The notes under the pieces were generated by a model. The model was given only the letters and a program-made list of their open reading frames with translations, was not told the origin of the DNA and did not search any database. 42,787 nt of DNA from Meiothermus cerbereus DSM 11376 (GTDB lineage: Bacteria; Deinococcota; Deinococci; Deinococcales; Thermaceae), in the NCBI RefSeq assembly GCF_000620065.1, contig NZ_KK211061.1, positions 1 through 42,787 of the forward strand. The letters are read 5' to 3'. The translations under genes were made by a program, and so were the position numbers. Positions 1-42,787 of the stretch are shown here, one piece after another. Numbering within the stretch: the stretch's first letter is position 1; each line of letters opens with the position of its first letter.

Positions 1-348
1 CAGGAACGCAGCCAGGTGGGGGAGCTCTCCCAGGCGGTGCAAGCTGTTACCAACCAGCGGGTCGAAATCGCATACGTAGATCAGGGCTATACAGGCTCGG
101 AGGCGGAGCAGGCGGCTGCGCAGGAAGGGATAGCGCTGTGTGTGGTCAAGCTGGAGGAAGCCAAAAGAGGCTTCGTGTTGCTTCCCCGGCGTTGGGTAGT
201 TGAGCGCAGCTTTGCCTGGATGGCTCGTTTTCGTCGGCTGGCGCGTGACTACGAACGACTTACCGAAACGCTGAAGGGTTTTCACTGGCTGGCCTTCTCG
301 ATTCTGTTATTACCGAAAGTTCTTGATGGTTTACGATCGGCTTCTTAG
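1..348 (+). CDS. IS5-family transposase, C-terminal part (cut by window start)
   Basis: The reading frame is open from base 1, so only the last 115 codons of the gene are here. The visible part carries two of the three DDE catalytic residues: the second Asp in AYVDQGYTG, and the Glu in the motif RRWVVERSFAWMARFRRL, which is typical of the IS5 group (DDE_Tnp_1-like fold). The first Asp must lie upstream of the window. The frame reaches its stop (TAG) with no internal stop, so the gene may be intact. I could not define the right terminal inverted repeat of the element with confidence. It ends about 140 bases from the 3' end of luxS, to which it is convergent. Confidence 0.88.
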   Translation, partial: QERSQVGELSQAVQAVTNQRVEIAYVDQGYTGSEAEQAAAQEGIALCVVKLEEAKRGFVLLPRRWVVERSFAWMARFRRLARDYERLTETLKGFHWLAFSILLLPKVLDGLRSAS

Positions 349-415
349 CACACTCTAGAGCGCTCTTCAGAGAGATTGGCACAACCCCAATCACAAAAAG
401 GGCTTCACAGGCTTA

Positions 416-443
416 TTTTTGCCGCTGGGAGCAGCGGCAAAAA
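416..443. other. Inverted repeat between transposase and luxS
   Basis: Arms TTTTTGCCGCT and AGCGGCAAAAA are perfect inverted repeats around a 6-base loop. The position between two convergent genes suggests a 3' end structure. However, the T-run lies 5' and the A-run 3' on both strands, so there is no U-tract after the hairpin and it is not a canonical intrinsic terminator. Confidence 0.55.
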
Positions 444-489
444 AAGAGAGGACCGCGATAGAGCGCCGCTGATCTGCCTCGAGCCCACG

Positions 490-966
490 CTATGCAATCT
501 CGATGGTTTCCTGAACGTGCAGAGGGCCGCTCAACGCCCGCTCAGCCCAGACTTTTGCACCCTCTGGGTCGTGGTCGCGGTAGTTGCCGCACTCGAACTC
601 GCTCACCCCCGGTATGGGCTCGGCGTGGTTAACCACGTCCTGTAGGGTGGCCTGGAAGGCTTCCAGTACCTTTTGCGGCCCCGGTTCGCCCAGCACCACC
701 AGGTAAAACCCGGTGCGGCAGCCCATGGGCGAGATATCCACCACCCCCTCCAGGTGAGAACGAATGTACGTAGCCAGGAGGTGCTCGAGGGTATGGATGG
801 CCCCGGTGCTAAGGGCCTCCTGGTTGGGCTGGGCCAGACGCAGGTCGTATTTTTCGATTCGGTCGCCTTTGGGGGTTTCCTTTACCCCTGCCAAACGCAC
901 GTAAGGGGCCTTCACTTTTTGGTGGTCAAGGCGAAAAGACTCAGGCACAACCAGGGGTCTGGACAT
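490..966 (-). CDS. luxS: S-ribosylhomocysteine lyase LuxS
   Basis: LuxS cleaves S-ribosylhomocysteine to homocysteine and the AI-2 precursor DPD in the activated methyl cycle. The 158-residue length is normal for the family. The metal-binding HTLEH motif is at residues 58-62 (His58, His62), the third ligand is Cys126 in ECGNYRDH, the catalytic base is Glu61, and the catalytic Cys83 lies in MGCRTGFY. All key residues are present. The gene starts 30 bases after the stop of trkH. A TANNNT box (TAAACT) lies exactly six bases before the ATG with no Shine-Dalgarno sequence, so it probably has its own leaderless transcript. Whether AI-2 signals here or the gene serves only methyl recycling cannot be told from the window. 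Confidence 0.97.
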   Translation of the reverse strand: MSRPLVVPESFRLDHQKVKAPYVRLAGVKETPKGDRIEKYDLRLAQPNQEALSTGAIHTLEHLLATYIRSHLEGVVDISPMGCRTGFYLVVLGEPGPQKVLEAFQATLQDVVNHAEPIPGVSEFECGNYRDHDPEGAKVWAERALSGPLHVQETIEIA

Positions 967-972
967 GAGGAT

Positions 973-978
973 AGTTTA
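973..978 (-). promoter_or_regulatory. -10 box of leaderless luxS promoter
   Basis: On the minus strand TAAACT is followed by six bases (ATCCTC) and the luxS ATG, so the transcript would start at or next to the start codon. No convincing -35 box is visible. Confidence 0.5.
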
Positions 979-996
979 CTGCGTTGGGGGCCTGTT

Positions 997-2484
997 TTAA
1001 CTCTTTAGCTTTTTCCACAGTTCCGGGGTCAGCAGCAAGAACACCGGGATCAGCTCGATGCGCCCCGCCCACATCTGCACAATCAGGATTACCTTGGAGA
1101 GCGGTTCCAGCCCGGCGTAACTGCCCATCGGCCCCACCTCGCCCAACCCCGGCCCGATGTTGCCTACCGCCTGGGCGCTGGCGGTAAAACCAACCACAAA
1201 GTTGTTCTCGAGCAAAGAAATCAGCAAGGCTCCAGCAGCTACCAGGGTCACATAGAGGGTAATGAAGGCTGCCACCGAGCGCATTACCTCCTCACCCAGG
1301 CTTTTGCTGCCCAGCCGAAGGGTGATGATGGCCTGGGGGTGCAACGAACGTATCAGTTCCCGCCGCACGATGGCGCCCAGAACCAGCAAGCGAATTACCT
1401 TGATGCCGCCGGCCCCCGAGCCGGCGCACCCCCCCACAAACATGGCTGCAACCAGAATGGCCTGGGCTGCCGGAACCCACAGGGCAAAGTCGGCGCTGGC
1501 GTAGCCGGTGGTGGTGATGATGGAGGTTACGTTAAAGAAGGCATGCCGGATGGCATTGCCCCAGGTATAGTCCATGTTTTGACTGTGGTGGGTCATAAGG
1601 AAAACGGCCAGCACAGAGCTAAAGGCCAGCACAATTAGCGCATAGACCCGCAGTTCCACGTCCTTTAAAAGGGGCCGGGGGTCACGCGTGAAAAAAAGCT
1701 TGTATTGCAACACAAACCCTGCGCCACCCAAAAACATGAACAGGGTGCCGAACCACTGGGCCAGCGGGCTGTACTGTTCAAAACTGCGGGGGTTGGGGCT
1801 AAACCCAGCCGCAGGCAGGGTGGTGAGGGCATTGCAGATGGCTTCGAAGGGTGGGATGCCCGCAATCCAGTAACACAAAGCCGCCGCTAAGGTGAGGGCG
1901 GCGTAGACCTTGAGGATGCTTTGTGCTGCGGTGCGTAGCCGCGGGGTGAAGGGCTCCTTTTGCACCCCGGTACTCTCGGTGATGAAAAGTTGTCGTCCGG
2001 CCACCGCCAGATGGGCCAGCAAAGCCACTACCAGCACCAGAAAGCCCACCCCGCCAAACCATTGCATGAGGCTGCGCCAGAAGAACAGGCTGTAGCCAAA
2101 CTGGGAGAAGTCGGACAGGGCGGTAGCCCCGGTGGTGGTGAAGCCCGACATGGCCTCAAATAAGGCATCCAGGTAGGACATGTTCCCTGAAATCCAGAAG
2201 GGTATGGCACCCAGGGCAGGTACCAGCAGCCAGATCAGGGCTATGGAGAGCAGGGCTTCGGCCCGGCCTGGCTCATGCCTGGGGTCGCCCAGTCGATGGA
2301 ACCCCCAGCCCAGCCCCAGCCCTACCACCGCGCCGGTCAGGAACCCCCAGGGCGACTCGCGCAGAACCAGCGAAAGGGCCTCGAGCCCCAGCATGACCAC
2401 GCCCAGGGTCAGGTACACCACGCCCAGAAAATAGTAGGCAAAGCGCAGGTTTTCCAGTGGCCAGGGTTTCGCTCTTGTCTTCAT
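997..2484 (-). CDS. trkH: TrkH-type K+ transporter membrane subunit (copy 1)
   Basis: This 495-residue integral membrane protein belongs to the TrkH/KtrB family, which forms the K+ pore gated by the cytoplasmic TrkA ring. The four pore-loop motifs are visible in order: SGFTTTGAT, LPAAGFSPNP, ITTTGYASADFA and VGNIGPGLGEVG, each with the filter glycine. The C-terminus ends in the typical MWAGRIELIPVF...LTPELWKKL. It begins 12 bases after the stop of the second trkH copy, so the two are surely co-transcribed. The two copies are clear paralogues over their whole length, with differences mainly in loops and filter-flanking residues. Confidence 0.95.
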   Translation of the reverse strand: MKTRAKPWPLENLRFAYYFLGVVYLTLGVVMLGLEALSLVLRESPWGFLTGAVVGLGLGWGFHRLGDPRHEPGRAEALLSIALIWLLVPALGAIPFWISGNMSYLDALFEAMSGFTTTGATALSDFSQFGYSLFFWRSLMQWFGGVGFLVLVVALLAHLAVAGRQLFITESTGVQKEPFTPRLRTAAQSILKVYAALTLAAALCYWIAGIPPFEAICNALTTLPAAGFSPNPRSFEQYSPLAQWFGTLFMFLGGAGFVLQYKLFFTRDPRPLLKDVELRVYALIVLAFSSVLAVFLMTHHSQNMDYTWGNAIRHAFFNVTSIITTTGYASADFALWVPAAQAILVAAMFVGGCAGSGAGGIKVIRLLVLGAIVRRELIRSLHPQAIITLRLGSKSLGEEVMRSVAAFITLYVTLVAAGALLISLLENNFVVGFTASAQAVGNIGPGLGEVGPMGSYAGLEPLSKVILIVQMWAGRIELIPVFLLLTPELWKKLKS

Positions 2485-2496
2485 ACAGAACCGATG

Positions 2497-3981
2497 TTAG
2501 GCCCGCAAACGGCGCCAGAGCTCGGGCGTAAACAGTGAAAATACCGCGATCAGCTCGATGCGGCCTGCCCACATCTGAAAAATCATCACGGCCTTCGAGA
2601 GGGGGTGTAGGTCGCCGTAGTGGGCCATCGGCCCCACCGTTCCCAGCCCCGGCCCCACGTTGCCGATAGCGGCTGCCGAGGCGGTAAAGGCTACCACAAA
2701 GTCTTCTTCCAGTATTCCCATCACCAGCACCCCCAGGGCAAACAGACTCACATACAGGGTGATAAAGGCCGCAACCGAGCGCATTACGTCCTCGCCAATG
2801 TTTTTGTTGCCTACCCGCAAGGGCAGCACCGCTTGAGGGTGCAGGGCCCGTTGCAGTTCCCGCCGCACCAGGGCCCCGATAATCAGCCAGCGGATCACCT
2901 TAATGCTGCCCCCCACGCTGCCTGCACTGCCGCCAATGAACATCAGCATGACCAGCAGGGTTTGAGCCGGGACGACCCACTGGGCAAAGTCGGCGGAGGC
3001 AAAGCCGGTGCCGGTGATGATGGAGGTGGTCTGAAAGAAGGCGTGGCGCAGGGCGGGCTCGAGGGCGTAGTCGTGCCGCAGGAAAAGCACGCCGGCCATG
3101 ACCAGCCCCACCGTGAGCACAATCAGGGCATAGGCCCGAAACTCGGGGTCGCGCAGGGGGGCGCTGTACTCGCGGCCAAAAATGGCCCGGTATTGCAACA
3201 GCAGGTTAACCCCGGTGAGGAACATCACCCCCGCTGCAATCCACTGGGTGAGGGGGGCGTAGCCGGCAAAGCTTTGCGGGTTGGGACTAAAACCACCGGC
3301 GGAGACGCTGGAGAAGGTGTTGGCAATGGCCTCGAAGACCGGTACTCCGGTCAGCAGGTACGCGGTCAGGGTGAGCAGGGTGAGCAGCAGGTAGACCCGC
3401 AGAATGTAGTAGGCGGTCTGGCGCAGCTTGGGGGTGAGCTGCTGTTTTTGTACCCCGGTGGTCTCGGCAAAAAACATCTGCCGCCCGGCCAGCGCCAGGT
3501 GGGGTAGCACCACGATAAACAGCAGCAGAATGCCCATCCCGCCAAACCATTGGCTCAGGCTGCGCCAGAAAAAAAGCCCGTAGCTGAACTGGTCGAAGTT
3601 TGCCAGGATGGTGGCCCCGGTGGTGCTGAAGCCCGAGGTGGCCTCGAACAGGGCATCCAGGTAGCTCAGGCCCCCCGAAATCCAGAACGGGATGGCGCCC
3701 AGGATGGGAACCATAATCCACAGCCCGGCCACCGTCAGCAGGGCCTCGGCCCGGCGGGGTTCGGCCTGGGGGCTTCCCAGCTGGCGCAGCACCAGGCCCA
3801 GGCTCAATCCGATAGCGGCCCCCACAAAAAACCCCAGGGCATCTTCTCCCAGCAGCCAGTCGGCCAGGCCCAGCACCCCCATCACGGCCCCCAGCGCGAT
3901 GTAGACCGTGCCGGTCATGTAGGTAGCGACCGGGATGGGGTTGGCCGATTGTGCTTTAGCGAACCTGGGCCAGGACTTCAT
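2497..3981 (-). CDS. trkH: TrkH-type K+ transporter membrane subunit (copy 2)
   Basis: This 494-residue paralogue of the downstream trkH has pore-loop motifs SGFSTTGATI, SVSAGGFSPNP, ITGTGFASADFA and IGNVGPGLGTVG. The third loop reads ITGTGF instead of the ITTTGY of copy 1, a difference next to the selectivity filter. The chosen ATG overlaps the end of trkA by 26 bases, which implies translational coupling. An alternative start at the Met 22 codons further in (before TGTVYI) would remove the overlap but cut the N-terminus. Middle gene of a trkA-trkH-trkH operon. Confidence 0.95.
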   Translation of the reverse strand: MKSWPRFAKAQSANPIPVATYMTGTVYIALGAVMGVLGLADWLLGEDALGFFVGAAIGLSLGLVLRQLGSPQAEPRRAEALLTVAGLWIMVPILGAIPFWISGGLSYLDALFEATSGFSTTGATILANFDQFSYGLFFWRSLSQWFGGMGILLLFIVVLPHLALAGRQMFFAETTGVQKQQLTPKLRQTAYYILRVYLLLTLLTLTAYLLTGVPVFEAIANTFSSVSAGGFSPNPQSFAGYAPLTQWIAAGVMFLTGVNLLLQYRAIFGREYSAPLRDPEFRAYALIVLTVGLVMAGVLFLRHDYALEPALRHAFFQTTSIITGTGFASADFAQWVVPAQTLLVMLMFIGGSAGSVGGSIKVIRWLIIGALVRRELQRALHPQAVLPLRVGNKNIGEDVMRSVAAFITLYVSLFALGVLVMGILEEDFVVAFTASAAAIGNVGPGLGTVGPMAHYGDLHPLSKAVMIFQMWAGRIELIAVFSLFTPELWRRLRA

Positions 3982-5293
3982 CGGCTACCTGTCGGTCGGT
4001 GAGAACCAGAAGTTTGTCGCCGCCGGTGACCGCCAGCATGGGGGCGCGCAGGTAAACTCTGGTGCCGCGCTCGAGGGCCACCGCAATAGCCCCTTTGGGA
4101 AGCGACAATTTATCAAAAGGGGTTTCGCGGAAATCTGCCGGAAGCTCAAACTCCAGTAGTTCTACCTTGTCCTCAATAAGGGCCAGGTGGTCTACGTTGT
4201 CGGGGGCTATCCAGTCCACCACCTCGCGCACCGCTGCCGCACGGGGGGTGAGGGGGATGTCGATGCCCACATGCTCGAACAGGCGGCGGTTTTCGCCCCG
4301 GTTGACCCGGGTGATGACCTTGGCGACCCCCACCTGCTTGGCCAGGAGCGAGACCAGCAGGTTTTTCTCGTCGTTCTCGGTAACCGCCACCATCACGTCC
4401 ACATGGTCGAGGCCCTCCGACTCCAAGAGCTCGAGGTCGGTGCCGTCGCCCTCGAGCACCAGCGCCCCCGGCAAGTGTTCGGCCAGCCAGGCGCAGCGGT
4501 CGGGGTTGTGGTCAATGATGGTGACCTCGAGGCGGTGCTTGAGCAGCTCTTTGGTGACCATGTAGCCCACATTGCCGCCCCCCACCACCATCACCCGTCG
4601 TACCCGCTCGCGGGGGGAAAAACAGGCTTGGAGGGCGTCGAAACCCTGGGGGGTGGCCATGAAGAAGATGCGGTCTTCGGGCTCGAGGGCCAGCTGATTG
4701 AACTCGGGGTCGGTGGCTGCAAAAAAACGACCATCGCGCAAGATGCCCGCCAGCAGGCTGCCGGGAGGCCAGTCCAACAAGACCAGCTGCTTGCCAATGT
4801 AGGGGCCACCCTCCCGCACCTGGTACTCCACAAAGCGCAGCCGACCTCCAGCAAGCACCTCGGTGTCCACGGCACCGGGGATTCGAATAACCTCCACAAT
4901 TTCCTTGGCCAGCGAGCGCTGAGGCCAGAAGACCTGGTCGATGCGGGTGCCCAAAATTTCCACCGTGCGCGGGTCGGTCAGGATGTCCACGTAGGATTGC
5001 TTCCCCACAAAACACAGGGTTTCCCTGGCCCCCAGGCCTTTGGCCAGCATGCAGGCGATCAGGTTGACCTCATCCCAGTTGGTGGTTGCGATAAAGGTGT
5101 TGCACAGGTCTACCTTGGCCTCACGCAAAACCTCAGGGTCGGTAACGCTACCGATCACCACCTGCACATCCAACCCCCCCAACCGTTCCTTGGCCTCGGG
5201 GTTGGTATCCACCACCACCAGGTCGTGCTGGGTGTGTAGGGCTTTGGCAATCTGCGAGCCGATTTCGCCGCCGCCAGCAATCACGATATACAT
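3956..5293 (-). CDS. trkA: Trk K+ uptake regulatory subunit TrkA
   Basis: The cytoplasmic gating subunit of Trk K+ channels binds NAD(H) or nucleotides. The 445 residues form two RCK halves. The first begins with the Rossmann motif AGGGEIGSQIA followed by an acidic VVDTN; the second begins near residue 233 with VVGGGNVGYMV followed by IDHNPD. Each half ends in a TrkA_C-like segment. The ATG has a good Shine-Dalgarno (AAGGAG) and a long leader. It is the first gene of an operon with two trkH genes, so one TrkA ring type probably serves both membrane subunits. Confidence 0.95.
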   Translation of the reverse strand: MYIVIAGGGEIGSQIAKALHTQHDLVVVDTNPEAKERLGGLDVQVVIGSVTDPEVLREAKVDLCNTFIATTNWDEVNLIACMLAKGLGARETLCFVGKQSYVDILTDPRTVEILGTRIDQVFWPQRSLAKEIVEVIRIPGAVDTEVLAGGRLRFVEYQVREGGPYIGKQLVLLDWPPGSLLAGILRDGRFFAATDPEFNQLALEPEDRIFFMATPQGFDALQACFSPRERVRRVMVVGGGNVGYMVTKELLKHRLEVTIIDHNPDRCAWLAEHLPGALVLEGDGTDLELLESEGLDHVDVMVAVTENDEKNLLVSLLAKQVGVAKVITRVNRGENRRLFEHVGIDIPLTPRAAAVREVVDWIAPDNVDHLALIEDKVELLEFELPADFRETPFDKLSLPKGAIAVALERGTRVYLRAPMLAVTGGDKLLVLTDRQVADEVLAQVR

Positions 5294-5519
5294 AACCGGC
5301 TCCTTTTGACAGGCCAGGCGCTAAATGCCGGCTGCCGAAGGCCTCCAGCCCGGTAGCCTGCCCGCTTTGTGCAAAGGCTGCGCTTCCAGGTGGCCGAAAC
5401 CTTGTTTGGTGGCGGCTTTTCGCCAACAGCGCTGGTGGCGAGAAAAGCGATGAAAATGCATTTGTGCCGCTTGTCCAAGCCCAAACCGAGTTGCGAAGGT
5501 TCCATAACCCAAACTTGGT
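5294..5519 (-). promoter_or_regulatory. trkA upstream region with a stem-loop
   Basis: This 226-base region separates rimO from trkA and must hold the operon promoter. It contains an inverted repeat, CTTTTCGCCA (5416-5425) with TGGCGAGAAAAG (5436-5447, two extra bases bulged). I looked for the conserved blocks of the c-di-AMP (ydaO) riboswitch, which controls K+ transport genes in other phyla, and did not see them. No -35/-10 pair stands out. Confidence 0.35.
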
Positions 5520-6902
5520 TCAGCTTACACCCGAACGGTCTTTTGTAGCCACGCGCTGCACCAGCGGAACCCCAGGGTGCCAGGCCACCCGCCCCACCAT
5601 CTGGCCGTGCAGGTCGTAGGCTTCGGCCTGGGTAACCCGAACCCGGATGATCTCGCCGATTTTTACGGTGCCGTCGGTCTCGGCATACACCAGCCCGTCA
5701 ATCCCGGGGGCGTCGTATTTGGAGCGCCCCACCACCTGGCCGGGCAGCTCGCCGTAGTCGTCCACGATGACCTCGAGGGTCTGCCCTAGCCGGGCTTGGT
5801 TTTTCTCCAGGCTAATCTGCTGCTGCAAAGCCATCAGGCGTGCCTGGCGCTCTTCCTTGACTTCCTGGGGCACAGCCCCCGGCAGGGCGTTGGCCTCGGC
5901 CCCCTCAACTTCGGAGTAGGTAAAACAGCCCACCCGGTCGAGCCGGGCTTCGGCGATGAAGTCCAGCAGCAGGGCAAAATCTTCCTCGGTTTCGCCGGGG
6001 AAGCCCACGATAAAGCTCGAGCGAATCGCCAGGTCGGGCGCGATGGAGCGCCATTCTTGCAGGGTTTTGAGGTGACTCTCGGCGCCGCCGGGGCGGCGCA
6101 TGGCCCGCAGAATCCTGGGGCTGGCGTGCTGAAGGGGTACATCCAGGTAGGGCAGCAGCTTACCTTCGGCCATCAGTGGGATCAGTTCGCGCACGTGGGG
6201 ATAGGGATACACGTAGTGCAGCCGCACCCAGGCCCCCAGGCCGGCCAGCTCGCCAACCAGATCCACCAGGTGGGCCCGCACCGGCTTGCCCGCGTACTCG
6301 CTGGTGCGGTGGCGAATGTCTACCCCATAGGCGGAAGTGTCTTGCGCGATTATCAGCAGTTCTTTGGTACCAGTACCCACCAGTCGGGTGGCCTCAAAGA
6401 GGATATCGGCGGCGTCGCGGCTTTTTTGCAGGCCGCGCAGCTTGGGAATGATGCAGAAGCTGCACTTGTGGTTGCAACCTTCGGCAATTTTGAGGTAGGC
6501 GTAGTGGCGGGGGGTAAGCTTGACCTGTGGAGGAACCAGGGCCGTAAAGGGGTTCTGGTCTAGCGGAACCACCCGCTGCACCGCGGCCAGCACCCGGTCT
6601 ACTTCGCCAGGGCCGGTGACCTCGAGCACCTGTGGGTGGGCCTGCTGGATGACCTCAGGCCGCGCCCCCAGGCAGCCGGTCACAATCACCTTGCCGTTTT
6701 CCGCCAGGGCTTCGCCGATGGCCGAAAGCGACTCCTCGATTGCGGGCGTGATGAAGCCACAGGTGTTGACCACCACCACATCGGCCTCCTGATAGGTGGG
6801 CGCAGTCTCGTACCCCTGGGCCCGTAGGCGTGAGAGAATTTGCTCCGAATCGACCAGGGCCTTGGGACAGCCCAGACTTACAAACCCAACCTTGCCTGCC
6901 AT
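5520..6902 (-). CDS. rimO: Ribosomal protein S12 methylthiotransferase RimO
   Basis: RimO is a radical-SAM enzyme with two 4Fe-4S clusters that adds a methylthio group to the conserved Asp of ribosomal protein S12. The N-terminal UPF0004 domain shows the three cluster Cys in [21 protein letters not shown] and VTGCLGA. The radical-SAM motif CNHKCSFC follows mid-protein, and a TRAM-like domain ends the protein. [12 protein letters not shown] distinguishes RimO from MiaB. The ATG at 6902 was chosen because AGGAGA lies just upstream and translation starts [12 protein letters not shown]; the open frame continues 10 codons further to a TTG. About 460 residues, usual for the family. Confidence 0.95.
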
Positions 6903-6974
6903 TTGCTCTCCTGTGCGCCCTTGGCGCGACAACAGTCCCGAGTATAGCAGGTTTGCTGACCAACGGTTGGGTTG

Positions 6975-7910
6975 CTACTGCCCGAAACGCTGGGTGACCA
7001 CCTGACCCACATTGCCCATGCGTCCTTGATCCTGGCCGTTGACAAATACCCGCACCACCCCAGCATTGCCGGCCCGCACCACCACCGGCAGGGGATAGCT
7101 GAGCTGGGTTCCGCCGGGTACGGTGCCTTCGTAGAGCTGCCGACCCGTGCGGGCGTCGGTTACCCGAATCCAGCTGGTGCCCTCGAGCCTCAGTACCAGT
7201 CCGGTACTGGGGGTGGGGCTGGCTGGACTCGCGGGGGGTGGGGTTTCGGGGCTCGAGGGAGCTGTGGGGGTAGGTGGGGGTGCGGGGGGAATCGGGGTGA
7301 GGACAAAGCTCAGGTTGCGGTTGCTTTGCAGGCTGAGCACCTGTTCGTACTTCTGGTAGCCGGGTGCTTCGATGCGGAGGGTGCGTTCACCGGCCTCGAC
7401 GCGGGCCTCGAGGGGGGCCTGACCAAGCAAGAAGCCATCGAGGTAGACCCGGGCGCCTTGGGGTTGCGTGGTAATGCGCAGGCTCACCTGCTGAGGGGGC
7501 GGAGGCGCGACGGGGGCCGATGGGGTGGGCGTTGGTGCCACGGTACTGGGGCGGTTGAGGGCGCGGTATCCCCACCAGCCCAGGAGCAGTAGCACAAGCA
7601 ATAGAATCAAGAGCCATCCGAAACCCAGCAAAGAAGGCGTTTTGGGGCCAGCAGTGGGGTTTGTGGGCCCTACGGTTTGGGGCACACCCGCCGGATAGAG
7701 GGCCAGCAAGGGGGCGGGGTCGAGACCCAATAGCTGGGCGTAGCGCCTGAGGTAGCCTCGCGCCAGGGGGGGTTCGGGGAGTTCGTCAAAGCGACAGTCT
7801 TCCAGGGCCTCCAGAACAGCCCGCCGCACCTTGAGAAACTCCGCCGCCTGCGAAATTTCCAGGCCCTTGGCCTCCCGGGCTTCCTTTAGCCGCTTTCCCA
7901 GCTCACACAT
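6975..7910 (-). CDS. RodZ-like membrane protein: HTH, TM helix, PEGA and C-terminal domain
   Basis: The 311 residues fall into four parts. An N-terminal cytoplasmic helix-turn-helix of the RodZ/HTH_25 type (LGKRLKEAREAKGLEISQAA, then YLRRYAQLLGLD) is followed by one transmembrane helix (about residues 95-115), an extracytoplasmic PEGA domain (GARVYLDGFLLGQAPLE...APGYQKY), a Pro/Thr/Ser-rich linker, and a C-terminal DUF4115-like domain (TSWIRVTDARTGRQLYEGTVPGG). RodZ links the MreB cytoskeleton to the cell-wall elongation machinery. The PEGA insertion is not part of Escherichia coli RodZ. An independent role cannot be excluded, as mre genes are not nearby. A TAGAAT box sits eight bases before the ATG. 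Confidence 0.82.
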   Translation of the reverse strand: MCELGKRLKEAREAKGLEISQAAEFLKVRRAVLEALEDCRFDELPEPPLARGYLRRYAQLLGLDPAPLLALYPAGVPQTVGPTNPTAGPKTPSLLGFGWLLILLLVLLLLGWWGYRALNRPSTVAPTPTPSAPVAPPPPQQVSLRITTQPQGARVYLDGFLLGQAPLEARVEAGERTLRIEAPGYQKYEQVLSLQSNRNLSFVLTPIPPAPPPTPTAPSSPETPPPASPASPTPSTGLVLRLEGTSWIRVTDARTGRQLYEGTVPGGTQLSYPLPVVVRAGNAGVVRVFVNGQDQGRMGNVGQVVTQRFGQ

Positions 7911-7964
7911 TTCGCCCTATTCTATGCCACAAAGCGTGACTGTGCATGCGTAACGGAAGGGGCA

Positions 7965-8849
7965 TTACCCCTGAACCAGGGCTAGGGCAATCTGGGCAGC
8001 TAAACGGGCATTTTCTTCCAAGAGCCGTAGATTGACCTCGTCGGTCTGGCCCCCGCTCAACTCGGATATGCGCCGGAGCAAAAAGGGTGTCAGGGCCTTG
8101 CCGCCAATCCCGAGCCGGGCGGCCTCCTGGGTGGCTTGCTCCACCCAGCGCTGTACCTGGACAAAGTCCAGCCCCCTGGAGATGGGGTTGAGCACCAGGC
8201 TGGCCCCCGGCAATCCCAGTTCTTGGGCAGCCCGAAAAGCCCGGGCGGCCTCCTGGGCCGACTCGACCCGGGCCGGCAGCAGGTAGGGGCTGGAAGGGCT
8301 GTGAAAGGCGGGAAGGTGGTTGGTTCGGTAGCCCAGCAGGGCTACCCCCAGCGACTCGAGCCGCTCTAAGGTGGCGGCGAGATCGAGGATGCTTTTGGGG
8401 CCTGCTGACACCACCACAATGGGGGTGCGGGAAAGCTCGAGCAAATCTGCCGACTCGTCGTAGGGGTGGGGGTGCACGCCGCCAATGCCGCCGGTAGCAA
8501 ACACCCGGATGCCGGCCTTGTGGGCCAGGAAGGTGGTGGAGGCCACGGTGGTGCCGGCGCTTTTACCCTGGGCTACGAGGGCCCCAAGGTTCCACAGGCT
8601 GGCTTTGTCTGCGGTATCGTCGGCGGCGATGGCCTCGAGCTCATCTGGCGTTAGGCCCACCACCACTTCCCCTTTCAAGATGGCAATGGTCGCGGGGATG
8701 GCCCCCACCTGTCGTACGGTGTCCTCGAGTTTGCGGGCGAGCTCGAGGTTCAAGGGGCGGGGCAGGCCGTGGGTAATAACGGTGGACTCGAGGGCCACCA
8801 CGGCCCGGTGGGTGTGCAGGGCCTGGGCGACATCGGGGTGTACACGCAT
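7965..8849 (-). CDS. psuG: Pseudouridine-5'-phosphate glycosidase
   Basis: This enzyme of the indigoidine-synthase-A-like/PsuG family splits pseudouridine 5'-phosphate into uracil and ribose 5-phosphate. Family signatures are LESTVITHGLPRP at the N-terminus, TTVASTTFLAHKAGI, FATGGIGGVHP, VVSAGPKSILDL (whose Lys is the expected Schiff-base residue) and LGYRTNHLPAFH. The 294-residue length is normal. The usual partner, the PfkB-type kinase psuK, is not adjacent. A TATGCT box lies six bases before the ATG and no Shine-Dalgarno is present, so the transcript is probably leaderless. Confidence 0.94.
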   Translation of the reverse strand: MRVHPDVAQALHTHRAVVALESTVITHGLPRPLNLELARKLEDTVRQVGAIPATIAILKGEVVVGLTPDELEAIAADDTADKASLWNLGALVAQGKSAGTTVASTTFLAHKAGIRVFATGGIGGVHPHPYDESADLLELSRTPIVVVSAGPKSILDLAATLERLESLGVALLGYRTNHLPAFHSPSSPYLLPARVESAQEAARAFRAAQELGLPGASLVLNPISRGLDFVQVQRWVEQATQEAARLGIGGKALTPFLLRRISELSGGQTDEVNLRLLEENARLAAQIALALVQG

Positions 8850-8855
8850 GCCAAC

Positions 8856-8861
8856 AGCATA
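8856..8861 (-). promoter_or_regulatory. -10 box of leaderless psuG promoter
   Basis: Minus-strand TATGCT is followed by six bases (GTTGGC) and the psuG ATG. No clear -35 box is seen. Confidence 0.5.
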
Positions 8862-8952
8862 AGGTAGGGGCGAAGGTAGGGGATAGCACGCCTGGCCCCG
8901 GTCAGGGCGGTCGCTTTACCGGGCGGGGCCCACCAATGCCCCGTGCAACGTA

Positions 8953-9110
8953 ATACCAGATTCGGTTAGTTCGTCACCGAACGGTGACGAACTAACCCGA
9001 CCGAAGGGATACGCTTTCTTCGCCGAGCGCAGCGAGGGGTGTGCTCTAGGATTCAAAAAGATAGCCTCTTAGCGCTTTTTATTTGAAGATTATCTTTTTG
9101 AATCCGGTAT
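8953..9110 (+). repeat. Two-hairpin MITE-like element, long form, copy 1
   Basis: First of four copies of an element with near-perfect 11-bp terminal inverted repeats (ATACCRGATTC). Hairpin A has arms GGTTAGTTCGTCACCG / CGGTGACGAACTAACC. A core reads CCGACCGAAGGGA. Hairpin B has arms GGATTCAAAAAGATA / TATCTTTTTGAATCC. This 158-base long form carries about 31 extra bases in the core (GATACGCTTTC...GCGAGGGG). It is almost identical to the copy at 32047-32204, in the opposite orientation. It has no coding capacity and occupies most of the gap between psuG and the GGDEF gene; the rest of that 366-base gap holds a possible family-2 remnant (8909-8952) and a hairpin. Confidence 0.9.
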
Positions 9111-9152
9111 AAGGCCTGCCCTGGATGCAGGAACCATGAACAGAGGCCTTAT
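9109..9152 (-). terminator. Hairpin 3' of the GGDEF gene
   Basis: Perfect 9-bp arms ATAAGGCCT (9109-9117) and AGGCCTTAT (9144-9152), with a small inner CCTGC/GCAGG stem, lie about 65 bases after the stop of the minus-strand GGDEF gene. No U-tract follows, so termination is only a guess. Confidence 0.3.
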
Positions 9153-9215
9153 CGTGCCCTTCACGGACGCTGCCACCCATCCGAGAGGCAAATGTGCTGT
9201 GCAGGACGAATCAAT

Positions 9216-11075
9216 CTAGCTTTGCGGGCAGACCCGATTCCGACCGGCTCGCTTGGCTGCGTAGAGCTGCTCGTCGGCGGCGGCCAGGAGTTTTTCGTGG
9301 TTGGGGAGGGTGGGGTCGCTGCTTACGCCAATGCTCACCGTGACCTTCAGGCTGGGATGCAGGTCAGACCAGTTGTGGTTCTCGACGCGCTGCCGAACCC
9401 GCTCGCAGGCGATCAGGGCGCCCGCCAGGTCGGTTTGGGAGAAAACCAGGGCAAATTCCTCGCCGCCGTAGCGCGCGGCAAAATCTACCCCACGGCAGCC
9501 GGACTCGAGAATTTGTGCGACAATTCGCAGCACATCGTCGCCAACCTGGTGGGAGAAGGTGTCGTTGATTTGCTTGAAGTTGTCGATATCGACCAGGGCC
9601 ACGCTCAAGGGGAAATTGTAGCGCCTGGAGGCGGCAAACTCGCGCTCGAGGTTTTCCTCCAGATAGCGGCGGTTGTGCAGCCGGGTGAGGGGATCCTGGC
9701 GGGCCAGGCGCTCCAGCTCGGCGGACTGCTGGCGCAGTTTGTCCAGCAGGCGCGACTTTTCGGCATTGGCCTCCTTCAGGTTTTCGATGGCGCGGGCCAG
9801 CTCGCGGTTGGCGCGGGCCAGCTCGGTGTTGCGTAGGCGTTCGATTTCCGCTTCCTGGCGTGCTTTTTCTACCTGAAACCCTGCCAGCAGGGCCGCGGTC
9901 TTTTGGGCCTGCTGCTCTTTGTACAGTTTGCGCTCAATTTCGAGAACCTGCCGCAGGTGGTACAGTGCCAGGGCGGGTTTTTGTTCTGCCTCAAAAACAG
10001 CAGCCAGGGCCTGATGGAACTCCAGCAGAGGTTTTTGTGGCCCCAGCTCCTCGGCCAGCCTCAGGCCCTGTTGCAGGGTTTGAATGGCGCTATCGGTCTG
10101 CCCCATACGGCCCAACAACGAGCCCACTTGTAGCAGTGCGCTTAGCTCACCCAGCCGGTTGCCCAGCTCCTGGTAGAGAGCTTTGCAGACCTGGAACAAT
10201 TCCAGTGCTCTATCCAGGTTGCCCAGCGCTGTATGGGAGAGGCCCAGATTTTCCAAACAGGTGGCCCGTACCTGGGGGCTGCCCAGCTGCTCGGCAATCT
10301 CCAGGGCTTGCTGGTGGTAGTCCAGGGCCTCCTGGATACGGCCCAAGCGCTGAAACACCACACCCAGGTTGGAAAGCACGTTGGCCTGGCCCTGACGGTC
10401 GCCCAGCATCTTCTTGATGGCTAGGCTTTCACGGTAGAGCTGAACTGCCCCGGAAAGGTCGCCTACCTCGAGGTAGACCAGACCCAGGTTGTTCAGGGTT
10501 CCGGCTTCGCTGAGGCGGTCGTCCAGCTCGCGTTTGAGGGCCAGGCTGCGCAGGAAGTACTTGGTGGCTTCCTGGTGGTTGCCCAGGGTGTACTGAACGA
10601 TGCCAACGCCATTCAGGGCATTGGCCTCCAGGGCTTTTTGCTGGTGTTTTCGGCTCTGCTCGAGGGCTTCTAGGTAGTACTCGAGGGCCCGGGGAAAGCT
10701 GCCCTGAAAGTAGTGGAGGTTGCCCAGTGCGTTAAGGGTGTCTATTTCGCCTTTAAGCTGGCCTGCTCTGCGCAAAACCGCCAGGGCTTCCTCCAGGCAG
10801 CCCTGGGCTGCGGGCAGATTGCCCTGGCGAAAATGGAAATCGCCCAGGTTTTTGAGGGCCAGACCCCGTCCTGCCGGGCTGGTCTGGTCTTCTGATAAAA
10901 CCAGCATCTCCTCCACAAGCTGTCCGGCCCGCCGCAGGTCGTTATAGCGCAAGAACTGGTATAGCTCATCGAGCAAGTGCAGTTTCTCCGATGGCGGTTG
11001 GGGCTGGCTTAGCTGGGCCTCGAGGGTCTGGAGGGTATGGTTCATAGCCTGAAAGTCTTGCCCTTTGCCATACAT
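9216..11075 (-). CDS. TPR-repeat diguanylate cyclase (GGDEF)
   Basis: The 619-residue protein has about ten N-terminal tetratricopeptide repeats (for example NALGNLHYFQGSFPRALEYY, NLGLVYLEVGDLSGAVQLY), a coiled coil (about residues 400-455), and a C-terminal GGDEF domain. The active-site loop reads GGEEF near residue 535 and the inhibitory I-site RxxD (RGVD) lies five residues upstream, so a feedback-regulated, active cyclase making c-di-GMP is expected. There is no signal peptide or membrane helix, so it is probably a cytoplasmic sensor working through the TPR array. An alternative start is the Met at 11045 (MNHTLQTLEAQ); neither start has a good Shine-Dalgarno. Divergent from the next gene. 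Confidence 0.92.
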   Translation of the reverse strand: MYGKGQDFQAMNHTLQTLEAQLSQPQPPSEKLHLLDELYQFLRYNDLRRAGQLVEEMLVLSEDQTSPAGRGLALKNLGDFHFRQGNLPAAQGCLEEALAVLRRAGQLKGEIDTLNALGNLHYFQGSFPRALEYYLEALEQSRKHQQKALEANALNGVGIVQYTLGNHQEATKYFLRSLALKRELDDRLSEAGTLNNLGLVYLEVGDLSGAVQLYRESLAIKKMLGDRQGQANVLSNLGVVFQRLGRIQEALDYHQQALEIAEQLGSPQVRATCLENLGLSHTALGNLDRALELFQVCKALYQELGNRLGELSALLQVGSLLGRMGQTDSAIQTLQQGLRLAEELGPQKPLLEFHQALAAVFEAEQKPALALYHLRQVLEIERKLYKEQQAQKTAALLAGFQVEKARQEAEIERLRNTELARANRELARAIENLKEANAEKSRLLDKLRQQSAELERLARQDPLTRLHNRRYLEENLEREFAASRRYNFPLSVALVDIDNFKQINDTFSHQVGDDVLRIVAQILESGCRGVDFAARYGGEEFALVFSQTDLAGALIACERVRQRVENHNWSDLHPSLKVTVSIGVSSDPTLPNHEKLLAAADEQLYAAKRAGRNRVCPQS

Positions 11076-11228
11076 ATTACGGGTTCCGGCTGCTTTTTGC
11101 TAAGCCTTGTTCCAGCGCCCTGGTCCAGTGGTGCGGGCATCTTGCCACAGAACACCCTGCTTGTTTTGTGGTGTAAAATTGAACCAGAAAGCGCAGTTTT
11201 TTGGCCTGTAATATGCCATCCTGCCTGC

Positions 11229-11864
11229 ATGGCGAGATGGCTCATGCTGGTTCTTTTTGGGTTTTTGTTGTTTTTGGGACTGGCGGGCTGGGCGGCCTAT
11301 GCTTTTCTGATTCGTCCGGCCCAAACCCTGGTCAGCGATTTTCGGCAGATCATCGCACTGGATAAAAGCGTTGAGCGACAGGCTGCATACACACCCCCTG
11401 CCGATGCGCGGCTAAGCCCCGAGCAGCTGCAGCGCTTCCTGCGGGTGCAGCGCGATGTGAAGCAGCAACTTGGGGAGCGCTACCGGCGGCTAGAGGCCCG
11501 GCTTAACCAGTTGGCCAACCAGAAGGCAGGACAGCCAACGCTGGACTACCGCACCGCCCTGGACTTATTCCGCGAAGGGGGCTCGCTGGTGCTCGAGGCT
11601 AAAAAGATTCAGGTTCAGGCGCTCAACCAGCACATTTTTTCGCTCGAGGAGTACGCCTGGGTGCGGGCCCAGGTGTATGCAGCCCTGGGTTACGGCATAC
11701 CGAGCCTGAACCCCCAGGAAATCCTGCGCCAGATTGCGGCCAGGGACTTTAATCCCAAAGTCGAGCTCTCCAAACCCGAAGCCCCGGCGGCCAATGTGCG
11801 GCTGGTGGAGCCTTACCGCGACGAGCTGGTGAGCTATTATCCGTTCACCTGGTTCGGGTTGTAG
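11229..11864 (+). CDS. Membrane-anchored protein of unknown function
   Basis: I do not recognise this 211-residue protein. It opens with MARWLMLVLFGF and one hydrophobic segment (residues 4-27), which fits a signal anchor, followed by a helical, charged region with coiled-coil character (LGERYRRLEARLNQLANQKAG). It ends in a Pro-containing stretch and YYPFTWFGL. The ATG at 11229 was chosen because the membrane segment then sits at the N-terminus; the frame is open upstream to 11037 without a sensible protein. It lies between a diverging GGDEF gene and the BTAD regulator, with 99 bases before the latter. Any link to either is unproven. Confidence 0.75.
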   Translation: MARWLMLVLFGFLLFLGLAGWAAYAFLIRPAQTLVSDFRQIIALDKSVERQAAYTPPADARLSPEQLQRFLRVQRDVKQQLGERYRRLEARLNQLANQKAGQPTLDYRTALDLFREGGSLVLEAKKIQVQALNQHIFSLEEYAWVRAQVYAALGYGIPSLNPQEILRQIAARDFNPKVELSKPEAPAANVRLVEPYRDELVSYYPFTWFGL

Positions 11865-11951
11865 CCTGGGCAGTACCTGCAAAACCTGAAAAGCCACAGC
11901 CCTGGTGGCATTTGGTGTGCTGAACAAACAATGAATTTTACCGTACTTTTT

Positions 11952-11957
11952 TATAAT
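11952..11957 (+). promoter_or_regulatory. -10 box of leaderless BTAD-regulator promoter
   Basis: A consensus TATAAT lies six bases before the ATG at 11964, preceded by an AT-rich stretch in otherwise GC-rich DNA. No ribosome-binding site precedes the start, so a leaderless mRNA is likely. No clear -35 box is visible. Confidence 0.65.
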
Positions 11958-11963
11958 GGATAG

Positions 11964-14900
11964 ATGCAGCAACCCAGGCGCCTGGAAAAGGCCAAGGCAG
12001 GTGGGGCCAACCTGCTGACGGGCTACCTTGTTCTGTTGGGCGTTCCCGAGTTGCAGCTTCAGCAGCGCCTACTGCGCCCCCTCGAGCGCAAGAGCGCGGG
12101 TTTGCTGGCTTACCTGACCTTAGAAGGCCCCACCAGCCGCTCCAGGCTGGCGGGCCTGCTATGGCCGGATTCCTCCGAATCCACCGCCCGTAACAACCTG
12201 GCCCAGGCCCTTAGGCGGCTCAAGCAGGCCGCCGGGGCGGAGGTGGTGTGGGGCGGCGATGTGCTCGAGCTGCAAGGCTTGCAGGTAGATGTGGCCGAGT
12301 TTCAGGTGGCCCACTTTGCGGGCCGCCATCCGGAGGTGGTGGCTTACCAGGCGCAGCTTCTGGAGGGGCTCGACTACGACGACTGCCCTGAGTTCGAAGA
12401 CTGGCTCTTGCTGCAGCGGGAAAAGTTGGCCGAGATGTGGCGGGCTTCCCTCTGGGCCCTGGCCCATGACCTCGAGCAGGCCGGGCAGTACCGCGAGGCG
12501 CTGGTCTACGCCGAAGCCCTGCTCGAATCGGACGCGCTCTCGGAGGCGGCCTACCGCCAGGTGATGCGGCTTTTGTATCTGCTGGGCGACCGAAGCGCGG
12601 CATTGGCCGTTTTTGAGCGCTGCAAGGCCATTCTTTTGCGGGAGATGGGGGTAGCACCCCTGCCCCAGACCCAGGAGCTGCGCCACCAGATTGAGCGGGG
12701 GGAGCTGCTGGTCCCGGCCATCCCGGCGCAGCGCCCGGAAATCCCGCTGGCGGTGTTGCGCCCGCCCCGGCTTCTGGGGCGCGAGGCCGAGTGGGCCCGC
12801 ATGGAAGCCGTCTGGGAAGAGGGGCAGGCCCTGCTGATTGCGGGCGCACCGGGCGTGGGCAAAAGCCGGTTGTTACAGGACTTTCTGTATAGCCGGGGCC
12901 CGGCGCTGCTGTTTGAAGCCCGCCCGGGCGACCAGGACATTCCTTACGCTACCTTTAGCCGCTTCTGCCGAAAGATTCTGGAGCAATTTCCCGGGCTTCT
13001 ACTGCCGGACTGGGTTCGGCAGGAGCTGGCCCGCCTGCTGCCCGAGCTGGGGCCGGCCCAGCCCCCCATCCAATCCAGGGCCGAGAAGCTGCGCTTCTTT
13101 CAGGCCAGCGCCGAGCTGGTGCGCCTGGCGGTGGCAGAGGGGCTGGCGCGGCTGGCCGTGGACGATTTGCAGTTTGCCGATATGGCTAGCCTCGAGCTCC
13201 TGCACTTTGTGCTGAGCCCCTACTGGGGACAGCCGGGCGCGCTCGCCACCGCGCTGGCCTTTCGCGCCGGTGAGCTGCCGGAATGGGTACAGGCGCTCTT
13301 GGAGCAGGCCATCCAGGGCGGGCAGGCCGTGCAGATCAGCCTGCAACCCCTGGACGCGCTGGCCGTGCAAGGGCTGCTGGCGAGCCTCGAGCTGCCCAGC
13401 CTACAAGACGACGTGCTGGGCTGGGCTGCGGCCCTCGTCCGCCACACCGGGGGCAACCCCTTTTTCCTGCTCGAGACCCTTCGGAGCCTGTGGGTGTCGG
13501 GGGGCCTGGGCCAGCCCAGACCGGGCCACCTGCCGATCTCGAGCAAAATCACCACCCTGATCCAGGCCCGCCTCGAGCGCCTTTCCCCCGAGGCCCTGCG
13601 GCTGGTTCGCACGGCAGCGGTGGCCGGGCCCGACTTTTCCCCAGAGCTGGCCGCGGCGGCGCTACAGACCACGCCGCTGGCGCTTTTGCCGCCCTGGGCC
13701 GAACTCGAGGCGGCCCAACTGTTGCGCGGCAATGCCTTTGTCCACGACCTGCTCTACGAGGCCACCCTGAGCGGTGTTCCGGCCAGCATCAAAACCTATC
13801 TACATCAACAAATCGCACTGTATCTGGAAAGCAAGCAGGCTGATCCAGCCCGCATCGCAAGCCACTGGCTCGAGGGCGAGCCTGGTCGGGCTATTCCTTT
13901 TCTCACCCAAGCGGCCAAGCAGGCTGAGAATTCTTATCAACTGCTCGAGGCGGCCCACTTTTACCAGCGGGCGATTGAAATCGCCGAGCGCCAGGGCGAC
14001 GAGACCCAGAACTTCGACTTGCTGGAGGCCCTTAGTGGGGTCATGGGCCGCTACGACACCGGCTCGCAGCACAAGGCCCTGATCCAGCGGATGCTGGGCC
14101 TGGCCCGTACCCCACACGAGCAGGCCCGGGCCTGGCTGTGCGAGGCCATTCGACTGGGAGAGCACGGCTTTGGCGCCGATGCCGAGCAGGCCGCGCGCAA
14201 GGGTTTGGATCATATCCAGGGCATAGACCAACCCGAGTTGCGCATCCGGCTTCTGGATGCCCTGGCCCAGTCGCTTTTTGTGCAGCACAAAACCACCGAT
14301 TTGATCGCTATTTTGCAACAACTTCGAGATATTCATCGGGCGCGGGGCGACGAGCTGCAGGCAGCCATCTGCACTTCGCGCCTGGGTATTGCCTTCGACC
14401 AGCTCGAGCGCCACCGCGAGGCCCTGGCCTACTACCAGGAGGCCGAACCGGTTCTGGAGCGCTCCGAAAACCGCCTCATGCGGGTTGGTTTTCACCACAA
14501 CCGCGGGGTCTGCCTGGCGGCGCTGGGCCTGGCCGAAGCGGCCCTGGAGGCCCAGCTCCAGGCGGGGCGTCTACTGCAGGGCATGCAGGGGGTGGTAGGC
14601 CGCCTGGTGCACCACTGCAACAACCTGGCCCTGCGCTACCACGACCTCGAGCGCTACCGCGAAGCCCAGCAAGCCCTGCAGCAGGCCCTGCAGATCGTGC
14701 CGGAGGAGTGGGGCTGGACGCGGGCTTTTAGCGAGTACCAGATGGCCCGCCTGTACGGGGTGTGGGGTGAGTGGGCGCTGGCTTGGGACTGGCTGGGCCG
14801 CGCTTTGGGCGAACCCGAGCTGCCCCGGCGTGACGAGGCCACCTATCGGATTCTAGGGCTTTTGCTGGCGCACCGGCGCGGAGAAGAGACTGACCCCTGG

Positions 14901-15383
14901 ATAGAGAAGCTGAACGAGCTGTTTTCCGGTGAGCAAAGCCAGGCCTATGGACGCTTTCTTTTGGCTAAAGCCCGGGTGCTGCCTCCCAAGCAGGCCCTGA
15001 AGAGCTGCCAGGAGGCCCTAAAGCTGGCCCAGCAAAACGATTGGCCGGCCCTCCAGATCGCAGCCCATGCCCTGTATTCCCAGATTTTGTTGCAGGCAAA
15101 ACGCCACTCCGAAGCCCTAGTTCATTCACAGACGGCCATGCAATTGTTGGAACACTACTGGCCTGCGGGGTGCTCGAGGCTCGAGGTGCTGTGGACCCAC
15201 TACCGTGCCCAGGCAGCCCACCGCCAGAGCGACAAGGCCCTGCTTCGGCAGGTGCTCGACTACTTGTTGCAGATTGCCGAAAACCACGTGCCCCCCCAGC
15301 ACCGGCAGAGCTTTTTGCGCCAAAATCCCCTGTCTAAAGAGATCGTTCAAGCGGCCCAAGCTGCAGGAATTGCAACCACTTAG
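11964..15383 (+). CDS. SARP/AfsR-like regulator: winged helix, BTAD, ATPase, TPR
   Basis: The 1139-residue protein has the order of large SARP regulators. An OmpR-type winged-helix DNA-binding region (about residues 15-100, with LTLEGPTSRSRLAGLLWPD and RNNLAQALRRLK) is followed by a bacterial transcriptional activator domain (about 100-250: FEDWLLLQREKLAEMWRASL, YRQVMRLLYLLGDRSAALAV). Next comes a STAND/AAA-type ATPase with Walker A AGAPGVGKS near residue 293 and Walker B LAVDDLQFAD near 394. The C-terminal half is TPR repeats. Such proteins activate transcription after ligand or partner sensing by the TPR/ATPase part. The next three promoters carry SARP-type direct repeats, so it is probably their local activator. 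Very Leu/Ala-rich; no membrane segment. Confidence 0.92.
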   Translation: MQQPRRLEKAKAGGANLLTGYLVLLGVPELQLQQRLLRPLERKSAGLLAYLTLEGPTSRSRLAGLLWPDSSESTARNNLAQALRRLKQAAGAEVVWGGDVLELQGLQVDVAEFQVAHFAGRHPEVVAYQAQLLEGLDYDDCPEFEDWLLLQREKLAEMWRASLWALAHDLEQAGQYREALVYAEALLESDALSEAAYRQVMRLLYLLGDRSAALAVFERCKAILLREMGVAPLPQTQELRHQIERGELLVPAIPAQRPEIPLAVLRPPRLLGREAEWARMEAVWEEGQALLIAGAPGVGKSRLLQDFLYSRGPALLFEARPGDQDIPYATFSRFCRKILEQFPGLLLPDWVRQELARLLPELGPAQPPIQSRAEKLRFFQASAELVRLAVAEGLARLAVDDLQFADMASLELLHFVLSPYWGQPGALATALAFRAGELPEWVQALLEQAIQGGQAVQISLQPLDALAVQGLLASLELPSLQDDVLGWAAALVRHTGGNPFFLLETLRSLWVSGGLGQPRPGHLPISSKITTLIQARLERLSPEALRLVRTAAVAGPDFSPELAAAALQTTPLALLPPWAELEAAQLLRGNAFVHDLLYEATLSGVPASIKTYLHQQIALYLESKQADPARIASHWLEGEPGRAIPFLTQAAKQAENSYQLLEAAHFYQRAIEIAERQGDETQNFDLLEALSGVMGRYDTGSQHKALIQRMLGLARTPHEQARAWLCEAIRLGEHGFGADAEQAARKGLDHIQGIDQPELRIRLLDALAQSLFVQHKTTDLIAILQQLRDIHRARGDELQAAICTSRLGIAFDQLERHREALAYYQEAEPVLERSENRLMRVGFHHNRGVCLAALGLAEAALEAQLQAGRLLQGMQGVVGRLVHHCNNLALRYHDLERYREAQQALQQALQIVPEEWGWTRAFSEYQMARLYGVWGEWALAWDWLGRALGEPELPRRDEATYRILGLLLAHRRGEETDPWIEKLNELFSGEQSQAYGRFLLAKARVLPPKQALKSCQEALKLAQQNDWPALQIAAHALYSQILLQAKRHSEALVHSQTAMQLLEHYWPAGCSRLEVLWTHYRAQAAHRQSDKALLRQVLDYLLQIAENHVPPQHRQSFLRQNPLSKEIVQAAQAAGIATT

Positions 15384-15389
15384 CCCCTG

Positions 15390-15421
15390 TCATCCTCCAG
15401 TCATGCTAGTGTGCCTATGGT
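15390..15421 (+). promoter_or_regulatory. SARP-type operator and -10 box, upstream of the subtilase
   Basis: Heptamers TCATCCT (15390-15396) and TCATGCT (15401-15407) are direct repeats with an 11-bp period. Exactly 8 bp (AGTGTGCC) separate the second from a TANNNT -10 box, TATGGT (15416-15421). This matches the layout known for SARP activators, where the repeats replace the -35 element. The transcript would start near 15428, leaving a short leader with the AGGAGG ribosome site. Confidence 0.75.
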
Positions 15422-15451
15422 CTCAAAGAGCAAGCAGACAGGAGGAACACT

Positions 15452-17566
15452 ATGTATGCGAAGTGGCTATTGGCAGGAATGTTGCTGGTAACGCTGACGG
15501 CCTGTCCCGGCGAGGGGCCGGGCAACATTGGGGGCGCGGTTTCGCTGGGCTCGAGCATCACCGGGCAGCGGCTGGACTTTCAGGTGGGCCAACTGCGCCG
15601 CACTGGAGCGCCGCGCTTTGTGCCGGGCGAGGTGCTGGTGGAGTTTCGCGGTGGGGTTAGCCTGCAATCGCTGGGTAGCCTGCGGCTGGAAGTCCAGGGC
15701 CGCCTGGTGGAACTGCAGCAGGTACGCCCCTTGGGGCTTGCCCACACCGCACTCTACCGCGCCAGCCTGAGCGAAGCCGAGACCCCCGCCTTGCTCGAGG
15801 CCCTGCGCCGCCGCCCGGAAGTGGCCTCTGCCGACCTTAACTGGCTCGAGCAGCCTCTGGCCGTCCCCAACGACGAGTTCTACCACTTGCAGTGGCACTA
15901 CCCCGCCATCAACCTGCCCCAGGCCTGGGACCGTACCACCGGTAGCAACAGCGTGGTGGTAGCGGTGTTGGACACCGGGGTGCTTTACCGTGCGGGCAAC
16001 CCGTCTGTGTCCCACCCCGACATTGGAGACCGGCTGCTGCCGGGCTACGATATGGTCTCACCGATTGGCGGCCCCAACCCCTACGCCAACGCAGGCGACG
16101 GTGATGGGCGCGATTCCGATCCCTACGATGTAGGAGATCAACAAAGCACCAGTTACCACGGTACCCATGTGGCGGGCACCATTGGGGCGGCCACCGACAA
16201 CACCACTGGGGTAGCTGGTGTGAACTGGCAGGCCCGCCTCCTGCACGTGCGGGTAATTGGCCTGCTGGGGGCCACTATCGCCGATCAGATAGACGCCATT
16301 CTGTGGGCTGCGGGCCAGCCGGTAACAGGCGCGCCCATCAACCCCAACCCGGCTAAAGTTATCAACATGAGCCTGGGGGGCAAGGGCCCCTGCACCACCG
16401 CCCGGCAAAACGCCATCAACCAGGTCACCGCCAATGGTGTGGTGGTGGTGGTAGCTGCGGGCAACGAAAACGACAACGCCTCGCTCTATAGCCCGGCCAA
16501 CTGCGCCAATGTTATTACGGTCGGGGCCACCGACTTTGCGGGCGCCCGGGCTCCCTACTCCAACTACGGCCCCCGCATCGATGTGATGGCCCCTGGGGGC
16601 GATGTGAGCAAAGATCTCAACAACGATGGCTATGCCGACGGTGTGCTGAGTCTGAGCCGCAACGATAGCAATGGTCAGTTTAACTACGCGTTCGAGAACG
16701 GCACCTCGATGGCGGCCCCCCACGTGGCGGGGGTGGTGGCCCTGATGAAGGCCCTTAACCCAAACCTGGGCACCGCAGAGGTTCTGCAAATCCTAAAAAC
16801 CACCGCCCGGCCCCTGGACGCTACCCAGTGCTACCGCCCCAGCGGCAGCGACTGTGGGGCCGGTCTGATTGACGCCAACGCGGCCCTGGCCGCGGTACAG
16901 GGGGGCAGCACCGCGGGCTTCAGCCTCACTACCCCAAACACCAGCCTGAGCGCCCAGCCGGGCGGCAGCCTGAACGTGAACATCACCATCAGCCGCAGCG
17001 GGGGCTTTGCCGGGGCGGTGAGCCTGGGCCTTCCGGGCGCGCCTGCCGGGGTGAGCGGTAGCTTCAACCCGCCCAGCACTACCCTGAACAGCAGCACCCT
17101 CACCCTGAGCGTTGACGGTACAGTTCCCGACGGAACTTATAGCCTGACCGTGCAGGGCACTTCGGGCGGCACCACCGCCACCTTGCCCCTGAGCCTTAAG
17201 GTGGGCGCTGGAACCAGCGCCAGCATCAAAGACACCTTTGTGGTGGCCTGCTTTGTGGTCGCAAGCGGTTGTGATGAAAATAGATCCAAGGCGATTCAAC
17301 TGACCCAGAGCGGTATCTCGGCCCCCTATACCATCCCCGACCTGACACCAGGTGACTATGCGGTGCTGGGCTGGAAAGACGTCAACAATAACCGCGCGGT
17401 AGACCGTGGAGATTATCTGGGCGGGGTGGTGGATCGGAGCGGCGAACTGGTGGTGGTGCGTCCCGGTAACCTTCGGGCCGACTTTCAGCTCGAGGTACTG
17501 ACCAACGACCTGACGCGCCCGACGCCTGAGCAGCGCAGATGGCTTGAAAGCGCGGGCTCGAGGTAG
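15452..17566 (+). CDS. Subtilisin-like (S8) serine protease, lipoprotein
   Basis: The 704-residue exported protease starts with a lipoprotein signal ending in LTAC (Cys18). A fervidolysin-like propeptide (PRFVPGEVLVEFRGG, about 55-135) precedes the catalytic domain, with Asp174 in VAVLDTG, His236 in YHGTHVAGT, oxyanion Asn338 in AAGNEN and Ser419 in NGTSMAAPHVAG: a complete triad. After about residue 480 follow an Ig-like domain (FSLTTPNTSLSAQPGGS...PLSLKVG) and a C-terminal domain with VVACFVVASGCDENRSK and LTPGDYAVLGWKDVN. The last domain resembles the separate lipoprotein encoded next door. A strong AGGAGG site precedes the ATG, a SARP-type operator lies upstream, and an intrinsic terminator ends the unit. 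Confidence 0.95.
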   Translation: MYAKWLLAGMLLVTLTACPGEGPGNIGGAVSLGSSITGQRLDFQVGQLRRTGAPRFVPGEVLVEFRGGVSLQSLGSLRLEVQGRLVELQQVRPLGLAHTALYRASLSEAETPALLEALRRRPEVASADLNWLEQPLAVPNDEFYHLQWHYPAINLPQAWDRTTGSNSVVVAVLDTGVLYRAGNPSVSHPDIGDRLLPGYDMVSPIGGPNPYANAGDGDGRDSDPYDVGDQQSTSYHGTHVAGTIGAATDNTTGVAGVNWQARLLHVRVIGLLGATIADQIDAILWAAGQPVTGAPINPNPAKVINMSLGGKGPCTTARQNAINQVTANGVVVVVAAGNENDNASLYSPANCANVITVGATDFAGARAPYSNYGPRIDVMAPGGDVSKDLNNDGYADGVLSLSRNDSNGQFNYAFENGTSMAAPHVAGVVALMKALNPNLGTAEVLQILKTTARPLDATQCYRPSGSDCGAGLIDANAALAAVQGGSTAGFSLTTPNTSLSAQPGGSLNVNITISRSGGFAGAVSLGLPGAPAGVSGSFNPPSTTLNSSTLTLSVDGTVPDGTYSLTVQGTSGGTTATLPLSLKVGAGTSASIKDTFVVACFVVASGCDENRSKAIQLTQSGISAPYTIPDLTPGDYAVLGWKDVNNNRAVDRGDYLGGVVDRSGELVVVRPGNLRADFQLEVLTNDLTRPTPEQRRWLESAGSR

Positions 17567-17580
17567 CCCTAGCGCTTCGG

Positions 17581-17606
17581 ACAGGCCCCTTTCGGGGCCT
17601 GTTTTC
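17581..17606 (+). terminator. Intrinsic terminator after the subtilase
   Basis: Perfect 9-bp stem ACAGGCCCC / GGGGCCTGT with loop TTTC, followed by TTTTC, 14 bases after the stop codon. The same hairpin and flanking bases recur at 18188-18213. Confidence 0.92.
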
Positions 17607-17611
17607 TTCAG

Positions 17612-17643
17612 TCATGCTCCAGTCATGCTGCCTGAACTACCGT
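17612..17643 (+). promoter_or_regulatory. SARP-type operator and -10 box, upstream of the small lipoprotein
   Basis: TCATGCT occurs at 17612-17618 and 17623-17629 (11-bp period), followed by 8 bp (GCCTGAAC) and the TANNNT box TACCGT (17638-17643). It begins right after the terminator T-run, so the lipoprotein has its own promoter insulated from the protease gene. Transcription would start near 17650, just before the AGGAGG site. Confidence 0.78.
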
Positions 17644-17661
17644 TGGCTGGAGGAGGAGACC

Positions 17662-18042
17662 ATGCAAACGAAAATGACGCTCTTGGCTCTTGTGGCAGCA
17701 TTTGTTCTAGGTGCCTGCGGCGGTGGGGGAGGGGGTGGTGGTTTCTCGGGAAGCGTGACCGCGCCCTCGGGCGCTACCGTGCAGGGTACAGAGGTGGTGG
17801 CCTGCTTCTATATTGCTTCCACAGACGACTGCGATGAAGCCAAGAGCAAAACCACCACCATCAACACAGCAGGAAGAACAGGCAGCTTTAGCATCGAAGG
17901 GCTGGTAGCGGGCGACTATGTAATCCTTGCCGTGAACCAGGCGCAAGGGCTGATCGGCATCTATGTGGATAGCCAGGGCCAACCTGCTCTGGTCAAGCCT
18001 CCACGCAGTGGAATAAACATCCAGATGGTGGCGGCGCAGTAG
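17662..18042 (+). CDS. Small lipoprotein homologous to the protease C-terminal domain
   Basis: The 126-residue protein has a lipoprotein signal with lipobox LGAC (Cys19) and a Gly-rich tether. The rest (GTEVVACFYIASTDDCDEAKSK..., SIEGLVAGDYVILAV) aligns with the last 100 residues of the upstream subtilase (DTFVVACFVVASGCDENRSK..., TIPDLTPGDYAVLGW), including two Cys that could form a disulfide. The ATG at 17662 is preceded by AGGAGG; upstream in-frame codons to 17614 are non-coding. I do not know a named family. It may be a stand-alone binding partner or a substrate anchor for the same structure. It is flanked by a SARP-type operator and a terminator like those around the protease. Confidence 0.85.
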   Translation: MQTKMTLLALVAAFVLGACGGGGGGGGFSGSVTAPSGATVQGTEVVACFYIASTDDCDEAKSKTTTINTAGRTGSFSIEGLVAGDYVILAVNQAQGLIGIYVDSQGQPALVKPPRSGINIQMVAAQ

Positions 18043-18187
18043 TGCAAAAGTGGCCCCAGGAGTGGGGGCTCGAGCCCAATGGGATATACGGGATGGATAA
18101 CCAGCTTGCGCCTTCCATAAAGTGCTACTTCCAGCCCGCAACTGACCGGCTCGAGCGAGCCACCTGAAGAATCCGTGAGCAATTCAG

Positions 18188-18213
18188 ACAGGCCCCTTTC
18201 GGGGCCTGTTTTC
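18188..18213 (+). terminator. Intrinsic terminator, second copy of the 17581 hairpin
   Basis: Same 9-bp stem and loop as the terminator at 17581-17606, followed by TTTTC. It lies about 145 bases after the small lipoprotein stop; the interval holds a short GGCTCGAGCGAGCC inverted repeat and no gene. Confidence 0.9.
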
Positions 18214-18218
18214 TTCAG

Positions 18219-18250
18219 TCATGCTCCAGTCATGCTGCTCACGCTACCGT
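18219..18250 (+). promoter_or_regulatory. SARP-type operator and -10 box, upstream of the six-gene operon
   Basis: TCATGCT at 18219-18225 and 18230-18236 (11-bp period), 8 bp (GCTCACGC), then TACCGT (18245-18250). The ATG of the first gene follows seven bases after the -10 box, so here the SARP-type promoter seems to drive a leaderless transcript. Confidence 0.78.
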
Positions 18251-18257
18251 GGGGTGC

Positions 18258-20063
18258 ATGAAAAGAAAGCACCTATGCTCGAGGGCTTTGCTGCTGCTGT
18301 TTTTCCTGGCTTGTGCTAGCTTTTCCGAGGCTGCACGGGCCTATTTCGATAGCGTACCGGTGCTTGTCAATACCGTATGCCCAGTGACAGGCAACAGCGT
18401 CACTTCGTCGCAAAACACTGTAGGGTACGTTACCGACCCCAACGAGCCGTACCCAAAAACCGGCGACCTGGCCTATATTCGGGCAAGTTCCACCAACGTC
18501 AGTCCGTGTACCAACGATGCGGTTGGTTTCGACTTTTTCCTACCTTTGGGAGGGAGCTTCGAAGTAAGCGCCCAGAATCCTGTTTATTGCTACCTGATTA
18601 GACTTTCCGACAACTATGTGATTAATTTTTCGGGCAACCCAGCAGGGTTTCAAGGAGCCTGTTCCCAGTCGGCACTACCTGGCAATGCAGGCGGGGTCTC
18701 GTTTGGATTTGCCGTCATACCCAGTGGATGGCAACTACAAATACGTGTGCCGGTGCGTTTCAACCAACAGCTGTTGGGACTTGCTGGGCCCAACACCCAC
18801 CGCCTTAGGGCCGTGGCAGTCACCACCTATGGCAATGCTATTCCGGAGCAGCCGGTGACGGTCTTCTATCAGGCCAGCTTCCAGAACCTGCAAAGCAGTG
18901 GGGTTGGCGCAACCACTGCCACGCTGGGGGTCAACCTTTATAGCTACTTTAAGGACGGCCTGCTGTATGTGGACTATGGAACCACCAATTCCCTTGGCAA
19001 CTCGACCCCCCCAGCTACCGTGCCCAACAACGCCCTCAACTTTCCCAACGTCAGCACCAACCTGACCGGCCTCACCCCCAACACCACCTATTTCTGGCGC
19101 TATCGCTTCGTTACCGATGCCGGAACCTTTAATAGTCCAACCCAGACCTTCACCACCTCGAGTGCCCCCACCTTTGCCCTCACGGTCAATAAGAATGGTA
19201 CAGGTTCGGGAACCGTTACCAGCAGCCCTACGGGAATCAACTGTGGAGCAACCTGTTCGGCCAGCTTCGCCCAGGGAACCACCGTAACACTCACCGCGGC
19301 ACCCGCGTCGGGTTCGGTTTTTGCAGGGTGGAGTGGCGCCTGTACAGGTACAGGCACCTGCTCGGTCACGATGGACGCTGCCAAGACGGTCACGGCTACC
19401 TTTAACACCACACCGGCAGGAAGCCCGACCATTACCGCCGCCAAGCCCGCCAACGCCCCCACCGATGCCACCCGCAACAAGGGCCAGAGCAACGTCTCGA
19501 TGCTGGCCTTTACCCTCAACCCCTCGCAGGCCACCCAGCTCCAAAACATCACCCTGCAAGCCAGCGGCAGCGGTAACGACAGCCTCGACCTCACCGCGGT
19601 CAAGCTAATCCGCGATGCAAACGCCAACGGCCAGATTGACTCAGGCGAAACGCCCATCGCCACCGGCACCTTCAGTACCGACAACGGCACCCTTACGCTC
19701 ACCCTGTCTACCCCGCTTGCGCTCAGCCCCGGCAACAGCCAGTTCCTGGTGGTAGCCGATATCGCCAGCACGTTGGCGGCCCGTCCGGCGGTGCTGAAAG
19801 CCCAAAGCCTTCCGGCCTTGCCCGCACCCCTGCTGCTTACCTTGCTGCCCTTTGTGTTTCTGGGTGCGTGGCGCATGCGCTCCTTGCGGGCGGGCTTCCT
19901 GGCCCTGGCCCTGGCCCTGACGCTGGCCGCTTGTGGTGGCGGTGGTCAGACTACCCCGGTCAACAAAACCTACCAGATCAACCTGACCGCACTGAGCGCC
20001 CAGGGAAGCCCTACCGTAAGTGGTCTCCCCATTACCGGTGCGACCATCACGGTACAGAAATAG
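18258..20063 (+). CDS. Secreted FN3-like / InlB-repeat protein with two C-terminal hydrophobic segments
   Basis: The 601-residue protein starts with a signal peptide (RALLLLFFLACASFSEA). It contains an FN3-like segment (NLTGLTPNTTYFWRYRF, about residues 220-300), an InlB B-repeat-like domain (GSGTVTSSPTGINCGATCS...FAGWSGAC...KTVTATF) and a beta-rich domain (TLNPSQATQLQNITLQA). Near the C-terminus is a hydrophobic stretch (PLLLTLLPFVFLGAWRMR) directly followed by a second one that looks like a lipoprotein signal with lipobox LAAC (Cys559) and a Gly-rich tail. The ATG at 18258 was chosen over a GTG three codons upstream because the latter overlaps the -10 box. First gene of a run reaching 26447. 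Adhesion or surface display is plausible, not shown. Confidence 0.85.
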   Translation: MKRKHLCSRALLLLFFLACASFSEAARAYFDSVPVLVNTVCPVTGNSVTSSQNTVGYVTDPNEPYPKTGDLAYIRASSTNVSPCTNDAVGFDFFLPLGGSFEVSAQNPVYCYLIRLSDNYVINFSGNPAGFQGACSQSALPGNAGGVSFGFAVIPSGWQLQIRVPVRFNQQLLGLAGPNTHRLRAVAVTTYGNAIPEQPVTVFYQASFQNLQSSGVGATTATLGVNLYSYFKDGLLYVDYGTTNSLGNSTPPATVPNNALNFPNVSTNLTGLTPNTTYFWRYRFVTDAGTFNSPTQTFTTSSAPTFALTVNKNGTGSGTVTSSPTGINCGATCSASFAQGTTVTLTAAPASGSVFAGWSGACTGTGTCSVTMDAAKTVTATFNTTPAGSPTITAAKPANAPTDATRNKGQSNVSMLAFTLNPSQATQLQNITLQASGSGNDSLDLTAVKLIRDANANGQIDSGETPIATGTFSTDNGTLTLTLSTPLALSPGNSQFLVVADIASTLAARPAVLKAQSLPALPAPLLLTLLPFVFLGAWRMRSLRAGFLALALALTLAACGGGGQTTPVNKTYQINLTALSAQGSPTVSGLPITGATITVQK

Positions 20064-20155
20064 AAGCTCGGGGTGTCGGTGGAGCGCCTCCTCCTGCCGA
20101 CACCCACCCCGTTTACCCACATTGGGCCGCCCAAAACCACCATGGTGAGGAAGCT

Positions 20156-20338
20156 ATGACCCAAAAGCCCAGCCAGATTTACGTGGTTCGCATCTGGTTC
20201 GAGCCCAGCCCCGAGGGCGAGGTCTGGCGGGCCTCGGTGAGCCAGGGAGAAGAGCGTCACTACTTTGCCGATGTAAATAGCCTGACGACCTTTTTGAAGC
20301 AGGAGATTGAGGCAGAAGAGGAGGAAGCACCGGAGTAA
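20156..20338 (+). CDS. Small acidic protein of unknown function
   Basis: This 60-residue protein has no signal peptide. It starts MTQKPSQIYVVRIWFEPS, continues through EVWRASVSQGEERHYFADVNSL, and ends in an acidic tail (EAEEEEAPE). The fold suggested by the alternating pattern is a small beta-beta-alpha unit. I recall similar short hypothetical proteins but no function. The ATG is preceded by GTGAGGAAG, a fair ribosome site. It is the only apparently cytoplasmic product between the secreted proteins of this operon, 92 bases after the previous gene and 43 before the next. Confidence 0.72.
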   Translation: MTQKPSQIYVVRIWFEPSPEGEVWRASVSQGEERHYFADVNSLTTFLKQEIEAEEEEAPE

Positions 20339-20381
20339 GGGGGCATTCCGGGCTCCCTCCTCCGGGTCAAGGGAGGTAACG

Positions 20382-21491
20382 ATGAACAAAACCGTGATTG
20401 GACTACTGGCAGGGCTGTTTCTGACGGCGTGTGGAGGGGGTGCAAGCGAGGGCACTCCGCCTGGCGGCAACAACCCTCCGGGGGGCGGCAACCCGCCCAC
20501 CGGTAGCTTTCCTGCCGAACTGAGCGGGATCTGGCAGGACACCCTGGCCAGCGGGGGGGAGTTCACCAACCTCTACACCGGGGTGACCTTCAACATGACC
20601 CAGGGCTACTCGGCCCAGTTCAAGGTCAGGCCCAACGGCGAGTTCTACTTTGCCCACTACTCCCAGGGCGTATCGTCTACCTGCGCGCTGGTCAGCTTTT
20701 TCGACCAGATGGTGGGGCAGGCCGAGTTTACCGGAAGCCGCCTGGTGTTGCGGCCCCGCGAGCGGCGGCTGGACGTGCAAAACTGTGCCAACTCGGGCTC
20801 GTTGAACCTGCCCCTAAGCCCGGTGAGCTTCGATGCCGTGGTCTCGGAGTACGAAACCTTCCTGGACACCACTGCGCAGATGGAACTCTCGGGCGGCCCC
20901 TATCCCCTCAAGTTCAAGCTCCTAAACCCTACCCCACCGGCCAACCCGCCTCAGCCCCCACAGCCCCAAGACTTCCAGTTGGGCACCGAGACACCCTATC
21001 AAGAAATTATCGGGCTGTGGGGCCACCGTGATACCGAGTTCTACAACCCGCAGACCGGGGTCTACCGGTTTCCCGACTGCTGTGGGGAGAACCGCTTTCT
21101 GCGCTTCACGGCTGAAGGTTACGAGCTGGGCATGGCTTTCGTGCGGGTGAACCTCGAGGGGGTCTGCAAAAAAGACCTGATCTACTTCGAAAAGGGCAAT
21201 GCCCTGTTCAAGGTCACCAACCAGCGCGATCCGGACACCTACCAGGGCGACGTGCGCCTCGAGGCCACCCAGGCCAGGCTGATCGTGCGCATCCGTGAGT
21301 GTAGTTCGGAAGGTGGGGTGCAGGAGTACACCCTCAAGCCCCTCACCAGCTACCACCGCTGGAGCTATACCCTGCCGGCGGGCAGGGAGGACTTCATGCT
21401 GGGCTGCCATTACCCAGGCCACGCCTGGAGCCCCTACATTTGCTACACCAGCGGGCAGGGGCCCTGGTACAACCTCGAGCGCCGGCAATAG
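20382..21491 (+). CDS. Lipoprotein of unknown function
   Basis: The 369-residue protein has a lipoprotein signal (MNKTVIGLLAGLFLTAC, Cys17) and a Gly/Pro/Asn-rich tether (about residues 18-45). Two similar-looking halves follow: the first starts ELSGIWQDTLASGGEF with YTGVTFNMTQGYSAQFKV, the second starts EIIGLWGHRDTEFYNPQTG. Each contains a 'G-x-W' entry and a beta-rich pattern, so a duplicated beta-barrel (lipocalin-like) fold is possible. A Pro-rich linker (PTPPANPPQPPQPQ) separates them. The ATG follows GGGAGGTAAC. I know no family match. It is 13 bases upstream of the beta-propeller gene. Confidence 0.85.
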   Translation: MNKTVIGLLAGLFLTACGGGASEGTPPGGNNPPGGGNPPTGSFPAELSGIWQDTLASGGEFTNLYTGVTFNMTQGYSAQFKVRPNGEFYFAHYSQGVSSTCALVSFFDQMVGQAEFTGSRLVLRPRERRLDVQNCANSGSLNLPLSPVSFDAVVSEYETFLDTTAQMELSGGPYPLKFKLLNPTPPANPPQPPQPQDFQLGTETPYQEIIGLWGHRDTEFYNPQTGVYRFPDCCGENRFLRFTAEGYELGMAFVRVNLEGVCKKDLIYFEKGNALFKVTNQRDPDTYQGDVRLEATQARLIVRIRECSSEGGVQEYTLKPLTSYHRWSYTLPAGREDFMLGCHYPGHAWSPYICYTSGQGPWYNLERRQ

Positions 21492-21504
21492 ATAAGGGGC
21501 TGTT

Positions 21505-22611
21505 ATGCGAAAGGCATTGCTCCTTGGCTGGGTTTTACTGACAGCCTGTTCGGGGGTGCCGGCGGTCAGTCCCCACTATGTGCTGGTGAGCCAGGCCGGC
21601 TCGAGTACGGTGGCCGTGGTAGACCCTGTGCAGGGCAAAACCCTCCAGCACATCACTGTGGGGGGTTTGCCACACCGGATGGTCGTGAGCCCGGAGGGAG
21701 ACAGGGTATACGTGGTGCTGGTGGGCTCGCAGGCGGTGGCCGAGGTGGATGTGCTCACGCTATCGGTTCGCCGCACCTTCCTGACCGCCCCGGTGCCCGA
21801 GCGCCGCCCCGACGGTACGGTGATCCAGGCCCACCTCGAGCAGGATGCTTTCTCCCAGACCAGTTGCTTTGCCTGTCATAACCCCGGCGGGGCCAGGCCC
21901 TTCATCGTGGGTGAACGACCGGTGGGTATCGCCTTCTCGAGCGACTTTGCCAGGCTCTTCGTCTCCCACATCCGCCAGGGCCGCCTGAGCGAGATTGACC
22001 TGGACAGCGGGCAGGTGGTGCGGGCCGTCAACCTTCCGCCCTCGGGCAGCGCGAACGAAGCTGCCGATGTGGCGCGGGTGAACGCCCGGCTGGTGGTTGC
22101 GCTGCGCCCCCGCCAGCCCAGCACCGAGGCCAGCGCGGTGCGCTGGCTCGATGAGCACACCTGGCAAATCCTGGCCGAGGCCCCTACCGGCTCCGACCCG
22201 GCCTTTGTGTTGCCGCTGGGGGAGGGGGCTCTGGTCTCCAACTTCGAGTCCAACACCCTCAGCCTGCACGCGCCCGGCGCAAGCCCCAAAAGCTTCACCG
22301 TTACGCCGGGGCCGCTGGGGATGCTGGCCGTGGGCAAGGGGAAAATCCTATCGCTCAACTACTACTCCAACGCGGTCTCGCTGGTGGATCTGGACTCGGG
22401 TCAGGTGCAAAACTTCCGGCTCGAGCTCGCCAATAAAGTCTTTGTCAACCCCACCCACGCGGCCCTCTCGCCCGACGGCAGGCGGGTGTACATCGTGAGC
22501 AGCGGTACCGAGGGCCACCTGGTGGTCTTCGACCTGGAGCGCAAGCAAGTAACCCAGGCCATCCCGATAGATGGCCTCTCGTTCGATGCGGTGGTGGTTC
22601 GTCGGCAATAG
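21505..22611 (+). CDS. Beta-propeller (YVTN-type) lipoprotein with a CxxCH haem-binding motif
   Basis: The 368-residue protein has lipobox LTAC (Cys15) and repeated blade motifs typical of YVTN/cytochrome-d1-like beta-propellers (HYVLVSQAGSSTVAVVDP, RMVVSPEGDRVYVVLVGS, IAFSSDFARLFVSHIRQG, ALSPDGRRVYIVSSG). Between blades, residues 121-125 read CFACH, a c-type haem attachment motif, within SCFACHNPGGARPF. A covalently bound haem in a surface propeller would suggest electron transfer or redox sensing, but a single CxxCH can also bind metal or be structural. An axial ligand cannot be assigned. Tightly linked to its neighbours (13 and 8 bases). Confidence 0.85.
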   Translation: MRKALLLGWVLLTACSGVPAVSPHYVLVSQAGSSTVAVVDPVQGKTLQHITVGGLPHRMVVSPEGDRVYVVLVGSQAVAEVDVLTLSVRRTFLTAPVPERRPDGTVIQAHLEQDAFSQTSCFACHNPGGARPFIVGERPVGIAFSSDFARLFVSHIRQGRLSEIDLDSGQVVRAVNLPPSGSANEAADVARVNARLVVALRPRQPSTEASAVRWLDEHTWQILAEAPTGSDPAFVLPLGEGALVSNFESNTLSLHAPGASPKSFTVTPGPLGMLAVGKGKILSLNYYSNAVSLVDLDSGQVQNFRLELANKVFVNPTHAALSPDGRRVYIVSSGTEGHLVVFDLERKQVTQAIPIDGLSFDAVVVRRQ

Positions 22612-22619
22612 GAGGAATT

Positions 22620-24488
22620 ATGCGAAACAGACTATGGCTGGTGGCTCTGATCGGGCTCATTGGGGCCTGCAATGGCGGCGACAACAGTGGGGGTAATACG
22701 GCCCCCAGCGCCCCCAACACTGTGGTGGGGCTGGTAACGGATATTGGCTCGGGGGCGCGGCTTTCGGGCGTGACGGTGCGGGTGGTGGGCAGCAGCCGCA
22801 CCACCACCACCGATGTGCGGGGCGAGTTCGAGCTGCGCGGTTTACCAGCAGGTCTGGTCAAGCTCGATTTTGAGAAAGCGGGCTACGCCCCCGGCCACGG
22901 CATCGCCGAGTCGGCCGACAGCGCCCAGACCGTGCTGGTGGCCCTGAAGAAAGACGGAACCGAGCAAAGCTACAACCCCACCCAGGCCCGCACCCTCTTC
23001 CAGCGCACCGAGGCCGGGCCCTATGCGGTCATCTTCCAGCCCAACAGCCTCGAGACCACCGATACCAGCCTGCGGGTGGTGGTCACGCCGCTCGACCCCA
23101 CCAAGGAAGACGCAGCCCTGCCCGGCGATCTGGTGGCCGGAGGGGCCAGCCCCACGCCGCTGGCTCCGGTGACCTTTGCCGAGTTCAGCATCCTCGACTC
23201 ACAAAACCGTCGCATCAACCTCAAGCCGGGCTCGAGCGCCATCGTCGAGTTGCCCATTCCCCCGGAGCTGCGCAGCCAGTATAAGATTGGCGACAAGATC
23301 CACTGCTACGCCTACAACCCCCAGACCGGGCGCTGGGAGGACTTTGTGGAGGGTACGGTGGAGCGCTCGAGCGTAGACGGCACCACCCCGGTGCTCCGGG
23401 CCAGCATCCGCCACTTTTCCTGGTACGGCGGGGCCCCCACGGTACAGGAACAGGAGTGCGTGGACGTAACCGTGATTGGGCCGGGGAATAAGCCGCTGGA
23501 AGGAGCGGTAGTCACGGCGCGTCCGGGGCTTCGGGCGGTGACCAACCGGCTGGGGCAGGCCAGCATCACCATACAGAAGGGGGTGCCGGTTAACTTCGTG
23601 GCGACCAAGACCTACACCGATACCTTTGTGGACTCGAGGGGGAACCTGATCCCCAAGCCGGGCGCAAAGGTGATTGATATTGGCAAGGTCTACGAGGACG
23701 ACCTGATCGGCCTGGACGGCCAAAACTACAGCCGCAGGCCAGGGCCTTGCCCCGCCGAATCCAGCCAGTCGGTAAGGGCCGCAGCCACCAACCCGCTCCC
23801 CATCCCCGTGGCCCCGGCCCCCGAGGGCTTTTTCGAGGCTTCTGCTTTGTTGCTGCCCGGAGGGGCGGTCTTCGTACTGCTCGAGAAAGGTATCCCTAAC
23901 GCCGACGGCGACCTGGAGGACGCCGAACCAGCTTCCGGTGCCCAGATCACCCTCAGCGACAGTTTGGGCAACACCGTAACCCTTGGCGAGCTGGCGCCGG
24001 GCACCTATATTGCCAGCAACTTCAACATCGTAGCTGGCAGGCGCTATTCCCTGAGCATTGATGCCGACGGCAACGGCAGCATAGACGGCAGCGGCTCGGC
24101 CTTTGCGCTGGGCAATGTGAGCTGGAGCAACCTGGCCGATGGAGGCAGCTACAGCGCTGCCAGCCTGACGGCTACCTGGAACGACAGCGCTGCCAGCCAG
24201 CCTGGCTACAGTGCGCTGTATCAGGTGATCTTCCAGCGCCAGGGCGGTTCGGGGGTTTCCGACTCTGCCTTTTACCTCGGCTCCGAACTCAGCTTTGCGC
24301 CCCGCGCCCAGACCGACCCGCCCACGCCGCTTGCGCCGGGCACCTATACAGTCATGCTCAACGCTTTTAGCGGCGCCTTTGATGGTGGTAATCTGGACAT
24401 CACCGACAACATTACCGGCATCGGGATGCAGGGGAAGATCTTCAGCTTTCAGGCTATCAACCCGATCACCATCAACCTAACCCCCTAG
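22620..24488 (+). CDS. Lipoprotein with carboxypeptidase-regulatory-like domains
   Basis: The 622-residue protein has lipobox IGAC (Cys17). Residues about 35-105 form a carboxypeptidase-regulatory-like domain (VVGLVTDIGSGARLSGVTVRV, FELRGLPAGLVKLDFEKAGY). A ZU5/GAIN-like segment may follow (AVIFQPNSLETTDTSLRVVV). A second regulatory-like domain is seen at ECVDVTVIGPGNKPLEGAVV, and a C-terminal beta-rich region contains an EF-like DADGNGSIDG. Such proteins are usually surface-bound structural or binding proteins. The ribosome site AGGAGG is excellent, and the gene begins 8 bases after the propeller stop. The exact ligand is unknown. Confidence 0.85.
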   Translation: MRNRLWLVALIGLIGACNGGDNSGGNTAPSAPNTVVGLVTDIGSGARLSGVTVRVVGSSRTTTTDVRGEFELRGLPAGLVKLDFEKAGYAPGHGIAESADSAQTVLVALKKDGTEQSYNPTQARTLFQRTEAGPYAVIFQPNSLETTDTSLRVVVTPLDPTKEDAALPGDLVAGGASPTPLAPVTFAEFSILDSQNRRINLKPGSSAIVELPIPPELRSQYKIGDKIHCYAYNPQTGRWEDFVEGTVERSSVDGTTPVLRASIRHFSWYGGAPTVQEQECVDVTVIGPGNKPLEGAVVTARPGLRAVTNRLGQASITIQKGVPVNFVATKTYTDTFVDSRGNLIPKPGAKVIDIGKVYEDDLIGLDGQNYSRRPGPCPAESSQSVRAAATNPLPIPVAPAPEGFFEASALLLPGGAVFVLLEKGIPNADGDLEDAEPASGAQITLSDSLGNTVTLGELAPGTYIASNFNIVAGRRYSLSIDADGNGSIDGSGSAFALGNVSWSNLADGGSYSAASLTATWNDSAASQPGYSALYQVIFQRQGGSGVSDSAFYLGSELSFAPRAQTDPPTPLAPGTYTVMLNAFSGAFDGGNLDITDNITGIGMQGKIFSFQAINPITINLTP

Positions 24489-24509
24489 TCAAAACCGAGA
24501 GGAGGCTAG

Positions 24510-26447
24510 ATGAGAATTCCGGTTCTATTTTTCTGGCTGCTGGCTGCCCTGGCCCAGGCCCAGGCCCCGCGCATGGCTGCGCTGAGCGATTTGCAGATCA
24601 ACATTGGCGCACAGTGTCCCAAGCCCGATTCGCTGGGCACCAGTTTCTCGGCCCTGACCAACCCCGACCGCGATGTAGAGACCCGCGGCGGCCAGGCAGC
24701 TTTGGGACAAAACATAATGGCGGGGCTCGATGAGAGTATCAGGGAGTTGGAGGAGGAACTGCGCGACCTCGAGGCCGACGACCCCAGCCGCCCGATGCTG
24801 CAACAGCAGTTGCGGATGCTCCAGGCCCAGCGACAGCAGCTACAACGGGTGGCCCCGTCGAGCTCTGGAACCCAGCCTGTGCCCACCCAGGCTGCTGCCC
24901 TGGCCAATCTGAAACGCGCCCTGAACGCGGCCTCGGGGCCGGGCAGTGTGCGGCTGTTGGAAACCCAGCCGGAGTACCGCGAGGCGGGCAACGCCAGCCG
25001 CACCGCGGCGCTGGCGGCTGTGATGGGTAAACCGCAACTGGCCCTGGGGTTGTTGCTGCGGGCGCAGGCCTTGGAGCCACGCAACCCCGCGCATCTGGTG
25101 AACCTGGCGGGCCTCGCCAACTACTACGGCCTCTTTGCCGAGGCCCTGGCCCTTATCACCGCGGCCGAGCGCCTGAACCCGCCCGCTGCCCTGCGCCCGC
25201 TGCTGCTCAATAACAAAGGCCATGCCCTGATGCGCCTGCGGCGGCTGCCCGAGGCCGAGGCCGCCCTGCGCGCGGCGGCCCAGGCCGACCCCAACCTGCA
25301 GGAGGCCCGGGTCAACCTTGCCTACACGCTGGGTGCGCAGAACAAGTGCGCCGAGGCCGAGGTGTGGGCACGTCGAGCCTGGTGGCGGCACAGCCTGCCT
25401 GGGGCCGAAAACCTCGAAACCCGCCCTCTCGCAGAGGCTTTTTCCATCGTCCCCACCGTACCTGCTTTGCCCAGCCTGGACTTCGTTCCCCCCGGCCAGA
25501 CCAAGGGGGCACGGGAGGCGCTTGTAGCCCTGTTTCAAGAGATCACGAACCGCCGGCCCAAGCTGGAAGAATTTCAGGCCGCCCTGGCGGCACAGGGCCG
25601 TCGCCGGGTTGAGATCGCCTCGGAGCGGCGGGTGGGGGCCATCAAGGCCAAGTTCGTAACGTTCCTGGAGAATGCCCTGAACTCCGCAGCCAGCCTTAGC
25701 GACCAAAACAGTTACGCACCTGCGCAGGGCCGGGCCCTCAAGGCTGCCCAGGCCACCCTCGACCGCACTGTTTCCGAACTCGGCACCCGCTTTGGTGCCA
25801 ACCTCGGCTGTGCCAGCGCCACTGCCTGGCGCGAGGCAGCCCTGCCCGCCTTCCAGGCTGCCGACCGCGCCCTTCGCGCCCTCTACGCCGAGGCCTGGCG
25901 CGCCAGCGCCACCCTCGCCACCCGCTTCTCCGAGCCGACCTACCGCGCTGTTGCCCTGTTGCGGCTGCGAATCCTCTACTACCAGGCTGCCGAGCAGGTT
26001 TACATGAACGGTGTACGCTACGTGACGAACCTCGAGCTTGTTCAAGGCCTCGAGGACTGCGTCGGGGGAAGCGCGAACGTCATCGGCAGCCTCGCCACCC
26101 CGCAGTTGCCCGCTGCCTGCACGCCCGCCGCCACGCCCGCGACGCCCCCCAAGGGCTGGCGTCTGGCGCTTTCCTGCGACCGCACCGATTTCAATTTTGC
26201 CAACCCACCGTGGATGGATCGTTACCAAATCCTGCGCGATAGCCTCTCGCCGGTGGTCTTCTCGCAGCTCGACGCCCGCCTGACCGTCTTTGTTCCTGGC
26301 GGTTTCGTGCGCCTCGATGCGGAGGGGGCGCTTATGGATGCCGGCCTCCTGGTTCCAAGTGGAAACCGCCACTGGAGCTTTGTGTGGAACGCGAGTAGTG
26401 GGAGCGTGGGGTTTGCCAGCAGCGAACCACAGTTTGGGGTGAAGTAG
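24510..26447 (+). CDS. Exported TPR-repeat protein
   Basis: The 645-residue protein has a cleavable signal peptide (RIPVLFFWLLAALAQAQA) with no lipobox Cys. A coiled coil follows (residues about 68-112, IRELEEELRDLEADDPSRP and LQQQLRMLQAQRQQLQ), then TPR-like repeats (GKPQLALGLLLRAQALEPRN, GLFAEALALITAAERLNPP, RRLPEAEAALRAAAQADPN). The C-terminal half has no repeat I recognise and includes several Cys. It is the last gene of the operon, and its stop codon lies three bases before a mobile repeat. The TPR part suggests a scaffold for the other envelope proteins of the cluster; this is inference. Confidence 0.85.
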   Translation: MRIPVLFFWLLAALAQAQAPRMAALSDLQINIGAQCPKPDSLGTSFSALTNPDRDVETRGGQAALGQNIMAGLDESIRELEEELRDLEADDPSRPMLQQQLRMLQAQRQQLQRVAPSSSGTQPVPTQAAALANLKRALNAASGPGSVRLLETQPEYREAGNASRTAALAAVMGKPQLALGLLLRAQALEPRNPAHLVNLAGLANYYGLFAEALALITAAERLNPPAALRPLLLNNKGHALMRLRRLPEAEAALRAAAQADPNLQEARVNLAYTLGAQNKCAEAEVWARRAWWRHSLPGAENLETRPLAEAFSIVPTVPALPSLDFVPPGQTKGAREALVALFQEITNRRPKLEEFQAALAAQGRRRVEIASERRVGAIKAKFVTFLENALNSAASLSDQNSYAPAQGRALKAAQATLDRTVSELGTRFGANLGCASATAWREAALPAFQAADRALRALYAEAWRASATLATRFSEPTYRAVALLRLRILYYQAAEQVYMNGVRYVTNLELVQGLEDCVGGSANVIGSLATPQLPAACTPAATPATPPKGWRLALSCDRTDFNFANPPWMDRYQILRDSLSPVVFSQLDARLTVFVPGGFVRLDAEGALMDAGLLVPSGNRHWSFVWNASSGSVGFASSEPQFGVK

Positions 26448-26450
26448 TGA

Positions 26451-26576
26451 TACCGGATTCAAAAAGATAGTCATCAAACGAAAAACCTTATGAGGTTATC
26501 TTTTTGAATCCTAGAGCACTCCCGTTGGTCGGGTTAGTTCGCCACCGTTCGGTGACGAACTAACCGAATCTGGTAT
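26451..26576 (-). repeat. Two-hairpin MITE-like element, short form, copy 2
   Basis: Same terminal repeats and hairpins as the 8953 copy, read here in reverse, with the short core (GACCAACGGGAGTG on the minus strand). It is 126 bases and starts three bases after the stop codon of the exported TPR gene, between two convergent genes, where its hairpins could end transcription from both sides. Confidence 0.9.
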
Positions 26577-26588
26577 GATTCCGTTTCA

Positions 26589-26710
26589 GCTTGAAGCCTT
26601 CACCGCCATGCGCAGTTAGAGCTGAAGGATTCAAGCCGACCAAAGGGAGTAGAACAGCATTTCGGTAGTATCGTTTTGGCTTGCCAAAGTGAACGATACT
26701 GCCGAAATGC
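26589..26710 (+). repeat. Related two-hairpin element with different arms
   Basis: Two large inverted repeats flank a core shared with the neighbouring MITE. Hairpin 1 arms are GCTTGAAGCCTTCA (26589-26602) and TGAAGGATTCAAGC (26623-26636), one mismatch. The core is CCGACCAAAGGGAGT. Hairpin 2 arms are GCATTTCGGTAGTATCGTT (26657-26675) and AACGATACTGCCGAAATGC (26692-26710), one G:T mismatch. The layout hairpin-core-hairpin copies the MITE while the arms are unrelated in sequence. It ends 35 bases before the stop of the YeeE gene. Confidence 0.65.
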
Positions 26711-26745
26711 GTATGAAGACGTTTTGGATACGCCCGTAAAGGCCC

Positions 26746-27987
26746 CTAGCAGACCGAGTCGGTGGGCCTGGGGTTGGAGAGCCCAAACCAGGGGCGTAGC
26801 CTCAGCCCGGCGCCGGTGCCCAGCAAGGCCATGACCAGCCAGACCCAGCCGTGCAGGCTGAAGGAGGCCACCCCGCCGATGTAGGCGCCAATGTTGCAGC
26901 CGTAGGCCAGCCGGGCCCCATAGCCCATCAGGAGCCCACCCACCACCGCGGCCAGAAGCGTTTTCCAACCCAGGCGGGGGTTTTTGCCGAACACCCCGGC
27001 GGCGGCGGCGCTCAAGAGCGCGCCCAGCAGGATGCCCAGGTTGGTCAGGGCGGTGGGGTGGCCCAGGGGGGAGAGCCCCAGGGGCGACTGGCCGTTCCAG
27101 AACCCCCAAAACACCGGCTGGGCCAGGCCCAGGGCTTCCACGGCCTGCGAACCCCACAGGGTCAGGCTGTAGGTAACGCCCCAGGGGCGCCCGCTTACGT
27201 AGAGCACCGCTGCGTTGAGCAGGGCCAGTACCAAAGCAGCCACCCACAGCGGCCAGGTGCCGCGCAGCACTCGAGCCCAGCCCTGCGGGCCTCGAGGTTG
27301 GAACGGCGGTGGAGGTTGCCGTTTGCGGATAACCCACTCGGCCAGTAGGGCCAGCCCTCCCACCAGTGCAAGCGTCAGGGCCAACGCCCCCCACAGCCCC
27401 AAGCGCTCGGCCAGCGAGATGGGCGGCAGGCTGCCCACTGCCCCTGGTCCTGAAGTCCAGAACTCGAGGTTCCAGGCCCCCAGCACCGAGCCCCCCATAA
27501 AGCTCAACAGGGCCACCAGGCCCACCAGGCTGCCGCCCCCGGTAGCGTAGAGGGTGCCCGAGGCGCACCCCCCGGCCAGTTGCATGCCTACCCCAAACAA
27601 AAAAGCCCCCAGCAAGAGCCCCGGCCCGATGGGGGCCAGGTATCCCGCCAGCGGCTGGCCGCCCAGCCCCTGGCCCAGGGTAAACAAAAGGGCAAACAGG
27701 GTGGCGGTAACCGCCAGCAAGAGCATATGGGCCTGCAGGGCCCGTCCCTGCCCCACGCTCAGAAGCTGACGGAAGGCCGAGCTGAAGCCGAACCGGGCGT
27801 GGAACAGGGTAAAGCCCAGCCCCACCCCCAGCAACAGCAGCAGGCCCTGGGCTGTGGATAAGTGCACATAGAGCCAGGCTGCGCCCAAAAGCCCCAGCCC
27901 CAGCAGGCCGTACTGGGGCCGGGTGGTCTGCTGGGGCAGAACCGGAGTAACCAGCCTCTTCTGTGAACCCTTGCGTGAAAGCGACAT
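26746..27987 (-). CDS. YeeE/YedE-family sulfur-compound transporter
   Basis: The 413-residue membrane protein belongs to the Sulf_transp family (TsuA/YeeE), which imports thiosulfate or related sulfur compounds. It has many hydrophobic helices and two conserved Cys-containing pore motifs, GGCASGTLYATGGG (Cys near residue 146) and YGCNIGAYIGG (Cys near 364), plus the N-terminal FGFSSAFRQLL signature. It looks like the full two-domain form in one chain. GGGAGG lies five bases before the ATG. The usual TusA/YeeD-like sulfur carrier is not adjacent. Substrate assignment is by family only. Confidence 0.92.
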   Translation of the reverse strand: MSLSRKGSQKRLVTPVLPQQTTRPQYGLLGLGLLGAAWLYVHLSTAQGLLLLLGVGLGFTLFHARFGFSSAFRQLLSVGQGRALQAHMLLLAVTATLFALLFTLGQGLGGQPLAGYLAPIGPGLLLGAFLFGVGMQLAGGCASGTLYATGGGSLVGLVALLSFMGGSVLGAWNLEFWTSGPGAVGSLPPISLAERLGLWGALALTLALVGGLALLAEWVIRKRQPPPPFQPRGPQGWARVLRGTWPLWVAALVLALLNAAVLYVSGRPWGVTYSLTLWGSQAVEALGLAQPVFWGFWNGQSPLGLSPLGHPTALTNLGILLGALLSAAAAGVFGKNPRLGWKTLLAAVVGGLLMGYGARLAYGCNIGAYIGGVASFSLHGWVWLVMALLGTGAGLRLRPWFGLSNPRPTDSVC

Positions 27988-28029
27988 CTGTCCTCCCTAC
28001 TGGCTGGCTATTCCCAGCCGATGCAGGTC

Positions 28030-28058
28030 AGGTTAGCAAAGATGACAAAACTTGTAAA
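28030..28058 (-). promoter_or_regulatory. Probable promoter of the YeeE gene
   Basis: On the minus strand TTTACA (28053-28058), a 17-bp spacer and TAACCT (28030-28035). The leader then contains a small inverted repeat (GGCTGG / CCAGCC) and the ribosome site. Confidence 0.5.
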
Positions 28059-28077
28059 CTATATAAGCGTCAGAATA

Positions 28078-28097
28078 CGAACCTGTGTGCAGGTTCG
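28078..28097 (-). terminator. Hairpin after the DUF427 gene
   Basis: Perfect 8-bp arms CGAACCTG / CAGGTTCG with a 4-base loop, 11 bases after the stop of the minus-strand DUF427 gene. Only a weak U-tract follows (TATTCT), so efficient termination is uncertain. Confidence 0.45.
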
Positions 28098-28108
28098 GGG
28101 TGGTCAGG

Positions 28109-28567
28109 CTACCATCCCTGAGTTCCCGGCCCACCCTTGAACGGCCCCACGATGTCTTTGGTCACCCAGCCCCCGTAGAAGCGTCCCGGTTGGGGCTGGG
28201 CTTTTTCGCCATCCACAAAGCCCTCGAGGGGTTCCAGATAAAAAGCCAGATAACCTTTGATGGCCGCAAAACCGGGGGTAGGGTCTTCGTAGCTCCAGGC
28301 CACGTTGGGCAGCACGGTGTCGCCCACTTTGAGCGTCCAGTAGCTGGCCCCACCCTTGAACTCACAGTAGGTCTGACGTGGGGTGGCTTCCAGCAGACCC
28401 ATGCGAATATCCGCGGGCGGGATGTAGTAGACCGGCGGGTGGCTGGTTTCCAGCACGCGGCAGGCCCGGCTGCTATCGGCGATGACCAGCTCGCCGAGCC
28501 GCACCAGAATGCGTTTTGCTGTGGGTTCACAGCGCGGGGGGCGGGGGTAGTCCCAGACCGATTCCAT
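28109..28567 (-). CDS. DUF427 domain protein
   Basis: The 152-residue protein is a typical single DUF427 domain (VWDYPRPPRCEPTAKRILV, VLETSHPPVYYIPPADI, TYCEFKGGASYW, VAWSYEDPTPGF, GYLAFYLE). Members are small cytoplasmic proteins of unknown biochemical role; the fold is a beta-tent. It starts six bases after the stop of the membrane-protein gene upstream, so the two form an operon. Confidence 0.9.
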   Translation of the reverse strand: MESVWDYPRPPRCEPTAKRILVRLGELVIADSSRACRVLETSHPPVYYIPPADIRMGLLEATPRQTYCEFKGGASYWTLKVGDTVLPNVAWSYEDPTPGFAAIKGYLAFYLEPLEGFVDGEKAQPQPGRFYGGWVTKDIVGPFKGGPGTQGW

Positions 28568-28573
28568 AATCCC

Positions 28574-29032
28574 TCAGGGTTGCTTTTTATGGGTCTCTAA
28601 GAAAACCCAGAGGGTGTTTTCCATGTCCTCGATGGCCTTTTTGCTGCCCATCACCAGAAGCGGGGCAGCGTTGCCGTCGTAGAGGTATAAAACCCGGATG
28701 GGGAAGAGCAGATAGCTCACAAAGGCAATCACCGCCAGGGCCAGGGCTCCGTACTCAAGTGCAGATGCGTTGAGCCGGAGCAATTGGGGGATGTTCAGCC
28801 AGCCCAACGAGCGCAGCCCGAAGCTGGCCAGCCCCACAAAGAAGCCCACAAAAGCCACCGCCAACAACCAGTCGCGCATCTGGTAAGAAAGCTCGAGTCG
28901 CGTGACCAACGGAAGATGAATACGAATTGAGACCGCGCCATTCTTGAAGCAGAGCCAGCCGCTCTCGATGGAGGCTTCGCGGAAGCGCGAACTGCTGGTG
29001 GAGTAGCGATGGGGCAAGGTGATTTTCTGCAT
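28574..29032 (-). CDS. Membrane protein of unknown function
   Basis: The 152-residue protein has an N-terminal soluble part of about 50 residues (beta-rich, SRFREASIESGWLCFKNGAV), two transmembrane segments (about residues 54-76 and 92-112) and a C-terminal soluble part (VLYLYDGNAAPLLVMGSKKA). The layout is reminiscent of small PH-like membrane proteins, but I cannot assign a family. AGGAGG lies five bases before the ATG. Co-transcribed with the DUF427 gene and divergent from the histidine kinase gene. Confidence 0.8.
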   Translation of the reverse strand: MQKITLPHRYSTSSSRFREASIESGWLCFKNGAVSIRIHLPLVTRLELSYQMRDWLLAVAFVGFFVGLASFGLRSLGWLNIPQLLRLNASALEYGALALAVIAFVSYLLFPIRVLYLYDGNAAPLLVMGSKKAIEDMENTLWVFLETHKKQP

Positions 29033-29168
29033 GCAACCTCCTGCTGCGAAGCCCGCCTATTGGAAGGCTTGGGCGATTGGAACAGGCCTATTTTTGCATG
29101 AGAACGGGGTTCTTGCGTAGGGCAGGCAAATGGGTATTCCTATGCAAACCGCAGGGGCGGACTGGGCA

Positions 29169-29174
29169 TACAAT
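29169..29174 (+). promoter_or_regulatory. -10 box of leaderless histidine-kinase promoter
   Basis: TACAAT is followed by six bases (TCTTGT) and the ATG at 29181; no Shine-Dalgarno is present. Confidence 0.55.
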
Positions 29175-29180
29175 TCTTGT

Positions 29181-30473
29181 ATGCTTTCGCCATTCCGGCG
29201 CTATTTTGCAGGCCGCCCCGTGGCGCAGGTGGTGGTACTACTTACCGCCCTCAACCTGCTGACGGTGCTGGCCTTTACCCTGCTGGTGCCGGCCAGGCCG
29301 CTCGAGGTGCCCACCGTGCTGCCCTGGCAAGACCCGGCCCAGACGGCCTGGCGCATCGGCGCGGCGGTGGCTTTGTTGGGGGTGGTGGTCTGGGCTGTGC
29401 GACCCGGGCAGCGCCGGGCCTGGGAGTTTGCCTTTTTGATTCTGATTGGGGTGGGGGTGGTGGCCTGGCTGAGCCAGAACTACCTGCCCTTTCTGGCCCT
29501 GGGCCTGGTTCCGGTTGTGGCCCGCTACTGGTTGCCGTTGTGGGTGGTGCTCTTGATTGTGCTGGGACTGGGCGGTTTGTCGGTCTGGTGGGCCCAGCAG
29601 GAGCCCTTGCAAATTACCTTTGAAATCGTCTTGAGCCAGGGGCCGCAGGGAACCACCTCCTGGGGGGCCCTGCCCACCCCTGCCGAGTACCCCAACCTGA
29701 GCCTGGCCTTTTTTATCTTCATCGCTTTTCTGTACTCGGGGTATGCGCTTTTTACCCTCGAGCTTCTGGTACGGGAGACTAAAGCACGGGAGGAACTCGA
29801 GCGCACCCGCCGCGAGCTCGAGCAGGCCTCGCGCCAGGCGGGGGTTCTGGAGGAGCGCCAGCGCCTGGCCCGCGAGATTCACGACACCCTAGCCCAGGGC
29901 TTTGCCAGCATTGTGGTGCAGCTCGAGGCCGCCGAGATGGCCTCGGAAAACGAGACTTCGGCTGGCCGCTACCTGGAACAAGCCCGCAACGCAGCCCGCG
30001 AGGGATTATCGGAGGCCCGCCGGATGGTCTGGGCTTTGCGACCGGAGATTCTCGAGAACACCTCGCTGCCCGAAGCCTTGCAGCGGCTGATGAGGCGCTG
30101 GCAGCAGGAGAGCGGGGTGCAGGCCCAGTTCACCCTCACCGGCGAGCCCCGCCCGCTGCACCCGGAGCTCGAGGTAGGTCTGTTGCGCATAGCTCAGGAG
30201 GCCCTGGCCAATATACGCAAACACTCCAAAGCCCGCCATGCCACCCTCACCCTCTCCTACCTGGGCGACATGGTGCTGATGGACGTGCAAGACGATGGGG
30301 TGGGCCTGCAACCGCCCACTTCAGGCAGTTTTGGCCTGCGCTCGATGCGCGAAAGGGTAGAAGCGCTGGGGGGCCAGATGACCGTAGAGAGCGAGCCTGG
30401 GCTGGGCACTACCCTGGCCTTTAGTCTGCCCCTGTACAGCGGGCGCTCCAAAGCGGAGGAAAAAACCCTATGA
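29181..30473 (+). CDS. NarL/DegS-type sensor histidine kinase
   Basis: The 430-residue membrane kinase has five or six transmembrane segments in residues 1-195 with no large extracytoplasmic domain, which suggests sensing within or near the membrane. A coiled linker leads to a HisKA_3 domain with phospho-acceptor His234 in LAREIHDTLAQGFASI. The HATPase_c domain shows the N box (AQEALANIRKHSKA) and G boxes (DDGVGL, GSFGLRSMRERVEALGG, GLGTTL). The ATG at 29181 was chosen because a TACAAT box sits six bases before it; the frame is open to 29130. It overlaps the response-regulator gene by four bases (ATGA), so the pair is translationally coupled. Confidence 0.93.
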   Translation: MLSPFRRYFAGRPVAQVVVLLTALNLLTVLAFTLLVPARPLEVPTVLPWQDPAQTAWRIGAAVALLGVVVWAVRPGQRRAWEFAFLILIGVGVVAWLSQNYLPFLALGLVPVVARYWLPLWVVLLIVLGLGGLSVWWAQQEPLQITFEIVLSQGPQGTTSWGALPTPAEYPNLSLAFFIFIAFLYSGYALFTLELLVRETKAREELERTRRELEQASRQAGVLEERQRLAREIHDTLAQGFASIVVQLEAAEMASENETSAGRYLEQARNAAREGLSEARRMVWALRPEILENTSLPEALQRLMRRWQQESGVQAQFTLTGEPRPLHPELEVGLLRIAQEALANIRKHSKARHATLTLSYLGDMVLMDVQDDGVGLQPPTSGSFGLRSMRERVEALGGQMTVESEPGLGTTLAFSLPLYSGRSKAEEKTL

Positions 30474-31108
30474 ACCTTCCAACTCCCATTCGGCTTCTTT
30501 TGGTGGACGACCACCCCGTGGTACGGGCGGGCCTTTCGGGGCTGCTCTCTTCCCAGCCCGACTTCGAGGTAGTCGGTGAAGCCTCCAACGGCCTCGAGGC
30601 CCTGGGCTTGCTCGAGCAAGTCGGGGCCGATGTGGTGCTAATGGACTTGCGTATGCCCCAGATGGATGGGGTAACCGCCATCCGGCAGGTACGGGCCCGC
30701 TTCCCCAAGGTTCAGGTGCTGGTGCTAACCACCTACGACACCGACTCCGAAATCGTGCGGGCGGTGGAGGCCGGCGCTACCGGCTACCTGCTCAAGGATG
30801 TCCCACGCGAAGAGCTTTTCCGCGCCGTGCGGCTGTGCGCCAAAGGCGAAGCGGTACTCTCGCCCCCGGTGGCCGCCCGCCTGTTGGGCCGGATGCGCGG
30901 CCCTGGGGAAGAAACCTTGTCGGTGCGTGAGCTCGAGGTGCTGGCCCTGGTAGCCAAAGGCTTCTCCAACAAAGAAATCGCCCGCAAGCTAAAAATTAGT
31001 GAGGCCACCGTCAAAACCCACCTGCTGCACACCTTCGAAAAGCTGGGGGTAGACGACCGCACCGCAGCCGTAACGGTAGCGCTGGAGAGAGGTATTCTGC
31101 GGTTGTAG
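30470..31108 (+). CDS. NarL/FixJ-type response regulator
   Basis: The 212-residue regulator has an N-terminal receiver domain with the acidic pair Asp13-Asp14 (LLVDDHP), phospho-acceptor Asp59 (VLMDLRMP) and the Lys in YLLKD. The C-terminal LuxR/GerE helix-turn-helix reads LSVRELEVLALVAKGFSNKE and ISEATVKTHLLHTFEKLGV. It is the partner of the overlapping histidine kinase. Targets are not evident; the adjacent divergent membrane-protein/DUF427 operon and the YeeE gene are possible. Confidence 0.95.
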   Translation: MNLPTPIRLLLVDDHPVVRAGLSGLLSSQPDFEVVGEASNGLEALGLLEQVGADVVLMDLRMPQMDGVTAIRQVRARFPKVQVLVLTTYDTDSEIVRAVEAGATGYLLKDVPREELFRAVRLCAKGEAVLSPPVAARLLGRMRGPGEETLSVRELEVLALVAKGFSNKEIARKLKISEATVKTHLLHTFEKLGVDDRTAAVTVALERGILRL

Positions 31109-31122
31109 GGCTGAACCGGGCA

Positions 31123-31361
31123 TAAGTGTCTCCATAGTTGAAATGCAAGATGCTGTTCCGAAAGGTCGCTTTAGGAATTGCGCCAGGGACGCATAGACTC
31201 ATAATAAATGTCTTTGATTTGGTCTTTTTCTGGGGCCCCCACCTGAAGCGCGGGTAGCATTAGCTCGAAAAGCCAGGATGCTCTGACAACCCCTAACGGA
31301 ACGATTCAGGCGGGGTTCATATCATTCCGCGGGTTTTGCCAATCTACCCTGGCGCAACTTA
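31123..31361 (+). repeat. TAAG...CTTA repeat (family 2), copy A, interrupted
   Basis: The element runs from TAAGTGTCTCCATA to GGCGCAACTTA and matches the intact copy at 31932-32047. Common blocks include CGCTTTAGGAATTGCGCCAGG (up to 20 bases shared) and TTTTGCCAATCT.CCCTGGC. It is split by a 119-base insertion (31203-31321) flanked by TCAT on both sides. The region 31109-31525 has no gene; it consists of this repeat, the insertion, and a MITE copy. Confidence 0.8.
31203..31321 (+). mobile_element. 119-base insertion (family 3) with TCAT target duplication
   Basis: This segment interrupts the family-2 repeat: the empty-site sequence GACTCATTCCGC is seen in copy B, while here TCAT occurs at 31199-31202 and again at 31322-31325. 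A second copy of the segment lies reversed at 37588-37708 (shared blocks CTTTTTCTGG, CCTGAAGCGCGGGTAGCA and GGAACGATTCAGG). It has no coding capacity and no obvious terminal inverted repeats, but contains inner hairpins. It is a non-autonomous mobile element. Confidence 0.75.
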
Positions 31362-31487
31362 TACCAGATTCGGTTAGTTCGTCACCGAACGGTGACGAAC
31401 TAACCCGACCGAAGGGAGTGCTCTAGGATTCAAAAAGATAGCCCCTTGATGTTTTTTGTTTGAAGAGTATCTTTTTGAATCCGGTAT
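31361..31487 (+). repeat. Two-hairpin MITE-like element, short form, copy 3
   Basis: This 127-base copy is in the same orientation as copy 1, with core CCGACCGAAGGGAGTGCTCTAG. It begins at the very end of family-2 copy A, sharing its last base, as copy 4 does with copy B. Confidence 0.9.
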
Positions 31488-31513
31488 TATACCCAAAACC
31501 GCTCTAAACCCGA

Positions 31514-31519
31514 TATTGT
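31514..31519 (+). promoter_or_regulatory. -10 box of a leaderless promoter
   Basis: TATTGT is followed by six bases and the ATG at 31526. Confidence 0.45.
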
Positions 31520-31525
31520 AGGGTC

Positions 31526-31927
31526 ATGAAACCTGGTGTTCGGGCTCTTTTGCGCTTCTTCATACCGGCGGGGATTGGCTTATTGGTTGCCCTGGCCGAT
31601 CTGGGCAACGTGGATTTGCTGTTTGCTGGAACGCTGTTGCTCTTGCTGGGTTTCGTGGTGGGGTGGTGGTGGCCGCGCCAGTGGTGGCTTAGCGGGCTTT
31701 TAATGGGAGGTATCCTGCCCCTGGTTCAACTTTGGGCCCTAACGACGCAGTTCCCCATGCCTTACGTGCCCGATCCCCTTCAGGGCTTGCTGCTGCTGTT
31801 TCCTGCCTTGCTGATGGCCGGATTTGGGGCCATTGTGCACCAGAAAACGCCCTACACACCTGCCGCGCTGCGCGCCCGCTTGCGGCGGGCCCGGCAGGCC
31901 GATTACCACGACTACGAGCAGTCCTGA
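31526..31927 (+). CDS. Small membrane protein of unknown function
   Basis: The 133-residue protein has four predicted transmembrane segments (about residues 9-27, 30-49, 54-72 and 86-106), with Trp-rich junctions (GWWWPRQWWLSG), and a basic C-terminal tail ending in RARQADYHDYEQS. I do not recognise a family. It is enclosed by two direct copies of the family-2 repeat, each joined to a MITE copy. A TATTGT box lies six bases before the ATG and there is no ribosome site. Confidence 0.78.
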   Translation: MKPGVRALLRFFIPAGIGLLVALADLGNVDLLFAGTLLLLLGFVVGWWWPRQWWLSGLLMGGILPLVQLWALTTQFPMPYVPDPLQGLLLLFPALLMAGFGAIVHQKTPYTPAALRARLRRARQADYHDYEQS

Positions 31928-31931
31928 TTTT

Positions 31932-32047
31932 TAAGTGTCTCCATAAGCGGAATGCAAGATGCCGTACCGAATGTTCGCTTTAGGAATTGCGCCAGGTATG
32001 CATTGACTCATTCCGCTGGTTTTGCCAATCTGCCCTGGCGCAACTTA
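31932..32047 (+). repeat. TAAG...CTTA repeat (family 2), copy B, intact
   Basis: A 116-base element with ends TAAGTGTCTC and GCGCAACTTA. Internal blocks are GGAATTGCGCCAGG and CCCTGGCGCAACTT, which can pair. It begins four bases after the stop of the small membrane-protein gene and abuts MITE copy 4. Confidence 0.78.
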
Positions 32048-32204
32048 TACCGGATTCAAAAAGATAATCTTCAAACAAAAAGCGCTAAGAGGCTATCTTT
32101 TTGAATCCTAGAGCACACCCCTCGCTGCGCTCGGCGAAGAAAGCGTATCCCTTCGGTCGGGTTAGTTCGTCACCGTTCGGTGACGAACTAACCGAATCTG
32201 GTAT
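32047..32204 (-). repeat. Two-hairpin MITE-like element, long form, copy 4
   Basis: A 158-base copy, reverse orientation, nearly identical to copy 1. Its right end overlaps the TAA stop codon of the minus-strand gene 32204-32527, and its left end abuts family-2 copy B, so it fills the space between two convergent genes. Confidence 0.9.
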
Positions 32205-32527
32205 TAGATCACATCGGTGGCCTGGCGAACCTCGCGCACGAACTGCTGGGTTTTTTCGTCGAGGTCGTGCAGGGCCCAGGGTATGTTTTTGGCTTTTGGC
32301 CACCGGTCGAAAAGGGTATCGAGCCATTGCAGCAGGAGGTCGGGGGTCATGGATCCCGAAGACTTGTAGTTGACGCTGGCGTCCTTGAGCGTTACCTTGC
32401 CCAGGGCCTCATAGTGGCTGGGCGAGGTGTGCTTAACGATGATACGGAAGGTGTCGCCCGCATCCTCCCCTACGCACTCGAGCACCTGATGCTCGGCCAG
32501 GCTGTTGATTTTATGCATTGTGATCAT
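32204..32527 (-). CDS. Conserved-looking small protein of unknown function
   Basis: The 107-residue protein starts MITMHKINSLAEHQVLECVG and contains TFRIIVKHTSPSHYEALGKV, WLDTLFDRWPKAKNIPW and a C-terminal helix LDEKTQQFVREVRQATDVI. It has no signal peptide or membrane segment. The start at 32527 was chosen because TACCAT lies exactly six bases upstream (32534-32539), the leaderless pattern of the region; the frame is open to 32602. An alternative Met is three codons further in. Its stop codon is formed at the edge of the adjacent MITE. Function unknown. Confidence 0.7.
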   Translation of the reverse strand: MITMHKINSLAEHQVLECVGEDAGDTFRIIVKHTSPSHYEALGKVTLKDASVNYKSSGSMTPDLLLQWLDTLFDRWPKAKNIPWALHDLDEKTQQFVREVRQATDVI

Positions 32528-32691
32528 ACCCAAATGGTACGCGCCTGGGCAGCGAGTTTCCAGTGCCATTTGTCCAATACAGTAGCGGTTGCGGGAAAAC
32601 ATCCCGGTCTCTTACCCGAAGCACATTCCAGACACAAAGCTGAAGGTTTCGGGTAGGGGCCCCCATAAGCACAGCGCAGCAAGGGTATTTC

Positions 32692-35319
32692 TTATCCCCT
32701 AACCACGATGTTCAGCAGCTTGCCGGGTACGTAGATTTCCTTCACCACTTCTTTGCCCGCGATGTACTGCTGTACGTTGGGAATTTCTTTTGCAATGCGC
32801 TTGATTTCCTCTTGGCTGGCCTGGGTGCTGATGCTGGCCTTGCCACGCAACTTGCCATTAACCTGCACCACCAGCTCGAAGCTGTCGGCCACCAGGGCGG
32901 CTTGGTCCAGGGTAGGCCAGGGGTCGCTGAAGACCGAGTGGGTGTAAAACTCGTGCCACAGCTCTTCGGCCAGGTGGGGGGCGAAGGGGGCCAGCATCTG
33001 GATGTAGCGCAGCACTGCTTCGCGGAAGACCGGGGTAACGCCGTGCTCCTTGCGGTAGTCGCCCAGGGCGTTTAAGAGCTCCATCAGGGCGGCAATGGCG
33101 GTGTTGAAGCGCAGGGCCTCGAGGTCTTCAGTTACCTTCTTGATGGTCTGGTGCAGCTTTTGGTAAAGGGCCTTGTGTGGGCCTTCCAGCCCGGCAGGCT
33201 CTTGCAGGTCGGCCTGGGTCTTCAGCTCGGCCAGGTGCTCGGCAACCAGGCGGTAAACCCGGTTCAGGTAGCGCCAGGCCCCCTGCACACCCTCTTCGGT
33301 CCAGATCATCTCGTTTTCGGGCGGGGCGGCGAACAGAATGGTAATGCGGGCAATGTCGGCCCCCTGTTCTTTTACAAACGGCCCCACCATCACCCCGTTG
33401 CCCAGGCTCTTGCTCATCACAGCGGGCTTCCAGAAGTAGGTTTTGCCCTCTTCCTGGCGCAGCTCGGCCCCGCTTTTCTGGGCCTCCTCGAGGGTTAGGC
33501 CTTGCTCGAGCTCGAGCTTGCTGCGGCGGGCGTCATCTTTGAAGTAGATGCGCCCCTCGCGTATTTCCACCTCACCCACGTTGGTCCAGCCCATCACCAT
33601 GCCCTGGGTAAAGAGGCCCTCGAAGGGCTCAGCGGCTTCTACCATGCCCAGGTCGTGCAAAAACTTGGTAAAAAAGCGGGAGTACAGCAAGTGCAGAATA
33701 GCGTGCTCAATACCGCCGATGTACTGGTCTACCGGCATCCAGTAGTTGGCCTTTTGGGGGTCGAAGGGCAGGTCGGGGTTTTGGGCATCGGTATAGCGCA
33801 GGAAGTACCACGACGAATCAATAAAAGTGTCCATGGTATCGGTGTCGCGCCGGGCTTGCCCACCACACTTGGGGCACGCGCACTCGTAAAACTCGGGGTG
33901 GGCGGCCAGGGGGCTTTTGCCCTTGGGGCGGATGTCCTCCACATCGCGCAGGGTGGGCAGCTCGACCGGCAACTGCTCGTAGGGCACCGGCACGATGCCA
34001 CAGCTATCGCAGTGGATCATAGGGATGGGGGTGCCCCAGTAGCGCTGGCGGCTAATCAGCCAGTCGCGCAGGCGGTAGTTGACCTTGCCCTCGCCAATGC
34101 CTTTTTCTTCCATCCAGGCAATGATTTTTTGCTTGGCCTCTTCCACATAAAGCCCGTTCAGGAAGTCGGAGTTGATGGCCGGGCCGTCTTCGGTATAGGC
34201 CTTGCCCTGCCACCCCTGGGGTGGTTCGACGGTGCGGATGATTTCCAGACCGAACTTCTCGGCGAACTCCCAGTCGCGCTCGTCCTGGCCCGGTACAGCC
34301 ATAATGGCCCCGGTGCCGTAGCCAGCCAGCACATAGTCGGCAATCCAGATGGGGATTTCCTTGCCATTGGCGGGGTTGATGGCGTAGGCGCCTGTCCAGA
34401 CCCCGGTTTTCTCGCGATCTACCATCTGGCGCTCGACCTCGCTCTTCATGCGGGTAGCGGCCACGTAGGCTTCCACGGCGGCTTTCTGCTCGGGTGTGGT
34501 GATCTGGGCCACCAGCTCGTGTTCGGGGGCCAGCACCATGAAGGTTGCGCCAAAAATGGTATCGGGGCGGGTGGAGAAGACCCGAATCTTTGCACCATGA
34601 CCCTTTACTTGGAAGTCGAACTCGGCGCCGACACTTTTGCCAATCCAGGCCCGCTGCATGGCCTTGACCTTTTCGGGCCAGCGCGAGAGCTTGTCCAGGT
34701 CGTTCAAAAGCCGCTCGGCGTAGTCGGTGATTTTGAGGTACCACTGCTCGAGCTCCCGCTTCTCCACCAGCGCCCCCGAGCGCCAGCCACGCCCATCAAT
34801 CACCTGCTCGTTGGCCAGCACGCTTTGCTCGACGGGGTCCCAGTTGACCAGGCTCTTTTTGCGGTAGACCAGGCCGCGCTCGTACATTTTGAGGAAAATC
34901 CACTGGTTCCACTTGTAGTAATCGGGCAGGCAGGTGGTTACCTCGCGGCTCCAGTCGTAGCGGATGCCCATCAGGGCCAGGGATTCCTTGGACTGCTGAA
35001 TGTTGCCAAAGGTCCAGTCGGCCGGGCTTACGCCAAACTTCAGGGCGGCGTTTTCGGCGGGCAGCCCAAAGGCGTCCCAACCAAACGGATGCAGCACGCT
35101 ATAGCCCTGTTGTACCCGGAAACGGGCCAGCGCATCGCCCATGGTGTAGTTCTTGAGGTGGCCCATGTGCAGGTCGCCGGAAGGGTAGGGGAACATCACC
35201 AGGATGTAGGCTTTTTTGCTTCCCCTGCCTTCAGTGGCCTTTAACAGCCCGATTTCATCCCAGTATTTTTGCCATTTGGGCTCGAGCTCGTGGGGGTTGT
35301 ATTTGTCGGTTGTCAGCAT
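32692..35319 (-). CDS. leuS: Leucyl-tRNA synthetase
   Basis: The class I aminoacyl-tRNA synthetase charges tRNA-Leu. About 875 residues. The HIGH-type motif is HMGH at residues 51-54 ([14 protein letters not shown]) and the KMSKS-type loop is VMSKSLGNG near residue 634. A large CP1 editing domain lies between ([20 protein letters not shown]). A zinc-binding insert with HCDSCG and CACPKCGGQ, seen in Thermus LeuRS, is complete. The ATG at 35319 is preceded by GGAG at good spacing, and the protein then starts [20 protein letters not shown]; the frame extends seven codons further without a ribosome site. It follows a leader with a probable attenuator. Confidence 0.97.
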
Positions 35320-35411
35320 CTTCGTTGCTCCAGTTCTCAACGGGACATTTTATTGCCACAAAGCCCGAAAAGGAAATGCGGGCTTTTGCTGAGGGCACGG
35401 TGCGCGCTGGT

Positions 35412-35463
35412 AAAAAACCCCCTTCAAGATAGAAGGGGGAGTTGGCCAAACACAGGCCTCCCC
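35412..35463 (-). promoter_or_regulatory. Probable transcription attenuator in the leuS leader
   Basis: About 95 bases before leuS, the minus strand has an intrinsic terminator: an 8-bp stem CCCCCTTC / GAAGGGGG (35432-35439 and 35418-35425), a 6-base loop and six U. The 5' arm can instead pair with GGGGAGG just upstream (35455-35463 with 35436-35447, strengthened by GGCC/GGCC), forming an exclusive antiterminator. A 9-codon ORF (35474-35503, MVVCLGWCR) precedes it but has only one Leu. I could not find a convincing T-box. The rest of 35320-35650 shows no gene. Confidence 0.55.
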
Positions 35464-35648
35464 TAAGGCAGCGCTAGCGGCACCAGCCCAAACATACAAC
35501 CATACTAGCACGCAGAGCGGGCCTCGAGGCCGATTTTTTGCTATAGCGCAGCTTTTCTTGCCAGCCCTGGGCTACGCCAATGCCGGCCTTTCCCAACAGC
35601 GCGGTAGCACGGTGCCCGGTTCCTGCTTGGCGGGAGGCGGCTATGTTG

Positions 35649-35672
35649 AAAAACCCCCGCACAGGGCGGGGG
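35649..35672 (-). terminator. Intrinsic terminator of the binding-protein gene
   Basis: Minus strand: 7-bp stem CCCCCGC / GCGGGGG with a 5-base loop, followed by five T, about 35 bases after the stop of the gene ending at 35707. Confidence 0.88.
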
Positions 35673-35706
35673 TCAAGAGGGCCGGGAACTGGCGCGGGGG
35701 ATGCCT

Positions 35707-36684
35707 TTATTTTGCCGCGCTGGTACTGACCTGCAGGCCACGCTGCAAAAACTCGTTGGTGAAGAAGGCTGTAAAGGGCAGGTCGGTTTTGACCCGTCCG
35801 GTCTGTTTGAGCAGGGTCAGCCCGCTCTGCCAGCCCTGGGGGTTGGAGAAGCCCAGCCCGTTTTGGCGGGTGTAGGGCGACTGGTAGAGCCTGAGCGAGA
35901 CCTCGAGCACCCGGAAACGGTCTTCGCCCAGAGGTTGCACGTACATTTTGGAGGCCTCAAAAGCCTTGCGCGGCTCCCGCAGGGTCAGGGCCATGGCTTC
36001 CTGGGTGGCCTGCACAAAACGGCGGGCCAGCTCGGCGTTTTCCAGCACCCGATCGGTGGAGATGACTCCCACCCCCGGCGAACGGTTGTAGGGGCCGGCG
36101 GGAATCACATTGAGCTTGATACCACGGGCCTCGAGCACGATGGGCTCGTTGTTGATAAAGCCCATAGCCACATCTACCCGCCCGCTCACGATGGCCTCGG
36201 CCTGGGTAAAGCCAATCTGTTCGATTCTCACGTCCGACTCGCGCAAGCCAGCCGCCCGCAGCATGGCCTGCAACGAGGTGTACGAGGTGCCAAAAAGCCC
36301 CGGTATCCCAATGGTCTTGCCCTTGAGGTCGCGCACCGAGGTGATGTTTTTCTCGGCCCGCGAGAAGAGGGCGTTGGGCACGCTCTGGTAGAGGGCCAGC
36401 ACGTACTTGAGCGGGGTTCCCTGGGCGCGCAGGGCCATCACGTCTTCGGCATCGGCTACCACAAAATCGAGCCTTCCCTGAACCAGCAAGGGGTACAGCT
36501 CCGAGGAGAAGCCGTGTTGAAACTCTACGTCCAGTCCGCGCCTTGCGTAGATACCCTCGACCACCCCGGCATAAAAGGGGGCAAACTGCACGTCGGGCAG
36601 GTAACCCAGCCCTACCCGCACCTTTTGCGTCTGGGCCAGGCCCAGCGACAGCAACACGGTCAGCACCACTACAAGTTTTCGCAT
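35707..36684 (-). CDS. THI5/NMT1-like ABC substrate-binding protein, probably for riboflavin
   Basis: The 325-residue periplasmic binding protein has a signal peptide (RKLVVVLTVLLSLGLAQ) and the NMT1/THI5-like fold: VGLGYLPDVQFAPFYAGVVE, IYARRGLDVEF, DLKGKTIGIPG, GFTQAEAIVSGRVDVAMGF. By sequence alone it would be called ThiY-like (pyrimidine precursor uptake). The FMN riboswitch in its leader argues instead for riboflavin or another flavin precursor, as in the RibXY systems I recall from Chloroflexi (RibY). The ATG at 36684 has GAGGTGA upstream; a GTG one codon earlier is possible. A strong terminator follows. Permease and ATPase are not adjacent but may be the fused gene at 37733-39214. Confidence 0.88.
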   Translation of the reverse strand: MRKLVVVLTVLLSLGLAQTQKVRVGLGYLPDVQFAPFYAGVVEGIYARRGLDVEFQHGFSSELYPLLVQGRLDFVVADAEDVMALRAQGTPLKYVLALYQSVPNALFSRAEKNITSVRDLKGKTIGIPGLFGTSYTSLQAMLRAAGLRESDVRIEQIGFTQAEAIVSGRVDVAMGFINNEPIVLEARGIKLNVIPAGPYNRSPGVGVISTDRVLENAELARRFVQATQEAMALTLREPRKAFEASKMYVQPLGEDRFRVLEVSLRLYQSPYTRQNGLGFSNPQGWQSGLTLLKQTGRVKTDLPFTAFFTNEFLQRGLQVSTSAAK

Positions 36685-36834
36685 CACTCACCTCAACACA
36701 CCGTGCTGTCCCAAAGGGCCGAAACAGGCACGAACTGCATCCGACCCGAGTCTGGTAATGCCCAACGGTTGTGAAGAGGGTTTACGAGGTATTACACATC
36801 CTGCTACGCCCAGGCACAGGGCACCCAGGCTTCA

Positions 36835-36980
36835 CTCCTTCTCCCATCCGGACTATAACCGTCGGCTTGCGATTTTCACGCAATCGGGCCTGGATGTGCG
36901 GCAGATTTCCAGGCTTCGCGGGCTCGGGCGGCCAGGCCGCCATCACCGCCGGTGGGGAATTGCACCCCGCCCTGAAGGAA
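36835..36980 (-). ncRNA. FMN riboswitch (RFN element)
   Basis: The minus strand shows the conserved blocks in order: CAGGGCGGGGTGCAATTCCC, CACCGGCGGTGATG, GAGCCCGCGA, a variable stem with GATTGCG / CGCAAGC, then the hallmark CCGACGGTTATAGTCCGGAT and closing GAGAAGG. This is diagnostic for the RFN element, which senses flavin mononucleotide and lowers expression of flavin synthesis or uptake genes. The 150 bases between it and the ATG of the binding-protein gene show no terminator with a U-run, so control may act on the ribosome site. Confidence 0.95.
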
Positions 36981-37002
36981 TTGGGCCTTGTGGCCCAAAG
37001 TT

Positions 37003-37030
37003 AGTTTAGTCACAAACCCAGGACTTGCAA
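37003..37030 (-). promoter_or_regulatory. Promoter of the FMN-riboswitch transcript
   Basis: Minus strand TTGCAA (37025-37030), 16-bp spacer, TAAACT (37003-37008), placing the transcript start just before the GGGCCACAAGGCCC hairpin that precedes the riboswitch. Confidence 0.6.
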
Positions 37031-37059
37031 AGTGAAGCGGGCTGGATTTTGATAAGCAG

Positions 37060-37488
37060 GTGCAACTGGAACTGCAAAGCTTGCTGGATCTGGCCGACCC
37101 AGGGGTGCTGGAGCGGGGCCGGGCCCTCTTTTTGCGTGGGGCGGTGCTCGAGGCCAGCCGCAGCCGGGGCCGCTTGCAAGCGCGGGTGCAGGGGAGCGCC
37201 CCTTTCCCGTACCGGGTGGAGATTAACCTCAGCAAAGGCGAGTGGGACTGTACCTGCCCCTATGCCTGGGGGCCGGTGTGCAAGCACGTGGTGGCGGTAG
37301 CCCTGGCGGCCCTGGAGGCCCCTGAAATTTTTGCTCGGAAAAAGCTACCCAAAACGAGGCTGCTAGACCTCGAGCCCTTGCTCGAGCTGTCCGACGACGA
37401 ACTGCTGCGCCTTTTGTGGCAGCTGGAAGAGGCGCGTCCCGAGCTGATGCAGGAGTTCGCCTACAACCTGTTGCAGCGTTATAGATAG
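37060..37488 (+). CDS. SWIM zinc-finger protein
   Basis: The 142-residue protein contains a SWIM zinc-binding motif CxCx7CxH (Cys64, Cys66, Cys74, His76 in WDCTCPYAWGPVCKHVVAV). SWIM domains bind DNA or proteins and often accompany SNF2 helicases or recombination factors; none is nearby. The N-terminal part (LDLADPGVLERGRALFLRGA) is the usual pre-SWIM helix. The most plausible start is GTG 37060; an in-frame TGA at 37033 limits the alternatives, and no strong ribosome site is seen. Divergent from the FMN-riboswitch unit, with overlapping promoter space. Confidence 0.82.
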   Translation: MQLELQSLLDLADPGVLERGRALFLRGAVLEASRSRGRLQARVQGSAPFPYRVEINLSKGEWDCTCPYAWGPVCKHVVAVALAALEAPEIFARKKLPKTRLLDLEPLLELSDDELLRLLWQLEEARPELMQEFAYNLLQRYR

Positions 37489-37521
37489 AAGGCCGGAGGA
37501 GACCACAAAGTCCTTGGATTG

Positions 37522-37553
37522 GCCTGACCCCGCCTTATGCGACCGGGTCAGGC
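37522..37553. terminator. Hairpin after the SWIM gene
   Basis: Perfect 9-bp arms GCCTGACCC / GGGTCAGGC with a 14-base loop, 34 bases after the stop. There is no U-tract, so it is only a possible 3' end. Confidence 0.4.
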
Positions 37554-37587
37554 GGAGCTACCAGCAAAGGCCCAGGCCTCTCCCTGA

Positions 37588-37708
37588 TATGAACCCCACC
37601 TGAATCGTTCCGCTAGGGATTGTTGGAGCACCATCGTTTTTCAGGCTGTTGCTACCCGCGCTTCAGGCGGGGGCTCCAGAAAAAGAACAAATCGAAGACA
37701 TGTTTTAT
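37588..37708 (-). mobile_element. Second copy of the 119-base family-3 element
   Basis: Read on the minus strand, this segment matches the insertion at 31203-31321 in most blocks (for example CTTTTTCTGG, CCTGAAGCGCGGGTAGCA, CGGAACGATTCAGG, GGGGTTCATATCA). It can fold through CCCGC/GCGGG and CCTGAA/TTCAGG arms. No clear target duplication is visible here. It lies just after the stop of the ABC transporter gene. Confidence 0.75.
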
Positions 37709-37732
37709 CACTGTCAATGAAAAGAAATACGG

Positions 37733-39214
37733 TTATCGCCTGCGGTAGCGCAGCACGTAGCTTTCCAGCAGGGCTACCAGCCCGTACAAGGAGATGCCCA
37801 GCAGAACGGTTACTGCCACCGCAGCGAAGGAGTTGGCGTAGTTGAAGTTGCGCTGCTCGGTCTGGGCCAGGTGCCCCAACCCCCCGCCGCCCAGCACAAA
37901 CTCGGCCACCACCGCCCCAATCAAAGCCAGCGAGACCGTCAGGCGCAGGCCGCCCAGGATGACCGGCAGGGCGCCGGGGAACTCGAGCTTGCTAAACACC
38001 CCCCAGGCCGAGGCGCCAATGGTCTGGAAGACCTCGCGGTAGGTGCGGTCTACCTCCCGCACCCCCACCATGGTCGATACCAGCACCGGAAAGATGGAGA
38101 TGAGGGTGGCGATGGTTACCTTAGAGACCAGCCCATAGCCGAACCAGATGATGAGCAGCGGGGCCACAATTATGGTGGGGACTGCCTGCAAGGCCACAAT
38201 AAAGGGCGACAAAAGCCGCTCGAGCGAGCGTCTCTGGCCCATCGCGTAGCCTATGGGTAGTCCAATGACCAGCGAGGTCAGGATGCCCAGCCCAGCGGTC
38301 TGGAGGGTGGTCAGGGCGTTGTGGAAGAGCAGCGCGCTATTCTTCCCGATGGCCTGCCAGACTTCCAGGGGCGAGGGTACAAACACCGGAACTCGAGTTG
38401 CCATTAGTCCCCAGCCTAAGAAAAACAGGGCCAGCAGCAGAAGCGTGCCCAGGATTTCCCAGGGTGGGCGCAGGGGCTTGGGCGGGGGCTCGACGAAGGT
38501 AGAGTCGGCCACGCCCAGCCGTTCGCGCAGCTCGGCCTCGAGCCCATCGGTAAATGCGGTGATGCGCCCTTCCCCCTTGGTTTGCAGGATGGCCTCAATT
38601 TTGCCACCGGAGAGCACCACCACCCGGTCGGCCAGATACACCGCCTCGCGGATGCTGTGGGTTACGAACACGATGGTTTTGCCGGTGCGCTCGTGCAGTT
38701 GCTTGAGCTCGAGGTTGAAACGCTCCCGCACCAGCGCGTCCAGGGCCGCAAAGGGCTCGTCCATCAACAGCACCTCGGCGTCCTGGGCGAGCGCTCGGGC
38801 AATGGCGACCCTGGCCTTCATGCCCCCCGATAGCTGGTGCGGATAAAGCTTCAAATAGGGCTTCATGCCCAGGTGGGTCTCGATGCGGCCCCGGCCGGTG
38901 AGCTCGATGGGCAGCCGGATGTTCTGCTCTACGGTGCGCCAGGGCAGCAGGCGGTAGTCCTGGAAGACCATGGCGGGCCGCCCCACCACTTCCACCGTGC
39001 CCTGCCGGGCCTTGAGCAGCCCTGCAATCAGGCGCAGGAGGGTGCTCTTGCCGCCACCCGAGGGGCCAATGATGGCCACAAACTCACCTTTGTGCACCTC
39101 GAGGTCCACGCCAGAGAGCACTTCCCGTCCCTCGAACTCCACCGCGACCCCCGCCAGCCGGATCACGCTGGGCGCCTGGGTGGTGGGGTGCGGGGTGGGT
39201 ACCGGGTGGTTCAT
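37733..39214 (-). CDS. ABC transporter: ATPase and permease fused in one chain
   Basis: The 493-residue protein joins an ABC ATPase (residues about 15-235: Walker A IGPSGGGKS, Q-loop VFQDYRLLPW, signature LSGGMKARVAIARAL, Walker B VLLMDEPFAALD, H-loop VTHS) to a six-helix BPD_transp_1 permease (about 260-493) with the EAA loop EVFQTIGASAWGVFSKLEFPGALP. This is the nitrate/taurine/thiamine-precursor class, normally encoded as two genes. No binding protein is adjacent; the flavin-riboswitch binding protein one gene away is the natural partner. The ATG at 39214 was chosen because TATGCT lies six bases before it. Confidence 0.92.
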   Translation of the reverse strand: MNHPVPTPHPTTQAPSVIRLAGVAVEFEGREVLSGVDLEVHKGEFVAIIGPSGGGKSTLLRLIAGLLKARQGTVEVVGRPAMVFQDYRLLPWRTVEQNIRLPIELTGRGRIETHLGMKPYLKLYPHQLSGGMKARVAIARALAQDAEVLLMDEPFAALDALVRERFNLELKQLHERTGKTIVFVTHSIREAVYLADRVVVLSGGKIEAILQTKGEGRITAFTDGLEAELRERLGVADSTFVEPPPKPLRPPWEILGTLLLLALFFLGWGLMATRVPVFVPSPLEVWQAIGKNSALLFHNALTTLQTAGLGILTSLVIGLPIGYAMGQRRSLERLLSPFIVALQAVPTIIVAPLLIIWFGYGLVSKVTIATLISIFPVLVSTMVGVREVDRTYREVFQTIGASAWGVFSKLEFPGALPVILGGLRLTVSLALIGAVVAEFVLGGGGLGHLAQTEQRNFNYANSFAAVAVTVLLGISLYGLVALLESYVLRYRRR

Positions 39215-39220
39215 GGTTCT

Positions 39221-39226
39221 AGCATA
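39221..39226 (-). promoter_or_regulatory. -10 box of leaderless ABC-transporter promoter
   Basis: Minus-strand TATGCT is followed by six bases (AGAACC) and the ATG at 39214. Confidence 0.55.
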
Positions 39227-39307
39227 CCGCCACACCCGGCCATTGCTGAAAAAAACGGGCCCGGGGTGCTTTTCCGAGGCGGGTTGTCCATCATGCGGAA
39301 AACCGTG

Positions 39308-40207
39308 CTAAATGGTGTCGCTCGAGCGATCCGTCAAAATTTTTGCCAATACGGCCCCCACCAACAAAATCCACATGGTCAGGTAAAACCCAGCCAGGGC
39401 CAGCAAAAAGCCCGCGATGGGGCCATAGATGAGCTCGTACTGGGTGCGGGGCAGCAGCAGGGGCAGGCCCAGCCGGACGCCCTCCCAGGCCAAAGCGGCT
39501 AGTATAGCGGCGGCAAAGGCGGCCAGAACCCGCGGGGTGGGCACGGGAAGCAGCATGTAGGTCAGGAAAAAAAGCAGTATCGCCCCCAGCACCGGAACGA
39601 CCACCTCCACCCCGCTTCGCAGAAAGCTCAGCTCGGCGGGGAGGTAGCGCAACAGAAAGCCCATGGCCAGCCCCAACAGGGCCAAGAGAATCAGGGCCAG
39701 CCCCAAGAGCAAAGGGGCCAGCAGGCCTGCAATGCGCCCACGCAGGACAGTCAGCAGGGCCAGGCCCCGCTGAAATCGTCGCCGCAGAGGGTCTGATTCG
39801 GCTAAAGGTGCGGCCTGGGGCTTAGCCGTTGGATGGGGGGGAGGCGAGGCCCCGCCGAAGATGATGCCCAGGGCATAGGCCAGCGCAGCAAAGAAGTTGC
39901 TGCTGGCCCACAGCAACACCAGCAGGCTCAGGAGCGTAAGGGGGAAGGCCCCTCGAGTCAAAAAGTTCACCAGCGTCTGGGCCAGGTCGGGCTGGGTGGG
40001 GAAGAGCAGCACCACTAGCTCGATGAGCCGCACCAGCACCGCGGTTCGCAGGTCTTCGCTGCCCGAGAGCACCAGACCGAAGATGCCGGCCAGCAGAATC
40101 AGCAAAGGCATCAGGCTAAACAGGGCATAGTAGGCCAAAGCCGCCGAGAAAAAGGGGATGTGGGCGCGCGTATATAGCTGGTAGACCTGCGCGATGATGG
40201 ACTGCAT
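39308..40207 (-). CDS. YihY/BrkB-family membrane protein
   Basis: The 299-residue integral membrane protein has the family opening (YQLYTRAHIPFFSAALAYYALFSLMPLLILLAG) split by six hydrophobic segments, and the C-terminal motifs FLTYMLLP, AAILAALAWEGVRLGL and YELIYGPIAGFLLALAGFYL. YihY/BrkB proteins were once called ribonuclease BN by mistake; their role is unknown, perhaps transport or envelope maintenance. A central cytoplasmic loop of about 40 residues (GGASPPPHPTAKPQAAPLAE) is longer than usual. It starts 62 bases after the proA stop on the same strand. Confidence 0.9.
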   Translation of the reverse strand: MQSIIAQVYQLYTRAHIPFFSAALAYYALFSLMPLLILLAGIFGLVLSGSEDLRTAVLVRLIELVVLLFPTQPDLAQTLVNFLTRGAFPLTLLSLLVLLWASSNFFAALAYALGIIFGGASPPPHPTAKPQAAPLAESDPLRRRFQRGLALLTVLRGRIAGLLAPLLLGLALILLALLGLAMGFLLRYLPAELSFLRSGVEVVVPVLGAILLFFLTYMLLPVPTPRVLAAFAAAILAALAWEGVRLGLPLLLPRTQYELIYGPIAGFLLALAGFYLTMWILLVGAVLAKILTDRSSDTI

Positions 40208-40269
40208 GGGTGTGGGGGTAGAGCTGGATGGCAGGGTAATGCGAAATGTAGACCCTGGCGCTGCAATCT

Positions 40270-41523
40270 TTACTCGCGCACCTGCCCCTGGCCCAGGGCC
40301 ACGAACTTGGTGGTGGTGAGCTCCTTCACTCCCATGGGGCCATAGGCGTGCAGCTTGCTGGTGGAGATGCCGATCTCGGCCCCCAGGCCCAATTGGAAGC
40401 CGTCGTTGAAGCGGGGCGAGGCGTTCACCAGCACCAGCGAGGCATCCACCTCGCGCAAAAAACGCATAGCGTGGGCATGGTGCTGGGTGCAGATGGTCTC
40501 GGTGTGCCGCGAGCCATAGCGGGCGATGTGCTTCAGGGCTTCCTCGAGCGAGTCCACCACCTTCACGGTCAGAATCAAGTCCAGGTACTCCATCGCCCAG
40601 TCTTCAGGGCTGGCCGGCTTGGCGGGGATGAGGGCACAGGTGCGCTCGTCGCCGCGCAGCTCCACCCCGGCGGCCTGCATAACTTGGGCCAGCCGGGGCA
40701 AAAACACCGGGGCGATGGCCTGGTGTACCAGCACCTTCTCCAGGCTGTTGCAGGTGCTGGGGCGCTGGGCTTTGCCGTTCAGGGCAATCTGTAGCGCCAT
40801 CTCCAGGTCGGCGCTTTGGTCCACAAAGAGGTGGTTGACCCCTTCGGCGTGGGCCAGCACCGGCATGCGGGCCTCGCGCTGCACCAGTTCGATTAGCTCC
40901 CTACCACCCCTGGGGATGATCAGATCCAGGAGGCCCCCCAGACGACACATCTCCAGGATGGCGCTGCGGTCGGTGGTGGGGACGAGCTGGATGGCCTCTT
41001 TGGGCAGGCCGACCTCGAGCAGGGCTTCCTGTAAAAGCCCCACCAGGGCGTTGTTGGAGTGCCAGGCCTCCTTGCCCCCCCGCAGCAGGATGGCGTTTCC
41101 GGCCTTGAGGCAGAGGGCGCTGGCCTCCACGGTGGCGTTGGGGCGCGACTCGTAGATGAAGCCGATGACCCCCAGCGGAACCCGCATCCGCCCCACCTGC
41201 AGGCCGTTGGGGCGAATCTCTAAGCCTTCAATCTCGCCGATGGGGTCGGGCATCTCGGCCACCTGCCGCAACCCCGCCAAAAGGTCGTGCAGCACTTTTT
41301 CGTTCAGGCGCAGGCGGTCGAGTTTGGCCGCCGAGAGGCCGCTGGCCTGGGCAGCCTCCAGATCCTGCTGGTTGGCAGCGTAGAGGGCCTCTTTTTGCGC
41401 CTCGAGCTTCGCCGCCATGGCCAGCAGCGCGGTGTTCTTGGCTTTGGGCGGGGCTGCCGACAAAGCCCTTGCAGCGTCCCTAGCGGCCAGGGCGTAGCTC
41501 TGGAGTGGGGGGGTGGCGGTCAT
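40270..41523 (-). CDS. proA: Gamma-glutamyl phosphate reductase
   Basis: This NADPH-dependent aldehyde-dehydrogenase-like enzyme catalyses the second step of proline synthesis. The 417-residue length is normal. Signatures include IGFIYESRPNATVEAS, LKAGNAILLRGGKEA, LIIPRGGRELI, the catalytic Cys in QRPSTCNSLEKVLVH, and NASPRFNDGFQLGLGAEIGI. It starts 12 bases after the proB stop. There is no good ribosome site, but TATTTT lies six bases before the ATG (41530-41535), so an internal leaderless promoter inside the operon is possible. Confidence 0.97.
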   Translation of the reverse strand: MTATPPLQSYALAARDAARALSAAPPKAKNTALLAMAAKLEAQKEALYAANQQDLEAAQASGLSAAKLDRLRLNEKVLHDLLAGLRQVAEMPDPIGEIEGLEIRPNGLQVGRMRVPLGVIGFIYESRPNATVEASALCLKAGNAILLRGGKEAWHSNNALVGLLQEALLEVGLPKEAIQLVPTTDRSAILEMCRLGGLLDLIIPRGGRELIELVQREARMPVLAHAEGVNHLFVDQSADLEMALQIALNGKAQRPSTCNSLEKVLVHQAIAPVFLPRLAQVMQAAGVELRGDERTCALIPAKPASPEDWAMEYLDLILTVKVVDSLEEALKHIARYGSRHTETICTQHHAHAMRFLREVDASLVLVNASPRFNDGFQLGLGAEIGISTSKLHAYGPMGVKELTTTKFVALGQGQVRE

Positions 41524-41529
41524 GACACC

Positions 41530-41535
41530 AAAATA
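41530..41535 (-). promoter_or_regulatory. Possible internal -10 box before proA
   Basis: Minus-strand TATTTT is followed by GGTGTC and the proA ATG, immediately after the proB stop. Confidence 0.35.
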
Positions 41536-42669
41536 TCACTCCAGTTCCGAGGCCAGGGCAAAGTAGTCGCGGTGAATGGCCTCGTCGGTATTCTTGTAAC
41601 CCAAAAGGGCCTCGATCTCGCGGGTCTTGCGGCCCTTGATGCGTGATAGTTCCGAGGCGCTGTAGTTCACCAGACCTATCCCAATTAGGCTGCCCTCGGT
41701 ATCCAGGCACCTGACCGCCTCGCCCACGCCGAACTGCCCACGCACCTCCAGGATACCCGCCGGCAAAAGGGAGGCCCCGCCCTGGCGCAAAGCCTGGGCT
41801 GCCCCGGCATCCACCACCACCTCCCCCTGGGGTTTGGGGAGCTGGTACAGCCAGAGCTTGCGACCGCTGTAGCGCCGACTGCCCCCGGCAAATAGCGTGC
41901 CGACTGGCTCACCGCGCAGGGCCTGGCTGATGCTTTGGGGCCTATGGCCAGGCAGCAGCAGAGTGGGAATTCCGGCGGCCTGGGCTTTTTCGGCTGCCAG
42001 CAGCTTGCTTTTCATCCCGCCGGTGCCCACCCGGCCTGGGCTGTCGCCCGCCATGCGCAGCACCGCAGCATCCACCCGCTCCACAAAGGGAATGGGCCTG
42101 GCCTCGGGATGGGTGCGGGGGTCGGCCTCAAAGAGGGCCTCGATATCTGAGAGCAAAATGAGCAGATCGGCCCCCACCAGCGAAGCAATTAAGGCCGATA
42201 GCTGGTCGTTGTCGCCAAACTTGATCTCCTCCACCATCACCGTGTCGTTCTCGTTGATGATGGGGACAATGCCCCACTCCAGGAGCGTTTCGAGCGTTTG
42301 CCGGGCGTTTAGATAGCGCTGGCGGTGGCCCAGGTCTTCCGCGGTGAGCAAAACCTGGGCCACCTTCAGGTCGTACCAGCTAAACGCCTGCTCCCACAAA
42401 TACATCAGCGTGGGTTGGCCTACCGCGGCCAGGGCCTGTTTGCCGGGCATGGTTTTTGGACGCTCCTTGAAACCCAGCTTACTCAGGCCGGTAGCCACAG
42501 CCCCAGAGGAAACCAGCACCACTTCGCGGCCTTCTGCCCGAAGCGCAGCTATTTGTGCGGCTATCTCGAGCTGCTGTTGACGTCCTTTTGCACCGCTTAG
42601 CACAGCGCTGCCCACCTTTACCACCAAACGGTGGTAGTTTTGGGCGTTGATGGGTTTTCGTTCTGCCAT
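41536..42669 (-). CDS. proB: Glutamate 5-kinase
   Basis: ProB phosphorylates glutamate as the first, proline-inhibited step of proline synthesis. The 377 residues comprise an amino-acid kinase domain (VVKVGSAVLSG, VLVSSGAVATG, IINENDTVMVEEIKFGDNDQLSALIASL, GTGGMKSKLLAAEKA) and a C-terminal PUA domain (about residues 285-370). It is the first gene of proB-proA. The ribosome site is a GAGGA 10 bases before the ATG, and that GAGGA is part of the terminal CRISPR-type repeat that abuts the gene. Confidence 0.97.
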   Translation of the reverse strand: MAERKPINAQNYHRLVVKVGSAVLSGAKGRQQQLEIAAQIAALRAEGREVVLVSSGAVATGLSKLGFKERPKTMPGKQALAAVGQPTLMYLWEQAFSWYDLKVAQVLLTAEDLGHRQRYLNARQTLETLLEWGIVPIINENDTVMVEEIKFGDNDQLSALIASLVGADLLILLSDIEALFEADPRTHPEARPIPFVERVDAAVLRMAGDSPGRVGTGGMKSKLLAAEKAQAAGIPTLLLPGHRPQSISQALRGEPVGTLFAGGSRRYSGRKLWLYQLPKPQGEVVVDAGAAQALRQGGASLLPAGILEVRGQFGVGEAVRCLDTEGSLIGIGLVNYSASELSRIKGRKTREIEALLGYKNTDEAIHRDYFALASELE

Positions 42670-42672
42670 GGT

Positions 42673-42787
42673 TTTTCAATCCTCACTCGAGCCCTCACCT
42701 GAGTGTAACGCTTTCAGGCCGGGCGCCTCCGGAGTGGGGTTTCAATCCTCACTCGAGCTTTCGCCCGAGTGCAACAAGCGAAGTGGC
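42673..42787 (-). CRISPR. Leader-distal end of a CRISPR array (two repeats, cut by the window end)
   Basis: On the minus strand a 37-base repeat (42739-42775) begins GTTGCACTCGGGCGAAAG and ends CGAGTGAGGATTGAAAC, with a GAAA-capped palindrome (CACTCG/CGAGTG arms) and the ATTGAAAC 3' end typical of type I-A/B and III repeats. A second copy (42673-42709) differs at six positions, as terminal repeats often do. They are separated by 29 bases (42710-42738), short for this repeat class. Twelve bases of the next spacer are visible. If transcribed in the repeat sense, the leader and any cas genes lie beyond the window. Confidence 0.78.

Follow-up and report, generated by a model that had tools for sequence, protein, structure and literature searches.

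Comparative sequence evidence for a conserved SARP-type (AfsR-like) regulon in Meiothermus, with a probable recognition code readable from its paralogues

The DNA analysed here, referred to as the window, is a stretch of 42,787 nucleotides from Meiothermus cerbereus DSM 11376. It contains a gene for a large SARP-type regulator followed on the same strand by three genes for putatively secreted products, each of which is preceded by a direct heptamer repeat and a predicted −10 box (Table 1). The signal peptides and lipoboxes of these products were judged by eye and not predicted. An in-frame ATG at 17614, upstream of target 2, is unlikely to be the start of this gene because it lies inside operator 2; the short distance from the third box to the ATG of target 3 is as for a leaderless transcript. 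Operators 2 and 3 are located directly behind strong terminator hairpins, so that each target in the window looks, from these features, like its own transcription unit. At 17579–17629 and 18186–18236 the terminator hairpin, the T tract and the operator are packed into a single compact cassette, and in several relatives (L106, L111, L112, L113, L115 and L119) the operator is preceded by the remains of a similar G/C-rich hairpin and a run of T. Two further observations concern the flanks: a TPR and GGDEF diguanylate cyclase gene lies upstream of the regulator on the opposite strand (9216–11075), and downstream of target 3 a row of secreted-looking genes (beta-propeller, carboxypeptidase-regulatory-like, TPR) is encoded on its strand and may belong to its operon (20307–26447).

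Table 1. Genes, predicted regulatory elements and terminators of the locus (positions within the window).
Feature	Position	Strand	Evidence or remark
SARP-type regulator, 1139 aa	11964..15383	+	Pfam and AlphaFold model of residues 1–250
Regulator domains (residues)			OmpR-type winged helix ~18–110; BTAD 134–243; AAA_16/STAND ATPase 269–417; TPR ~763–914
Recognition-helix codons, residues 72–90	12177..12233	+	Helix seen in model
Operator 1, TCATCCT-CCAG-TCATGCT	15390..15407	+	6 nt past regulator stop codon (5 nt counting the preceding conserved G)
Predicted −10 box, TATGGT	15416..15421	+	Exactly 8 bp from operator 1
Target 1, S8 (subtilase) peptidase, putative lipoprotein, 704 aa	15452..17566	+	Pfam PF00082, E=6e-56; lipobox-like LTAC by eye; RBS
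Terminator-type hairpin and T tract, abutting operator 2	17579..17604	+	−20.7 kcal/mol, z −3.9
Operator 2, TCATGCT-CCAG-TCATGCT	17612..17629	+	
Predicted −10 box, TACCGT	17638..17643	+	8 bp from operator 2
Target 2, small putative lipoprotein, 126 aa	17662..18042	+	RBS; start 19 nt past box
Terminator-type hairpin and T tract, abutting operator 3	18186..18211	+	−20.8 kcal/mol, z −5.9
Operator 3, TCATGCT-CCAG-TCATGCT	18219..18236	+	
Predicted −10 box, TACCGT	18245..18250	+	8 bp from operator 3; ATG 7 nt on
Target 3, secreted protein, 601 aa, InlB B-repeat and fibronectin-like matches	18258..20063	+	Pfam

A Pfam search of the regulator identified BTAD (E=3e-11, over the cut-off), AAA_16 (E=1.6e-13) and TPR_12 (E=2e-10) domains and did not call the winged helix. 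The AlphaFold model of residues 1–250 has a mean pLDDT of 88, and its best matches among solved structures were AfsR (8k60, a transcription complex) and EmbR (2fez), each with a TM-score of ~0.7 over ~250 residues; the other solved structures scored far below these two. The criteria for a large SARP, namely an OmpR-type winged helix with BTAD and a C-terminal NOD/STAND ATPase with TPR, were both met. The protein is SARP-type and not AfsR itself, because it reached only 35 bits against NF053617, the curated AfsR equivalog of NCBI, and the cut-off of 1430 was not met. PADLOC returned only weak subtilase/IetS-type and STAND matches, weak grounds for a role in defence. Profile alignment placed regulator residues 80, 81, 84 and 85 on AfsR R87, T88, S91 and R92, residues that make DNA contacts in the solved structure of AfsR (PMC10936776); residues 80, 81 and 84 of the regulator are Ala, Gln and Arg.

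The first-pass annotation had proposed a winged-helix/BTAD/ATPase/TPR regulator of the SARP class beside three TCATNCT-N4-TCATGCT-N8-TANNNT elements, and had found no other paired copy by eye. The Pfam domains and the two best structural fits bear out the class, and the elements have exactly the positions and the 8-bp spacing claimed. Searching the window with up to 2 mismatches recovered only operators 1–3 (shuffled sequence, mean 0.38). When any heptamer repeated at an 11-bp period and followed after 8 bp by TANNNT was allowed, only one weak match, at 39194, was added, so that the count of three was correct. No heptamer pair occurred in 200 order-3 Markov windows. The conserved unit exceeds seven bases and reads GTCATNCT-N3-GTCATNCT, with a C mostly preceding the spacer A. 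No sigma-70-type promoter and no −35-like sequence were detected at the operator sites.

Beyond the window, the genome (3.03 Mb) contains a fourth and last perfect element on another contig (G000:C9:41154), located 8 bp from TACCCT and preceding the gene for a 447-aa secreted protein. When TCATNCTNNAGTCATNCT was searched without the −10 box, 9 of the 18 genomes of the genus had a match and the reversed pattern gave 0. With the box and up to 2 mismatches, ~58 sites were found in 50 genomes of the family versus 3 for the reversed-pattern control; at 1 mismatch, this control gave no match across the class (111 genomes). A chance origin of the elements was rejected on the Markov windows together with the reversed-pattern control. 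In a repeats-only scan of the fetched loci, TANNNT was present at +8 in all 18 perfect sites, and at no other offset in the stretch examined, as well as in 34 of 36 one-mismatch sites, the remaining two having TACCAA instead. Some of the one-mismatch loci had been fetched by a search that required the box; the perfect sites of the genus-wide TCATNCTNNAGTCATNCT search had not. At seven distant homologue loci in other phyla (L242–L248), no period-11 repeat accompanied by a TANNNT box was seen nearby. Judged on these genome comparisons, the element and its geometry are real, conserved and widespread in Meiothermus/Thermus-type bacteria.

Among the genes that come first behind the sites are those for the S8 peptidase, a small lipoprotein and secreted proteins of 600–880 aa; unlinked first genes encode a 440–450-aa secreted family (eight genomes) and also a 365-aa secreted family. 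It had been stated in advance that a lack of motif enrichment before genes in related genomes would refute the proposal; this check was run, the enrichment was strong and the element survived it. Of the predicted "self-contained regulon of secreted proteins", the secreted targets stand, and the self-containment does not, given the fourth site elsewhere and homologous unlinked sites in 7 other genomes. In genus g4, probably Thermus, the operator was seen before other genes (L082, L083 and L124), including those for a 237-aa cupin-like protein and a secreted protein of ~140 aa.

All 18 genomes that encode a close homologue of the regulator contain the element, compared with 1 of the 32 others (Fisher p=1e-12). 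A close homologue was defined as one scoring at least 500 bits, a cut-off set after the data had been seen and lying at a natural gap (501 vs 350 bits); related genomes are not independent. Within g4, sites occur only in the three genomes that have the regulator. Linkage is observed as well: in all 11 regulator orthologues one site begins 5–6 nt past the stop codon, and in G055, which belongs to a different family of the same order, a SARP-type gene lies 1.2 kb ahead of such a site. As to exceptions, G003 has a site and no close regulator homologue was found there, and no site was detected for the close regulators L123 and L116, the latter being a split gene. L116 (G005:C29:5816-9191) is a homologue broken into two open frames; no operator follows it, and its genome retains sites on other contigs.

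The family holds many paralogues of the regulator. When 110 SARP-type regulators were scanned for any period-11 repeat before TANNNT, 70 matches were obtained on the forward strand versus 12 on the other, and other repeat periods with the same box gave 5–24 matches. The paralogue half-sites, in the same register, are ATAACGC, GCAACGC, GCCACGC, RTGACGC, CTAACGC, GAAACGC and GTCACAG, and a relaxed scan for ACGC-type direct repeats with this geometry gave 66 forward versus 1 reverse. Helix types RVH, RLS, RHS, RQH and RQS yielded no operators in the relaxed scan of paralogue groups, and ~45 distant paralogues were assigned none. Near one regulator, L217 (G014:C1), at least three period-11 repeat types were observed (ATAACGCC, GAAACGCY and GCAACGCY). 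Five others (L222, L225, L235, L091 and L092) have the same repeat geometry with CANNNT, not TANNNT; going by these sequences, C may also serve as the first base of the −10 box in activated promoters.

Covariation between protein and DNA is observed across these pairs. Ranked by adjusted mutual information over 90 positions of the DNA-binding domain, residue 81 came first for base 2 (0.94), residue 84 for base 3 (0.80) and residue 80 for base 5 (0.73). On a tree built with the recognition helix masked, 4 of 4 base-3 changes fell on branches with a change of residue 84 (p=1e-5) and 2 of 2 base-2 changes on branches with a change of residue 81; base 5 and residue 80 shared a single co-change event (p=0.086), and bases 1 and 6 showed no convincing phylogeny-aware link. 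We consider it probable, if well short of settled, that Thermaceae-type paralogous SARP-STAND regulators share one promoter geometry and owe their insulation to a simple recognition code, in which residue 81 would set base 2 (Gln:T, Arg:C), residue 84 base 3 (Arg/Asn/Lys:C, Phe:A, Tyr:G) and residue 80 base 5 (Arg:C, Ala/Ser/Val:T). Regulators for which sites had at first been overlooked fit this code, for example L097 and L180 (Q81, Y84) with GTGACG and L222 (R81, F84) with GCAACGCC before CATCCT; several of these late additions are near kin of the training set and hence weaker tests than they appear. Two paralogues in the M. cerbereus genome itself, which encodes seven BTAD proteins, also fit, with the same geometry just past their stop codons: L104 (G000:C5; F84) with RTAACGCC and L102 (G000:C1; Y84) with NTGACG. 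The residue-base pairing differs from the two AfsR contacts T88 and R92 (PMC10936776), and docking may therefore differ by ~1 bp. If the code is true, the specificity of a SARP is readable from its sequence and open to reprogramming.

The best explanation of the locus as a whole, to which we give a probability of roughly 0.87, is that the elements are AfsR/SARP-type activator-dependent promoters of the regulator encoded at 11964–15383. Among the alternatives, the one that survives best is nevertheless unlikely: the SARP protein might bind and repress, or several SARP paralogues might share sites, in which case a simple one-activator regulon would be wrong. Repression cannot be excluded by sequence, and in some genomes such a site has two regulators in its vicinity (G008 contig C12; G009 C104 and C108). 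However, the recognition helices of the co-occurring regulators are nearly the same, no −35-like sequence accompanies the repeats, and these sit where AfsR activates. It is more doubtful still, indeed very improbable, that the elements are PHO-box-like sites of a PhoB/OmpR-type response regulator rather than of the adjacent SARP protein. The PHO box of Escherichia coli is of the CTGTCAT-N4-CTGTCAT type, and the CAGTCAT repeats with their 11-bp period resemble it; PhoB also shares the OmpR-type winged helix and 11-bp-period direct repeats at the −35 place, and PhoB-like regulators exist in the M. cerbereus genome. Yet PhoB is a response regulator without BTAD or STAND domains, and PhoB-like proteins are found in 50 of 50 genomes, whereas the sites are confined to 19–20 and track the SARP regulator; this reading is disfavoured because the candidate is universal and the sites are not. 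Moreover, no phosphate gene is evident among the targets, and the half-sites of neighbouring SARP paralogues covary with their own recognition helices. A third alternative, in which a single intergenic cassette with no regulatory function was duplicated locally to give the three repeats, can practically be set aside. Duplication explains the near identity of the terminator-operator stretches at sites 2 and 3 only; it does not account for the conservation, in other genera and in a second family of the order, of sites that differ in flanks and targets and keep an exact distance to a degenerate TANNNT.

In the activator-dependent promoter reading, two SARP domains of the regulator would bind side by side on the 11-bp-spaced half-sites (GTCATNCT), occupying the place of a −35 element, and the bound dimer would hold RNA polymerase on the TANNNT box 8 bp downstream. 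One trait of a large SARP is to bind the repeats and to activate together with sigma region 4; here, binding is inferred: there are no binding data, and only the covariation of helix and half-site supports it. Activation rather than repression and use of the −10 box are likewise inferences, as is the notion that the STAND ATPase and TPR region presumably keeps the regulator inactive until a signal arrives and is probably the switch. The regulon would comprise the neighbouring subtilase, the small lipoprotein and the InlB/FN3 protein, together with the unlinked 447-aa secreted protein. Paralogues would differ in half-site but not in geometry, residues 81, 84 and 80 setting bases 2, 3 and 5, and would therefore stay mutually insulated.

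The closest known system is AfsR of Streptomyces coelicolor, a large SARP with NOD and TPR, which the regulator resembles in domain order and fold. At the afs box of the afsS promoter, two 11-bp direct repeats are found, with 8 bp between the 3′ repeat and the −10 (PMC10936776), an arrangement that is also a SARP criterion and is met by the targets described here; the AfsR box resembles (CGTTYATCGNN)2 (PMC10972967). Unlike AfsR, the Meiothermus system belongs to another phylum, has the half-site GTCATNCT, has many paralogues with diverged half-sites in one family and has no identified kinase partner. Its targets are secreted lipoproteins and a protease, so that control of antibiotic biosynthesis, the usual SARP role, is not met; this is a role and not a structural criterion for membership. 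EmbR of Mycobacterium tuberculosis shares the OmpR-type winged helix and BTAD fold and differs in that it carries an FHA domain and lacks the ATPase/TPR region. Within the same bacterial family as the window, the available part of the source on DnrS of Thermus thermophilus describes a BTAD-containing activator with an N-terminal GAF and a C-terminal BTAD domain, needed for denitrification genes (PMC5748679); DnrS differs from the Meiothermus regulator in that no 11-bp repeat operator is described for it there.

The literature searched, which left subscription journals out of scope, gave no report of SARPs in Meiothermus, only DnrS for BTAD proteins in Thermus, and no earlier description of this regulon. 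SARPs have been known as actinobacterial antibiotic activators whose targets have usually been found one at a time. As far as genome comparison can establish it, with binding and transcription inferred, this is a real, conserved SARP-type (AfsR-like) regulon outside the Actinobacteria, and its paralogues make a probable recognition code readable. The same promoter architecture in Meiothermus and its relatives makes dozens of regulator-operator pairs readable from genomes, natural variation among the paralogues provides a testable code for SARP-DNA recognition, and in principle heat-stable orthogonal promoters could follow. For the organisms themselves, the finding would map the regulon of secreted proteins that have no known function or inducing signal.
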